64,000 nucleotides of DNA from Roridomyces roridus (Eukaryota; Basidiomycota; Agaricomycetes; Agaricales; Mycenaceae), in NCBI GenBank assembly GCA_029378245.1, contig JARKIF010000137.1, positions 1 through 64,000 on the forward strand, in the 5' to 3' direction. Positions 1 through 64,000 of the stretch are shown in pieces (within the stretch, counting starts at the first letter, position 1; every line of letters starts with the position of its first letter). The translations under genes and the position numbers were made by a program. Under the pieces are notes generated by a model that saw only the letters and a program-made list of their open reading frames with translations, was not told the DNA's origin and made no database searches.

Positions 1-2069
1 TTTTCCCTCACATGCTCAGCTCCACTCCCAAAACCCTTAATCCGACGTACATGTGTTCCAAAATCCCAAAACTGGCCAACTCCCGGTTTCACCTGGCGCT
101 GCGCGCATGCTGCAGAAGGTCTAGAACCGTTCTGGATTGCTCAATAAGCAGCCCGGACTCAAAATTCCACATGGTACATTTTTCCCCAAGCCTTTTTCTC
201 ATTTTTTCATGTTTCAACTTTATCTAAATTCTATCTCGTACGCCCAAATAGTCGGACTCTTGTAGCCTATAAAAGCCTAGAGGATTTCAGTAGTGGTAGT
301 CGCATTACCTCCTTGTATCCGCCTCGTTTGGGCAATACATTCTGTGCCTCCACTTTCCGCTTGAAGAGAGAATCGAACTCTCCAGAGCAATCTTCCTGCC
401 ACATTCGTCCTCATCTGCCCACACGCTCGAATATACTCACGAAGGGTATATTCATCGTCTTGTTGACTCACTTCCTATCTTCTAGACACTCCGCCCTTCG
501 CCTCTCTCCTTCCCCGAACTATCCCATCTCACTCACACTTCCGCCACTCCCAAAAGACTTTGTGGTTTTACCATTCGAGTCCGTCGCCTGATCATTGTCG
601 GTCCCGAGAGCTACATTGGCCTATTTCCCCGACTCACCTGGATTGCACGACCAACGACCCGTCGAGTGCACATTCAGCGTAAACCTTGTTACGATATCAC
701 AATACGCGCGTATAGAAATGTTCGATATCTCTTTGAAGAAGCTTTTGAACGAGCTCCCAATACGGTCGCAGCCTCATCCACATATCTCCCTAGTTTTCGG
801 AACTCGGCGCTTGGTCAACATCGAGCCGCGAAAAAATCAGACTCCGATTTGCCTGCAAATGACCTGTGCCCGAGCCGAACGGTCCCAGGGTTGAGCTTTT
901 CCATTCTTCCCAACCAGTTGTTCTCAGCCAGCCTGGTATGAGATGTCCCTCAAGGCCTCTGGGGAAATCTACTAGGGCAAAACTTCAGCGGATACGTTCA
1001 ACACCAGTTACATACCGGTGGTCATGGGTCAGCAAAGAGGAAGTCGAAACTAACGTTACGGGCGGAAAGGAGGAAATTCCGCATTTGTCATTTGCACGCA
1101 AACACCGTCAGTGCGCTGTGCACTGTGTGTATCCCGGATGTATGCAGGGTGAGTTAGAACAAGCATCTGCCTTTCTTCACGACGATTCCAGGCAAGCACT
1201 GATCCTACTCGAAAAACAAAGTTTTCCACGATGACGACCCACGCTCGAATCGAACAAGCATCCCGGGCCGATTCAACCACTCGGATGACAATGATTGCAT
1301 GTCCGACTGGGTCCCCTGGTAGCGATGATTCAAACTGGAGATAGGCTATCGGAATCCTAATTTTCAGTCATGTAAGTCCAACAATCTCTTACATGCCATG
1401 CATTTCCTGATTGAAGTTTGAAGGAACTTTTGAACGATCTGTAACGGAAGCTTTGAATTTCTTCCCCTCAAGTGGTGAGCCTACTGGGAAAAAAGCTGTT
1501 TCCGAAACCATTACCATCATGGACCCACGCTGGAATCGAACGAGCGTCACTGATCAGGAGTGTCTCAACCATCGGAATGCATCCGGGTCCAGGTCCACAC
1601 TTACTAAAAGTTCAACAGCACTTTCGTCAATTAGCTTTATCCACCGAAAGTAATTCCGAGCAGGTACTTGTGTATGACCCTCTCCTAGCCAATTCAACCC
1701 GAATATACACTCATTGCTTTCGCCCCAAGGTGTGTTATCCAAGCGACACTTTCCTCGATTTCTGCAATCGACACAGAACGGACACCGTCTCGCTCTCCAA
1801 TGCCCGGGCTCTACCAGGGCGGACGAGCTGGTGAGCTCAATATAAAATCATACTCGGAGAACTCAACGCGTGTTTTCTTCAAGTTCGAGAATTGACAAAC
1901 CACTGCATAGCTTCCCAACGACCCGTGCGCGGTTCGAACAGACTTCTCCTCAGTCTCTCCTTTCTTCCCCATCCGGTTCAAGTGTTGATGCTTCGTCGCC
2001 TAGCCTCCGCAAGGTTGATACAAGGATTGAATTAAGACACTGCAGAAATCTCCTCGATCTGCCCCAAAA
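1..2069. other. Gene-free, repeat-rich left edge
   Basis: I see no convincing gene here: the open frames are short, lack splice partners and have no recognisable domain. The stretch is marked by tRNA-like B-box motifs of the form GAATCGAAC (about 371, 1246, 1532) and by a longer repeat copy at 1415-1596 described separately. It is probably decayed repeat sequence downstream of the minus-strand F-box gene. Confidence 0.5.
1415..1596 (+). repeat. Dispersed repeat, copy 1 (partner at 12957-13128)
   Basis: The block matches 12957-13128 in the same orientation. Both run through a shared start near 'tttgaaggaacttttgaacg', then 'gtgagcctactgggaaaaaa', then 'acccacgctggaatcgaac' and a 'gtctcaaccat' tail, with scattered substitutions and small indels. 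The GAATCGAAC core resembles a reverse-strand tRNA T-arm/B box, so a tRNA-derived SINE-like origin is possible. A third partial relative with only the B-box part lies near 1227-1290. Confidence 0.65.
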
Positions 2070-3572
2070 TCAGGCCGTGGTGGAAACATAGCGTAAAGTG
2101 CGCACCACTTTAGAATCCACAAATTCATGAAACCATTTGAACGAGGATCGCATATCCAACTTGAGACCTCCAGCGCGGAGCTCGTCGAGTTTGTCGATGG
2201 CTCTCTGCATCGTCGAGTTCAATTTTTTCACGTCCATTTCTGAGTAGTAGTCGTCATACCACTCCTGCTCGAATGAGATGACGAATGAGGTCAACTGTGC
2301 GGTCACCCCTCCTATTTCCCTTCTCTTTTTGAGCATCCGAACGAGCGGGGATAGTTCGATCCTCGTCTCGCAGTTGTTGATGTCGAGAGACGTGAGAGCC
2401 GGGAGGAAGGAAGGATCGTCGTGGATCCGATCAAAGAACTCGGCCAAGGCGGTGCTTTTGAAAGCACACGCGGCGACCTCGAGTTTTTGGATCGTGGGTA
2501 TGACGGATATGACGGAGAGGCAGGCAGTCGTGGCAGACGTGTCCTTGCATTCAGCCAGGATGAGTGTGGTTGGAGAGCACGAAGATCTCCCGATCAAGCT
2601 CTCGATTTCTAGAGCGCTGTCCTCGGTTGGCGAGGACAACTGAAGCTTGCGGAGAACTGGGAGGGTGATGTGGGGGAATATCGTGCAACTGTCGGCGAAG
2701 CCTACGGTGAGAGTGTGAAGGCGAGCAAGGATGTGGGGAGGGGAGGTGATAGGTTCGTCTGGATCAACGTCGAGATGAGATACAAGGGTTTCGAGATTCT
2801 CCGTCTGCGACAGGATGTCCAGGGCTTGGGCGAGATCGATGCTGTCGAGATGCAGAGTTGTGATCTGCGACCAAGGAAGTACGGTTTCGTAGTTGTTCAA
2901 GTCGATGTTCCATAGATGTACTTGACGAAGGAGTGAGGCGTCATGAAGTGTGGGGAACATTGTAGCACCATAAAAGGGCGAATGGGTCCAAAGCTTGAGA
3001 TCGGTGAGGCAGGGAAGCGGTCCCTGGATCTGGAGCGGGAAGAGAATGGGTCCATCAGAGATGATTTCGAGAGACCCCCATTGCTCAGCGTACGCGCCGA
3101 GTATCTCCAGAATCTTTGTGCATTCCGGGAGCTCGGCGCCGGGCAGCTTGATCCGGATATGTAGAGGGAGCTTGCCAGCTCGCGATATCCAAAAGGCTAA
3201 CCGCCCAGAAAGGGGTACGAATGGATCCCTATGATGTGCGTATGCTGGGGAGCAAGAAAAGCGGCGTCCGCAGGCGAAATGAGCCCAAATGCCGTGAGTG
3301 GACAGTGCCACCTGGCGCCACGATGAGCAAACCCTCGCCAGGATAAGCGGGCTACAGCTTGTGGTAGGGTAGTCGTCTGAGTATTGCAGGAAGATCTCGG
3401 ACGTGATGTCGTTTGGGAGAGTGAGGATGGGGTACACGATAGCGGCGAGCTGTTCCTGGACAGCTTTTCCCTCGGCTTGGAGAGTCGCAATATGGGACTG
3501 GAGGAGATCTATTTGGTCCTCAATGTGTGCCGCACGCCGACGTAGCTCGGCGCCGATGCTGGGTCCAGCCAT
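2070..3572 (-). CDS. F-box-like protein
   Basis: Single-exon 500-residue protein. Residues about 10-45 form a heptad-rich coiled coil (ELRRR...DQIDLLQSHIATL), followed directly by an F-box-like segment at about 46-90 (YPILTLPNDITSEIFLQ, then LARVCSSWRQVAL) and a long C-terminal region of leucine-rich repeat character. In Agaricomycetes such proteins form very large families and are thought to act as substrate-recognition parts of SCF ubiquitin ligases; that role is inferred from the family. The ATG at 3572 begins MAGPSIGAELRRR, and the same start is kept in the broken copy at 8381. The 3' end is at a stop near 2070. A second, diverged F-box gene lies at 14748-15929. Confidence 0.85.
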   Translation of the reverse strand: MAGPSIGAELRRRAAHIEDQIDLLQSHIATLQAEGKAVQEQLAAIVYPILTLPNDITSEIFLQYSDDYPTTSCSPLILARVCSSWRQVALSTHGIWAHFACGRRFSCSPAYAHHRDPFVPLSGRLAFWISRAGKLPLHIRIKLPGAELPECTKILEILGAYAEQWGSLEIISDGPILFPLQIQGPLPCLTDLKLWTHSPFYGATMFPTLHDASLLRQVHLWNIDLNNYETVLPWSQITTLHLDSIDLAQALDILSQTENLETLVSHLDVDPDEPITSPPHILARLHTLTVGFADSCTIFPHITLPVLRKLQLSSPTEDSALEIESLIGRSSCSPTTLILAECKDTSATTACLSVISVIPTIQKLEVAACAFKSTALAEFFDRIHDDPSFLPALTSLDINNCETRIELSPLVRMLKKRREIGGVTAQLTSFVISFEQEWYDDYYSEMDVKKLNSTMQRAIDKLDELRAGGLKLDMRSSFKWFHEFVDSKVVRTLRYVSTTA

Positions 3573-4330
3573 CGTGAAAGCAAGAAGAGAGAGAGATAGA
3601 TGATGCCATCAAAGATTGTTAACAGCTTTTGCTCAACTTTTGCTCTCCCATCGCGTTTCTTGTCCTTGGGCCTCTGTATCTCTGCTGCCCCGCCAGTCAT
3701 CGCCTCAACCTGGTCTTTTGATACCGCAAAAAAAGGGTCAACCCAACAGCCATGAAGCTCAGACTCGGACAACTTTCTGTGCAAGGGCGGCGATCTCTTC
3801 TCTTGAACCAACAGCGAACCATGCATTTTGGGACGTGTTTTCCCACTCCGTCCCATCTGTCCCGGTCAAAAAATCACCTTCCCCAGCTCACGACACGCCG
3901 CTGATTCGAACAGCACGCCTACCGAGTTGCGGCTTTTATGCAAGATCGGCGACCACTGCAGGCGATGGCATGTACATGTCTTGCCATCGTTGGTAAGAAG
4001 AGAACCGATATGGACCAGCCTCATACTTCATCTGAAGGCTCTTTTCTCGAGTGGGAAGCCGATTCCCGCCAAGCAACCGTCACGGCGCCGATACCATGGA
4101 TCTCGACAAGACACCAGTGCTTTTCTATCAGACCAGCTTGTCTGCGAGCTTTCTAACGCCAGGCTCACAGCAAAAAGCAAAAATCAATGCTATCAAGGAT
4201 CGAACCGGCTCGAATCGAACGAGCTTGCTGCAGTATTTCCAATGGAACAGCTTTCACATTAACGCAGATGGTATTTCTGTGAATATTAAAGTCGTTCATG
4301 ACCCTGCGGAATCACAAAAATAGGCATCTG
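3573..4330. repeat. Flank duplicated together with the F-box gene
   Basis: The 5' flank of the F-box gene matches 8382-9310, the flank of the broken F-box copy. Shared landmarks in the same order are 'catcaaagattgttaaca', 'cccatcgcgtttctt', 'gacacgccgctgattcgaac' and 'ggctcgaatcgaacgagc'. The duplication therefore covered gene plus promoter region, about 1.5-2 kb in all. No gene is supported inside it. Confidence 0.7.
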
Positions 4331-4756
4331 TCTACATAAGCAGGGCGAGATCACATGATCAATTGATCCGAACCTGCGGCATGTTCATTTATGAAACTTG
4401 TATGACACGGAGGTTTTTTTGGCTGCCGTTTGACCACATACCAAGGGTGGACTCTGGGCGATGCTTCTGTGGCAGGTTCCAGCTCACGCTAATTCTGGGA
4501 CCCGATTCGGCCAGGTCTTGCGGTGGACGCCCTCGAATGATTTTTCGATTGGTTGGCTTGAGCAGTTTATTACTTCTTTGGCGCGTTTACATGCCGGAAT
4601 ATCAGCATGCGTAGGTGCGATGATGCTGAGGAACTAGCATCAGTTATCATTCCAACAGTGCGAAAAAGGACTTGAACGCAGCGTCAACGTCCCATCCCTC
4701 AATCGAACAGGCTTTCAGCTGAGCTCCTTATTTCCAGCTGCCAGAGAACATCCGAT

Positions 4757-5402
4757 CCATGGGAGGGCCAGGCCGGTCAGGTACGGCCGGCCTGGCCCTG
4801 GCCCTGCACGTGCGGTGGTTGTGGGTAGCGCATCAACAAGCGCATCATCTCCCGCCTCTGATCAACGGCCCCGCTGATCTAAACGGCTGGCCTGGGCCTG
4901 GTCAATTGATTGATGGACCGCCACGCAGCCGCCGGTGGCACGCTGACAGCCACGGCACCATAGTACATCGCGGATCGGCGGTTCACAGTCGGTAATTCGG
5001 TGTATGTAATCGAGCAACAACCCCGCGGCAAACCGGCTTCAAGAGCAGCACTGCTGCACCAGCCACCAAGCAGCGAACAATCGGTGCCTTCCGCATTTCC
5101 TCACGCGCACACGATGAACAGTTCCGCGGCGTGCGCACGGCGCGTGTGGTACTTAGTACGAGTTGCTATTACGCTCGGCGCCCCAGCATGGTGGTCCAAG
5201 AGCGTGAGCAACATCTGTGATGGGGTTTGGTGGCACATGGGACATGTTGATTCGCGGGCGCTTTGAAAGAACAAAGGGCCGATGAACACGTAAGGCGAAG
5301 GCCAGGCAGGTATAGGGCCAATTGCAAGCCAAATTGCCAGGGAATTGCAAGGGACTGCCAGGCCAGGCCGTGCCAGCCATGGCCCGGCCCTCCCGTGGAT
5401 GC
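4757..5402. mobile_element. Candidate MITE with imperfect GC-rich inverted ends
   Basis: The left end near 4754 reads ATCCATGGGAGGGCCAGGCC, and the reverse complement of the right end near 5402 reads ATCCACGGGAGGGCCGGGCC, a 20-base inverted pair with two mismatches. Several GGCCAGG/CCTGGCC words lie just inside both ends, like subterminal repeats. No coding frame inside is convincing. I could not find a clear direct target duplication, so the exact ends and superfamily are uncertain. Confidence 0.4.
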
Positions 5403-5695
5403 GACATTCTGCCGCTTTGGGACGTATTCCCTTCTACTTACAAAGATTGCTAGATACATGCATCCAGGTTCGATCAATACGTCAGCAATATTTTCCCACG
5501 GTTGAAACTGACGATTCATCTTCGATCTATGATTCACCCACGCTATTCTGAGCAACTGAATGGTCGACAACGAGCACTCGCTGTCGGCGTTCGATATTCG
5601 GACCGTGCGTATATCCTATCTGGAATTGACAGACAGCAACAACCGTGGCATGGTCGACGGCTATTCGGAAGCAGAGTCTAAGAGCGGTGATGACA

Positions 5696-5703
5696 CATAA
5701 ATA
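5696..5703 (+). promoter_or_regulatory. TATA-like box before the small secreted ORF
   Basis: CATAAATA lies about 45 bases upstream of the ATG at 5745, the spacing seen for other TATA boxes in this window. Confidence 0.4.
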
Positions 5704-5744
5704 GCTGGGAAGTTCACACTCGTCGATCCTTGCTTTTTCCCTTC

Positions 5745-5951
5745 ATGCACCTCCTCACCCTGCTGCTCTTTGCAGCGCCGTTACTCTCCTACACTGAAGA
5801 GTTTGAATCAACGTACCTCGCACCCAAGTCCACGCTCGATCAAACGAGGTTTTTACACTCGCACCTCTTTTCGAGTCCTCCAAAATCCTATGATCGTCGC
5901 CTGGCGGGGGCTGTTACACCATCCAACAGAAACTTGATGAATTGCACATGA
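5745..5951 (+). CDS. Putative small secreted protein, possibly truncated
   Basis: The ATG at 5745 opens a 68-residue frame with a hydrophobic N-terminus (MHLLTLLLFAAPLLSYTEE) that looks like a signal peptide. No family is recognised. Around 5905 a different frame becomes more protein-like (CYTIQQKLDELHMKMNAID, amphipathic), so the real product may use an unseen intron, or the gene may carry a frameshift. It lies tail-to-tail with the minus-strand membrane protein at 6085-7470. Confidence 0.4.
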   Translation: MHLLTLLLFAAPLLSYTEEFESTYLAPKSTLDQTRFLHSHLFSSPPKSYDRRLAGAVTPSNRNLMNCT

Positions 5952-6084
5952 AGATGAATGCAATAGATCGGATCTATCAGCACAAAATAGGTAAATTTCC
6001 TCCGGCGTGTGACTTGCAAGTGGAAGTGCTAATTACATGCGGGAAGTCCAGTCAGAAACGCAGGTTGGGTACAAGTTGACTACA

Positions 6085-7470
6085 TTAGACGGAATGTTTT
6101 TCTCGAACTGGCTCGGCTTGATTCTGCATCAGCAACGGATTGCTGCCACTCGGGATAAGATTGGACTCCACGATCATCTCCTGCGGTACTAGTTTCCGGT
6201 ACGCAGGGGGAGGCGTTGATGGGTCATATGGATATGCCATCTCGTCAACGGCGTGTTCGGCTGCAGATGTGTGAGTTTGAAGAAGTATTGAGATGAAAGA
6301 AATTATGACACTCACTGAACGGATCTGGAGGAATTCTGTTTCGCGTGCGGCGTCTCCACAGGAAGAACAGCAGGGTAATTGTGCAGAGGAATGCGAGTCC
6401 ACCAATTGCTCCGCCTGCTACGGCCGCAACCGGGACACGCTTCGAGCCAGAATCGAGCCGGAATGGTGGAGTGATGTTGGGCACGCTCGACGCGGAAGTG
6501 AGGCTGGGCACGCTCGACGCGAAAGTGGGCTGGAGGCTGCTACTTGTGCTCGATGCCGAAACCTCGGCTACGAAGTAGTCAAGCAGGAACTGGTCGGTTT
6601 GATGGGTAGTCAGAAGGGCTCGGTGAGTACCTGGCGTCAATTCAGTGCTGTAGACGGCAAAGTTGGAAGTCGGCGGAGTAAAAGCAAATGGAGCAGAGAA
6701 CAGTATCGGAGTCGACGGGCTACCGTCGATCGCGATAGAGGCGTCAAAACTCGGAGGAGCGTCTGTAGCGTTGACTCCAAAATTCCCGTACATGGTCAGG
6801 GAATTGCCTTGGAACTTTGAGGTCACATGAAGCAAACTGGGATTCGCTGCGAACGCACCGTCGAAATTCAAAACTACCGTGCACTCGTCTGCCGCGCAAC
6901 TGCGTGCCGTGTTCTGAAGATACTCTTCAGAAGAGGGGGCCACATCCCAGCCCTGGGAATACTCCAATCTAGAATCACTGTCGTCGAAGAACAGTATGTT
7001 TCCCCCGCCGGCAGACAACGTCATATTGCAAAGGAGATAGTCCAGGAACATGAAAATGATCGGGCCCGACGTTTGCGTCATAACCAGCGTGTGTTGGCCA
7101 TCCGGGAGGGTCCCAGACGCGAAGAAAAGTTTGTGGTGGACAGTGCCAGCCGTCGAAGTTGCGGCATCGAATACCGAGGGCACTCCCCGGTCCAAAGAGA
7201 ACGACATTGTTGACCTCCCTTGATTGACCGTCCCATACACCGCGACGGAAGTACCTGCCCGGCCCCACACATCAGATGTCGCAGGCACACCAAATTCCAC
7301 GGGTACGCACCTTGAAAAGAAAATGTCGCAGTATGATCGCTGCCGGTGCCAATCTCAGTTGCAGCCATCGTGGTGTTCAGGTACTCCTGGAAAACACCAC
7401 CCTGATACCAGCCAGTCGATGGGCTATATTGAATGCGAGGGTCGCGGTCGTCAACGATAACCACGCTCAT
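6085..7470 (-). CDS. Single-pass membrane protein with extracellular beta-type domain
   Basis: Three exons: 7470-7311, 7254-6316 and 6260-6085, joined by 56 and 55 nt GT-AG introns in consistent phase, giving 424 residues. The N-terminal half has two similar segments (DDRDPRIQYSPSTGW and DDSDSRLEYSQGWDV), typical of an Agaricomycete family with a repeated extracellular domain. A Ser/Thr-rich stalk leads to one membrane helix (VAAVAGGAIGGLAFLCTITL), then a basic stop-transfer run (WRRRTRN) and a Pro/Tyr-rich cytoplasmic tail (YPYDPSTPPPAYR). There is no obvious cleavable signal peptide. Function is unknown; a cell-surface sensor or adhesin-like role is only a guess from the topology. Confidence 0.75.
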
Positions 7471-7876
7471 GGTGGGCTTCCTGCGCGGGGTGGAAGGGGA
7501 TAGAAAGAACTGGGGAAACCATCCCCCGGCTGTTGAGGTTATAAACAACTGATCAGCGGGAGCCCACCATGTTCGTTTCCCGGGTCTCCGAGCTGTGTGT
7601 GGCGTATCTGATCAAGGTCATTCCAGATTTTCCCGTCAATGCTGCTGGTATTCTCCGAGTCGCTAACCAGACCTATTACGGATCGATCGTTGCAAGCGAA
7701 TGGAAAAAATCAGCGATGCCCATGAGTCGCCCGCGAGTCAGACTGGGAGTATGATTTATCGATATGGAGGACTCGAGTTTGCCAGTGACTCAGTGAGAGA
7801 GGAAGCGGAAAGATGGTACCGACTAAGTTCACAGAGCCAATAGTGCTCCTTGGCTGGCATACAGGACGGAGGATAG

Positions 7877-8381
7877 TCAGAGGCAAGGTGGACTGATCGG
7901 ATCTGATCGAAGACAAGGAGGCTCGTGTAAACAGAAGGTCGATCCTCGTCTCGCAGTTCTTGATTGCGAGAGAGATGAGAGCGGGACGGAAGGAAGGATT
8001 GTCGTGGATCCTATCGAAGATATGTCCTTGTACTCACACAAGGTGAGTGTGGTCGGAGAGCACGAAGAAAAGCGGCGTCCGCAGGCAAAATGAGCCCAAA
8101 TGTCGTGAGTGGCGAGTGCCACCTGGCGCCACGATGAGCAAATTCTCGCCAGGATAAGTGGGCTACAGGTTGCGGTGGGGTAATCATCCGAGTATTGCAG
8201 GAAGATCTCGGAGGTGATGTCGTTTGGGAGAGAGGACGGGGTACACGATAGCCTCGAGCTGTTTGTGGACAGCCTTTTCCTCGCCTTGGAGAGCCGCCAT
8301 CTGGGACTGGAGGAGGGCTACTTGATCCTTAAGATGCGCAAGGCGCCTGCGTAGCTCGGCGCCGATGCTGGGTCGAGCCAT
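7877..8381 (-). pseudogene. Broken, internally deleted copy of the F-box gene
   Basis: The start MARPSIGAELRRR at 8381 and the coiled coil match the F-box gene at 2070-3572. A 2-base deletion near 8240 then throws the frame just before the F-box. Further on, fragments equivalent to STHGIWAHFACGRRFS, CSPTTLILAECKD and the DDPSFLPALTSLDINNCETRIE region follow one another with the intervening few hundred codons missing. The surrounding flank is duplicated too (see 3573-4330). Confidence 0.85.
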
Positions 8382-9310
8382 GGTGAAAGTAAGAAGAAAG
8401 AGATGGATGATGCCAGTGCCATCAAAGATTGTTAACAACTTTTGCTCTCGACACCCATCGCGTTTCTTGGGCATCTTCTGCCTCGCTCGCCGCAAGCCGC
8501 CTCAACCGGACGGGACTTTCAAGGGTGCGGCTTCAGCAGAAGCGCTGAAGTCGTCGCTTCCTCAGAAACCAGCAAATTCCCCTCCTCCCGCGATTGGGCC
8601 GTGAATGTCTATTCAATCTCCCTGTCGCCAAATCAGCCGTCAAGGAGTCTACTCTCGCGGGACTTATCTCTGCCACGTATCACTTCCTCAAGTAGAATCT
8701 TCAGCATTCCAAAAAAATCCTTGCCAAGTCACCGGAACCCGAGTTCGAATGGAACAAACATCGCCAAGGCCCGGAGATCTGGGCTGAGCACAGGTGGCCA
8801 CACAAGGCCGTTGTCTTTCGATACTGTACCGAGATCGCGATGAGACAGCCGAAAAGTTGTGAGGTTCAGACTCGGCCCACTTGGCTGGCCACGGTGCCGA
8901 TTTCTTCATTGAACCCAATCCCATGTCTACTTATCTGGAGGTGTTTGCCCACTTCTGGCAGTCCATGGCCCGGTATTTCCAAAAATTATCCCCCCGTTTC
9001 GCTACGACACGCCGCTGATTCGAACAGCACGCCTAGCAAGCTCCCACTTTTATGCAAGGAGATTGCATGTCTTCCGTCTTGGCTGAGAAGAGAGCCTGCT
9101 CTATGGTCTTCATCCAAAAGCTCTATTCTCGGAGGAAACTCAATTACCGCCAAACAACCGCCACGGCTGCCAACATCTCAGGCTATCTCTTCGAGACTCG
9201 GTTTTAAAAAGCTTTGTTCACATCAAGATCGAATAAAAACAATTCGCAGGGGCAGGCTCCAAGAATCGACCCGGCTCGAATCGAACGAGCTTGCTGCAGT
9301 AAATGGTCCT
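8382..9310. repeat. Second copy of the F-box flank
   Basis: Homologous to 3573-4330 in the same order and orientation, with substitutions and indels throughout. It ends near the shared 'ggctcgaatcgaacgagcttgctgcagta' word (about 9273). No gene is supported between 8382 and 9622. Confidence 0.65.
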
Positions 9311-9622
9311 CGCACTCGCATGGAAGGCAGCTGGGGAGCCATCCGCCAAGGTCTTCCTGTTAACGTTGGATTGCGCTTGACGATAAGTAGGTGCTTGATT
9401 GAGCAACTGAAGCTTCAGAGGGAAAACGCTCGAATTGAAGGTGATGGAAGGCATGGGCGTATAGACATGGTGCGCTAAGAAAAAGAAAAAGACAAAGCTC
9501 GTTTTTCATCTAGGGACCCTAACCGAGTCGAACGGATGGTCTGGCTACTTTGCAAAGCAAGATTCGAGTCGCAACCAAAGGGACAAATTTAAAGAGAAGT
9601 AATCCTTCGTTGTCGAATAGAG

Positions 9623-10160
9623 CTACATTTCTGAATCTACGGGCACAGGCCCTCCCACCCTCTCATAGAGGATATCCGAACGCACGGTAACCTTGACACC
9701 GCCCGTGACCTCCTCACCCGTATGCAACAAATGCGCATGTTGGAAGATCAACGCGCGACCAGGGATGGCCTTGACGTCGGCATAGTCGATTCGTTTCGTG
9801 TACTTGGACAAGAAACGCGTCGACCCGCCCTCTGGGTGAAGGAAGCTCTCGTTTGAGCCCGACGCGTCAGAGGGGAGGTAAAATTGGAGCGTGAAGAATG
9901 TGCGCTGCTTCGTTTCCCTGCAGTGCTCTGTTTGCAGCTCACAAATGGGGAGAGAGTCACCTATTGATATACGGCCCATCGCAATGTTGCCTAAGAAACC
10001 CACCCCGAGGGTACCTCAAAAACCTCAACCATTCATTCAATCTGACCATCCTCCACTGGCACCGCGCGCTCGACGCCGCGGATATACGCCGGTTGCTCGA
10101 TCTCCTCGATTTCAGCCAACATGGGCCGTATGCGCTCGAACATGCGCGCTGAGAGACATC
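9623..10160 (-). pseudogene. Truncated 2OG-Fe(II) oxygenase copy
   Basis: The C-terminal half matches the intact gene at 20060-20964: HMFERIRPMLAEIEE, then WLRFLRYPRGGFLRQHCDG (the iron-binding HxD), then FFTLQFYLPSDASGSNESF, ending in IPGRALIFQHAHLLHTGEEV. The frame shifts between ERAVPVEDG and RLNEWLRF, and the N-terminal third is missing. An intron at the HxD loop is kept (GTGACT donor, CTGCAG acceptor), but the last intron of the intact gene is absent here, so GEEV runs straight into TGGVKVTV. It is probably non-functional. Confidence 0.85.
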
Positions 10161-10211
10161 CAGGAAACACGCAAAAAGGTCTGCCCAACGGATATTGTTA
10201 GTCTAGGCTAA

Positions 10212-11318
10212 GCGAGGCACGAGTGTGCCGAAGAGTTAGGTTTTTGTCCGAGAGAGAGTCACAGGCGTGACAGCTCTGCTTCAGTCCCGCCAAAACGCTG
10301 CCGCCGACGATCTTCAAGAGCAGAGCGCTGAGTCGTCGGCTTCCTTTTCTTTTTTCTTTTCTGGGACATTGAGCCACACGTGAATCGAGTTTTCCGCGGA
10401 GGCGGTGACGGCTCATGGCGCCTCCTAATACTTTGGGACTCCAACTCGATCCCCTACAAAGCTCACGCGCACTCCCTCCCATACGAGCAGCACGCGTACA
10501 CGTGAACCCATCAAGGCTCCCATCTGTCGCGCGCCGACACGTCCCCGAGCAGTTTACTGGTCGCAAACTTGCCGCATGAACTTACAACTTGACGATGGGA
10601 ATTGGAGGGGCTGTCGCCGCATCCTCAGTGTATACAGCTGCGTCACTTGCTTTCCTCTTCCAGTCCACAACCATTATCTGTCCGTTTAGGTCGAACATTG
10701 CCATCGCATTCACGAAAGCATCCCGACCATGCGCCTCCACCAACAATCGTACTCGCCCTGTTGCTGCAGCTGCGGCGCGACAAACGACGGATATCAACAC
10801 CATGCCACCGAACGCACTCGTGCCGTCTCGCTACCCACCACCGGCACTGCTACGCATCCTGGCACGACCTATGCTAGCCTTGGAGCTACTCGCCACGGCA
10901 CGCTACCGATCACTTGCGCTCGTGCAGCGCCCTGTTTCCTATATGTGAAACTTCCACAACCATCGAACCGGACGAGCCGCCGGCAACCCCGGGCTACACA
11001 TCGACGATGGTGGGACAATACGGATACGGACCCACCCCGGGCTCATCCCCCGACAATGTCACCTTTAACGGCATCGATTTCGCCACGGACGCATTCCGAG
11101 CGCCTTCACCCCGCAAGTTGCCAAACTCGGAACCGGTTTTTGCAGGTCGTGCGTCAACGGGGAACATTCCAGTGGGGTGAGGCGATCGCGTTGGCGGGCT
11201 CACGGGTTCCACGTCACACCGCCGCCGTACCCGGCAACAGAGCGCCCCACTGTGCGGGAGGTGCATCAAGACTCTGCTTGCCGACAGCAGCCGAATTGGA
11301 TTCTGACGGTGACGTTCG
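10212..11318. other. No supported gene; possible coding fragments
   Basis: Short frames such as FDLNGQIMVVDWKRKAS (minus, near 10660) and PGYTSTMVGQYGYGPTPGSS (plus, near 11000) read like protein. They could not be joined into a gene and match no family I recognise. They may be remnants of a gene interrupted by the MITE insertions to the right. Confidence 0.3.
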
Positions 11319-11694
11319 TAGGGTGCTGTTTTTAATGCCTGTTTGCAAACCGGTTTATAAACCGCTGTTTATAAACCCGGTTTATAAGGTTTCTCGACCG
11401 ATGTACGGTTTATAAACCGCACGCAACATCAATCTGATGCCATCAGCCGTGCTGATCGCAGTCTGATGAGTGTTCCAGTTGCTTAATTGTGGGTCAAAGA
11501 GCTCATGGAAGTTCACAGAAGCATATCAGAGGCTCCACTGTCCGCGGAAGGTGAGAATGGTTAACAAATCGCATTCAGAACCGTGAATTGCCTTGTCTGC
11601 TACTCGGTTTATAAACCGGTTTATAAACGCCCGGTTTACAAACCAGGTTTGCAAGCCAGTTTTTAAGGGTTTGGGAATTAAAAACAGCACCCTA
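11319..11694. mobile_element. hAT-type MITE, 376 bp, perfect TIR and 8-bp TSD
   Basis: The ends are a perfect 18-base inverted repeat, TAGGGTGCTGTTTTTAAT at the left and its reverse complement at the right. The element is flanked by a perfect 8-base direct duplication, GACGTTCG at 11311-11318 and 11695-11702. An 8-bp duplication with TAGGG-type ends is the signature of hAT transposons. Next to each end are clustered subterminal words of the GGTTTATAAACC type. There is no coding capacity, so it must have been moved by a hAT transposase encoded elsewhere. The perfect ends suggest a young insertion. Confidence 0.95.
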
Positions 11695-11989
11695 GACGTT
11701 CGCGCGCGCATGGCAACGGCCCAGCACACCATGCGCTACTTCCACTCGCCACTCGTGCGCGTATTGCTGAAACCTCCCCTGGTAGTTGCGTGTCTTATTA
11801 CATGGTTAATGCATTTGCTTGTGCGCTTGTCGCATAATGATTTTGCTTAATTGTTTGCTGCTTGTTGCTTGTTGCTTGTTGCTTAACCTGCTTTGCCGCT
11901 TGTTGCCTCAGGCCTGCTTGTTGCGTATCGCTCGCCCACGCGCTCGACCACTTACCGTGTATTGCTTGTCCGGCGCATATTGCTCCCAC

Positions 11990-12145
11990 GCTGCTTATTG
12001 CTTACCCAAACGCCAAACGCTTATTGCTTACCCAAACACTTATTGCTTGTCCAACCGCTTATGGCTTGTCCAAACACTTATTGCTTATCCAACTGCTTAC
12101 TGCTTATCCAACTGCTTATTGCTTATCCAACTGCTTATTGCTTGC
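11990..12145 (+). repeat. 19-bp minisatellite array
   Basis: A tandem array of about eight units related to CTGCTTATTGCTTATCCAA. The last three units are nearly identical and the earlier ones more diverged. It is preceded at 11855-11890 by a shorter TTGCTTG run (period 7). It lies between the two hAT MITEs and is open in all three plus-strand frames because the repeat contains no stop; that openness should not be read as coding. Confidence 0.85.
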
Positions 12146-12282
12146 CCACTTCAAGTTGTTGCTCACAAATGCAATTGCACCGTTCATCAGCTATGTGTTG
12201 CCTACTGCTTACCGGTACCCTATAAAATTGACACTAAACACACTAACCACACTATTGATCCTCATACAGCAGTGCATTCAGA

Positions 12283-12677
12283 CAGTGATGGCCTAGGGGG
12301 GATAGGGCCCTACGTGATAGGGCCTATCCACGCCCTAAATAGGGCCCTACAGGTCATGACCTTCAGCGGTAGGCCCTACCTAGGCCCTATTGATACCATC
12401 AAAACCGGATCAAACGCCGCCGAAGCCTCTTCACCTCCTCCGATGGGGCTCTGGGCACACGGACGTGGTCTGCAAGGTCAGGGAGCCCATTCATGTCCAT
12501 GGAAAGCTGAAAGATTGAAGAATGCTGTGGAAATGAACCAACCAAGAACCAACCACTGGTGTTTGGTGGGTGTTCGGAGTATTTCCTTTTTTGGAAATAG
12601 GGCCCTATGCTGGAGGCCCTATTATAGGGCCCTATGGGTTGGCGGGGGTCGACATAGGGCCCCTATGGCCATCACTG
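12283..12677. mobile_element. Second hAT-type MITE, 395 bp, 8-bp TSD
   Basis: The ends are CAGTGATGGCC at the left and its exact reverse complement GGCCATCACTG at the right. They are bounded by an identical 8-base duplication CATTCAGA at 12275-12282 and 12678-12685. Many TAGGGCCCTA palindromic words crowd both subterminal regions and are rare in the middle. This is again the hAT pattern (8-bp TSD, CAGTG-like ends), but the family differs in sequence from the element at 11319-11694. No coding frame is supported inside. Confidence 0.93.
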
Positions 12678-12956
12678 CATTCAGATCATCTCCCCTCAAA
12701 TCGTCATCCTCCTACTGTTTTGGGGTTCCCGCCTGAGAGCTGGTCTGCGTCGTCCTCCTCCTAACGTGTTTGGGAATCCCAGCTCTCCGCGGGTTTTTGT
12801 TCTAGGCCATAGTTTCAGGACGGGGACGGAAAGCCCGAGCCAGCTCGACTTTCACCCAAACCTGCTGCTAGCTACAAGCGTACGCGCGCTGAGATGCCCT
12901 TCGGGGCTTTTTATGTTCTATTCGCCGAGTGACGGGAACGACTTACAAAAATGCTC

Positions 12957-13128
12957 AACTTTGAAGGAACTTTTGAACGAGCTGTAACGGACGCTTTGAA
13001 TTTCTTCCCTCAAATGGTGAGCCTACTGGGAAAAAACCATGCTTGACTTCATATGGACCCACGCTGGAATCGAACGAGCGTCCCTGATCAATCGGATTGT
13101 CTCAACCATTGGAGCGCATCATAGTTCG
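12957..13128 (+). repeat. Dispersed repeat, copy 2 (partner at 1415-1596)
   Basis: Same repeat as at 1415-1596. A further B-box-like motif lies just beyond it at about 13189 (CCCGAATCGAACGG), matching a degraded form near 866-880. The two motifs may be parts of one longer repeat unit. Confidence 0.65.
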
Positions 13129-13397
13129 ACACTGAGCCACCAAAAAAAGTTGATAGCGGACATCGATTCCGACTGTATAACTTGTGCCCGAATCGAACGG
13201 TTTCTCGGTTTGTCTAGACCGCACAATTCGACGGCTTTCACCATGATGTCTGCACCCTTGGTAGCAGCCGCCCTTTGAATAGAAATAAGCTGACTACCGA
13301 GAGAAAGCAGGCCACGTGTGAGGTTCAAATACACGTGCTCTTGGTTCAAATTTAGGATTTTGCTTGTTCAGCCCTCGGCTGTATTACAACTCGACGG

Positions 13398-13405
13398 TAT
13401 ATAAG
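13398..13405 (+). promoter_or_regulatory. TATA box of the methyltransferase gene
   Basis: TATATAAG sits 73 bases upstream of the ATG at 13471. Confidence 0.6.
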
Positions 13406-13470
13406 GCCGTCGTTGAGCTCCAGCAAAGTATCACCTCGCTCTTCTCCGCAAGGCTCCAACTCAAGTAACA

Positions 13471-14342
13471 ATGTCGAACCTAAGCCCAGCGATGGTCAAA
13501 CTCCGCGGAATCATCACGGATGATATGAATACCTGGGACCAGGCTTGGTACGTTCCTTCCATCTTCATGTCCACTCTGAATCGCTGATACTCGGCGAAGG
13601 GAGCAAAACGTCACCCCCTGGGAAACAGGCAAATCGCAACCCCCGTTGCTCGAGGTCCTCCGATCTGGTGAGGTTCCGTTCCCGCGGAGCGGGAGGGCCT
13701 TCGTTCCCGGATGCGGTTCTGTAAGTGGGAATCAGAATCGTGCAGGTTAAGACATTAATGGAACACAGGGACACGACGCCATTTCCATCTCGGCTGAGCT
13801 CGGGGTGGAAACACTGGCGGGGGACATCTCGGCCGTGGCTGTCAAAGAGGCGAACAAGTCCGTCGTATCCCGTCCGAGATGTGATTACTCACCCATTTCA
13901 TAGGTTGATCGTTCCAGAGGGATTGAAAGTCCGCTTTGAAGTGCAAGATTTCTTTGCGTTCGAGGATAGCCAGAAGTTTGATCTCATATACGACTATACG
14001 TTCGTCTTCCCCTCTTCTTTCATCCCGCACAAGTGATTTACCTGGTCAAACAATATTAGCTTCTTCGTCGCAATCCCCCCGTCCATGCGCATGGACTGGG
14101 GCAAGCAAATCAACGCCCTCATCAAACCTGGCGGGTACCTCATCACCTTGGTATTCCCGCTCGACCCCGAGTCCGACGCAGGCCCGCCGTTCTTCGTGCG
14201 CCCTGAGCATTATCTCGCGCCACTCGGGGAGGGTTGGGAGAAGGTCGTGGACAGGATCCCGACCGTCTCTAGCCCGACTCATGTTGACAGGGAGCGTATC
14301 ATTGTGTGGCGGAAGTTAGAACCTGGAGTACTCAAGACTTGA
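13471..14342 (+). CDS. Thiol/thiopurine-type S-methyltransferase (TPMT family)
   Basis: Five exons: 13471-13547, 13600-13720, 13769-13857, 13904-13999 and 14060-14342. They join in phase to 221 residues. The N-terminal WDQAWEQNVTPWETGKSQPPL and the SAM-binding loop VPGCGSGHDA (motif I) are characteristic of the TPMT-like family. Next come an acidic motif (LAGDIS) and a late PGGYLITLVFPL segment. Fungal members transfer a methyl group from SAM to thiols, halides or related small nucleophiles; the substrate here is not known. All four introns are 46-60 nt GT-AG. The gene stands alone, with a TATA box at 13398. Confidence 0.9.
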
Positions 14343-14442
14343 AGTCGAATAGAAATTGAATATTTACCACGCGGACCACTGATCTTTGGATGATTGCGGT
14401 TCTGCTGCTGTGGATCAAATAAAAAATGTGCCCTCTGTGATC

Positions 14443-14520
14443 GCCAAATGGGAGGCACACGAATCGAACGCAGTGCTCAACCGACCAGGCCACGGTCTAA
14501 AGTCTTTCCCGAGGCCGCAA
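14443..14520 (-). repeat. tRNA-like SINE fragment (A-box plus B-box)
   Basis: On the minus strand the order is AAAGACTTTAGACC, an A-box-like TGGCCTGGTCGG, TTGAGCAC, then a B-box-like GTTCGATTC. The anticodon arm is absent, so this is not a tRNA gene. A related copy lies at 16120-16200 on the same strand with AAAGACTTGAGG, GGTTAGTGGAGCAC and GTTCGATTC. That shared order suggests a SINE family with an internal pol III promoter. Confidence 0.6.
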
Positions 14521-14747
14521 GCGGCGTGCTATACTGTTGTTATGTGAAGTAAAGGAAAGGAGTTAGAATAAGGAAGAAAGATATGACCGACTCACATCTC
14601 CCCCCGTCCAGAGCATCAACAGTTTGTGGGCTCGGGAGGGCGCTTGGGCTCTTGGCCAAGTTGATCGCCGCTGCTCGGCCCAACACCGACCCCATTTGAG
14701 GTAAGAAGATAATATTTTTGGTCGACCCCATGTGAGTAACATACCCA

Positions 14748-15929
14748 TCAATATGATTCGTCCTCATCCTCGTCTCGCGACTCGTCCCAGCTCTCATCCT
14801 CATCGGACGACATCGATTCGACAGAGAGTTTTGCACGCGGGAATGCCGCCGCATACACGTCCTCCGAAACCTGCGCATCGACAATCTCGATTTCAGCAGG
14901 ATCGCCATCCTGCCACAAAGCAGATAGCGTCGCGACCGGCTCCTGGCCGAGAAAATACTCGGAAACATGGATGCTCTCGAGCGCTGGAAGACTCAGTGCC
15001 TTGAAGAACAGGTACAAGTTTTCCACGTTTTCCACCTGGTCCAAGCCATAACCGTCCCATACCATGGTCAAGGAACGCAGGGAGGGTAAGGGTATGGTGG
15101 TTGGAATCGTCGAGGGGTCAAAGTCCGCATAGCCAACGATTGTGAATCGGCAGCATTCGAGCGCGACGGTGTGACGAAGAATCTCGATTGCCTCGTTGAC
15201 ATATAGGTCTGCACCGGCAATGGTGGTGATTTGAGCCCAGGGAAGCGCGATCCAAAGGGGATTGAAGAATCTAGAGAGGTTGACCTCTCTGAGATTCGGG
15301 GCCTCCATGCAGATTGTTGTCGGCGGCGCGGGAGGGCGTGGATAGGGTGGTAGGAGCTGGGTTGGCCCCAGTGTCAAACTGCGCAGTAGGGGCATCGCTA
15401 CGGTCATTTGCTCCAAATGATTGAACGGGAGACAGAGCTCCATCTCGCGCCAACGGGAAGCGTGGCGTAGGATGGTTTGCATTGATTCGGCGTCCACAAG
15501 AGTGATTCCTGTGAACAGGAGAAACGCGAGCTCGATGGACAGCGGGTAATTGCCCGATCGCTGTAGCCACGAATCGAGCGCAAGACATTGGGAGGCGGAG
15601 CTGCCTCGATCATCAAGTGTCAGCTTCATGGTACTCCACAGCTCAGGCGTCGCCAGCGCCACGTAGCGCCACTGGCGGCAGACTTGGAGCAGGAGAGATG
15701 GCGATTCCGGCCCGAAAAGGAGTGGACGCTCGGGATGACCGGGTAGGAATTTGGTGAATATATACGTCGTGATTTCGACTGGCAGCGTCAGCACGGGGTA
15801 CTTGCAGCTGTTGAGCACGTCTTCGCACTTTTCGCGTTCAGCGAAGCGCGTGTCGATCGAACGTTGGAGGTCCGCTATTTCGAAATCCAACTGCGCGATA
15901 CGACTTCGAGCGGCGGCAGCTGTGGACAT
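14748..15929 (-). CDS. F-box-like protein with acidic tail
   Basis: Single exon, 393 residues. The ATG at 15929 (MSTAAAARSRIAQLDFEI) is chosen because it begins the N-terminal coiled coil that precedes the F-box in this family; the open frame continues upstream without similarity. The F-box-like segment is at about residues 45-95 (YPVLTLPVEITTYIFTKFL, then LLQVCRQWRYVALATPELW). Leucine-rich stretches follow, and the C-terminus is strongly acidic (DEDESWDESRDEDEDESY). It is probably an SCF substrate adaptor, inferred from the family. It is only distantly related to the F-box gene at 2070-3572. Confidence 0.82.
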   Translation of the reverse strand: MSTAAAARSRIAQLDFEIADLQRSIDTRFAEREKCEDVLNSCKYPVLTLPVEITTYIFTKFLPGHPERPLLFGPESPSLLLQVCRQWRYVALATPELWSTMKLTLDDRGSSASQCLALDSWLQRSGNYPLSIELAFLLFTGITLVDAESMQTILRHASRWREMELCLPFNHLEQMTVAMPLLRSLTLGPTQLLPPYPRPPAPPTTICMEAPNLREVNLSRFFNPLWIALPWAQITTIAGADLYVNEAIEILRHTVALECCRFTIVGYADFDPSTIPTTIPLPSLRSLTMVWDGYGLDQVENVENLYLFFKALSLPALESIHVSEYFLGQEPVATLSALWQDGDPAEIEIVDAQVSEDVYAAAFPRAKLSVESMSSDEDESWDESRDEDEDESY

Positions 15930-16119
15930 CTGAGCGGTATTAGCTTGTCGGGATCTCGAAGAAAGGAAAGATGTACCACGATCCGAAAAGTGATGGTGGT
16001 GGTATGGGAAAGAGAGGCGTGTTGTTTGTTGAAGTTTGCGGTTTGTCGGGTTTGGTTCCGTTCGGACTGGCTGCCTTTCTTTACATAACGACACCCAAGG
16101 TTCAGAGCTGTGAACCTCC

Positions 16120-16200
16120 GACATGGTGGCAAACACGATTCTCACACGAATCGAACGAAGTGCTCCACTAACCTCAAGTCTTTGTGGCACTGCTCTACCC
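16120..16200 (-). repeat. tRNA-like SINE fragment
   Basis: Second copy of the element described at 14443-14520, sharing the AAAGACTT word, the G(A/T)GGAGCAC or TTGAGCAC block and GTTCGATTCGTGTG in the same order. It lies between the F-box gene and the oxygenase pseudogene. Confidence 0.55.
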
Positions 16201-16274
16201 TGGAAACTTGAAGCCGCAGCTCGCCTTGGTGTACTTCCTCCGGCCATGAACCACCTCCAATCTCTCCGCCAACC

Positions 16275-16830
16275 TCGAACGAATCGACTTCGCCGCACAC
16301 GGACTTCCCGATTCAGTCACAACAGCTACGCCTTGTTCCTCCCCAGCTCTGAGCTCTCCGCAATCCTGGCAGAAGCCAAATCTTCCTCCCCTCGTATCGC
16401 GCGAAAATCAACGTAGGAGCATACACCATCACGAATACCTCGTATCGCAATGGCCAGTGCAGCTTCTACGACTCGATGGATCTCTCGCGACGCATCTTCG
16501 ACAGAGTGCGCAGATTGAGAGGACGTGTAGGTGCGGGGCGGCGGGAAGAACGTAGAAAGGTGAGGTATGCTGCGCCTTAATGAGCGGCTGTGATTTTTGC
16601 GATATCCGGTCGAAGGGGAGTTCACAAAGCATGTCGATGGGAGACCGGTGAGTGAACGCGTGGTCGATGACATGCATTGGTTAGTCGCACACCGGCCATC
16701 GCACATTTTATTTGCCGTCCAGTTCGGACGGATCGGCGGAAACTTGAAGCGTCTGCCTGCGACGGGTGGTGCCACTCGCTTCCTTGGAAGAAACAGCCGA
16801 TGTGTGGAAGCTATGAGAGGCTCAGAGATG
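16275..16830 (+). pseudogene. Degraded 2OG-Fe(II) oxygenase copy
   Basis: Fragments in shifting frames match the intact gene at 20060-20964 in order: RIDFAAHGLPDS, SYALFLPSSELSAILAEAKSSS, ITNTSYRNGQCSFYDSMDLS, RIFDRVRRLRG, FLRYPVEGEFTKHVDG (HxD kept), FYLPSSSDGS, ATGGATRFLG. Several frameshifts and gaps separate them. It is on the opposite strand to the other two copies. Confidence 0.8.
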
Positions 16831-16863
16831 GGAGGCTTTCATTCCTACAAATACAGACGAGCT

Positions 16864-17531
16864 TTACAACTTGCCCTCCTTGACCATCTGCCTCACCACG
16901 GCGATGCTTCCTTCAACACTTTTACCAACAGTAGCATTCAGCTCTTTGATGCTGGGTTTCGGTTTGTCGGCGGGGACAGCGGGGACTAGATGACCGAGAT
17001 GAGATACAACGCAGACCAGTGCGCACGAGAAGTACTCACTCCCGTTGGCGAAGCCGTACGTCAACAGTATCTCATCGTCGGGTCCGTAAGAAATGACGTT
17101 CGTAACACGGGTGCCCGTGTTCATTTCAAAGTAGACCTAACCAAGGTTGAGCTGAAACAGATGGGCAGGGAGGGTTCTAACGATAGTGGATTCATGGGCT
17201 TCAATCTCCTCGGTTACGACGTTGGGCGAATTTGCAAAGGTCACCTCGCGCACGAGCTGTGAGGCGACGCGATGAGTTACTATTGCCGCTCAATCCGCGA
17301 CACGACGCACCTTGTTCCCATTGTCGACGGTCACCTTGCACGACGTGATGATAGGCACGAAAGCCTGTGGCGGGGTGTGCCTGAGGGGTGTAAGTAGCGT
17401 GCTGAGAAACGGTGACGCACGGAGGGCTTGCGCGCTTTAATTTCAAGAGCTTTCCAAAGTTGTTCCTCGGTGATGACGGGCTCGACGCCGGGAGGGTTGA
17501 CGGGGCGAGTTACAGCGAAGGAGTGGGGCAT
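16864..17531 (-). CDS. DUF1857/AtaL-like protein, tandem copy 1
   Basis: Five exons: 17531-17421, 17364-17311, 17256-17182, 17136-17040 and 16985-16864, giving 152 residues in consistent phase. Key segments are SFAVTRPVNPPGVEPVITEEQLW, FVPIITSCKVTVDNGNK, HESTIVYFEMNTGTRVTNV, ILLTYGFANG and VPADKPKPSIKELNATVGKS, the order expected for the DUF1857 (AtaL-like) family of small START/SRPBCC-fold proteins. Some members sit in secondary-metabolite clusters, but no such cluster is visible here. The third intron is short (45 nt). The ATG at 17531 is supported by the matching start of the neighbour. Biochemical role unknown. Confidence 0.88.
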
Positions 17532-17820
17532 CTTGTCGCTCAAAGTGGTGGTCGCAGTGACAGTCAAGTAGTGGTGGTGATCGGGAAGATCGCCTCGAGC
17601 TCAAGCGCTCAAGTTTTGATTGATTTGCAATCAGTGGCCGTTTTGCCGTTTACCCCGTTTGCCCCAGTTTGCCACTCCCTTCTTGTCTTCCATTCACATC
17701 TTCGGGCTTCGACGGTCGGGAGCCCGCAAGCTACGTGTGCACGTTTCGCAGCGCCGATCATGAATTCCTCGACGCGCGACCAGGGCTGATAGTACCATTT
17801 CATTCACTTTGGGGAGTCAT

Positions 17821-18440
17821 CTACAACTTTCCATCGACGGTCATCTGTCTAATGATCTCGATGCTCTTCTCCAACGACTTTCCGATGGTCGCATTCAGCA
17901 CTTCACTGCTCGGTTTGGGCTTGTCGTTCGGCACTCCGGGGACTATCATCAATCCGAATGAGACACACGCTCGGAGTCGGGGAAGAAGACTTACGCCCAT
18001 TTGCAAAGCAATAGGTCAAGAATATCTCTCCCCCTGCGCCATGGGACACGACATTTGTCATGCGCGTGCCGTTGCTGAGCTCAAAGTACACCTATCCGTG
18101 GCCGTCGTGTCAACAGCGGATTCAATTGAAAGGGCACCCGCAGGACCTACGACGCTGTTTGGGTGCAATTCAGCCGTCTCCGTCAGAGTAACGGGTCCAA
18201 CGGTGATCTCGTGGACGATCTAGCACCAGCGGCGTTCAGCTGGCCGTCATTCAAGGAGCCAAGCCCAGTACGTACCTTGTTCCCATCCTCGGAAATGGTC
18301 TTGCACGCAGAGATCATAGGCACGAACACGTCGGGACTGTGCGCCTTGAACTCGAGCCCCTTCCACACCTGCTCCTCGGTAAGGACAGGCTCAACGCCGG
18401 GCGGGTTGACGGGGCGGGTGATTGCGAATGAGTGAGCCAT
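17821..18440 (-). CDS. DUF1857/AtaL-like protein, tandem copy 2
   Basis: Four exons: 18440-18276, 18219-18151, 18091-17995 and 17942-17821, giving 150 residues. It is about 290 bp upstream of copy 1 on the same strand and clearly paralogous (SFAITRPVNPPGVEPVLTEEQVW, NGTRMTNVVSHGAGGEIFLTYCFANG, VPNDKPKPSSEVLNATIGKS). The intron that splits KPS|AFVPI in copy 1 is absent here; the remaining introns are at equivalent places. The middle region is the most diverged, so the two may have different ligands. Confidence 0.88.
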
Positions 18441-18823
18441 TGGTCTGCTTTGTCTGTTTTTTGGATTGGATTGCAAGAGAAGCTGGCCTTTTGAAGCTCC
18501 TCAATCTCGGCGCCGGCATCATGACGCGGACGGCTGAAGTGTACCTGCCGCAGGGCGGGAGGTCCCGCGAATGAGTAATACGCTGGGCAGGGCAAGACTT
18601 TACCAACCATCGTCGTACGTGGCGTAACGTGCGCTCCGCCGCCGTGACGCGTCGGCGCGGCAAGATAAGAAACGTACCTTTCTCGCTGATAAATGCAACT
18701 GCTGATCAAGCAACTTCAATTCGCAGTTCCTCTGTCCGACGACACTGGGCGGCCAATGCTTAGAATTCATGCTGACTCTATTTCGTATAGCACGTAAACG
18801 AAACCTTCACACCGTCCACGCCC

Positions 18824-19821
18824 TCACCACCCCGGGCAAACCACCCCCTTTTTCTCCATCTCCGCCCTCCTATTTCCACTCCGGTTCGACATCTGCCTCC
18901 TCAGACCATCAAACTTGCGCACAGGTCTAACCTCCGGCGCCGGGCCCTTGACAAGGGGCAGACTCCTCGGCAGGTCCGGCACAACGAGCGGGATACCGGT
19001 TACACTGACGAGCGTCGTTGTATCGACTGGGTACGGTTTCATTGCGCCAATGCCTTTCTGTCGGGGTGCGAATAACGTGGTGAGGGCTCGCGTGAGACGA
19101 GGGGTGTGTTTGGGCAACGTAGGCGGGTTGCGTTCTACAATTTGTTTTAGGGTTCAACGGAAGAAGTGGGGTGTGGGGTTGCTTGCCTTCCTCCTCGGTC
19201 AAAATGATCTCTCGTTCACTCAACACGCCGCTATGGTTGGACTTTGATGTCGGGGCCGTGAATAAAAGGGTCATATATGCAACACCCTGTTCCAAAGTGA
19301 GCTTTCACCGGAAGGCGACATACGATTGGACTTGCCGCAGCCACTGCCAGAGGATCCAGAGTCGTCCTCTTCTTCACATGCAAGGTGGTCATCGAGGAAG
19401 ACCGGCGTCGTACTGCCGTGGACATCGTCGTCCAGTCCGACGAATCCGAGCCGACAGAATCTATTGATATGCGCTGCATGGGACTCAACCCGGTCGTGCT
19501 GGCGCGCTTCATTCCTGGCAGCGTCAAAGGCGAGAAGGCCTGGCATCTGAGCATCTGTTCCGACGGCGCGGTGTAATCCGGGATTCTGAATTCGGGGATC
19601 GACTCGACGGAAGACGAGCGGGGCAGCGAGACTGGGAAGATGGAGGCGCTGGATGCTCGATGGTTAAGGTAGCCCGGTAGGTATTTCCACGGGTTATCGG
19701 GCTCGATGGACTCGGCTGGCCATTCGGGCAAGGAGAGCGCCTTGCGCATGGGTGAGGGTCTGCACTGCGGAGCTTGGGGAGCTCGGATGGTTGCGCAAGT
19801 GGTGGTCGAAGAGAAAGACAT
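18824..19821 (-). CDS. Unknown Ser-rich protein with a GC-AG intron
   Basis: Three exons: 19821-19286, 19230-19187 and 19134-18824, 296 residues. Intron 1 is an ordinary 55 nt GT-AG intron. Intron 2 (19135-19186, 52 nt) starts with GCAAGC and ends TTGTAG, a GC-AG intron; with it the frame joins EREIILTEEE to RNPPTLPKHTP without a stop. The protein is rich in Ser, Pro and Arg, with repeated basic-Ser patterns (VRRRSSSMTT) that could be phosphorylation sites. No domain is recognised and function is unknown. Confidence 0.65.
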
Positions 19822-20059
19822 TGTTAGGGGCTATTTCGTTGACTCGGACTTTTTATACAGGGTGAACAGCCACGAAAACAGGGGCCGCGACGGATCAATC
19901 TCACTTTTTGCTCCCGCGGAACTGAGTCTCATTCGCTCAAGACTCGTCTCCCATTTTCCTAGTAGATGGACGGTTAATCGGAGTGCACAAGAATTTCATA
20001 GATTCGGTGTGGGGCTTATGATATACGATCGTCTTGACTCTTTTCTTTTACAGCGTCCT

Positions 20060-20964
20060 TTACTCCTCCACCACAACAGGATCGCCAATTTTCTCATAAA
20101 ATATATCACATCGCACGGTACACTTCACCCCCTTGGTAACCTGTCCGCGGCGCATGAGCCTCTGAAATATTCTCGCCAGAAACAGTATGCTTACCTCCTC
20201 GCCGGTATGCAGCAATTTCGCATGTTGGAATACCAGGACCCTCCCTGGAATAGCTTTCACATCTGCGTGAATGCCCGTGTCGCCGAGGAAGCGTGTCGTG
20301 CCGCCTGTAGCAGAGAGAAAGCTGTCGTCCGAGCCACTCGAATCAGACGGCAAATAAAACTGAACCGTGTAGAATGTCTTCTGGCCCGTCGATCTAGAGA
20401 AAATTTGCTTCAGGCAAGGCAAGTTGAAGAATATAGCAAGCTCACGCGTCCTTGGAGCACGTATCAATATGCTTCTTGAAAAATCCACCCTTGGGATAGC
20501 GCAAGAACCTCAACCGCTCATTCATACGCACCATCCGCCACTTCTGGACCGCCTTCTGGTCCTCGAAATACACCGCCTCCTCCACCTCTTCGATATCCCC
20601 CAGGTGAGGTCGAATCCTCTCAAAGATATGCTCAGAGAGGTCGACCGAGTCGTACATGATGCGTTGGCCCTTTCGATGAGAGGTATCCGTGACCGCGTAC
20701 GCGCTCCCAGCGTCGTTGTTCAACTGGGCAATTTGCCAGCCCGATGGTGAGGACGCTTCGCCCGCAGCGAGGATGGCGGAGAGTTCCTGTTTGGAGAAAA
20801 GGGAGTCCAAGACGGTGGCGTAGCAATTGGTGTATTCGGGTAACCCTGCAGCTGCAAAATCAATGCGGCCAGGCCCGACGTACTTGGGCTGAAACCGTAC
20901 ATCAGCAACCTTTGAGATGGTACGAAATCCGACGTACCCCATATCCAAAAATCTTAGCGAACAT
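20060..20964 (-). CDS. 2OG-Fe(II) oxygenase, prolyl-4-hydroxylase-like
   Basis: Four exons: 20964-20938, 20888-20446, 20393-20195 and 20140-20060, 249 residues. The first exon encodes only MFAKIFGYG; it is chosen because a well-formed 49 nt intron (GTACGT...TTTCAG) follows. Iron ligands are the HID motif in GGFFKKHIDT (HxD) and a distal His in FQHAKLLHTGEE; the Arg in KCTVRCDIFYE fits the 2-oxoglutarate-binding position. The fold and order match prolyl-4-hydroxylase alpha-like dioxygenases, which use O2 and 2-oxoglutarate. The substrate is unknown. Two broken copies occur in the window (9623-10160 and 16275-16830). Confidence 0.9.
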
Positions 20965-22519
20965 GGTCAATGGAATGAAATGTTTCGTATTCGGTTTATC
21001 TTATAGCGCCAGTCCGGTTGTGTCTTGGAGACCGTGAGACGTGTTCCAACTCGCCGACGTGGCGCTAACTTCATGGCTATGCCGCCCGGTGCCGCGGGTG
21101 ATTGATGATCCTTTTCAAGTGACTCGGTGGTTCGGAATGCAAGGCGGATACAGCTTACGAAGAGCGTCTCTGACGGATTTTGAGTGGGTCAGATGCTAGC
21201 CACTTCTGAATCTCTGTAGTTCAGTCCCGGCAAGAAATGTTCGAGCCAGTATCGGAATGTATGGATTTGTTCGTGCCGGAGAGCAGGTGGATGTTTACTG
21301 ATAAATGTATGGAAGCACAGGTGCGTCGAACCAAGAAGACCCTGACAGCGAGCAAGTCCAATGACCGCGAGGCTACTCAAGATTTTGTGGCACACGCGGA
21401 CCGAGAGCTTGGCTCAGAGCGTGCAATACTGGGGCCGCCGTCCACGGTTCTACGCAAAAACGTGCCAGGGGCGATTGATTCACAACAATTGCTGGCGTTG
21501 GACAGCGGTATATAATTGCTCGCTTGAAAGAACAGGCGCGGGCTTGAAGAATGAAGCCACATGACTGGGCGCAGTAGTTCGTCTAGCGACAAGACGCCCT
21601 TGTCGGGAGCCGGTAAATCGGGATGAAAGGTGGCAGGTGACAACTGGGTCATCATTCATGAGCGGTGGAAGGCGGTGGATCTTGGTCGAATAACTATGTA
21701 GGTGATACTACATCCCGGCAACGATGAGACGGAAAGGGAATCACATGCACGTCGCCGCAGTCTGACTGTGAGCTGTGAGCTTGAGCCCGCGGTCTGCCAC
21801 GCCCTCGCGGAGCCGACGAGCTCCGACAAGACAGAGAAACGCCGGTTTTGTGGGGAGAGGATCGAGATCGAATATGCTTGAGGAGAAAGTGCGTGCGCGG
21901 GCCGTCGGCGTGCGAGAGAATAAAATATCTTACTCTGGAAAACCGTAGTGGAGTGGCAGAGAAAGGAGGAGGGCGAGTCAAGAGCGAGTCAGAATGTCTC
22001 ATCTGACGGCCGAAGTACCGAATCGGGGTCATGGGACCGCTTCGTGATCGTTCTCGGCATGTGGGGTAACGCGGGGTAACTGACATCTCTCCACGGGGCT
22101 AACAATTCGGTTGGTTCTGCCCTGTTCTGCCGATTTTCTGTGGCGAGTCACGAGTGCTTCTGCGTCGCACTGCGGAGGAATCTGTGCTCTTGTCTTGGGT
22201 CACTCTCCCTCCGCCACCTTGGCCCAGAACTATCGGAGGTTCAACTTGAAATTCGTCAGACCGTGCTCCGGGCGCCTCTCAAGAATATCATTCTATGGCG
22301 ACTTCTTTAGCCGTCAACGCTGTGGTTACCGCACCTCGTGAGCTATTGCCGCGTGACGAGGACCTGTTTCATATTGTATGCGAAGTTGCGACAGTGTTGC
22401 GACCAAAGCCGCAATTCTCACTGATCTCGTTCGTCTTTCCCACACGCGGTCAGCGGGCTCTTTCACATCATGTGCATCCCGGCGCCCTTTGTTGGAAATG
22501 CATATGATACTCGAACGTC
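20965..22519. other. Intergenic stretch without a supported gene
   Basis: Only short, unsupported frames occur. A TATA-like word (GGTATATAATTG near 21511) lies alone with no gene after it. The right part is the promoter region of the HsbA-like gene at 22564. Confidence 0.5.
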
Positions 22520-22526
22520 TATAAAA
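22520..22526 (+). promoter_or_regulatory. TATA box of HsbA-like gene 1
   Basis: TATAAAA, 44 bases upstream of the ATG at 22564. Equivalent boxes at about 42-50 bases precede the other HsbA-like genes. Confidence 0.7.
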
Positions 22527-22563
22527 CGCGGCAATATTCAGCGTTGCAACCCATCCTTCTACA

Positions 22564-23212
22564 ATGGTCCAGCTCTCCTACTTGTTCATCGCCGCCTCCC
22601 TCGTCGCCTCTGGCTTTGCTTCCCCCGCCAAGCGCACTGTTGCTCAAGTGGAGGCTGACATCGCCACCATTACCTCCCAGGTTAACGCCCTGGACACCCA
22701 GATCACTGGTTTCCCCGCCTCAGGTCTCACTGGTGCTTTGGCCATCCACAGCGCCGCTGGCACTCTGGAAACCGCACTCTCCACTGGCACGTCGGACGTT
22801 AAGGTAATTTCCATCTCTCTTTCCCTTCCATTCATTTTCTGATATTGTTGTCTAGTCGACCGGCTCCCTCAGCGAGGCTGATGGCACCACCGTTCTCAAC
22901 TCCGTCTCGGCCTTGTCGCCCACCATCTTGGATTCGTTGAGCCAACTCACGGCGAAGAAGGCCAGCTTTGTACGTTTACTCCACACATATGTTCGATTCT
23001 AGTGCTAACACGCTGTTCCCTCGCAGGCCGCGCTCCCCATCGCCGGCATCCCCGCCCTCGTCCTCGCTGACTTGCAGGCTCTCAATGCAAGCACTGGCGC
23101 CTTCTCCGCTGCCCTGATCGCCAGTGCCCCGGCTGACCAGGTCGCCACCGCTACTTCGCTCCAGAACGGCGTCATCGCCGCGTTCAACACTGCCATCGCC
23201 GCCTACGAGTGA
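22564..23212 (+). CDS. HsbA-like secreted protein 1
   Basis: Three exons: 22564-22803, 22856-22969 and 23027-23212, 179 residues. It has a signal peptide (MVQLSYLFIAASLVASGFA) and then a KR-type processing-like site before TVAQVEADIATIT. The body is an Ala/Ser/Thr-rich helical domain (VNALDTQITGFPASGLTGA, LSEADGTTVLNSVSALSP, VLADLQALNASTGAFSAAL, FNTAIAAYE) typical of the hydrophobic surface binding protein A family. Members are secreted and coat hydrophobic surfaces; those studied help recruit lytic enzymes. Both introns are 52-57 nt. It sits about 800 bp upstream of a close paralogue in the same orientation. Confidence 0.92.
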
Positions 23213-23973
23213 TTGATGTCGGGGGTGTTGGAGGTTGCTGAAGTAAATAATTGTTGTAAAACTCAAAATTGGATGTTCTGTGGACATATTCTGAGAAGAG
23301 CCTCTGTGGTTTGAGGTGCTGCCCGCGGTGCTTTGATTTAAAACCAGCTGCAGGCTTGCTGCCCATACACGCCCATCAAAATTTGTATTATCCCTGCATC
23401 AGAAAACTGGCTGTGTATGGATCCCAGAGCGAGAAATGAGACCAAGACTGGATTCGAGTTGGAGTATTAGTCATTTGACCTGCATCGTCGCACTTGATCG
23501 AGAAATCATGATGTGACAACAAATTGCTCTTGACCACCATGTTCCCGCTTCAGGTCCGACTTGGAGTCTCAAAGAAACAACAATTTTCACTCCTGGGCCT
23601 AAGGCGGCGAACTTGACCCATGCCACGTGAATCCTGGACCCACAACTGGATGCAGTCTGCTTCTCGAAATTCGAATGCCGTCCTATTCCCGCTCCTGACT
23701 ACACCAGAAGCATCGGAGTCTGATCCTCCGACCCTATTCTGCTCACGGGTCCTTCAAGCACCACATCTCTGGCGAACCGAGAAGCACGGGCGAGTTTTAG
23801 GTGGTTCTTGCTCGCCTTGTGACCTTGGCAGAAACGTTTGCAACCGCCTGTGGAATCCGCATCTCCAGTTTCAGTGGATATCGCCCCGCATCGTACCACT
23901 TCTGGGCGGGGTGGCGCTCACTGTTTGGTCGACAGGAAATTCTGCGGGCGAAACGCATGCACCCTCCGATGAG
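23213..23973. other. Intergenic region between tandem HsbA-like genes
   Basis: No gene is supported. The stretch contains the 3' end of gene 1 and the promoter of gene 2. Confidence 0.5.
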
Positions 23974-23980
23974 TATAAAA
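23974..23980 (+). promoter_or_regulatory. TATA box of HsbA-like gene 2
   Basis: TATAAAA, 48 bases upstream of the ATG at 24022. Confidence 0.7.
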
Positions 23981-24021
23981 GCCTCGACCCCTCGACGGTC
24001 CATCCATCGCGCTGAATCACA

Positions 24022-24674
24022 ATGGTCCAAATCTCTCGCATCCTCTTCGCTGCCTACCTCGTTGCCGCCGGCTTTGCGACTCCCGTCAAGCGCACTGTTG
24101 CGCAAATCGAAGCCTGCATCGCCAACGTTAACACCGACCTCACCACGATGGGCAATGCCATCAACGGTTTCCCCGCGTCGGGTCTCGGTGGTGCTTTGGC
24201 CATCCACACCGCCGCTGGCAATCTGGGGACTGCACTCTCCGCCGGCACGTCCGCCCTTGTGGTAATTTCCATCTCTCTAACTTCCCCTCCATTCTTTCTG
24301 ATATTGTTGTCTAGTCGACCGGCTCCCTCAGCGAGGCTGATGGCCAGGTCATTGTCGGCTCCATCTCGGCCATGCAGTCCCCCATCTTGAATTTGCTGAA
24401 CCAGCTGGGGAAGAAGAAGGCCGGCTTTGTACGTTTTCGTCCGATTTCTCTCAGTTCGATTCCAGTTCTAACCCACTGTACCTCGCAGGCCGCGCTCCCT
24501 GTCGGAGGCATCCCCGCCGAAGTCCTCGCTGACCTCCAGGCTCTCAAAACCAAGACTACTGCCTTCTCCGCCGCCCTGATCGCCAACTCCCCGGCTGGCC
24601 AGGTCAGCATCGCCACGTCGATCGAGACCACCATCATCGCTGGGTTCAACACCGCGATCGCGGAGTACGAGTGA
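24022..24674 (+). CDS. HsbA-like secreted protein 2
   Basis: Three exons: 24022-24261, 24315-24428 and 24489-24674, 179 residues, the same exon lengths as gene 1 (240, 114 and 186 nt). The signal peptide is MVQISRILFAAYLVAAGFA. Conserved blocks are GFPASGLGGALAIHTAAGNL, STGSLSEADGQV and VLADLQALKTKTTAFSAAL. The intron 1 sequence is also nearly shared with gene 1, so the pair arose by a recent tandem duplication. Role as for the family: a secreted surface-active protein. Confidence 0.92.
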
Positions 24675-24941
24675 TTGTTTGTTGTACGGAATCGTTGTCG
24701 ATACTCGTGTTGTCTCGCCGAATGAATTGTATTGCGTTTCGAGTTCGCAACTGAGGTCCCATCCATCCTGTCTTGTAGGACCAACTTTCAAATGAAGGCA
24801 CACACGGGGGGACCCTTGCACTTCTTATGGCACGGGTTCCGGATGCACAGCGCCGCGTATCTTTGCGGCGATTCTCTTTCAGCATGAAATCTGGAAGGCT
24901 GTGGGAGCTGCTGGTATTCATCTGGTACGACAAGTACCAGG

Positions 24942-24948
24942 TATAAAG
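24942..24948 (+). promoter_or_regulatory. TATA box left before an HsbA-like wreck
   Basis: TATAAAG, about 54 bases before the ruined start of the HsbA-like remnant at 24996, showing that the promoter was copied with the gene. Confidence 0.5.
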
Positions 24949-24995
24949 AAGCAGTGGGGACTCCAAAGACTCACCCCTCCATCGCAACAATTCAA

Positions 24996-25287
24996 CTCCT
25001 CCGCATACTCCTTGCTGTCTCTCTCATCGCTGCCACCATGGCAGTCCCCGGCCAAAGACCCGTTGCTGCACTATAGCTTCCCAAAAATTACACAGCGCCA
25101 TCTCGGCGGACGGAGCGGTCTCGGCTGATTTGCAATATCTCCACACCATTGCTGCCGATTTCTCGGTTGCGTTCATCGGTCACTAATGCCAGTTTTTGGA
25201 TTGTCTCACATTGCTGAGAGGTGCTGCGTCGACAGTAGTTGCGGCGGCTGTGGACAAAGGATTCAAGACTGCGATCAGTACATAAAC
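24996..25287 (+). pseudogene. HsbA-like remnant 3
   Basis: The leader reads QLLRILLAVSLIAATMAVPG, but the initiator is ACA instead of ATG. The body is mostly lost. A piece like SADLQYLHTIAADFSVAFIG and the C-terminal STVVAAAVDKGFKTAIST survive in different frames before a stop at about 25287. It is tail-to-tail with remnant 4. Confidence 0.75.
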
Positions 25288-25312
25288 TCCCAAGACTTCT
25301 TTGTTCCAGTCT

Positions 25313-25943
25313 TTAGAAGTGAACCCACCTGGAGTACCAGCACGACCGCTGCTCCATATGCGGTGGTGCTCGCATTGAGAGCTCGCAAATTGGCACAGGG
25401 TTCTGCAAGAGTGAGTCCGAGTTGCGCCTACAATTGTGTTTCAATAATGTAACTGGAATGGATGTAAAATATGAACTCACAAAACCAGTCACCTTGGCGT
25501 TGAATTTAGAGTTCGTGTCCCGTACAAGGTCCGCCAAATCCTGGAACTTGGCGTTGAACGCTGTTTCGGCTTCGAGGTCGTCACTCTAAGTATCCACTCG
25601 AGTCAAATACTCATCAATGTTGGGTTGGAGAATATACTTGGAATTGAAGGTCGATCACTGCTCCGTCGATAGCGCTTATCAAGCTCCGTCCCTTTGTGGC
25701 CATGGCCTGTGAGATTCATAATGTATCCACTTGTAAGTATGATCATGAATGCACCTACCTGGGCGCCGGTCACATTCGAGGCAGGGAAGCCTTCGACGAC
25801 TGCGTTCAACTGAGAGTAGTCTGCGTCGAAATGGCTGCAATGTCAGCCATGGCTTGATCGAAGGTCCGTCTGGCAGGAATTGAGGACGCCAGGCCGGCGC
25901 CGATCATGGAGGCAGTTAGAAGCAGGTGAGAGAATTGGACCAT
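25313..25943 (-). pseudogene. HsbA-like copy 4, frame-shifted
   Basis: The ATG at 25943 begins a normal leader (MVQFSHLLLTASMIGAGLAS) and a TATAATA box lies 50 bases upstream (25993-25999). After FDQAMADIAAIS the frame shifts by one base before YSQLNAVVEGFPASNVTGAQ. Later exons can still be seen (GRSLISAIDGAVIDLQFQ, AETAFNAKFQDLADLVRDT, LTLAEPCANLRALNASTTAYGAA) with intron signals between them. The usual C-terminus is missing. It is either a decaying gene or carries a sequence error at the one shift. Confidence 0.7.
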
Positions 25944-26685
25944 TTTTGTGAGTCGGTGGGTGGAATGGAGAGAGATGTTTGAGTGGCAAGGGTATTATAC
26001 CGCAAGCGAAAATAAAGCGGTGACACCCATACAAGAGTGGAGACCGCTGGGGACTTGAGCTCCGGTGCGACACATCGCCTTCAAGTTTAGCATTCGACCG
26101 AGGCGACAGAGCTTAAACCGTGGTAATCGAAGGATCGTTCTGCGAAGTTGTGAAACCGTCGACAAACCTCCTGTGTAAGGTTCGCGGCATCCATGACAGG
26201 GGTCTTCAACACGCGAATAGGCGCGCGACTCAATCCCAGAAGTGGAGCTAATCCTCTAGCAAGGGTTCGCGGTCGCAAGTGAAAACGAAGCATCGAATGC
26301 AACTTGAGAGACAGGTTCAGAATACGATCCAAGCCGCAACCGTTCCGCCCGAAGCCACCTGGTCCAGACAGAAGGCAGTAACGCCAAACAGAGGAGAACG
26401 AGAGCGTTTCTCTCAGGCGAATGAATGAGGTGGATGGTTTCTATTCTGCCCGCGAGCGGTCGGGTGCGATACATCGCGGTCAACGAACCTCTGCGACAGA
26501 GCTTGAATGATGGAAGTCGACGAATCGCTCTGGCAAGGCACTCTAGACTTTTTCGCGCTTCAAACGTCCAGACTTCATCCTTCAGGAGGCCCTACGAGGG
26601 AAAATGTTCTTGTATTGTCTAAAAATAAAATACCTGTGCTGCAAATGAGAAGGGCCAGAAAACTCGTCGGCTGGTGGAACGCACG
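25944..26685. other. Intergenic region without a supported gene
   Basis: Two related words ('gaagcaaac...cgcaagtg' context near 26090-26170 and 26450-26530, both with 'cgacagagcttgaa' or 'cgacagagcttaaa') suggest a small internal duplication. No coding gene is convincing. Confidence 0.4.
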
Positions 26686-27549
26686 TTAAGACTCGACCCT
26701 CGAATTCAATTGCTGCAAACACAAAACCACCGCATGTATCCCCTGTCGAACAGCCTCCGAGTCCGAGTCGACGACCCGAGCGAGTATGCCCGTCATCTTA
26801 TCCGGATGCCATCGCAAAAGCGAGCTACGCACGCGCTCCTTCTTCGTTACCGTGCATCCACGAACCTTGAGCGGCCCCAGCAAGAACTCTTCAATCTTGC
26901 TGACCGTCAAGTCCGCGAGCGCAACAGACTGCCCTTCTTCGGGGCAAGTGGGCCACGGGACGTCCCCGAACTGTATATTCTGGTATTGTGCACGATCGAG
27001 ACCGCCCTTGCCCACGAGAGCAGTCCAACGGGCCTCGTAGCCAGTCCAGCGCTCGGTGAGAGTCTTCTCGAGGGCTCTGAGACGCAGCTCCTCGCGAATG
27101 GCCTCCGTCCTGACGTAATCCCGATTCCCTTGCGCGTCACGTAGGATGCCACCGCTGCGAACCCAGTCGACCTCGCCCTTGTACGCTTCGGCTGCTTCCA
27201 TCTCGAGTCGTGACTTGCGTAGGGCGGCATCGCGTGCCACGCGCTCCGCGTACGCCTCGTCCAGCGCCGCTTGGCGTTTTCGGTCAGCCTCGGCGAGCTC
27301 GTCCTGTTGATGCGTCGGTGGAGGATCAAAAGAGGGGGATAGAACGCTGGTAGAAGGGGACCCTGGAGGGAAAGCAAAGTATCCAGCACTGCGAGAAGGC
27401 GTGGACTGCGGAGTCGAAAAGAGCGGCCCGCCGATTTTGCTGGGTGTGACCGGATTCATTGTCCGCGGAGGAGTGAAAAATATGGGAGGAGAGGTTTTGG
27501 AGGAGAGGTGCGGCTGAGCTGGCCATTGAGAACGAAGGGGAGCGGTCAT
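26686..27549 (-). CDS. Coiled-coil protein with J-domain-like C-terminus
   Basis: Single exon, 287 residues. The N-terminal third is Pro/Ser-rich and probably disordered. Residues about 80-190 are charged and helical (ELAEADRKRQAALDEAYAERVARDAALRKS). The C-terminus contains SSLLRWHPDKMTGILARVV, close to the Trp-His-Pro-Asp-Lys motif of J-like domains such as those at the end of NFKBIL1-type proteins. The HPD core suggests a chaperone link, but the rest of a canonical J domain is not clear. Start ATG at 27549. Confidence 0.75.
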   Translation of the reverse strand: MTAPLRSQWPAQPHLSSKTSPPIFFTPPRTMNPVTPSKIGGPLFSTPQSTPSRSAGYFAFPPGSPSTSVLSPSFDPPPTHQQDELAEADRKRQAALDEAYAERVARDAALRKSRLEMEAAEAYKGEVDWVRSGGILRDAQGNRDYVRTEAIREELRLRALEKTLTERWTGYEARWTALVGKGGLDRAQYQNIQFGDVPWPTCPEEGQSVALADLTVSKIEEFLLGPLKVRGCTVTKKERVRSSLLRWHPDKMTGILARVVDSDSEAVRQGIHAVVLCLQQLNSRVES

Positions 27550-27669
27550 CGCTGGTCGTGGTCAACAATTGTTGGCATCATGTGACTCATCACAGTCGGT
27601 CGGTCTCCGCGTCGTCGGTTTGCAATGTCTATCTGATAATGCTACAGGTACATTGATAATACTAATAAG

Positions 27670-29111
27670 CTAATCCCCTGGTGGATGTATGGACCGTGTA
27701 TTTAAATTACTGCTCCCAGTTGGTGTAAATGTCTCCCACATTTCGACGTGATGTTGTTCGTGATGGTGATTTTCTCGTTCTCTGCGACACGTAGAAGTCC
27801 ATGCGGCCAAAATATCCTGAGCCAAGTCAGTGCCAAGCCAAATAAAACCGGAAGTGGGATCACCTTCTGAGTCCCAAAAATCAAAATTGATGAAACGGGA
27901 ACTGAAGGGAGTAAGGACCGATTCGCAGAGGGGACAGGCAAGAAACTCACCAATTGCAATAACGATGTTGAATATCTCATTCGTAGAGTCAGGAAGTATC
28001 ATAAAGATCATACTCAGACTGCAAAGCCCAATTTGAGATGCGGACAGGAACGCTGGGAAAAGTTGACGCACATAATGGACAGCATGCCAATGGAAGTGAA
28101 TGCCAGCACCCTCACGACCATAGACACGGACGCCCGCTCATCCGAGTCTTGCTTGAATATCGCCCATACCCGACGCAAGTTGCGGAATATAATTGCCTCG
28201 ACGCCAAGGCAGAGGATCATTATCGTCGATACAACCGCCGACGATGCCCTTGCCCTGAATTATGCATGAATCGGGTTAGCGGGGGATATATCACCGAACT
28301 CTAATCCACGCACGGTACTTGAGTATTCATCGACATTGAGCAATAGGTGCCGTCATCCATGCGCCGGACTAACGACGGGTCGGACAGTCCCTTGTTCAGG
28401 AACACGAGGAATAAAATCCACGCCGGGATGTATGGCCCGATGACTAGCTGTATCCGGCAACCAAATGAGCTGCAAGTATTATAGAGATAGATCTGGAATC
28501 GCACTCACCGCCGCAGTCCAAAGCTGTCGGTGCGGAATATCAACGAGCAGACTGCGAAGCGTCATATACACCTGCACAGTTGTTATAGGTATTCATAGAC
28601 AGGATGGTGGCACAGCTCACATGTATGACAAGCGCGATGGTGGCGCCGGAGGTTCTATAATTGAAGACAACACAGATCGGCGACACAGCTCTCCAGGGGA
28701 AACATAGCGGACGACGTACAGTGGGGGTACGGCGTAGATCAGCGCAGCTTGCACAACGCAAAGCGTCTGGTTTGGTTCCTTCCCCAGCGGCAGGCCGATG
28801 AGAAATCTAATCCAGTCAGCACAAACGCAACGAAGACGGATAGAGGAGACGCACATGTACGAAGAGCATGAAATAATCCAACAAATCATAAAGTTATACC
28901 AGCTAGCGTGCCTCCGGGTGGCCTTGCGCCAGATGGAGGCCGTAAGAAGGAGTAGGAAAGCTCCAGAAAGCCCCGCCAGCTGCAGTCCGTAGAATGCGTA
29001 GCGGATGTGGCTCGTCCTCGCTACATCTACGGAATCACCTGATCCCGCCCAGTCAGTATGTCCATGTGGCAAAGGGGCGAGGGACCTACGCAAGGTGAGG
29101 TCGTGAGCCAT
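27670..29111 (-). CDS. Seven-helix membrane protein, GPCR-like
   Basis: Nine exons: 29111-29090, 29020-28855, 28806-28720, 28654-28621, 28571-28509, 28447-28314, 28254-28072, 28018-27951 and 27863-27670. They give 316 residues with consistent phases; introns are 48-87 nt. Hydrophobic helices include YGLQLAGLSGAFLLLLTASI, NFMICWIISCSSY, VQAALIYAVPPL, TSGATIALVIH, IPAWILFLVFLN, VVSTIMILCLGVEAIIF and LSMIFMILPDSTNEIFNIVI. The tail is Ser/His-rich and cytoplasmic by the likely topology. The pattern fits the large Agaricomycete family of receptor-like 7TM proteins; the ligand is unknown. Confidence 0.8.
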
Positions 29112-29502
29112 AGAGCTGTAGGGAGTGTCGAGGAGCTACGTGGGGAAGGAAGAGGGAAAGAGGATGGGGTGCGACCGGGTCTCATTTAATCAAGTACCCC
29201 GCATCTTCTTCCTGATTTATGTATCAACGAAACGAGGGAAGAACAGTCACTTTCTGTGTTCCTTTTCCCGCGCTCGCTGGATGGATCAAACAGATCTGGT
29301 CCGGTGAAGCCGTGACGACATCGCGACATAATCAATTGGACAATGGACAGCAGTACTTACAGAACGTTATTTCATAGTATGCGACCGTCGGACTGAGCCC
29401 AAATAGTAACTCGAAGAGCGGAGGTTTCCTGGGTTGCCACCACAGCAGCAGAAAGGAGCCGTTTTATTTACGTGCGACATCGGGCACAGAGCGGCATTGT
29501 GA

Positions 29503-31445
29503 CTAGACCTTCGAATCAGCCCGTAGATTCGAGATGGCCGCGTCTACCCGCTCAAGACTTGTCTTCAAAGACACGACGGGCATCATGTCGTGAATGTGTC
29601 CTGGAAATAAGTCAGTCGGTGGAGCGAGTAGTCTAGAGCGGCCGCACCATGTGTGAATGCCGGGTTGTCCGTCCACCGAGCAAGCGTAGATCTCAGCGGT
29701 GCCAAGAGTGTTTTCTCGACATTGGATATCTGGTCCCGATCACGAATACCTGTCTATGAGGATATTAATAATTAATATCGGACCCGCGGGAAAGAGTCGG
29801 CGACTAACGCGGTTCAGGTTGTCTCGCAGCAACAGGATATAATAGAGCGAGAGACATTCCACGAGCCTGGATGGCTCTGCCGAGTCCTCAATGTCCTTCA
29901 ATGACAAATCGGGATGGAAGAGGTCGGGCGGGTCAGGACGGAGCAGGACTGGTCCCAATGTTTGTAGAAAGATCGGAGACGCAAAGATACTGGCTCTATC
30001 TTCGCGTGGGAGTGATTCCAAAACGGCCTCTTTCACAAGACCGACGGCGGCTACGCGCATCTGGGGGAGATCGCTATCAGTCGTAAGGTCCTTGAGAATT
30101 TCGAGGCGGAGGGCGGGTGAAGTGAGAGCCAGGACGCGGGAGAGGATGCGGAAGGCTTGGTGGCGGATGTCGCTATCGGGGTGTGCGCTAGCCAAAGAAG
30201 GTAAAATGGCGCATAGGGGCCCAGAGATGTCGGGCGAGAGTTCTCGCCCCGAGGTCGTTGAATGGAGTAAAATGGACAACGCTTCGTCGAGGGCATAGTT
30301 GGACTGGATCGAAGCTATCAAGATCGGGAGAATGCGAGGCAAGAGGCCGCCAGTGTCCGATGGCTTCGAATGTGCTAAAAGGACGAGGTAGGCGGTCGAA
30401 GGCATCGACGGTACAGAATCGACAGAGAAGGTTTCTCCAAATGCTCGATGTACCGTCTGATATTGGATGAGAAGTTGAATTTTGGTGGGTTAAATTCATA
30501 CCAACGCCTCCTGGATCGGCCTCTCTCCGTCCTCCCAACCTGGTAGAACTGTAGAACGGATCGTCAATCGAGGGTACAATTCTTCGAACGATCTCTGAGC
30601 GAGTGATGACTGAATGCACTGAGCACACGATGAAAGAGTCGTCTCCAAAAGCTCCTTTGCGATTCCCTTAAATGCTCTCAGTCTCGTGTTCACAACAGAG
30701 GAAGGATCGGCACCTGACAAGCAGCAGCATCGTCTTTTGCCCATGCCGCCACTGTTGAGCAGAGCTGAGAGACTGTCGCTATGACTTGACGGCCTTCATC
30801 CCGACTAAAACGCGAGCCCGCCAGCTGAATCGAGGATTCTAGCTGCAAGAGAAGCGGCCGAATTGTATCCGATGCCGATTTTTTGCGTAGTGCAAGACGA
30901 GGAATGGCTGGAGAACGGTCAAATAAACGAACCTGGCTTTGCGTGAGAACGCACCCGAGTTGTACAGGCATATCAAAGAAATCAGTTGATTCGACGGAGA
31001 TTCGAGAGCACCATCCTCGTCGTCATCGTCTTCCGCGTCAAGGGAGTCATTGACGCGTTCAAGTATCTCCTGAGCCGCGATAACGACCTCCTTCGCGCTT
31101 CCCTGTTCGCCTACGAGCGTGATGAGACTCTTCGCTGCCGGCTGGGAGCAAGGCACTAGATGTGGCAAGATGCTCAACGGGTCCTGCGCGAAATAAGACA
31201 TGGACTAGAGAATTAAAACATCTCAACTTACTAAATACTCTCCCGATGGCGACTGAGATAGCGCAGTGTAGATTTTGTCGAGAGATGCTGGCGATTTTTC
31301 ATCCGTCGTCGCGGACAAAATCAGGGCCGTTACTGCTCCAGAGTCGACCTCCTAGAAACTTTGAGTGGTCCTTTCATGCGTGTACGAAGACGACTCTCAC
31401 CTCATTCTCAGGAAGATTCAAGAGGGCTCGAATGTCGTTGGACAT
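29503..31445 (-). CDS. Glomulin/ALF4/YAP-binding-like protein
   Basis: Eight exons: 31445-31401, 31351-31232, 31204-30955, 30907-30714, 30666-30502, 30456-29809, 29753-29648 and 29600-29503. They give 541 residues in phase. The protein is an all-helical, HEAT-like repeat protein with an acidic patch (DAEDDDDEDGA near residue 100) and SFEELYPRLTI...GWEDGER. This fits the family that includes glomulin and plant ALF4, which bind RBX1 and restrain cullin-RING ligases; the assignment is by pattern. The second intron (31205-31231) would be only 27 nt, yet it has GTAAGT and CTCTAG ends and removes an in-frame stop. The start codon overlaps a possible start of the divergent kinase gene. Confidence 0.78.
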
Positions 31446-31470
31446 GTCGTGTGCCGAAGAGGAAGAAATG

Positions 31471-34257
31471 CGGCATTACGTCACTCTCCCCCGCCTGGCT
31501 TTAGCAGCTACGCCGACCACCCTCATGTCAGAGGAAGGCGAGTCCTCGCCACGTCGGGCGCTCATCCCGATCTTCCCCGTCGTCCAAAACTGGCGCCCCA
31601 TCCTGCACGCCTCTAACCAAGTCGTGCTGTACAATCCCACCTCGCACGCGCTCTCCATCCGACAAAGCTCTCCTTCCAATCTCCCCAGCCCGACGAGAGT
31701 CCAGCCTCCGTGTCCCTACTGCAAGAGGCCGCTCCCGGACGACTTTCTCGCTGATTCTGCCGCTGCGGAGCTCGAGGACGAGGATCCTGACACGGATGTG
31801 GACGCTAGCTTCCGCGCGTCCAACTACTTTCATCTATTGCAAATATCCAACGAGATCTCTTCACGTCCGTCCACTCCGCCGCCTATTGGAGACTCTCGCA
31901 CATTTCCCGTCGAGGCGATGGCGGAAGGCTACTTTAAAGCCTTCTTCCAGGAAGAGGAACGGCTCGGGATGGGCGCAAACGGGACGGTGTATTTATGCCA
32001 GGTGCGTTTTATCGTTCTCTATTAAGAGGGCATGGACTGAGATTGTGTAGCATGTCCTAGACGGAAATCCTCTTGGTCAGTCGGGACCTTACTTTTTCTT
32101 GTTCGTGGCGTAGCCGACGCGTAGTGAAGGTCACTTTGCCGTCAAGAAAATCGCCGTCGGAGAGTCTCATTCGTATCTATTGAACATTTTAAAAGAAGTG
32201 AGTCTTGGTCTTCGCTCGGTTTATTCGCTGAACCTGCCAGGTTCGGCTGCTAGAGCAACTCCACCATCCCAATATTATAACATATCAGTGCGTTGGTTGT
32301 GTTCTCGTCTGGAACTTGTCCCTCAATTCTTGAAAAGCCACGCATGGCTCGAATCATGTCAATTCTCATCTTTTGGCCCTAAAATCCCAACCCTCCAGTA
32401 AGTCCGCCGTTGAATTGCTTGCCGGTCCATGACCTCATTTCCCCCACAGCGTTCTAATGCAATGGGCTGAAGCCGGAAGGTACTACATCCATCTCATGCC
32501 GATGCTTCTCTGACAACGTTAGTCTCGATGATTTTATCGACGTCCGACTCGGCCGACGCTCCCCCTCTATCCACGTTCACGCCGCCGATCAAAGTGCTTC
32601 TGATCCCCAAACGCCAAACGGCGACACCCCTGCCGCCGACCACGAGCGAGAGCAGCTCTCCCGCTCTGCACGCATTCGTGCGTTCCGCGAATTCCAACGT
32701 GCACCGCCTGAGCGGCAGGAGCAAATGCGGCGGACACAGATGGCGCGGAGCCGAAGCGGGAACGGCGACTCGCCACAGACCTGGACTGCGGTGCATCTCT
32801 TGAGCGCTGAAGAAGTCCAGAGCTTATTCCGCGATGTCGTCGAGGGGCTTGCGTTTCTTGTGAGTTCGCCGTCGTCGCGAAGATCGCTTAACCAACGCGT
32901 TTTCAGCACGACAAGTCGATTCTCCACTTGGATTTGAAACCCGGGAACGTGTTGCTGACGTGGGATGGGGGCAGGTTGATGTGCGTTTGGTCCTTTCGCT
33001 TGTTTCATTCATCTGTGACATTTTCATTCAGTCCGCGCGCCATGCTTTCCGACTTTGGGACGTCTCGCGACATGCTACAATCCTCTCGCTCTAGATCAGG
33101 GAATACCGGAACGTAAGTCCTCCCACCTTCCTGTTCGGAAACTAAATTGAACACGCCCCCCGCGTAGCCTAGAATACACCGCCCCCGAATCGCTACCCTC
33201 GCCGCGGACGGGATTCCTCCTCCAGCCGGTGGACTCGAAGGCGGATATGTGGTCGCTCGGGATGATACTTCACAAACTTCTATTTTTTAAACTTCCTTAC
33301 GAGTTTGCTTCGGACTCGACTGAGTGTGGAAGTAAGGTCGGTGAGGGCGATAAGATGGAGAGGTTGGAGAGGGAGGTGTTGGAATATGCCGGGTACGTCT
33401 GGTTTCTTTTACGTCCTCATCTTTTCGAGACTGAGGATGGCAGGTTCAAATCCAACCAAACGCTAGCAATGCAGTTCGAAGCGCGGAGGTTGCCTAGAGC
33501 GTTTTTGGTTCTGCTTGAAGGGTTGTTGAACCTGGTGCCAGCTGGGCGCCCGTCTTGCGAGCGGGTGGCTACGGCGATTCGGGAGGGGCGGGTAAGGAGT
33601 TTATTCATTTCTGCATTTTTTCGGTTGTTAATTTGGTCGACGACAGCTAGATCCCATGCTGGCTCGGCAACGCCAACCACAAGCTACTTCCAACAACTCA
33701 CTCATCACTGTTCCGCGACGACCTTCAGACCCCGGGGATGCTTCCGCCTTGGATTCGGCTGCCGTTGTTGCTGTTGATAGTACACAGGAGCGGCCACAAG
33801 AGGAGCAGCGTGAGGAAGATGAACATCCGCATGAGAGTGATCTCGGTGTGGATATGGACGAAACCAAGCCCCTGCTCAGCCTTGGTCCTCCTCCTCTCCC
33901 GCCGACGACGACGCAGCACACAAATCACAACAGATGGGAGATGCTGGTTCAGAGGGTCCCACTTGTACCGCCGCCGATGGTGCTCGGGGTACGCACGACA
34001 AAGTCGTGCATTATGATCGCCAAGGTAAATGCGCGGATTTCAGCTTTTTTCTAGCGTGCTCAACGAAACTTTCTCGAATACAGATCCTCAGTATATACTC
34101 TCCAGGCTGTGCCCAAAGCCGTGTCGCGATATCGTTGCTTTTGGTGTTGGCGGTGGTGGATACATGGTTCGATGGACTGTGGATTACGGTGCTTTTAGCT
34201 GGGGTGCATTGGGGTATTTTGAGATTTGGATGTTGGGGTCATGCGTGCTGTACTTGA
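31471..34257 (+). CDS. IKS1-like serine/threonine kinase
   Basis: Thirteen exons, the first ending at 32001 and the last 34084-34257, giving about 725 residues from the ATG at 31471. In-frame ATGs at 31432 and 31444 are possible, but they overlap the coding start of the divergent gene. Motifs are the glycine-rich loop LGMGANGTVY, Lys in HFAVKKIAVG, catalytic loop LHLDLKPGNVLL, DFGTS, APE in LEYTAPES and DMWSLGMILHKL. A long insert lies between the lobes (about 32530-32800). The N-terminal ILHASNQVVLYNPTSHALSI and the C-terminal hydrophobic segment are typical of the IKS1 family, membrane-linked fungal kinases of poorly known role. Confidence 0.88.
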
Positions 34258-34350
34258 GTAGTCCATGGATTATAATTGCGGTACAGTAAGGGCAAGGGTA
34301 CAGAAATGCATGATATCGTCAGAGGTTCGTTCGCTCGTTGGCTCGTTCAA

Positions 34351-34720
34351 CTAGGCAGTCTTGATGTGGGTGGTTTCGTGCTGAGAGATGATCCACCTAG
34401 TAAGGTGAGTTGATGGTGGAACGAGATGGACCATAGCAAGCGTACCAAGCGTGTATCATGCCCGGTATCCACCCCAAGATTGTCAGACAGAGGTTGATCC
34501 AAAAGTCGGCGAGGAGGCCGCGTTCTGAAGAGAGATGGGCAATTAGGAAGGAATGATTGGGCAGTCTGCGGGCTACACACTCATAAGGACGGCCACGGGA
34601 GGTAGGAAGCTGGTCGGAGTGAGTGGGGTTTCGCATCGAGTATGGAAGAAGAGCGTACATGGCGAGGAAGTAGAGGCACACGTTGCCGGTGGAGGAGACG
34701 TTCGTTTCTGTGTGGGCCAT
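34351..34720 (-). CDS. PMP3: PMP3-type proteolipid
   Basis: Four exons: 34720-34659, 34609-34581, 34524-34446 and 34396-34351, 71 residues. The sequence reads through two membrane helices: CLYFLAIFLPPVAVLMKRG, then LLADFWINLCLTILGWIPG, MIHAWW. This is the PMP3/UPF0057 signature, a small plasma-membrane protein that influences membrane potential and salt tolerance. Three introns of 49-56 nt in so short a gene hide it from simple reading-frame scans. It is tail-to-tail with the kinase gene, with 93 bp between the stops. Confidence 0.93.
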
Positions 34721-35115
34721 GATTGTGTTTGGGTGGATAGTGAGTAGGTGGGTGGGTGAGTGGAGTGGGTCAAGGCGAGGCGGACGCGTTTTTATTGTGA
34801 GCTCATGCGTGACGTCATTTTGTGATGCCGAGCCGGAGATCAAGCCGAAATCTCTTTTGCTCCTGACTTCGTGTCCAGCCTGAGCAACTCGACAGGGTAG
34901 CCCCGAACTCGGGCTTGGACTCGTCGACTGCCCCCGACCGATGTCAAGGTGTGGGTCTAGTCACGGTATCGAACACGTCAAGACAAGATGTCCAAGGCTT
35001 TTCAGGCCTTTGGCTAGAAGGTCGGAAAATTTCAGAGGCGGTCCGACTACTTCTTCCTGTGGTAGCGAAGCATGCTGCATTGCCGTCTTTAACGGCTTGG
35101 TCGTGGGCACTTTAC

Positions 35116-35123
35116 TATAAAAA
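35116..35123 (+). promoter_or_regulatory. TATA box of HsbA-like gene 5
   Basis: TATAAAAA, 43 bases upstream of the ATG at 35159. Confidence 0.7.
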
Positions 35124-35158
35124 CTCTCGAGCCTGGCGACCACTCCATCTTTCCTGCC

Positions 35159-35895
35159 ATGGTTGTTCTCTCTCGCCTGCTCTTTGCCTCCTGCCTTGTT
35201 GCTGCCACTCTTGCAACCCCCACTAAGCGGAGTATCGACCAAGTCACCGCTGATATCTCCACCATTTTGTTTACCACAACGAGTCTGACCACCCTTGTCA
35301 ACACCGTTAATTGGGCCATCCCCGTAGGTCCACGGCCTGACCCCGAAACATCCCACTTGACACCTGTGTAGACTATTCTCAGTCCTACTGAGGAGTTGCT
35401 TATGGTCTTGCAGTTAGGCACTGATGAGTTGAAGGTCCAGTTGTTTCAACGTGGATTCGCTCCCTGATGACCGTCACCTTTCTGTATCACAGGCCGCGGG
35501 TGACCTTAGTGAGGCAGATGCCGCGGTTGTTGTCGTTTCCGTCCTCGCTGTCCAGCCCGCCATCTCGAATACAGTTTTGGCATTTGTAGCCAGGAAATCT
35601 GTGATTGCTGGCGGCGTGAGTGTTGATCCAACCTTCTCGTCGTCCAGGTGTTCAACACCCGAGTCTCCAGGCAGATCGAACCGTCATTCTTTCGCTCCTC
35701 AATCGTCTCAATGTCAGCGTGTCCGCCTTCTCAGACTCTTTGATACAAGCCGTGCCGGTGAATGCTTTTTCATTCATTTTGAAATCTTTCATGCAACTAA
35801 TCTGGCCGCAGTCCGATTACAAAACTGCCGCACAAGCCATCCAGACCAATTTCATAGCTGGATTCAGCCCCGCCATCGCGCTGTATTCTTCGTGA
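35159..35895 (+). CDS. HsbA-like secreted protein 5
   Basis: Five exons: 35159-35323, 35372-35434, 35493-35615, 35671-35757 and 35812-35895, 173 residues with all joins in phase 0. The signal peptide is MVVLSRLLFASCLVAATLA. Recognisable blocks are KRSIDQVTADISTI, AAGDLSEADAAVVVVSVLA, LSLLNRLNVSVSAFSDSLI and TAAQAIQTNFIAGFSPAIALY. It is more diverged than genes 1 and 2 and has two extra introns, matching the five-exon layout of genes 6 and 7. Likely function as for the family. Confidence 0.87.
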
Positions 35896-36863
35896 CCGGC
35901 TCAAATAATTTGACCCATCAGGGATGATATTGAGCCCGCCTGAGATCTGTATTCATTTAGTACATACTTCTTGTATCGTCAGATGAACCACATAGTGTCA
36001 GATGAACCACAGTCTGTCTACGAGAGACTGCAGACTGGGATCCAATTCGACGAGATACTTCTTGCCATTGCGGCGCATGTTGCATTATTTACCGCCTTCC
36101 ACGGCTCGGCACTTGACTGTAAAACCTCTGGAACCGTCGGAGGATTACTCAAGGACTACTTGTAACTTCAGCGACCATCCATCCCATGGTTCTCCTCTCC
36201 GAGAATGGAAACGAGCCTTTGACATTCCCGTCAAAAATACGGAGCCACGGCTTGAATTACCCATGCTCTTGGCAGTGCTGCGGCGGGAGCCCGAAAACCA
36301 ACCGAAAACAAAGATCGGATGTTGTGTGCCAAACCGTGGGAAACCATATGATGACATCAATGATCAAACAATCAGAGCTTTTTTCATCCACCGTGCCACC
36401 ACCGGACTCTCAGCTGCAGCGGGGTGCCATACTCCCGTCGACGATTACATCCCGACCGTTGAAATTCTCTTGGCATCATCCATCGTATTGCTGCGGCGGG
36501 AGCCCGAAAACAAAGATCGGATGTTGTGTGCAACTGGCAACATGGCTTTCAAGCCCTGGATCGGCTGTCTCTACATCGATGAGACGCAAACGAGCGTTCA
36601 ATACCTCAATCCCTCCAAGGACTCAGGCCTCAGGCCTCAGGTCCTTATACAATGCTCGATTTGGTCGCGATCTCCGTAATTACTATGCACTATCTGCAAG
36701 GGTTGTCAGCGGTCTTCTATGCCCGTACGGGTTGGATAGACACCAGCCACCAGGCTTTCCGCAGCAGCACCGCCTACCAAAAAGTTCCCATCTTACAGGA
36801 AATTCTCGATTTCAATTCAATTCAAATACTCTCCTGTTTCTGACCTCTTCTTCAAGACCATCC
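35896..36863. repeat. Repeated non-coding stretch upstream of the GT61 gene
   Basis: Two direct repeats of 'ttgctgcggcgggagcccga' followed by 'aagatcggatgttgtgtgc' occur at about 36274-36332 and 36489-36531. A 14-base 'cgccattgcggcg'-like motif and the tandem word CTCAGGCCTCAGG (36629-36643) also occur. A plus-strand frame stays open from 36186 into the next gene, but its first 220 codons have no protein-like pattern and lie before the membrane anchor, so I treat it as non-coding. Confidence 0.55.
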
Positions 36864-38443
36864 ATGCCGCTCTCCTCGTCGACCATACAAAAACGCAGAA
36901 TCTACCTCATACTCCTCACAATCGCTAACGTCTTTATACTATCCTCAGTCTACATCGCCTATAATGGACCACCGCACGCCATCTTGCCCACTTCTTCATC
37001 TTGGTCGTCCGAGACATCATCGCCGCACTCCTTGTCCGAATCCCTCCGTCTGTCTACACAACATGGGTCCGCCTCGTCGACACAGTGGACTCCCCTCCGA
37101 TTACACACCTGCGAATTTGCCATGTCACGCTACTACGCTCCCTGCGCGGCGCAAAAACTGCAACATGTCGCATACGCGGAGGAGCTCATATATCCCGACT
37201 TTGAAATTCGGGAGCCCTACTTTGCAAAGGACGAGCATCGGGACGCGTGGCGCGCGGCTACGTCCGACATTTCCGAACGTGCTGTCCTGGACTCGGGGTG
37301 GATGGCGTACAGAGGACAGACGGGGCAGAACTTCGTATGTCGACTTGAAAATGGCGTTTTTACAGAAAACTCATTCGTAGACATAGGTCTTCAACGACGT
37401 GAAATACAGTGCTTCATGGAACCTCGACTCCTGGTCGCCTAAATCCTGCATGTCCTCTCTCATAAGTACATCCTCCATCCAGCCCCTTTCGCGCAAAGAA
37501 AAAGCCGCAGACACCCTCCTCCCCGCCGTCACCATCGCACATTCCCCGGATTCGTACTCATTCCAACACCATCTCGACCGTGTAACGCACATCATTGCGC
37601 AGGGGGCTCACCTCCTTCACGGTGTCCAGAGGCCGTACGCTGCCACGGGGCGGCGCGGTCCACAGCGTGTTCAGGATCTGTGGGCTCGCTTGGGATACGA
37701 CGAGGAACATGTATTGTATGACCAGCAAGAGGTCGAGGCTGAGACCATGGTGTTTAGCTGCCGTGCGGTTTTGATACATCCTTGGCTCTCGCTCAAGACG
37801 CTCGAGGCTTTTGGGATTGAGCATGATCCGGCGCCAAAATCGGGAAAGCGGAATAAGGTGTGTCTCTGCAGCTTCGAATTCCTCGTAGCTGACAAGCGGG
37901 CAGGTTGTGTACATGACACGCTCGGACGGCCGTGCCTTGAACAGGGGGAGACGAATCGTCAATGAAGAACAAGTCCTCGACGGGATACGCGCTTTGCTTG
38001 CGGAGCGAGGTCGCGGCGAGGAGCTCGTCGTGTTTAATCCCGAGGATTTCAAGACTACCGACGACCTCTTCTCGTGGTTTAACCAAAATGTCGCCGCAGT
38101 TGTCGGCCCGCATGGTGGAGCTATGATAAATCACCGGTGGTCAGTCCAATTTCAGTTGTCCACCGGCAATTGAACTAATACAAAATGCAGGGCCGCCAAA
38201 GGGACGTTCGTCCTCGAGATGCTGCCCACCACCCGAGTGTCTATGATGATTTTCGAGGAAGCGTCGGTCCTTTCGCAGACTTATGCTGCCATTGTCGTAC
38301 CGCCCACGCAGCCGGAAGATACGGACATGGAGGTTGATGTGCGGGATGTGGTGGAGTTGCTTCAAAAACATCTGGGCATTCCGGGAGAAGACCCGTTGAG
38401 AAGGGGTTATCATTGGAGGGCGAAGGAGCTTGGACTGAATTGA
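36864..38443 (+). CDS. GT61-family glycosyltransferase (type II membrane protein)
   Basis: Four exons: 36864-37334, 37387-37857, 37904-38139 and 38191-38443, 476 residues; introns are 46-52 nt. A membrane anchor (RRIYLILLTIANVFILSSVYIAY) lies near the N-terminus, so the catalytic part should be in the Golgi or ER lumen. C-terminal motifs are MTRSDGRALNRGRRIVNE and GPHGGAMINHRWAAKGTFVLEM, characteristic of DUF563/GT61 enzymes such as EOGT and xylosyl- or arabinosyl-transferases. The acceptor is unknown. The start is chosen as the ATG just before the anchor. Confidence 0.88.
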
Positions 38444-38550
38444 TTGTCGGGACTCTGTAGCATTTACTGTATCTACTACTCTACTAACGCGAAATCGGTG
38501 CTCTTGAAAATGATATTATACACACAGAAAACGAAAGGCACCCGGGCAAG

Positions 38551-39243
38551 CTACTCCTTCACATGTTGGAATTCTCCGTACCTCCCAGAACCACGTCCCG
38601 CCTGGGTCGGCTGTGCGGAAAAAGGCGAGCCCCGAGAGGATATGGGCGTTCCTCTCGCAGTTCCATCCGGCGATGACACGCGGTAGGAACTTGATTCCCG
38701 GCTTGGTTTCCCACTCCCACAAGGGTCCCCATACGTCCTCGTCGGCGTCCCGAGACGGGCCCACTCCTGGCCCAGCGACATCTTTCGAACAGGCGGCTCT
38801 GGGCTGCCGGTCTGGGGCATGTACATCCGAACAGTTTCGCCATCAACGGCAAACTTCCATCGGTCCCCCAGTTTGCGCTGCGCCCGAAGCACCCCGGGGT
38901 GAACAGCGCTGCGCAGCTCGTCGTCGAACATGTCGTCAACCTCGGTGATGCTGGATGCAGCGGTGAAGTATGTCGAGCTGGCCGTGGATCGTGCAGAGGG
39001 GGATGAGGGGCACGAGGAGAGGGGGGAGGGCGAATCGAAGCGCGTGGGGGAGGAGAGTACTGTGGGTGGGGCAATGATGCGCTGCTGTGAGCGCGCCACG
39101 GGGATCGAGTTGGCTTTTTTCTTTGAAGACGATGGATTCCTCGGGCGAGGGGGCGATGCCATCTTGGGCACATCGGTCGGCAAGCGTGTCGGCAGAGATG
39201 GCAGTCCCGCCTCCTTGTGCATCTTTCGCGTCATAACGGTCAT
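38551..39243 (-). CDS. Unknown Ser/Pro-rich protein
   Basis: A 230-residue single-exon frame from the ATG at 39243. The N-terminal half is Ser/Pro/Lys-rich; the middle has a folded-looking stretch, FDDELRSAVHPGVLRAQRKLGDRWKFAVDGETVRMYMPQ. After GQEWARLG the same frame becomes Gly/Ser-rich, while another minus-strand frame (DADEDVWGPLWEWETKPGIK, then FLPRVIAGWNCERNAHIL) looks much more like protein. The true C-terminus may therefore be in the other frame, through an unseen intron or a one-base error in a GGG run near 38765. Family unknown. Confidence 0.55.
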   Translation of the reverse strand: MTVMTRKMHKEAGLPSLPTRLPTDVPKMASPPRPRNPSSSKKKANSIPVARSQQRIIAPPTVLSSPTRFDSPSPLSSCPSSPSARSTASSTYFTAASSITEVDDMFDDELRSAVHPGVLRAQRKLGDRWKFAVDGETVRMYMPQTGSPEPPVRKMSLGQEWARLGTPTRTYGDPCGSGKPSRESSSYRVSSPDGTARGTPISSRGSPFSAQPTQAGRGSGRYGEFQHVKE

Positions 39244-39705
39244 TTGAGAGACGAAATATGGCTCTGTGAAATTTGGAGATATCCCTTACATCTATTCAAA
39301 TACGATTCACTCCTTTGCGTCGTTTGAACCAGTGTTTGTCCATGTTAGTCCTTTGTTGAAACTGACATCGTGTTGATCCCCTTGTTCAAAATCGATTAGA
39401 TGCGGCAGATCCCTTTGTGTCGAGCGACAAGAATCAGAATTGGGAGCCTCGTCTGCCTACGCCCAAGCAATGAGCTCTATGTTGCGGATAAGACGTCAAA
39501 GATAATGAACAAATTGCTCCGGACTCTATCAAGTGAAATACGCGTTGATGCCACGAGCAAACAACGCGGTCTGTGTTGCCGTCATGTTAGAGAGCCGTAT
39601 ATCGTTCAAATTCACCGAAGGGCAAAAAGAGGAGTCTTGACGTGAAAGAGGCAAGTATACAAGAAAAGGTTTGATCACTCTGCCAACTCGTTCAACTCAA
39701 GTGGG
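39244..39705. other. Intergenic region without a supported gene
   Basis: Only short frames occur, and I see no repeats or regulatory motifs to name. Confidence 0.4.
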
Positions 39706-39864
39706 TCAAGCACCTAAATCAAACTGAAACCCAAGGCTGTCGCGATCGGCCAACAGCGAGATACGAATTAGCGAGCTCTCCGTCCTTGTTACAGTATTAG
39801 CCGATAGTGCCAGACTGGCGGAGATTAGGGAACCGACAATGAACAGTCGAAGGAACCGAAGCAT
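39706..39864 (-). CDS. Possible very small secreted peptide
   Basis: The ATG at 39864 opens a 52-residue frame with a good signal-peptide pattern (MLRFLRLFIVGSLISASLALS). The remainder, about 31 residues, has no recognised family. It could be the first exon of a longer gene or a remnant of a secreted-protein gene next to the HsbA-like locus. Confidence 0.35.
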   Translation of the reverse strand: MLRFLRLFIVGSLISASLALSANTVTRTESSLIRISLLADRDSLGFQFDLGA

Positions 39865-39934
39865 TGAAATGGAAGGGAAGTGAGCTGGTCCGGATCTGGG
39901 GCTTCGACGACAAGCTAACTCCCAACACCCACCT

Positions 39935-41110
39935 CGTCCCCGGGGCCCGTGATCCCAAGTCCTGGTTCCGCGGACAAGAAATATTTGCATCCGCGGATCA
40001 AGTGCTTTGAGTCACAGTGTCCCATGTCTGCCGTGGCGCCGTCTGGGCTACAAGAGATCCTAGAGAATGGCTGCTCTGCTCCTCTGGTCGTTACGGATCG
40101 CTTCAGGGATAGGGGAATTCGATGCCAGACCAAAAGGGAGAACCTGTATCCCAGAGACGCATTGAAAGTACATAGGAAAGTCAATTGCTACGGCTCAAGA
40201 TTCAAAGGCTGCTATAGTGGTGTTGAAAGTCTCGGCGATGGCAAACAAGGCCTCCTTTGTATAACCATGCTGCACTCAAGTCAGTTCAGGAATCTAGACA
40301 GACAGTGATCACGCACGGGGACAGCCCTGTCTACAGCCATTCCATAGGCAAAAGCACTCTCATTGAGAGCTTTCAGTCCGGTAAGAGTCGCTGCCAACAA
40401 TCCATGTGCCGCCTGTAAACATGGTCGGCAAACAGTCAAGGTGATGAAGAAGAGCACTGATACGAAAACCGATTTCTTTCTAACAAACCCCGTCAACGAG
40501 TTGTTGAAGTAGTGTAAAGTAGTCGGGACGTCGTTGAAGATCGTTCCTGACTCCGAGGTAGGAAAACTTGGTTTGGTGGTCTGACCTGCGTATCAGTAAC
40601 CTGAATTGAACAGAGGTGAAGCGTAAGTACCTGGAGATCGACGGTGCCTCGGTCGAAGGCGGCGACTAGGTTCATGGTCGTTGCATGGATGTTCTGTGCA
40701 AGGTACGGTGAGTGCGCTGATGGAGAGAATATACGACCTACCCCCGAGGCTGGGAAAGCTTTTACGCCCGTGTCCAGATCAAATACGCGCAACGCAATCT
40801 CTCTCCAATCGCTGTGTATCGTTTGGACTGGAGTTTTATAAGCAAAGTTGGCGCCAATGAGCGAGGCGGTCAACAACAAACGAGAAAGATGCACCATAGT
40901 GAAGGACGCCAGGCCTATGGATTCATCTGGGTCGCTCTTATACGTGAATGGTTCTGAGCTCTGGCGCTAATGAGTCAAAAGAACATTCTGGGGAGGTCAA
41001 TCACCGTCATGACCCACGAATATTGAACTTACCCGTGCCTCTAGCTCCATTGGATATGGCTCTTTACGCAGGTGTGTGTACTATTCACGGCCGCGGCAGG
41101 CGCTGACGTC
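39935..41110. repeat. Segmental duplicate, copy 1 (partner at 58810-59975)
   Basis: The HsbA-like gene and both flanks match 58810-59975 in the same orientation. Shared left-flank words are 'ttccgcggacaaga', 'cgcggatcaagtgc', 'gcaagacatcctagag' (or 'acaagagatcctagag') and 'aggggaattcgatg'. Shared right-flank words are 'gctaatgagtcaaaagaac', 'acttacccgtgcctctagct' and 'ctattcacggccgc'. Divergence is moderate, with indels. Confidence 0.85.
40195..40897 (-). CDS. HsbA-like secreted protein 6
   Basis: Five exons: 40897-40742, 40693-40631, 40580-40470, 40412-40317 and 40269-40195, 166 residues with all joins in phase 0. The signal peptide is MVHLSRLLLTASLIGANFAY. Core blocks are FDLDTGVKAFPASG, LTGLKALNESAFAYGMAVD and ALFAIAETFNTTIAAFES. 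A TATA-like TATAAGA lies about 45 bases upstream (minus strand, near 40940). It is closely paralogous to gene 7 and lies in a segmental duplication. The extra residues in exon 3 (FPTSESGTIFNDVP) differ from genes 1-2, so it is a separate subfamily. Confidence 0.88.
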
Positions 41111-41177
41111 GACTCCGAGGAGATCCACTTGCGCTACTACTAGCGACTCGTCGTCCCAGGAGATCAGGGCCAGGATA

Positions 41178-41770
41178 ATGTGCCGCTGCAGTGCCGCGTA
41201 GTGCCGCTGAGGGCCGCGGCCGCATGATAAGCGGCTGTGAGGGTGGAACATGTTGCCGCAGGGTGTGTACAAGGTCGGTGGTGTTCAACGACGGTCATAT
41301 TCTGTCATATCATACTTCTATGTATAATTTGAGAACAAAAAATATGGTACAGTTGAAGAGTTTGACTTCAACATAGGTTCCGCGTGTCGAACGAAGCCAA
41401 CATTCCCCCTTATCATACCTCCATATGTTCATGTGAAACAGAAAATGGGGGGAAATCGAAGAGGTGGGCTCCAAAAAAGGTGTTCGTGCGGCCATGACCA
41501 GGGTCCATGCAGCGGTCATGCGCGGCTGCGGCTGCGGCACTACGCGGCACTACGCGGTCCTCAGTGGTAGTCGCAGCGGCACTCAGCGGTAGTCGCAGCG
41601 GCACTAAGCGGCAGTGACAGCGGCACTCAGCGGCACCCAGCGGTAGTCACAGCGGTCCTCAGCGGTAGTCACAGCGGTCCTCAGCGGTAGTCAGCGGTAG
41701 TCAGCGGCACTCAGCGGTAGTGGCAGCGGCACTCAGCGGTAGTGGTAGCGGCACTCAGCGGTAGTGGTAG
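41178..41770. repeat. GCGGCA-rich repeat with inverted ends
   Basis: On the left (41178-41225) the strand reads words such as TGCCGCGTAGTGCCGCTGAG. From 41500 to 41770 the complement recurs many times as CAGCGGCACTCAGCGGTAGT units of about 20 bases. The centre (41240-41490) is AT-richer. The layout resembles a non-autonomous transposon with long subterminal repeats. I could not fix the terminal inverted repeat or a target duplication. A related GCGGC array is at 58343-58534. Confidence 0.6.
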
Positions 41771-42275
41771 AGCCAGTAACATTTGAACGACCAGATTCAT
41801 TGCTGTCAATTAAGTAAGTAAGTAGCATCCTTTGGGACTGACTGCACCGCAACGAATCTCTGGAGCGAGGTTCCAAAAATGCTTATGAATGATCATCCCG
41901 GTTGCGCGATCGAATTTTGCACGGCCGCAACGACTCCCAGCCCATGCCTTTGGTCCCCATCATGATTCGAGCACGACCTAGGCCATGCACCTAACTGCTC
42001 AGTGTCCAACTGTGTACCCCAACAAATGGGTTGGCATTCTGGCACTGCTCAGAAAGCGGGCATTGACTGCTAGCCATAGTTGTTCTCACACAGCGGAATT
42101 CCATTGACTGAAACCTAACATCTTACTTTGAATCAATGTTCCGGGAAGTAAGTTCGAACTTGGAAGTAAAATGATTTGATTTCGGAACAATTCAAGAATT
42201 GATCGGTAACCTGTGCTCTCCAGGTTTATCCGCTACCACCACCACTCCTATCTACAGCAGGCCATCGTATCCATC
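41771..42275. other. Left flank of the mobile-element island
   Basis: No gene is supported. I looked here for the left end of a CACTA-type element and found none. Confidence 0.4.
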
Positions 42276-43476
42276 ATGCCGGACGCTACACTCGTTCTCA
42301 TGCTCGTAATCAATGTGGCCCTCCTCGCTATAGTTCTTGCGTCGCATTGGGATCGGATTCTTGGTGTCCTCCACCATGTCTATGCAGCGCTCTTGCCCTG
42401 GCTCAATACCTCGACTCTTCATCTCATATACGGCCCTGTGATCCTCTACTTGCTGTTGCCGGCTGGAAATCCGCCTCAACAACGTCAGTTCCTGCCCCAA
42501 CAAAGGATTCTTCCTCGTTACGATGTGCAAAGTAAGTGAAACTTGTTGCCGGCGCATCGGTGGATTTAACCAACATCTTACGGATAGATAACTTGCGGGT
42601 GGAATCAGGGTTCCAAATGGCGCGCAAGAGACACGCAAGTCCCTTCTGTGCGGCTTATACTCACTGTTGACGCATCTGTAGGAACTTTGGATCGGCATTC
42701 GCCAGGTCATTCGCAAAGATCAGTCCCTCCCGTGCCAAATCTATCCAACGGCGAACGACGGCGCTCTCAAGGAAGGCGGCCTTCTGTTTCGCACAGTGAG
42801 GAGCTCGAGCAGCGCGAGGTCTCTGCCTGGGACAGCTGGCCTGACGGAGAGTTCACCTCCTCTTTTCCACCCGAACAGATGCATCTCTTGACCTACCGCT
42901 GGATCTACGAGTCCAAGCAGGTGAATCGCGGCTCTGATACGGCGGTGGACTCTCGGCGCGGAAAACAAGCCATCCGCACATGCCTAGGGGTCCTCTCGTG
43001 CAGCTCGCCGGAGTGTAGATTTGGCATGCATATCGCTCCAGAGGATAGCCTCAAAGGAATTGAACGTCAACTCAAGGTAAAATGCCTGTGTGGGTTGCCA
43101 CGGCGGCGAATCAGCTGTGGGATCCAGTCCACGCTCGTTGTCTATGGGGGCGGAGTGATATTCACCAATCACGGCGTTCACAAGCATCCACGATACACGC
43201 ATCATCTTCGGCGGGACACAGAGTTGAGAGAACTGACACCAGAGCCGAGTAATGAAGAAGGGGAGGCAGAAGATTGTACGCACTATCATTTTTCGATTAA
43301 GCAGCGCTGATTGTGCAATAGTTTTTGCAGCCGACCATCTAGCGTATATTGACGGTGGTACCGACGACCATGAGCCACAGTCTGAAATCAATCCGCCCAA
43401 CGAGCCTCCACTAGTAGACGGATCGCGCGCACCGGAAGCCGTGACACAGACGCGAGGGGATCGGCAGGCAAATTGA
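42276..43476 (+). CDS. Predicted membrane protein with a GCM-like zinc domain
   Basis: Three exons: 42276-42531, 42682-43275 and 43331-43476, 331 residues in phase. The N-terminus has two hydrophobic helices (LVLMLVINVALLAIVLAS and LHLIYGPVILYLLLPAG). A basic Ser-rich linker leads to a Cys/His domain at about residues 140-240. It has WDSWPDGEF, then CLGVLSCSSPEC, then KCLCGLPRRRISC and a final FTNHGVHKHPRY. This order matches the GCM DNA-binding domain of the WRKY-GCM1 superfamily and the homologous part of the transposase gene downstream. The first intron is unusually long (150 nt), so the join of the membrane part to the GCM part is the weakest point. Confidence 0.6.
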
Positions 43477-43926
43477 CACTTACTTCAACCTTTGTACCCT
43501 TTTCTCCGTCCTCCTCTTTTTCCCCCTCGATCTCCGCTCCCACACGGACAACGCAATGTCACACCCATACTCAAGACCTCGAATGAGAACGGCCCAGTGG
43601 CAAGCGAGTAAAGTAACTTACTTCAAGTTCGTGCTACAGTTGTCACAAGCCAGCGATTCAGTCGTGATGCCCGTGTGACTCAGTGTCGTAGCGTTCATGA
43701 GTGAACCGGAAGCGCAAATGTCGTCAAGACGTCCGAGCGCATTAGGGTTGGTGGTGGAGGAAGGGAGAGCCGTGAGTGCGTGAGCCGTGGCAAGCATCGG
43801 ATACGTAAAGTGATTGATGTAAACTCCGGTGCGCTTCGATCAAGGGCGGCTACACTTCTCTCTCCGCTCCTCCATGTTGCCTCCATGTCCGAATTGGCAT
43901 GCTCTTCCAGCTGCTTCCTTGAATCG
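43477..43926. other. Intergenic region without a supported gene
   Basis: Short frames only. I see no repeats that match elsewhere in the window. Confidence 0.4.
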
Positions 43927-44325
43927 TCAAAACGGAAACCTGAGCTTTGAAATCAGGTCACGCGGATCATTCTGAAACAGGAGCTCGATCACTCTGGCGA
44001 CGCAGCTCTCGGTTTTTGCCTCCTCAATCTCGTTCCAGCCAGCCACTCCGGGCCTATCTCGAGGTCTCCCTCTGTCTACAATCTTCATAAACTGGCACAA
44101 AACTCTTGGACATATCCTCTTTCCTGTCGAAAGCCCCGGACACTGCACAGCGTCGAGTCTAATCTTCCCGTTTGCATCTATATCCCCGGGGGAGGTCCTC
44201 CCTTCCACTTCTACACGAAATGGATATTTGGGTGAGTCTCTCTGGTTAAACACTCTGGAACTTACAAATGGACACCTTGTTCGATGCAGCACACCGCGAA
44301 AAATTTCGCAAACCGCATTTGGCAT
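43927..44325 (-). CDS. Hypothetical ORF inside the mobile-element island
   Basis: A continuous 132-codon minus-strand frame from an ATG at 44325. It ends in a protein-like charged segment (GVAGWNEIEEAKTESCVARV, then LFQNDPRDLISKLRF). A second minus frame just upstream (44246-44476) could be an earlier exon, but I could not join them cleanly. It overlaps the possible 5' exons of the plus-strand transposase gene, so at most one of the two is right here. No family recognised. Confidence 0.3.
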   Translation of the reverse strand: MPNAVCEIFRGVLHRTRCPFVSSRVFNQRDSPKYPFRVEVEGRTSPGDIDANGKIRLDAVQCPGLSTGKRICPRVLCQFMKIVDRGRPRDRPGVAGWNEIEEAKTESCVARVIELLFQNDPRDLISKLRFPF

Positions 44326-44580
44326 CGTGGGCGCCCTCCGCCAGCCCGAAATGATGAACTGTATCGTGGGCTACCCATTGGTAGCCGCCGTCTGTTTGAA
44401 CGTAGTCTGAATGCTCACCTGCATACGTACAGATGACCTCGCTGACGTGCAGCATGAAGTTATCGAGCTCAAGCATTTCGACGGCACTGTTTATGCGTTT
44501 AGAGATCGGGCCAGCGTCGGTGCCAGTATGTGCTGCTCTATTTTATCTTTTTTGTCTTCTCATCCATCTCCCTTAGCTAG

Positions 44581-47500
44581 GCAAACCTCCCGTGTCAGCA
44601 AGCCGCTGCACACCAGTAGACTCCCTCGACTTGATGGTGGTCATCCCGCAGGTGCGTACTCTGTGTTTCCGACATGCTTCCTTTCTCAACGCTCTCAATT
44701 AGATACACGCCCCTCGAGGCGCAAGAGACAGCACGAGTCTTCTGACTCTGATGGCGATGAGCATCGTATGTTGATAGTAGTCTATTCGAACATCGGTGCT
44801 TAACAATTTCCAGCCGTGCGTCAGGGGCGACCTGCTCACAGAAAAAAACCAAAGCGACACCGCTCTCGGAGCAGCTCTTCCGAGAGCTCTGCTTCCCCTC
44901 CCCCTCCTGGAGCGCCCCGACGTCAGAATATCACTCCGTACGAGTCCGATGTTTGGGACAAGACAGCCATCGCAAAAATGGTAGAACACTACGGTTGGAA
45001 CTCCTGGCCCGACGGCGACGAAAACAACGGGAACTATCAGAAAGAGATGTCGACCAAGTTTCGCATGCAGGTGAATTGGGCATTCCAGACCTCCGGAGCC
45101 AGTGGCCGCAACGGAAGCGACGAGGCACCGGACTGGCAGAGCGGGCATCTAACTGTTCGCAAATGCCTAGGGTACATGAAGTGCTTGAATGAGGCGTGCA
45201 AGATCATTGTGCGTCCAAAGACGAGGCTCAAGTCACGCACCCAGCAACTCGACGACCCATGCCAATGTGGATCTTCCATTACGCATTTCCCGTGCGCCGT
45301 CGTCTCAAAGTATTGGGTCTGGTCGGGAGGTGTTCGCTACCAGAACGGCGGAGTCCACGACCATATAAAGCCGATCGAGATCCATATAGCCCCGGGGAAG
45401 GAGGTCGAATTCGAAGCAACCGTGCGCGCCCATCCTACTGCCGGCCCGTCGAGACTTTTGGCTGGCATTCCGACCGCAGACGGGCTCGGACCCTCCGTCG
45501 CAAACATCAGTGCGCTGCTTCTTAATCGTCGACGAATCAACTATCAGCGTTCGAAGGTCATACCCCCTGCGATATCAACGCGGGACCAGCATTTCGAGGC
45601 CGCATTAAACAAGCTGCGCGCGCAGAATCCGGACTGGACGATTGCTGTGCATTGGACTCAACAGGCGCGCGTGATTACTTTGCAATCGGCGTGGATGAGG
45701 GAGAGGTGTCTCAAAGACCGAGTCGAGACGGAGGCGGTGAACGGCATTGTTACGGATGGTGCACACAACTTTTTCAAGGGGCACAACCAGTTGCTTTTCG
45801 TCAGCTCGGCCTTCGAGCCTCAGTTCCTCAAGTGCTGGGTACCCGTGGCGATGTCTTATTCCGACGGCGCCTCCGGAGACCACCATGGCTTCCATTTCCG
45901 ACAGCTCATGGAGGGCATCGGTTGGCAATGCAACTTGGAAAAACGCCCTGTGAAGGAGGAGATGTTTGCAAACGTGGGTTACAATCGTGGCGTGTAGTTC
46001 TGGCACTCACTTTTCGTAGATGGTTGATTTCAGTGATGCTCAGCGCAACGGGTTTCTCAACGCGCATGATGACTTTTGGGCGAGTCAGACGGATAACAAG
46101 CGCAGCCCCGCCGAAATCCGAAAGGCGGGCGAGGGACTTGTCAAAGGTTGTCGTCGCCACTTCGAGGATCAAATCAATCGTATCAAGAGAATCAGCCGCA
46201 TTGTTCATCCCTCTCAACAGACGACCTTCTCTAATTACGCACACTCCCTCCTGCACGCCAAGAACGTGGCGGAATTTCAAGAGATAGGCCGTGCTTTCAT
46301 GGGCTCTTTTCCACTCGCCGCGCCGTGGATTTCTTGGTGGATGCGTCAGGCACATGCAAGCATGCTTTTCCCAGCAGAGCGAACCATGGATGTGGATCTG
46401 TGGAACTCGCTACCTGAAACGAACAACCCTGCCGAGTCGGTGCATAACCGGGTCTACTCCATGCTGGGCAGGAATAATGCCCTGTGGCATGGTATGACGG
46501 GTCTGATTCGTAGCTCCGAGATTTTTGAGATACAATACCGTGAGGCGCAGCGTGAGCATCGTTACTCTTCCCCTTTTCCTGGTTGTCTGACGAGAATGCT
46601 TCTAGACGGGACACCCATCTACTACGGCAAGGACCCGCAAGATTGGAAGAAGATCGCCGATATTTACGGGTACTCAAAGCATTCACGCCACAAGCCGGCG
46701 GTATCGGATGGCCCTCTTGACGGCCGCCCGCCCGACACGGCTCAACAGCTACTTGGAGACGCCCAGCCTGGTGGGAAAAAGTCTTCCAAAGTCGCACAGC
46801 TCCTCAACGCAGTCGGGTATCGCTGGGACAGCAACTCTTGCTGGCTCGATACATGCTTGAGTGTACTGTTCGCTGCTATGTTGAACGACGTAGCTGGCTA
46901 TCAATCAATCCTGCAGCAATTACCGGCCTCACAACCGCTCTCATGGATACTGCACCAAGTTATTGACACGCATATCGCCATTGCGCAGTTACCCAACCAC
47001 CCAGACGATGCACAAGACCGACTCTTTCGCTCTCGAAACTCTCTACGGCAGCAACTGGTTGACTCTCCGGTGATCAGCGGCCTCACTTCACCGTCAATGA
47101 TCTATACACCCTTTGCAAGTGTTGGACTCTTGACGAAAACATCCATACTGACTGATTTCCGCAGAGTTGCGTCTTCGAAAGCACTTCCGTGGCAGCGTTG
47201 AGCCCCGACAAAGGCGGTGATCCGACTTCAGAGCGGGGATTCTCGCTCTTTCGCACATATGTTGTCGATGTTCGACAGTGCAGTGGGGATCAAACCGATG
47301 ACCACGGTCAAACCCACTTACAAGTTGGCACTCCGCGCTGGGGAGGACCCGTTCAACTCAGTGCGTCGGACTTCGCTCGTCACGACGGCAAGCTGGCCAA
47401 GTGGTTCCGCTCTGTGCTAAATCATAAAGAGTTGCACAGTTGCCTCTGTTGGCGTCAGCTCGACGGCGAAACCATCTGCGATGGTCTGTGTGCTCTTCAC

Positions 47501-47986
47501 TCCTACATCATCAGCATTCCTAGAATCCTCGTGGTCGAGCTCGCCGCATCGCAATTCTGGCACATTCCCGCCTCCCTCCCTCCGCTCGGTACGACACTCG
47601 CTGCCGCTGGAGTCAGATATGACCTCGTTGGGCTCATATACAGCAACTCTGTGTTGGCCGCCCAAACAGGATCCACGGTTCACTTCATTTCTCGCTACGC
47701 GTTACCCGATCAACGGGTATTTGACCACGATGGCTTGAGCAATGGAGGTTGGGCAGTGCATTCGTCTAGCACGACGTTCAAGCGCATGATGACGGGCGCG
47801 TCAACAAAAGCGCAAAATGTCCCACCCGGCTACACACTCCATACAGTGGTGTATCACCTCGCAGGCGGCGAACAGGCCCAGCGTGTTTTCCGCCAGGAGA
47901 CATCAGGAAAAAAACTCCTTCGGAAATGTGGGGGCAATTTGGGTTCCCTCAAAACCAATATTGCCACTTTGGCTAGATTCCGGTAA
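44581..47986 (+). CDS. GCM domain + MULE-like transposase + USP-like peptidase fusion
   Basis: Exons that join in phase are 44581-44651, 44703-44765, 44814-45973, 46020-47114 and 47165-47986; the true start is not found. After a basic Ser/Arg-rich head comes a GCM-like zinc domain (about 44980-45380): WNSWPDGDENN, RKCLGYMKCLNEAC, DPCQCGSSITHFPC, YQNGGVHDHIKP. A MULE-type transposase core follows (NGIVTDGAHNFFKGHNQL; MSYSDGASGDHHGF; acid in TNNPAESVHNRVYS). From about 46810 the chain continues into a USP/C19-like peptidase with a Cys box (NSCWLDTCLSVLF), RYDLVGLIYSNS leading to a His box (VHFISRY), and FDHDG. The last intron is GC-AG. A 7-A run near 47910 may hide a frameshift, since another frame stays protein-like after it. 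Confidence 0.72.
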
Positions 47987-48270
47987 GACGGGGAGACTGG
48001 TGGAATTTGACCCAACCTGGTACCAAGCTGGCCAGACTGGGAATACTGGACATGACACCAATGTTAAAATGGTGTAGTGGATTTGACTGCTTGCGTTGAC
48101 TCTGAAAAAGGTCGGCATGAGGGGTCTCATCGTTCAACTCCCATTCAACGTAAATTATTATTCACCGCGTCTTGCTCTATTTTTGTTTCAGCGCATACGG
48201 AGCCCAGCAATGCTGTTTAACTCCCCTCGAATGCGGAAATCGCTCAAGCATTTTACAAACACTGAATCTA
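47987..48270. other. Spacer between transposase genes
   Basis: Contains the word GGTGTAGTG at 48071-48079, the form of a CACTA-type right end. No matching CACTAC... left end was found. No gene is supported. Confidence 0.35.
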
Positions 48271-51200
48271 TTAAAACACCGTAGTATACACATGACGGTC
48301 GGTCATCGAATTCACAAAGAACGTCGTACACTGGTCGAGGACAGTGCTCGACTTCCAACCTGCAGGCGCCACCGGACCAAACTTTGGAAGAAGATGGATG
48401 CTCCGGCGTAGATTGCCCACCGGGACAATGCTGGCCAGTCGTTCCCCGTCCTTCAGAGATCGCTTGAGTTTGTACAACAAGTGGTGGGGCTCGGGGGAAG
48501 CGAACGGCGTGAACCACTCCACGTAGGCCAAATACTTTGGCGGTAGAATGCCTGGTTGAAACAGATGGCGCAGATGTCGCTCAGGAAGCGTGAAAACTGC
48601 CCGGATCTGCACTACCCGATAGCCTAGCAGCGGCAGGAACAACATCAGATCCAGGACTGGCAGGGAACTCGAGACACACCTGACACACCGGTGATGCCCC
48701 CGGTCCCATCGTTGACCAGAGCTGTATCGAAACGCCCCGGAAGGAGCTCACCTTTTTGAGAGTTCTCGCCGGTTGAACATGAATCGAGTCGACCACAGAG
48801 TCCTCGGGCCCACGGGCAGTGTAGGGATCCTCGGTCACGAATTTGATACGGTGGAACACGGGCAGCGCATTGAAGGGGAAGTTGAGGTCTTGAGAGCGTG
48901 TCTCAACCTGGGCACGCGACAGGGTGGGATCGTTAAGCTGCACAACATAACGAGCGAGAGCATCCCGAAAGAATTTAGCACCGTAATCGGCGACCAAACG
49001 TGTCAGTCGCACGGCTTTGACGCTAGGATGCTTCGTCATTTTGAGCTGACGCTCGTAGACGATGCCCGGCGGCAGAGGTTCGACAGTGGGTGGAGCGGGG
49101 GATCCGTCAAGACGCCATTGGATGTATTTCTCGTGGCGATAAACCTTCTCCTTTCGCTCGAGCCAGAGAGTCATCTGTGGAAACTCGTCCTTGAAGTTGG
49201 TGGAGCGGTAGGCGTCCTTGGCAAGATCGATATGCAACCGCTCGGTATATTCCGTGTTGTAGTTGTCCGTCGTACCGAACAGCTTGATGTACATGACATA
49301 GTGGCGGCAGGAATGGAGTTTCGGTAGGTTAAAGTCGTCACGAACACCGAGGTCCACAAACACCCACTTGTTGTCGTGGAATTGCTGGAGTGAGTCGTCA
49401 AGGTGAAGGAGAGTTTCGGACGTATGCATGGGATACTGAGCGAGATGCACAAAGTCGAGGATACCGCGAACGGCAGCAAGGAGGGGGGCGGGGGAAACAT
49501 TGTTGGGCAGCCGTACATCAATGATGAGGGCGAGGATGAAGCGCGAGATCTGGTCGTGCTCCTTCCCCGTGACACGAGAAAGGTTGCATATCCCGTTCAT
49601 AAACAAACGGATGTGGTGATTGGGAGGGAGACGCCGACAGCGAGCATCAATCTCCGCCTCGCCTACCACCTCTGTCAGCCACGCGATGAGATGTTTGACG
49701 ATTCCCTGGTAGAGCTGGTGCAAAACATCCGGGCTGATGGCCCGAAAGATATTTGTGTACGGAAGTCCCTCCCAGAACGGGTGGAAAATCGGCTTGATAC
49801 CCGCCTCCTCACACGCCCGCTTGTAGATCGTAGGACCTTGATCCAGGGACTCGAGCGCCTCGAGAATTTTCTCTAAATTGCGCAGCGGGTGATTCTCGTC
49901 AGCTCCGAGCTCTTCTCGAGGGACGTCGCATGTCGGGCACTCCCCGGTCTTTGTGCAAGTCACGAGTAACTGCTCGGGATAGTCTCCGACAAAGGTGGCG
50001 TAGATAGGGTGCCCGCGGCGCGTCAACCCGTCGCCGCTGGTCATGGGAAGCCCGGTGACTCCAGCCGTCTTGAGCGGCTCGAGGATGTGTGCCATACACG
50101 CGTGGAAAACATTCGCCAAGATGCGTCGCCGGGCAGACTTGTTTGTCACGTTCTTCATGCGTGACGTTGGGAGGTATCCGAGAAGAACGTAGCCCCGCCG
50201 CGATGGCTTACGGCGAATTTCTTTCGGTATGTTTCCGATCGTCATGTAGACCGGGTACGCGGTCTTGTTCCCGAACACGGTGAGCTGGGTTTTATCGGAG
50301 GAAATGATGATTGGAATAATTGTGGCCCCTGGGTTGTCCTTTTCAACGGCCTGCTGCACACGGAATGAGCGAGGAATGCATTGATTTGAACGCGGGACGG
50401 ACATACCTGTGTGCTCCACCACCATTTGCCGGTATGCATGTTATGATACATACGAATCTTCTTATCCTTGTCGATATAATGGCGTTCTGGAAGCACGAAC
50501 AGGTACGGTGCAAATGAAGTGTCTCCCCAAAGCGCACGAACACATTCGATTATGTTACGTGAGTACAGATGGAAGACCTCGCCGTTAACAACAACCTCGG
50601 AGCGAGAAAATTTGGGGCGCCCGGGGAGGTTGTTGTCGATTTTCTTGTTCAGCTCGGCAGTAGTCTTATAGGACAATCCAAGGGCTTCACGGACCTGAAG
50701 ACGGATCAGCCATTTGCTCAAGAGCGAACGTGAAGAGCATGCACACACCCCGTCAATTTGAAGCAGGTCTGTAAACGCCGTAGAGCCCGAACCACGCAAC
50801 TTCGCCCACCTCGCGACTTCCCAGTCCATTTTTGAATCAAATGGGGCGTAGGGATTTTGCTCCGCCGATTTATCAAGCGAAGCTTTGTACGCTTGTTCAG
50901 AGGTGTCGGAGCGAGTAGTGTTTATTGGCTTCCCGGCGACATCGCTGGGGTAGTGCACAACAATGGGCTTCCGATGGAAGCGGTCCTCGGCGGCCTTCCG
51001 CACCTCGCGAGTCGGTACGCACGGCACAGTCGCAGGAGGAGCATCAGGCATAGGTACGTCATCGTCAAGAGAGGAAGCGGCCAGTCTCGGCGGCTCATAG
51101 CCTTCCTCGAGCCCCGCAAGACTAGCATCCTCCTCATCTCGTGCATGTGGATCTGCCTCGTCCTCATCGTCGGATTGGGGCGGCTCTTCATCATCGTCAC

Positions 51201-51477
51201 TCGACTCGTAGCCGAGATCTTGCTGCGTATAGTCGTCCCCGAAAAAATCGCCCCGAAAGGTGGTATGGCCCACGGGAAGCCCATGGTCAGAGAGGTCCCC
51301 GAAGTTCTCAAGCATCGGAGTCGGCGCAGATGCTGATGGGACATCGCCCGCTTCCGCAGCAAGAAAGAGTGCATGGCATGGTGGATTTGTAGTAGTCCTC
51401 AGATGAATTGACAAGCCCTTCTGGCCCTTGAAGTCGCCGCCACAGCTGGGACAACGGCCTGAAGACGGAGCAGACAT
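48271..51477 (-). pseudogene. Plavaka-type (CACTA-like) transposase with one frame break
   Basis: Exons: 51477-50407, 50353-48680 and 48623-48271. The N-terminus has a C2H2-like finger (CPSCGGDFKGQKGLSIHLRTT), a long acidic linker, then the conserved transposase: WWWSTQ|QAVEKDNPGATIIPI, IISSDKTQLTVFGNKTAYPV, NIPKEIRRKPSRRG, TCTKTGECPTCDVP, ISPDVLHQLYQGIVKHLI, and the C-terminal LAYVEWFTPF, RSIHLLPKFGPVAP, TDRHVYTTVF. This is the Plavaka family common in Agaricomycetes. The frame is lost at a 5-A run (48753-48757): one more A would restore GELLPGRFDTALVNDG. So this copy is either just broken or the sequence has an error. CACTAC lies 54-59 bases upstream of the ATG on the coding strand. Confidence 0.88.
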
Positions 51478-51756
51478 AAAGTATAGTGAATTCAAGGTCT
51501 GGGGCAAGTCTGGGGGGCGTCGTAGCACCTGTAGTGCAGAAACCCAGCTCCGTCCATCGGTCGTTATCGATAATCGATGCCCGGCTGAATGCATTCCGGA
51601 TGATAAAGCTAGGCACAGACCTGAAGACCTGACGATCCATCAGTCAAGTGCCGACATGGGTTTGCGGTCGCCTTACCTTTTTTCCCTTAACTCTCTCTCT
51701 TCCCTTCTACCACCATCGCATACGCACCCCGCACCTGCATCCCCTTCTCCCCAGCC

Positions 51757-54440
51757 ATGTCCGACCACCTCACCCCAGCAGAGAAAGCAAAGATAACCCG
51801 TCGCCTCAATCAAGAGAAGGAGCGTCGGGACCAGGCCATATTCGAGGCGCAGTCTCGTGAGTCGTGCTTCCAGATATCGACAGAGTCGACCACTGACTCT
51901 GTATCATCTCATAGGAAAATCTGGGGGACGCCAGGCGAAGAAGGACGCCAAAGCCAATGCACGTAAGTGAAGACTTGTGTGCTGCATCTCCGCCGTTGAT
52001 AACCTTTCAGTCTGGCTCGCAAAAGATCTCGAGAGCGACCCGAACGACAAGACGAGCAAGTCGAGCAAGACGCCGGTTACCGTGGGTCGCAAGAGGATGT
52101 CGTCGACCACCGCCGTCGCCGACAATGCCAAACGGGCCAAGGAAACGGAGCCAGCCGGTGAGTTCGCGCTGCAGTCTTGATGAATTGTTCTTGAGCTCAG
52201 ATAACTTTCCAGACGACGAGCCCCAGTCAGTGTCGGCGCCGGCTAAGGTCAAGGTTACTGCCAAAAGTACGCATCATCGTGATGTGTCACCTCGTGACAC
52301 ACCCTTCTTCTTCTCCTCACTTCGTCTCCGCAGAACATCCCGCACCATCCATCCCCATCGATTCGGACGACGAGGATGAGGTGCCACCCAAGCAGAAGAC
52401 TGGTGTGTTCCCCGTGTTCCCGATGCTCCCGATCTCATCCGATATCCAGTAAAAAAGACCACGAAGGCGCCCGCAGTCTCGAAAGGTGAGCATACACAAT
52501 ACTCGTGGATGGTGTGGGTCTCACTCCCTCTGTAGCTGTCAAGGCCAAGGCTCCAGCAAAGCCCGCTCAAGTCGTCGTCGAATCCGACTCCGAGACTGCC
52601 AGCTCCGGCGAGGACGAAGGCTCGGGTGAAGAATACTTCGACGAGAAGAGCTTTGCGCTGGAGGTACGCCCTTCAAACTCTCATTGTATTGTCTACTCAG
52701 TTGTTCTTAAAGGCTGCCCGTATTGTTCGCGAGAAGAGCCTCTTCTCCGACGATGAGGAGGACGAGCTTGTACGTACCTCATGCTTACCAGTCCGGCTCC
52801 ACTTCTCACCATTGATTCCTAGATGCCCGATGCGCCGCCCCGCCGCCCCGCCGCGCCCGAGGATCTCTTTGACGACGATGTAGACGTGGAAGAGTCGGTG
52901 CGTCCATCGTTTTCATCCTCGGCTTGCCATCACCGACGTTCTCTCAGGCTGTAGCGCGTAAGGCTCGCAAAGGACGTGCTACCGACTCCGACTCCGACAT
53001 GGAGCTTCACGAGGAGATGGCGAAGGCTACACGTCTAATCGATCGTCATCGTCGGTTATCTTCCGGGTCCGGCTGGTCGTCGGGGCAGGACGTTGTCGTG
53101 CCCGACAGCGAGTGGGACGGCGATGAAGGCCACGATGACGAGCCTGTCGCACCGGTTCCTAAGGTAAGTGTCGCCTGTCTGAATCGTTGTCTATTTATCT
53201 GATTCCCATTAGAAGCTGCCCAAGGTCACGACGGCGCGTCAGCTCAAAGCCAATCTGGAGGTACGTCACGCAGTTTATACACCACACCCTCACTAACTAG
53301 TCCAGCGGCCGGCCGTCCGGGCTGCGGTGCCACAGGCGGAGGAACCTCGTAACGCCACCGCACTCCCGCAGCCCGAATCCACCTACCACGATGCCGCTCG
53401 TCTTGTCCTCCCGCCCCCTGGCAAAGACGTGCGGCTCGGGGACCAACCCGAGGAGTGCAAGGCCGTTCTGCGCTACGCCATCTCGGGCGTCAAAGGCCAG
53501 ATCTTCTTCATCGATGCTTACCCTCCGATCCTGTCCCGCACCGGCTTTGCCAAACCGTTCATCCTCCAAGGGGCAACGGCTCTCGGTGGCGGCGGCACTT
53601 ACATCATAGCGCGGATTGAGACGGATACTCGCTACATTGGTGTTCTCGGCGGACTCGTACGTCGTCACTCTCTCCTCTCTGCCGTACTTACTCCTTGGAG
53701 GTTTCCGACCGCGTCAACATCATCCGCGGGGGTGTCAAGAAGATTGCCTGCAATGTCGTGCCCGGCTTGTATGGCCTGCTTGCCCTCCTGGCCGCTGCGC
53801 TCAAAATCAAAGTCGAGGACCTCATCAAAGACCATCGGTACATCTTCGGCATCGACCTGCAGACCGTTAGTCATCATTTATTCACCCTTCCCTCATCCTC
53901 ACTCCTTCGCAGGGTCGTATCAAGACCGACGAACCCTATGGCCATCCTGCCATCGTCATGGTCATCAAACAGGCCATTCTCACCCCGTCCGTGAGGGCCC
54001 AGCACGAACATCGCTTCACGTCCACCAACACGAAACACCCCGAGCTCCTTGAGCTGCCGGATGCCATGGTCGCTCTCGCTGCGACCGCCGTACGTGCATC
54101 AGTTCTTGTCTTCCTCTTCGGCTGACTCATCCATCCAGGTCTATGCCGCCCTTATCGAGTACCGCACCACCGGCGAACGCCAAGTCATCAACTTCACCGA
54201 GGCGGCGTACGAGGACACCTACCGTAACCACCTCAAGACTCTCGCCGACACCCGTGCCTACGCCCCCGTCGCCACCCACCGCCTCCTTCATCGGTTGTAC
54301 CTTGAGGCAATGTACGTGCTGGTACCAATTGTTTGCTCATGTACTCATCAATTTCCAGGGACACGCACGCTGCGCAGCCCGCTGCCGGTAGTTCCTCGAC
54401 TCTTGTCAACCTCATTGATGTCCCCGGTGATGAGTTCTAG
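51757..54440 (+). CDS. DUF6532-domain protein
   Basis: Many exons; the first three are 51757-51856, 51915-51962 and from 52011, and about ten more follow, ending with a stop at 54440. The start ATG at 51757 begins MSDHLTPAEKAKITRRLNQE, a helical head. The middle is a long disordered part rich in acidic, Lys and Ser residues (DSDSETASSGEDEGSGE-like patterns). The C-terminal 250 residues form the conserved domain: KAVLRYAISGVKGQIFFIDA, YPPILSRTGFAKPFIL, VSDRVNIIRGGVKKIA, YRTTGERQVINFTEAAYEDT. I recognise this as DUF6532, a basidiomycete domain of unknown role. It sits between a Plavaka gene and a USP-like gene. Confidence 0.75.
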
Positions 54441-54754
54441 GGTTCTCTGCGTGGTAATTAGAAATATTTAGACATTTCATACATTTCATACATTCTGCTC
54501 AATATATATATATGCCTGCCCTTCCTTCCATGCGAGTAATATGATAAATTTTCGGAGCAAGTTGGTCAGTTTGCCAAGACCGATGCCGGTAATCTGTCAC
54601 CAAACGGCGTAAAGTTTCCTCCGTTTGGGGGCAGATTATTTTCAAGGTTACAAAGTCGGAAAAGGACCCAACCTCGCGAATATGGTCCGTTTGGTCTTTT
54701 TTTCTGGATAATCTGGTACAATCTAACGGTATTTCCAAAGGAGCCTTTTCCTGA
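54441..54754. other. AT-rich spacer before the USP-like gene
   Basis: Contains a short TATATATATA run (54504-54513). A minus-strand frame of 184 codons covers 54499-55053, but it is probably the shadow of the plus-strand gene's acidic and basic linker. The missing 5' end of the USP-like gene may lie here. Confidence 0.35.
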
Positions 54755-57700
54755 TGGAGGGAGAAGAGCGCACCGTGGGGGTTACGCTTCGAAGGACAGT
54801 CAGCCCGTATCGAAAAGTCGAGTTGCGAACCGGTTGAGGATGAAAAGCGGTATTGGGTCCCAGAAGAGAGACGGTCATTCACCACAGAGTACCATGAGGA
54901 GAGGAAGAGTAACCGCGCCTCGGAATCACCCAAGAAGCGCCGAGGGAAGCAGTCGACCGGAGACACCGAGCCGGAATCAGCGGACTCGGAGAGTTCCGCT
55001 GAGTCCGATGTTTCAGACGGTGGTGGTGCCGACGAAGCGGCAGCCACCATCATATCGGACCCGGAGTTCCAATGCGGCTATCCTGGGTTCAACAATTCTT
55101 GCTTCCTTGACAGCACATTGACCATCTTGTTTGCTTCTGCTGCACGCGACCGCGACTGCTTTGAGTCATTATTCTCCAAATTGCCGGCGGAGAACCCTTT
55201 GACGTGGATTTGGGCCGCGGTTGTGGCTCACCTCGAAGAGTCAGCGGCTGCCTTCGGGGAAGTTGCGGCACCGTCAGTTCAACTCCGGGCTGCACGGGAC
55301 TCGTTGCGTTCACAGCTCGTAGCCTTGCCGGCGTGTGCCAGTGTTACTTCGTTGGATGAGGAGTCGAGCATGTTTGTGAGTAACCCACATAGCTGTACGA
55401 ATTTGGCTCAACTTGACCCAGGGCTTTCTATTCGACATCACAGGCCCGCGTGTAACGTCAGGATCTCCCGGGGAGCTCGACCGTGCCAAGTCATGTTTCA
55501 GAGTCTGGGACGTTCTCGTCCAACGGTGTCTGGGCGACAAAACACAGCAACACAGCTACGAGCACTGGCAAGTCAACAATCCTGGCAGACGAAATCAGAT
55601 TCAACTCACCGGGCATGATCTCACTACTTCGAATGGACGCCTCGACAAATGGTTCGGTGCGTTCCTGAATCCCCACGCCTGGACTCAATCATCGTGTTTG
55701 CGCATGCCCACGGATACCCATCCCGGCTGTTCAGGTCATGCATATTCTCACCGCTACGTTCTCGGTCTTCCTCTCCTTCTCATGGTTGAAATGGGCAGCA
55801 CCGTCGGCTCCGCGTGGGAGATACCGGCGTCATTGATACCTCTGCCGGGGAACTCTGCCGCCACTGCAGCTGGTGTTAAGTACGACCTCGTTGGCCACAT
55901 ATACAGCAACGGTGCCAGTATCACGTCCAACCGAACCCCGCATTTTATCGCTCGATATGAGCTCGACCACCGCGTCTTCGACCATGATGGCCTCAAGTAC
56001 AATGGCCGCGCTATACATTGGCCGAGCTCGAGCTCGAGCAAATGGCTTACCGGCTCTTCCAACAAACTCCCCGAGGTGCCGAAGGGTTTCGTTGTCTACG
56101 CGGTGATTTATCACCTGGCCGGAGGTGAGCCGGCCCAGCGGATATTCGAGGCTCAGCGGCAACAAAATGCGCCGTGGAGCATGTGGTTTGCGGATGTCAG
56201 CACCAGTTGGCCGCGTTTCGCCGAGATTCGGGATCCTCACTTCGGGCTGCTGGCCGACAACGAGCGTTTCTGGGTCTCCGACAAAAGGAAGAAACGTAGT
56301 CGCGAGTATCGTGTAAAAGCACAGCGGCAGCAATCACCCGAGTCAGAGGACGAGTCAGAGGTGGACATACTCCTACCGCCGCGGCCGGCTTCGAAAAAAG
56401 CTCACACGTATATGGAGATTGACGGCGCACAGCCGGATTCCGAGGACATAATGTATGTTTTCCACTCATGCTCTGCTGCCGCCCTGACCAATTAAAGGCC
56501 CGGAACCATTCACATGGCACGCGCGGATTTGGAGACACCCCGCGACTCAGTCCGTTGGTATCCGGCGCAAGTTCTGGGATTCGACTCAGAGCGCATCGGG
56601 ACGGAGTACAAGTTCCAGTGGGTTTCTGATGTTGTCTGGCCGTCGGGCGACGGAGTACCACCATCAGACCCGTTCTATCGACCGGCGGAAGACGTGATGT
56701 TACCATTTATTCACAGGGTGACACAGGTATGGAATATTGCACAAGACGGCCGGATTCTGACTGTTTCAAGTTGTCACCAATACGCCTCCCTCTCACCTAC
56801 AATCCCATCATCGAGGAGAAGGGGGATAGTCTCGACACGGCATTGACTTTGCTCTGCCTCTACTCCATGGATCAAGTCATCAATATCATTGGTCTCCCGC
56901 CGAACAATGCTCATCCAGTCGTGCGACACTATGATGACTCTGTGCGGCACAAAGCCGCTTCTGCATCGGAAGGCAAAGAGCGACTTCCCCTTTCAAAGGC
57001 TGCACGGAGCGTTGAGGCAGCCTTGTCGGACGCGGTGGATTTTGACTGGTTGGGTCGTTGTCGGTTGCCGTTGAACCCTGGTCTTGTCGCAACATTCATG
57101 GCACCTCTCTCAATACTGGATGGGAGACTGCGCAGTGGCGATTTGACCAACCCGAAGCGTGCCAAGACTATTGCCACTGCGCTCTGGATTTGTCTTGCTA
57201 TCCAGGATCGACTGGGCGAGGATTGGATCTGGGTGGAACCACATTCTTACATTTGCAGGCGGGAGCCATCATTCCTGACCCGGATATCACACGAGCACTT
57301 GCCGCGCGCGATGTGCAGACGGGCGCAATGCCGCTCGATGATATCCTGTCCTTTCAAGATTTGTCCACGTTGGGGCATCAACTCACCGTTTATGACCCTC
57401 GGCGGGCGGTGGTTTTTTATCAACACGCTCCTGAAGTTCCGCGAATCCACCAGCCTCCGATTTGGATCGTGCATCTTAATGTCAACATCCGGCGCCGGGA
57501 CGAATTGAAGGAGTCGTTCAAGGTTCGATTCGACGTCGCCGACGAAGAGCCCGAACCGATGGACACCAGCTCAATGAGCTCTGCAGATGTTCCGCTTCGG
57601 CTCACTGCGGTGAAGCGCAAGAATGGCTCGGATAACGAGGAGGTACGTATTGCGTCCCGAGTTGACTTGTATCCTATGCTCACAAACATTTCAGCTGCCC

Positions 57701-57925
57701 ATTGCAAAGCGTCGACCAGTACGGGCAGCTGCACAGCGGCGGGCGAGCTCAAGCCATCTCAACATGCCCCTGCAGTTGAATCCAGTGCCAGCGGCGAATC
57801 TGGAAAATGTTCAGCTGCGGTGGTCGGTAGAGATTGACAAGAGGATCTTGACTGCGAGGCAGTACGCCCGAGAATTCCCTGATGAGTTTGCAACCGCTTA
57901 TCCTCATCTCTTGCATTTACTTTAG
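54755..57925 (+). CDS. Stand-alone USP-like peptidase gene, 5' end unclear
   Basis: Exons: open from 54755 to 55375, then 55422-56452, 56498-56726, 56771-57232, 57259-57642 and 57695-57925. No ATG is found in frame in the first exon, so it is either 5'-truncated or has an upstream exon. After a Ser/Glu-rich linker the USP-like part begins: GFNNSCFLDSTLTILF (Cys box), KYDLVGHIYSNG then PHFIARYEL (His box), RVFDHDG. It is clearly homologous to the C-terminal part of the gene at 44581-47986, with one intron at the identical position (TTT| after SSMF). It carries an extra C-terminal region of about 350 residues absent there. The intron at 57233-57258 would be just 26 nt. Confidence 0.68.
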
Positions 57926-58809
57926 AAGTTCTGTAATTTCCTTGACATACAATGGCTAGTAGCTATTTATTTCAAATCCACTACAGTAGTCAAACTCTTG
58001 AAGGCTACAGAGCTTTGAGATTGTGGCTTTGATTACTTGTGCTTTACGCGATGACTGTACTTACATGTTGAATCCCCCAGCAGAAATTTGGACAACGGCC
58101 ACATGGGATAGGCTTTGTGAGCTGTCTCTGAGGTCTTTGAATGTGTTAGTACAGATAGAAGCAGGGAACACAGCTCACACATCTCGATTCCAAGAACACC
58201 GTGTTTCACTTAAATCACTCACCAACTGTGAACGGATAGAAATTTTCACATGGCGGCAGCGGCTTCTGATGCATTGAGATGGTAGGTATTCATCTCAATG
58301 GTCTTTACAATTGCTTAAATTTTGCAGGTAGTCGAAATTTCTGCGCGGCAGCGTGACAGCGGCCCTTGTGACCGCAGCGGCACATTGGTCGATCGACCGC
58401 TGTCACACCAGCGGCCCTGCGCGGTCATACGCGGCAGCGGTCCTACGCGGCAGCGGCTTGCAGCGGCTATCCCAGCGGCTGCAGCGGTCATCCCAGCGGC
58501 TGCAGCGGTCATCCCAGCGGCTGCAGCGGCACATTAGCCGGGCCCCAGGAGATCAGTAGTTCATATAAAATCTCCCAAAGCATTATCCAATTTGCCGGTT
58601 ATTCGATCCAAGGTTCCATCCTGCCGCCGCAACCGGGTGAGGTTGGAAGGTTGACGCGGAGGACAATCGTGAACGCACTACGTAGCCCCGGGCCACTGCA
58701 GAGACCGCCGCTGTGTGGATGACTTCATAAGCTGAAAAACGGGCTCTCCGATTGACTTGCTTTCGCTTTGGGGCCTCAGAATGCCGAGTCCATATATGCT
58801 GAGCATTCC
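57926..58809. other. Non-coding stretch with a GCGGC array
   Basis: No gene is supported. It holds the array at 58343-58534 and the word CACTACAGTAG at 57981. Confidence 0.45.
58343..58534 (+). repeat. GCGGCA array, relative of 41178-41770
   Basis: Contains three near-perfect tandem copies of CATCCCAGCGGCTGCAGCGGT (about 58488-58530) and many CAGCGGC words. The right end CTGCAGCGGCACATTAGCC resembles the reverse complement of the left end of the array at 41178 (GATAATGTGCCGCTGCAG). The two therefore probably share a terminus. Confidence 0.6.
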
Positions 58810-59975
58810 CAGTCGAGTTCCGCATGAGGCTGCCTCGTTCCGCGGACAAGACATATTTGCACCCGCGGATCAAGTGCATTGAGAGTGCCGGACATTTGAC
58901 AATATCTGCAGTCCTGGACTGCAAGACATCCTAGAGGGTGGCTGCTCCTCGGGTCGTTCCGTTTCGGTTCAGGAACAGGGGAATTCGATGTCAGACCGAA
59001 ACAGAGAACCAGTATTCCAGGGACGCAATATACATAAGATGTCACTTGATAGGGCTCAAGATTCAAAGGCGGCGATAGTGGTGTTGAAAGTCTCGGCGAT
59101 GGCAAACAAGGCCTCCTTTGTATAACCATGCTGCACTCGTGTCAGTTCGGGAATCTAGCCAGACAGAGTGACGCACGGGGACAGCCCTGTCTACAGCCAA
59201 TCCATAGGCAAAGGTGCTCTCATTGAGAGCTTTCAGTCCGGTAAGAGTAACTGCCGACAATCCATGCGCCGCCTGTAACCGTATGGTCGGAAAACAGTCA
59301 AGGTGATGATGAAGAACATACGAAAACCGTTTTCTTTCGAGCAAACCCCGTCAACGAGTGGTTAAAGTGGTGCAAAGTAGCCGGGATGTCGGTGAAGATG
59401 GTTCCTGCCTCCAGATTAGTCAAAGGTTCAGTGTCCTGAGCTCATATCAGTAACCTGAGAAGTGAGCAGAAGCGAAGCGTGAGTACCTGGAGATCGACGG
59501 TGCCTCGGTCGAAGGCAAAGACCAAGTTCATGGTCATTCCATGGATATTCTGTTAAACGTACGGCGAGTGCACTAATCGAGGGAAGATATGACCTACCCC
59601 CGAGGCTGGAAAAGCTTTTACGCCCGCGTCCAAATCAAATATGCGCAACGCAATCTCTCTCCAGTCGCTGTGTATCCTTTGGACTGTAGTTTCACAAGCA
59701 AAGGTGGTGCCAATGAGAGAGGCGGTCAACAACAAACGAGAAAGATGCACCATAGTGAAGGACGCAGAGCCTATGGCTCCCTCTGGGCCGCCCTTATACG
59801 TGAATGAGTCTGAGCTCCGGTGCTAATGAGTCAAAAGAACGTTCTGGCAACTTCTGGGGCAATGGCCATGATGACCCACGAGTATTAAACTTACCCGTGC
59901 CTCTAGCTCCACAAATTCAATGTGGTTCTTTATGCAGGTGTGCGCACTATTCACGGCCGCAGCAGGGCTCCGAGG
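58810..59975. repeat. Segmental duplicate, copy 2 (partner at 39935-41110)
   Basis: See copy 1. The duplication carries an HsbA-like gene with promoter and about 250 bp on each side. The two copies now lie about 19 kb apart on either side of the mobile-element island. Confidence 0.85.
59056..59753 (-). CDS. HsbA-like secreted protein 7
   Basis: Five exons: 59753-59598, 59549-59487, 59435-59328, 59272-59177 and 59130-59056, 165 residues with all joins in phase 0. The signal peptide is MVHLSRLLLTASLIGTTFAC. The product is very close to gene 6; exon 5 encodes the same residues and exon 4 differs at a few. Exon 3 is one codon shorter and its first residues have changed (DTEPLTNLEAGTIFTDIP). Because the frame and splice sites are intact in both copies, both are probably functional. 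Confidence 0.88.
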
Positions 59976-60099
59976 AGAATGGCTTGCGTAACGGCTTGCC
60001 ATCCCGGGGGATGTCACCAGTTCAGCAGGACCGGCTATAATTCGCGGATGCAGCCCCTATATCATCGAATACGAAACGACAAGTGGGCATACACTGCAA

Positions 60100-60357
60100 A
60101 TGGATGATGAGGAGGAGGAAGAAGAAAGAGCCGCCCATCAGATGGCATCAGTCGACGATTATTTGTCCAAGCTCTCTTCTGCCTCATCAAGTTCTCGCTC
60201 TTCGCAAGTTCCACCCTCGTTCAATGCAAACTCTTGGAAAATAGATCACCCCGCGGACCAGCTCATTGGAAACGAAGAAACTTCACGCGATGTCGGACCA
60301 CCTGTTCAAGACGGATTTTTGTGCGCATCTCGAACGTTCTTCAACGACTCGACTTGA
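60100..60357 (+). CDS. Hypothetical small acidic protein
   Basis: The ATG at 60100 opens an 85-residue frame, beginning MDDEEEEEERAAHQMASVDD, then Ser-rich, then a mixed C-terminus (FNANSWKIDHPADQLIGNEE). The composition is protein-like, but there is no family match, promoter or paralogue. It may be part of a larger gene. Confidence 0.3.
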   Translation: MDDEEEEEERAAHQMASVDDYLSKLSSASSSSRSSQVPPSFNANSWKIDHPADQLIGNEETSRDVGPPVQDGFLCASRTFFNDST

Positions 60358-60383
60358 AAATCAAGTGAATTCCCATTGAAACA

Positions 60384-60863
60384 CTACATAGCTCTCGAAA
60401 ACCCTTCAATAAATCTACTGGCATGATTCTCGTTCAACTTGCGAAATGCAAGACTCTTGACTCGGCTCGTGATGCTGTCCGTCGTGGAAATCGTGCTGGG
60501 CGTAAAACGTACGGTCTTGGAAGGAACTCGAGGGGACTTCAATCCGAACTTTCCGACGGATCCGCCCACCCGATGTCCGACGCCGTCATGCTGGGCTTCC
60601 GCTTTATGCGGTTGCGCAGGCCCTTGAGAGACAACTTGTCTCTCCACCCTCCCTTCCTCATGGGAAACTCCTCCTCCGAACGATACCCCTCTGGGACCTC
60701 TGGCCACGCTCCCCACTGTGGCATTCTGCCCTCCTCCTGGACGTCTGGTGCTGTGGTTTTTCGGTTGTTTCTTGAGTACGGATGGTTTGGCTCCATCCAA
60801 TCGAACGACGAGACGGTCGCCCTTTTCCGTGACCTTGTCAGGCTTCTGCAGAAGGTAGGGTAA
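60384..60863 (-). CDS. Possible gene downstream of the coiled-coil protein
   Basis: Two overlapping minus-strand frames each look coding in part. One reads MPQWGAWPEVPEGYRSEEEF, then KGGWRDKLSLKGLRNRIKRK, stopping near 60539. The other covers 60384-60540 with SKTVRFTPSTISTTDSITSR. An intron or frameshift near 60545 would join them, but I could not find clean splice sites. A gene is likely here, but the model is not settled. Confidence 0.35.
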   Translation of the reverse strand, partial: LPYLLQKPDKVTEKGDRLVVRLDGAKPSVLKKQPKNHSTRRPGGGQNATVGSVARGPRGVSFGGGVSHEEGRVERQVVSQGPAQPHKAEAQHDGVGHRVGGSVGKFGLKSPRVPSKTVRFTPSTISTTDSITSRVKSLAFRKLNENHASRFIEGFSRAM

Positions 60864-60889
60864 GCGTCTCCACTCGAACGAAGAGATAA

Positions 60890-62431
60890 TTAATCTGACC
60901 CGAGCCAATTCGTCCACGTGGACAGCAGACCAGTCTCTCGAGGACGTGGCGGTCGCCTTGGGAGTTGCGGCCACTCCGGATGTGGTTCGTAGGGGGTTGC
61001 GGCGGGCCATGGCTCGAAATAACCCTCCATCTCGGGGTCTTCTCTGTGGACCACGTTGCGCACTCTCAGTCGAGGCCAGTTATCGGCGGCAGAGCTCACA
61101 GCATATTCCTCCTCTGATTCGACGGGTCGCCGCTTGGGACGCCGCGCACGTGCTGGCGGTGGCGGTGGAGGCGGAGGCGGGCTTTGGTATTCCTCGAGGT
61201 AAGTCGACCAGGATTCGGGACTCTGATATCCCTCGAACAAGTCGCGTTGAGCCGTGCGTCGCGAACTCTGCGTCTGCGGGCTGTTGATAACGTTCCACCC
61301 GTCGTCACTGTAATCCCAGTCCCTTTGCCGCATTCTTCTCCGCGGAGGAGAGGCACGCGGCCGCATAGCACGTTGCTGAGCGGCCCGACGCTGCAACTCG
61401 TGCGCCTGATGTTTGCGCAATTCTTGTATCGTAATCGCCTTCCACTCGCGCTCCTTCTTGTTCGCCAACTCTCTCATCCACACATCAAATTCATCCTGGA
61501 ACTCCTCCCTTTGAGCGGCATCCAACGTCGGGAGCGTTCTCTGAAAACGCAGAGAGGCCTTGAGAGCCGCGTCATAATACTCGCGGATTTTCGCTTCGCT
61601 CGCAGCGACGGCGAATTCCTCCAAGTGCGAGGCGGCGACTGCGTCAAGGTCCGTGCCCTGCAATAGTGCCCCCACGAAATACAAGGGCATGCTCGGCAGC
61701 TCCGCGGATTTCTCGGACCGCGCTCGTTGTTTGGACGGGGACTTGCCATGCAACCTGGCAAGCTCGGCCGCCCAATTCTCGTACGCGTGCTTGGGGTCAG
61801 GTGATTTCTACGAGAAGTTGTTTGAGCAAGATCCGCCGTATAGAAACAAAAATACCAACCGGATGTGCGGACCTGGCACTGGTTGACGCCCCAATCTCAG
61901 CACCCCAGTTCTCGTACGCAGGCCTGTGTTCTGGTTCCTTCTACGATGGGTCAGAAGGAGGGAAAAATCCAAAAGAATTCAATTACGAACGGGGTGCATA
62001 AATTTGCTCATCGACGGCGGTTGGGGCGACCCAAAGCTGACTGGGTCCACGCGCTGGTACAGGGGCCCCAGCTCGGCCTGTTCCTTGACGTACGCGTCGA
62101 CCATATCCTTGTACGTCCATTCGAGCGTCTTCTCCAGCTCGTGCTTCTCGTCCTGTGTCATGACCCAGTGCTCGAGATGCAGCTGGTGCTGCCGGACACG
62201 CGCAAGCCATTCCCGTCTCGCGTCCTCGGTGAACTCTTCATGAAGGCCGTCGATTTGCTCCTTATCCGGTGCCTTCATCTTGCCCCACCGCCGTTGTGCG
62301 TTATGCAAGATCTCCCGCTCGCGCGCTTCGAGCCTTCGGTGCTCGAACATCCACGACTGGAATGACGTCCATTCGTGGCGAATAGCCTGATGAATCTTGA
62401 CTTCTGTCGATGTGGAGTACACCGCTTGCAT
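60890..62431 (-). CDS. Coiled-coil, Trp-rich protein of unknown function
   Basis: Two exons used here: 62431-61991 and 61807-60890, 452 residues in phase. Exon 1 is a charged helical region with spaced aromatic residues (HEWTSFQSWMFEHRRLEARE, REWLARVRQHQLHLEHWVM). Exon 2 continues HAYENWAAELARLHGK, long amphipathic helices, then a Pro-rich run of nine prolines and Trp motifs (GYFEPWP, HPEWPQLP), ending STWTNWLGSD. The 183 nt intron contains a near-duplicate of the start of exon 2 (PAYENWGAEIGA, 61870-61960). It resembles the partial gene to the right and is probably a lineage-specific family. Confidence 0.6.
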
Positions 62432-62990
62432 CTGAGCGCGGGGGAGGGGGAGGAGGGTGGGTGGGTAGTGAGGGCGCAGAGAAAGATGGTGGTCGTTTCC
62501 ATTTAGCGCATCTGCGGGTGCTGAGAATCTGGGTTGTCATCCCGGTATGGTCCCGGCGAATCGCATTCGCCTCGTGTTATCTGACAGCAGCTTGATAACG
62601 GGTGGTATGACCTACCTCCGCCAGACGCCCGGGCCTAAATAAGGGTCGCCAAGCGCCCGTAGTCTTCATTTTTCAACCGGCTTGAAGGCGGAGGGATGAC
62701 ATCGTCGGGACTGGTTCAAGTCAACAGACAAATCGACACTAGTTGTCGACAGACGCGTACAGTCTGAATGCAATGGTGAATTGCAAAATGTTGGTCTTTT
62801 CCCAGGCGCCCATTAGCGCCCACAATGGATAGATGTCGATACTTACCGGGAGAACTGTTATGAGATCTCGAGAAGAAACGCCGCTAAGAGAGAAGCGGAC
62901 CGTAAATCCGAACAAGTCAAGTTCAACCGAGACGTAGCCGACCCACACGCCACAACAACGTGGGGGTGCATGTAAAATACAAGGGACGCT
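62432..62990. other. Intergenic region between the two paralogues
   Basis: A 5' leader exon of the left-hand gene may lie near 62460-62510 (an ATG frame precedes a CTCAG acceptor at 62432), but it is not supported by comparison. Nothing else was recognised. Confidence 0.35.
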
Positions 62991-64000
62991 TCAATTCCAC
63001 GCTCTCCCCTTTCCCTTCCCTGGAGCCGCCCATGTCTGCCAAACCGGGTAAATATTGTCATTTACCGCTGCCGGGTCCCATTCCTCGTCGGGATTTGGGT
63101 GGAATCTTTCGTACTGAGGCGACCAGGACTCCTGAAGGGAAGCCGAGGCGGAGATAAATGATGGTGAGGGGCTCCTTGAGGCTACGACAATCTCGGGACC
63201 GTTGAACGGTTCAAGATCCACGGGCTCGACGTCAGCCTCCAGAAAGTCCAACTGGTCCAGGAAGAATGGAGCAGGTAAATCGTCCGAGTCCGAGTCCGAA
63301 TCACGGTACGTGGTCCAGGTTGTGTAGTCTGGAGATTTCTGCTTAATCTCGGTGGAAGACTTGTTCTTCAATATTCCCCGAAGCGGTGCAGTTGATTTCC
63401 TTTCCGCCACCGACTCGAGGATTACCGGGGTATCCGCTATGCGCGTCTGCTTTCGCGGTATACCCGTCTGCCCCCCAATCCCCGACTGCGCAGACTCGGC
63501 ACTCGTACTTCGCGAATGGGTCCGCCAACGCTCCTTCTCCTTCTTCCACCTGTTCTTGAAGTCCTCTGCATACATCTTCATCAACGCTTCCATCCTCGCC
63601 TTGTGCGCGCTCAACACCTGCTGCCTTTTCGCATGATCATGGCGCAAGTCTTCATCCAACAACTCCTTGAACACGGCGACGTCGGCGTGGAACGCGACGC
63701 GGTGAAAGTCGAGCAGCGTCTCGACGCGTTCCGGGAATTGCAGTTCAATTACCGTGCGGTGTTCGTTGGGAATGTCGTCGAGACCTTCCCAGAATAATGA
63801 TTTCACTAGGAGCGGACTGCAATAACTCTCGCCAGAGCTGTCGTCGCTCTTGATTCGCTCTCGGACTTCTGTGGCTGGATCCTAGGTATAATCATCGTCC
63901 GTCAAATATGACCACCATCTTCAACAAGAACCACATACCATCTCGCCGACAGCCACAGTCTGCCCCGCGGCCGCCTTGAGCAGCGTCAGCCGGAAAGCCT
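62991..64000 (-). CDS. Partial gene, paralogue of the coiled-coil Trp-rich protein
   Basis: The last exon runs from 63881 to the stop at 62991, preceded by a 57 nt intron (63882-63938, GTATGT...CCTAG) and an earlier exon from 63939 that runs off the right edge (RLTLLKAAAGQTVAVGEM). The last exon encodes DPATEVRERIKSDDSSGESY, a charged helical region (VAVFKELLDEDLRHDHAKRQ, KNRWKKEKERWRTH), a Ser-rich linker and an acidic, Trp-containing tail (DYTTWTTYRDSDSDSDDL, YPVWQTWAAPGKGKGR). Layout and tail style match the gene at 60890-62431. Function unknown. Confidence 0.6.

Follow-up and report, generated by a model that had tools for sequence, protein, structure and literature searches.

A Mutator-type transposon of Roridomyces roridus with a predicted pair of USP/USPL1-like peptidase domains fused to its GCM-like transposase

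Results and Discussion

Structure of the element

The window, a stretch of 64,000 nucleotides of Roridomyces roridus DNA (assembly GCA_029378245.1, contig JARKIF010000137.1, positions 1 to 64,000 of the forward strand), contains one Mutator-type element at 41167-58545. We consider it fairly probable that this transposon encodes a large transposase with C-terminal, divergent isopeptidases of the USP/USPL1 type. They are arranged in tandem here, and a sister family has one such domain together with a PHD-like finger. The window was compared with other places in its own genome, G000, of 90.8 Mb, in which the C-numbers below denote contigs and the L-numbers loci. The features delimiting the element and those at its left side are:

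41167-58545, plus strand: Mutator-type element, nested insertion included, with inverted ends and a 10-bp duplication
41157-41166, no strand: target site duplication CAGGAGATCA, left copy
58546-58555, no strand: target site duplication CAGGAGATCA, right copy
42276-42531, plus strand: exon with the donor GTAAGT, encoding an N-terminal stretch that is hydrophobic (membrane-like)
42682-43310, plus strand: first GCM-like domain (GCM1), its 3' limit being the end of the open frame

The ends of the element read GGGCC[A/C]GG[A/C]TAATGTGCCGCTGCAG, and 23 of 25 bases, counted by eye, are alike between the inverted repeats. Mutator (MULE) transposons make target site duplications of 8-11 bp, mostly 9, and inverted ends with duplications of 9-10 bp are their hallmark. 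Terminal inverted repeats together with duplications of this length were found at the window element and on three other contigs: C57, where a 4.3-kb copy with an internal deletion has the same ends and the 9-bp duplication GCATGAACG; C146, which holds a separate element (L035, 42-8947; 9-bp duplication TGCAGAGCA); and C401, with a 5.2-kb element carrying a GCM-like frame (L038, 2031-7250; 9-bp duplication AACATCAAG). The elements of C146 and C401 came from a scan in which every 9-bp duplication accompanied by inverted ends counted. L035, L037, and L038 yielded a single answer each; L034 and L036 yielded none. The same blind scan of the window was empty because the duplication there is 10 bp long.

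With up to two mismatches allowed, the terminal pattern occurs 24 times in the genome, compared with four times for the reversed control, and by our pairing 20 of the 24 occurrences form 10 convergent pairs while four are single. Besides the window and C57, eight of these pairs were checked and exact 9- or 10-bp duplications were found in seven; the end pair on C24 has a 10-bp duplication after one extra base. As C2 and C489 share their flanks, they were counted as one site and not as independent ones.

The MULE model PF10551 matched none of the exon proteins, and none of its eight matches in the genome lies here, so we call the element Mutator-type by structure and make no claim of Pfam membership. 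The MULE-like transposase proposed in an earlier note on this DNA is accordingly backed by the inverted ends and the 9-10 bp duplications, but not by the Pfam MULE model. A search of the window against Rfam found nothing.

The membrane-like exon can be spliced in frame to GCM1 via an intron at 42532-42681, for which several in-frame acceptors fit. L034 and L035 have counterparts of this exon that share 66% identity, with a pN/pS of 0.36 between them; the window exon shows no significant similarity to these counterparts (E 0.15). The earlier note had mentioned neither this first GCM-like gene nor the element ends, the nested insertion, and the second peptidase-like domain at 55055-56153 that are described below.

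The large transposase gene

Downstream of the first GCM-like gene lies a large gene, which from 44804 on has the following parts:

44804-45973, plus strand: exon A, with a basic region, the second GCM-like domain, and the start of the DDE-like core (candidate D1, 45755-45757)
46020-47114, plus strand: exon B, which completes the DDE-like core (D2 candidate, 46026-46028; E candidate, 46434-46436) and continues with a linker and a Cys lobe
Within exon B, plus strand: the conserved linker YGKD..DGRPPDT and then, with its Cys codon at 46839-46841, the Cys lobe of USP-like domain 1 (USP1)
47165-47900, plus strand: exon C, the His/Asp half of USP-like domain 1, cut by the insertion (His codon 47681-47683, FDHDG from 47720)
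54759-55054, plus strand: linker joining the two USP-like domains, where the gene resumes in frame (L033 ORF 6079-7104)
55055-55375, plus strand: Cys lobe of USP-like domain 2 (USP2; Cys codon 55100-55102), followed by an intron at 55376-55421
55422-56153, plus strand: His/Asp half of USP-like domain 2
56496-57925, plus strand: C-terminal exons with approximate limits and weak similarity to C146

The open frames and splice sites on which the earlier note had built a single transcript were confirmed: 44804-45973, 46020-47114, and 47165-47899 are open and separated by introns of the GT-AG and GC-AG types. The intron between exons A and B (45974-46019) is a GT-AG intron of 46 bases, and its junction resembles that of the paralog L034. 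The intron between exons B and C (47115-47164) has 50 bases, GC-AG borders that were assigned by eye, and phase 0 after a Phe codon; a phase-0 intron after Phe is possible at the same place in the second domain of the window, in C146, and in L034. A single uninterrupted exon, B, spans the last part of the transposase as well as the Cys lobe.

The DDE-like core has conserved D, D, and E candidates (45755, 46026, and 46434), which were assigned by eye, and Pfam returned nothing for this core or for the peptidase-like part. The second GCM-like domain scored 21.8 bits (E 1.9e-4) against PF03615, and since this is under the Pfam cut-off of 25, we call the domain GCM-like only; the GCM domain named in the earlier note thus finds weak support. 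The Cys box, the His box, and the FDHDG motif that the note had read as a peptidase pattern are all present and are conserved among the relatives found. For the C-terminal exons, identity to C146 is 25% over 149 amino acids from the window and 27% over 114 amino acids from L033, and the window frame diverges from that of L033 near 57.2 kb.

A nested Plavaka insertion interrupts the gene

The copy of the fused gene in the window is now broken by the insertion of another transposon:

47901-54756, no strand: nested Plavaka DNA transposon of 6.86 kb, with inverted ends CATCAGGAAAA and the 2-bp duplication GA

The ends and the GA duplication of this insert were assigned by eye. Its content is a transposase on the minus strand (Pfam E 2.4e-91) and a DUF6532 passenger on the plus strand, and within G000 the part at 47901-53273 is 99.9% identical to a locus on C112. 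The uninterrupted site is preserved in L033 on C24, where the sequences flanking the insert in the window, 47738-47900 and 54757-57792, adjoin each other.

The earlier note had let the gene run to a stop codon at 47986. This stop and the last 28 residues before it are Plavaka sequence and therefore not part of the transposase gene, which is cut at 47901; the C-terminus at 47901-47986 was rejected accordingly. The natural ORF of L033 (6079-7104) shows what follows in its place: the frame passes from the last part of peptidase-like domain 1 into a second such domain. As this ORF reads across both domains, the gene carries a tandem peptidase-like pair. The fusion claimed in the earlier note is real, but its extent was underestimated. 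L033 is without the transposase part, so no single copy shows the whole fused gene uninterrupted.

Relatives and selection

The same domain order recurs in two paralogs, and the junction between transposase and Cys box in three metagenome proteins. The paralogs, L034 (C24) and L035 (C146), are divergent and share the transposase-peptidase order, and both are damaged: L034 has lost most of its His half, and the transposase frame of L035 is interrupted. L034 has a partner on C471 with 99.6% identity over two stretches. In C146 a single USP-like domain is followed by a PHD-like finger, which scored 23.6 bits against a Pfam cut-off of 24. A USP-like domain and a PHD-like finger are likewise paired in the metagenome protein P0001, which is 48% identical to C146 over 372 positions, its PHD match (E 0.005, 17.3 bits) being also below the Pfam cut-off.

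Seven metagenome proteins were matched in a profile search with exon B. Three of them, P0005, P0006, and P0007, cover 99, 98, and 75% of the exon, respectively, all with transposase and Cys box, and the other four contain the linker and the Cys box. A further assignment concerns P0002, a metagenome protein closest to USP2 (41%). All 11 Cys-lobe sequences compared contain SC[WF]LD, and all five His-half sequences contain both HFI.RY and FD.DG. The tail after the second peptidase-like domain is conserved as well.

Among the best candidates scored, the peptidase-like domain occurs in this genome only in these elements. A 361-residue peptidase query taken from the full protein retrieved nothing among 8000 scored candidates; the relatives came from exon-sized queries. 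Pattern searches produced 21 matches in viral contigs and 74 in genome contigs, none of them a relative.

The substitution patterns indicate that purifying selection covers the peptidase-like domain. Between L034 and L035, pN/pS is 0.36 and 0.29 in two peptidase stretches, compared with 1.21-1.46 in shifted control frames. For exon 2 of the domain, the values among USP1, USP2, and C146 are 0.54-0.55 (control frames 1.02-1.30), and for exon 1 the comparison of USP1 with C146 gave 0.67 (controls 1.00 and 1.22). These ratios are rough, as synonymous sites approach saturation (pS 0.75-0.90).

Class of the peptidase-like domain

On sequence grounds, the domain is probably a divergent cysteine isopeptidase of the USP/USPL1 type. 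At the level of motifs, it has the box order of C19 peptidases: Cys, His, and then Asp. The USP-like class given in the earlier note is plausible in view of alignments with the boxes of CYLD and USPL1, but the family models do not support it: the Pfam models UCH (PF00443) and C98 (PF15499) gave no match, even with a hand-filled consensus.

Comparisons with ordinary USPs stayed at chance. Against the His half of USPs from this genome and from PDB, hhalign returned a probability of 0.6%, which is chance level. In the profile test of the His half, 18 and 90 of 300 shuffles were equally good and the best local alignment was out of register; the USP profile for this test excluded L043, which nearly duplicates L041. 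In a test of five members, from which L043 and L045 were excluded, equally good scores were reached by 28, 131, 1, 36, and 137 of 200 shuffles, only C146 standing out. Membership among ordinary USPs is thus unsupported by profile comparison.

A blind search pointed to CYLD. When a nine-sequence profile was compared with 177,635 distinct PDB sequences, there were three matches at E <= 10, of which CYLD (third, E 0.99) was the sole peptidase and was aligned at its Cys box. CYLD scored 10.8, 13.9, and 7.9 bits against three profiles; none of 3000 shuffles equaled these scores (best shuffles 5.8, 7.1, and 5.3), and the best unrelated ORFs reached 7.5, 6.4, and 2.6 bits. This similarity spans about 20 residues. 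USPL1, by contrast with this blind search, was tested as a chosen target. Its Cys box was aligned in register by two profiles and its His/Asp box by one (hhalign E 0.0027-0.0097; 0.0093 for the His/Asp box alignment). On the whole score USPL1 fares poorly: in 3000 shuffles an equally good result came up 14, 14, and 44 times (5 and 42 in other runs), with one profile the reversed sequence came close, window ORFs unrelated to the domain scored higher, and the best of 200 hhalign shuffles reached 26.5 as compared with 24.9 for USPL1.

Two AlphaFold models are of low confidence, with mean pLDDT of 48.4 and 49.5 and pTM of 0.45 and 0.29, the second value of each pair belonging to domain 2, modeled with its intron read through and its last strand cut off. 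In this low-confidence model of domain 2, a helical lobe, with block means mostly between 50 and 76, has Cys16 as the first residue of a long helix; the His lies just before a strand. The Asp-x-His motif of VTD peptidases is not conserved here; conserved instead is F-D-[HY]-D-G after an invariant H-F-I. An assignment to VTD was rejected on motif order, namely Cys, His, and then FDxDG as opposed to Asp-x-His (PMC9741609).

Possible function and alternative explanations

For the isopeptidase-fused transposase that we favor, a division of labor can be proposed. The GCM-like domain would bring the protein to the DNA of the element, and the DDE-like core would move the element. Acting in cis, the isopeptidase may strip ubiquitin or SUMO either off the transposase, and so affect its stability, or off proteins of chromatin or of silencing that are located at the element. 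Either way, the element might escape turnover or silencing. It is the combination of a DNA-binding GCM-like domain, a transposase, an isopeptidase, and a PHD-like finger that suggests deconjugation at the chromatin of the element or at the transposase. Related roles have been proposed for other transposons: repair for Ulp1 and OTU on Ginger (PMC2836005), protection against degradation for the VTDs of Helitrons (PMC9741609), and, for the TET dioxygenases on fungal DNA transposons, a likely counter-silencing activity (PMC12730594).

A broader version is conceivable, though we regard it as doubtful. It supposes a fungal Mutator lineage whose transposase has been fused to an isopeptidase of the CYLD/USPL1 type. 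One family would have this isopeptidase twice, another would pair it with a chromatin reader, and a membrane-anchored GCM-like protein would be encoded as well. Brought to the DNA of the element, the isopeptidase would undo ubiquitin- or SUMO-dependent silencing, and this DNA would be tethered to the nuclear envelope.

The fusion itself could be questioned, as the stop codon given in the earlier note came from another element, and neighboring genes and random open frames might have been read together. We hold this to be extremely improbable as a general account, and a chance junction between DDE-like core and peptidase is very unlikely: the order is shared with divergent paralogs and metagenome proteins, the linker and the intron position recur, and the domain appears to be under purifying selection. 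If the fusion is accepted, the domain could still belong to another cysteine peptidase fold, for instance a VTD-like one, or to a new one. The chance-level comparisons with ordinary USPs would fit this, but the Asp-x-His of VTD (PMC9741609) is not conserved, the conserved order being Cys, His, FDxDG, and both CYLD and USPL1 align at the conserved boxes; we therefore judge a different fold to be unlikely.

Two further proposals concern what the domain does. It might be a self-processing protease that cuts the long fusion into transposase and accessory proteins, like the papain-like domains of viral polyproteins, so that ubiquitin and SUMO would be irrelevant. The length of the product, with its several domains and its Cys-His domains in tandem, the lack of a clear match to known deubiquitinase families, and the conserved tail after the second domain are in keeping with such a role, which nevertheless seems improbable to us because, of the three PDB matches, the one peptidase is the C19 enzyme CYLD, matched at its Cys box, and because the peptidases described on other transposons are isopeptidases of the Ulp1, OTU, C19, and VTD classes (PMC2836005, PMC9741609). 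Still a little less probable is an inactive pseudopeptidase that binds ubiquitin or SUMO and only recruits the transposase to tagged chromatin. The divergence from Pfam peptidases would agree with it, and the adjoining PHD-like finger in C146 and P0001, sub-cut-off in both, suggests chromatin reading; but a pseudoenzyme would have no need of the candidate Cys, which all 11 Cys-lobe sequences retain, or of the His and FDxDG, which all five His-half sequences retain.

Comparison with known systems

In the GCM-MULE transposases of the WRKY-GCM1 superfamily, which Babu et al. reportedly described in 2006, a GCM-like zinc domain is said to precede a Mutator-like core, and the present gene is like them in this order. 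At its C-terminus, the likeness to cellular enzymes is confined to boxes in register, the Cys box for CYLD and, by one profile, the His/Asp box for USPL1. No similarity over the whole domain was found to either, and both are cellular enzymes: CYLD is a deubiquitinase by its PDB name, and USPL1 a SUMO isopeptidase by its Pfam and PDB names.

The closest parallels among transposons are the Mutators that carry Ulp1, namely Kaonashi/KIU, Vandal, and plant MULEs (PMC2528002, PMC2836005, PMC13317346). Like these, the present element is of the Mutator type and carries a cysteine isopeptidase, here a predicted one, of the ubiquitin-like pathways. Their peptidase is Ulp1, however, which in Arabidopsis Kaonashi lies in reverse orientation to the transposase gene, whereas here the domains are USP/USPL1-like, in tandem, and fused to a GCM-like transposase. 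In Ginger1 the transposase also has a C-terminal peptidase, Ulp1 or OTU, and a family listed there with both Ulp1 and PHD parallels the order in C146 (PMC2836005). Unlike the present transposase, that of Ginger1 is Gypsy-integrase-like, has peptidases of other classes, and is listed from animals (PMC2836005).

The earlier note knew of no described USP-like fusion. As a caveat to that statement, a Trichomonas protein joins Peptidase C19 to transposase_11 (PMC2836005) and so parallels the predicted linkage of a C19-like peptidase to a DNA transposase in our gene; its transposase is of another type, and GCM or Mutator context is absent from the description given of it (PMC2836005). Helitrons with VTD or OTU domains are likewise transposons that encode deubiquitinases, one of them with two VTD domains, and activity has been shown there (PMC9741609). 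They differ in being rolling-circle elements, and VTD uses Asp-x-His (PMC9741609).

Among the titles and abstract starts returned by full-text searches of the open literature, none pointed to a USP-type fusion to a Mutator transposase; the related statement found is that on the Trichomonas protein (PMC2836005). Isopeptidases on DNA transposons, Ulp1 on Mutators among them, are in print already, and what did not come up in these searches is a USP/USPL1-like tandem fused to a GCM-like Mutator transposase. The copy of Pfam used here misses the domain, so that annotation relying on Pfam would overlook it. The recurrence of isopeptidases in unrelated transposons (Ulp1, OTU, VTD, and probably the USP/USPL1-like type) argues that control of transposition by ubiquitin or SUMO is general, and with the predicted enzyme residing within the transposase, as here, this question becomes directly testable through the mutation of one Cys.

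Hydrophobic Exon Preceding the First GCM-Like Domain

Four elements, namely the Mutator-type element of the window, its divergent paralogs L034 and L035 and the element of the C401 region L038, have a small hydrophobic exon 5' of the first GCM-like domain; in L038 the hydropathy of the counterpart stays under the threshold applied to segments. As the window exon is joined in frame to the first GCM-like domain by a predicted splice, the product would be a membrane-anchored GCM-like protein.

Small hydrophobic exons
42276-42531, window
7387-7872, minus strand, L034
1342-1614, L035
6021-6461, minus strand, L038 (counterpart below the hydropathy threshold)

Repeats, Lesions and Related Copies

The Mutator element is flanked on both sides by a direct repeat of about 1.1 kb, and GC-rich subterminal repeats lie close to its two ends.

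Window features
39961-41100 and 58833-59966, flanking direct repeat, two copies, 84% identity
41534-41765, GC-rich subterminal repeats, left end
58355-58545, GC-rich subterminal repeats, right end (by eye)
47901-54756, Plavaka element with a DUF6532 passenger gene

The Plavaka element is 99.9% identical to a copy on contig C112 over the compared part, 47901-53273. Near position 57220, the C-terminal frame of the window diverges from that of L033, the copy without Plavaka, so that the window copy has a second lesion besides this insertion. In L033, the transposase part is replaced by sequence unrelated to the window (3852-6081), in which a gag-like open frame was seen by eye. Two further copies in the same genome, C2:1927648-1931342 and C489:26196-32759, have identical flanks and an identical duplication, as would be seen if two haplotypes were present in the assembly.
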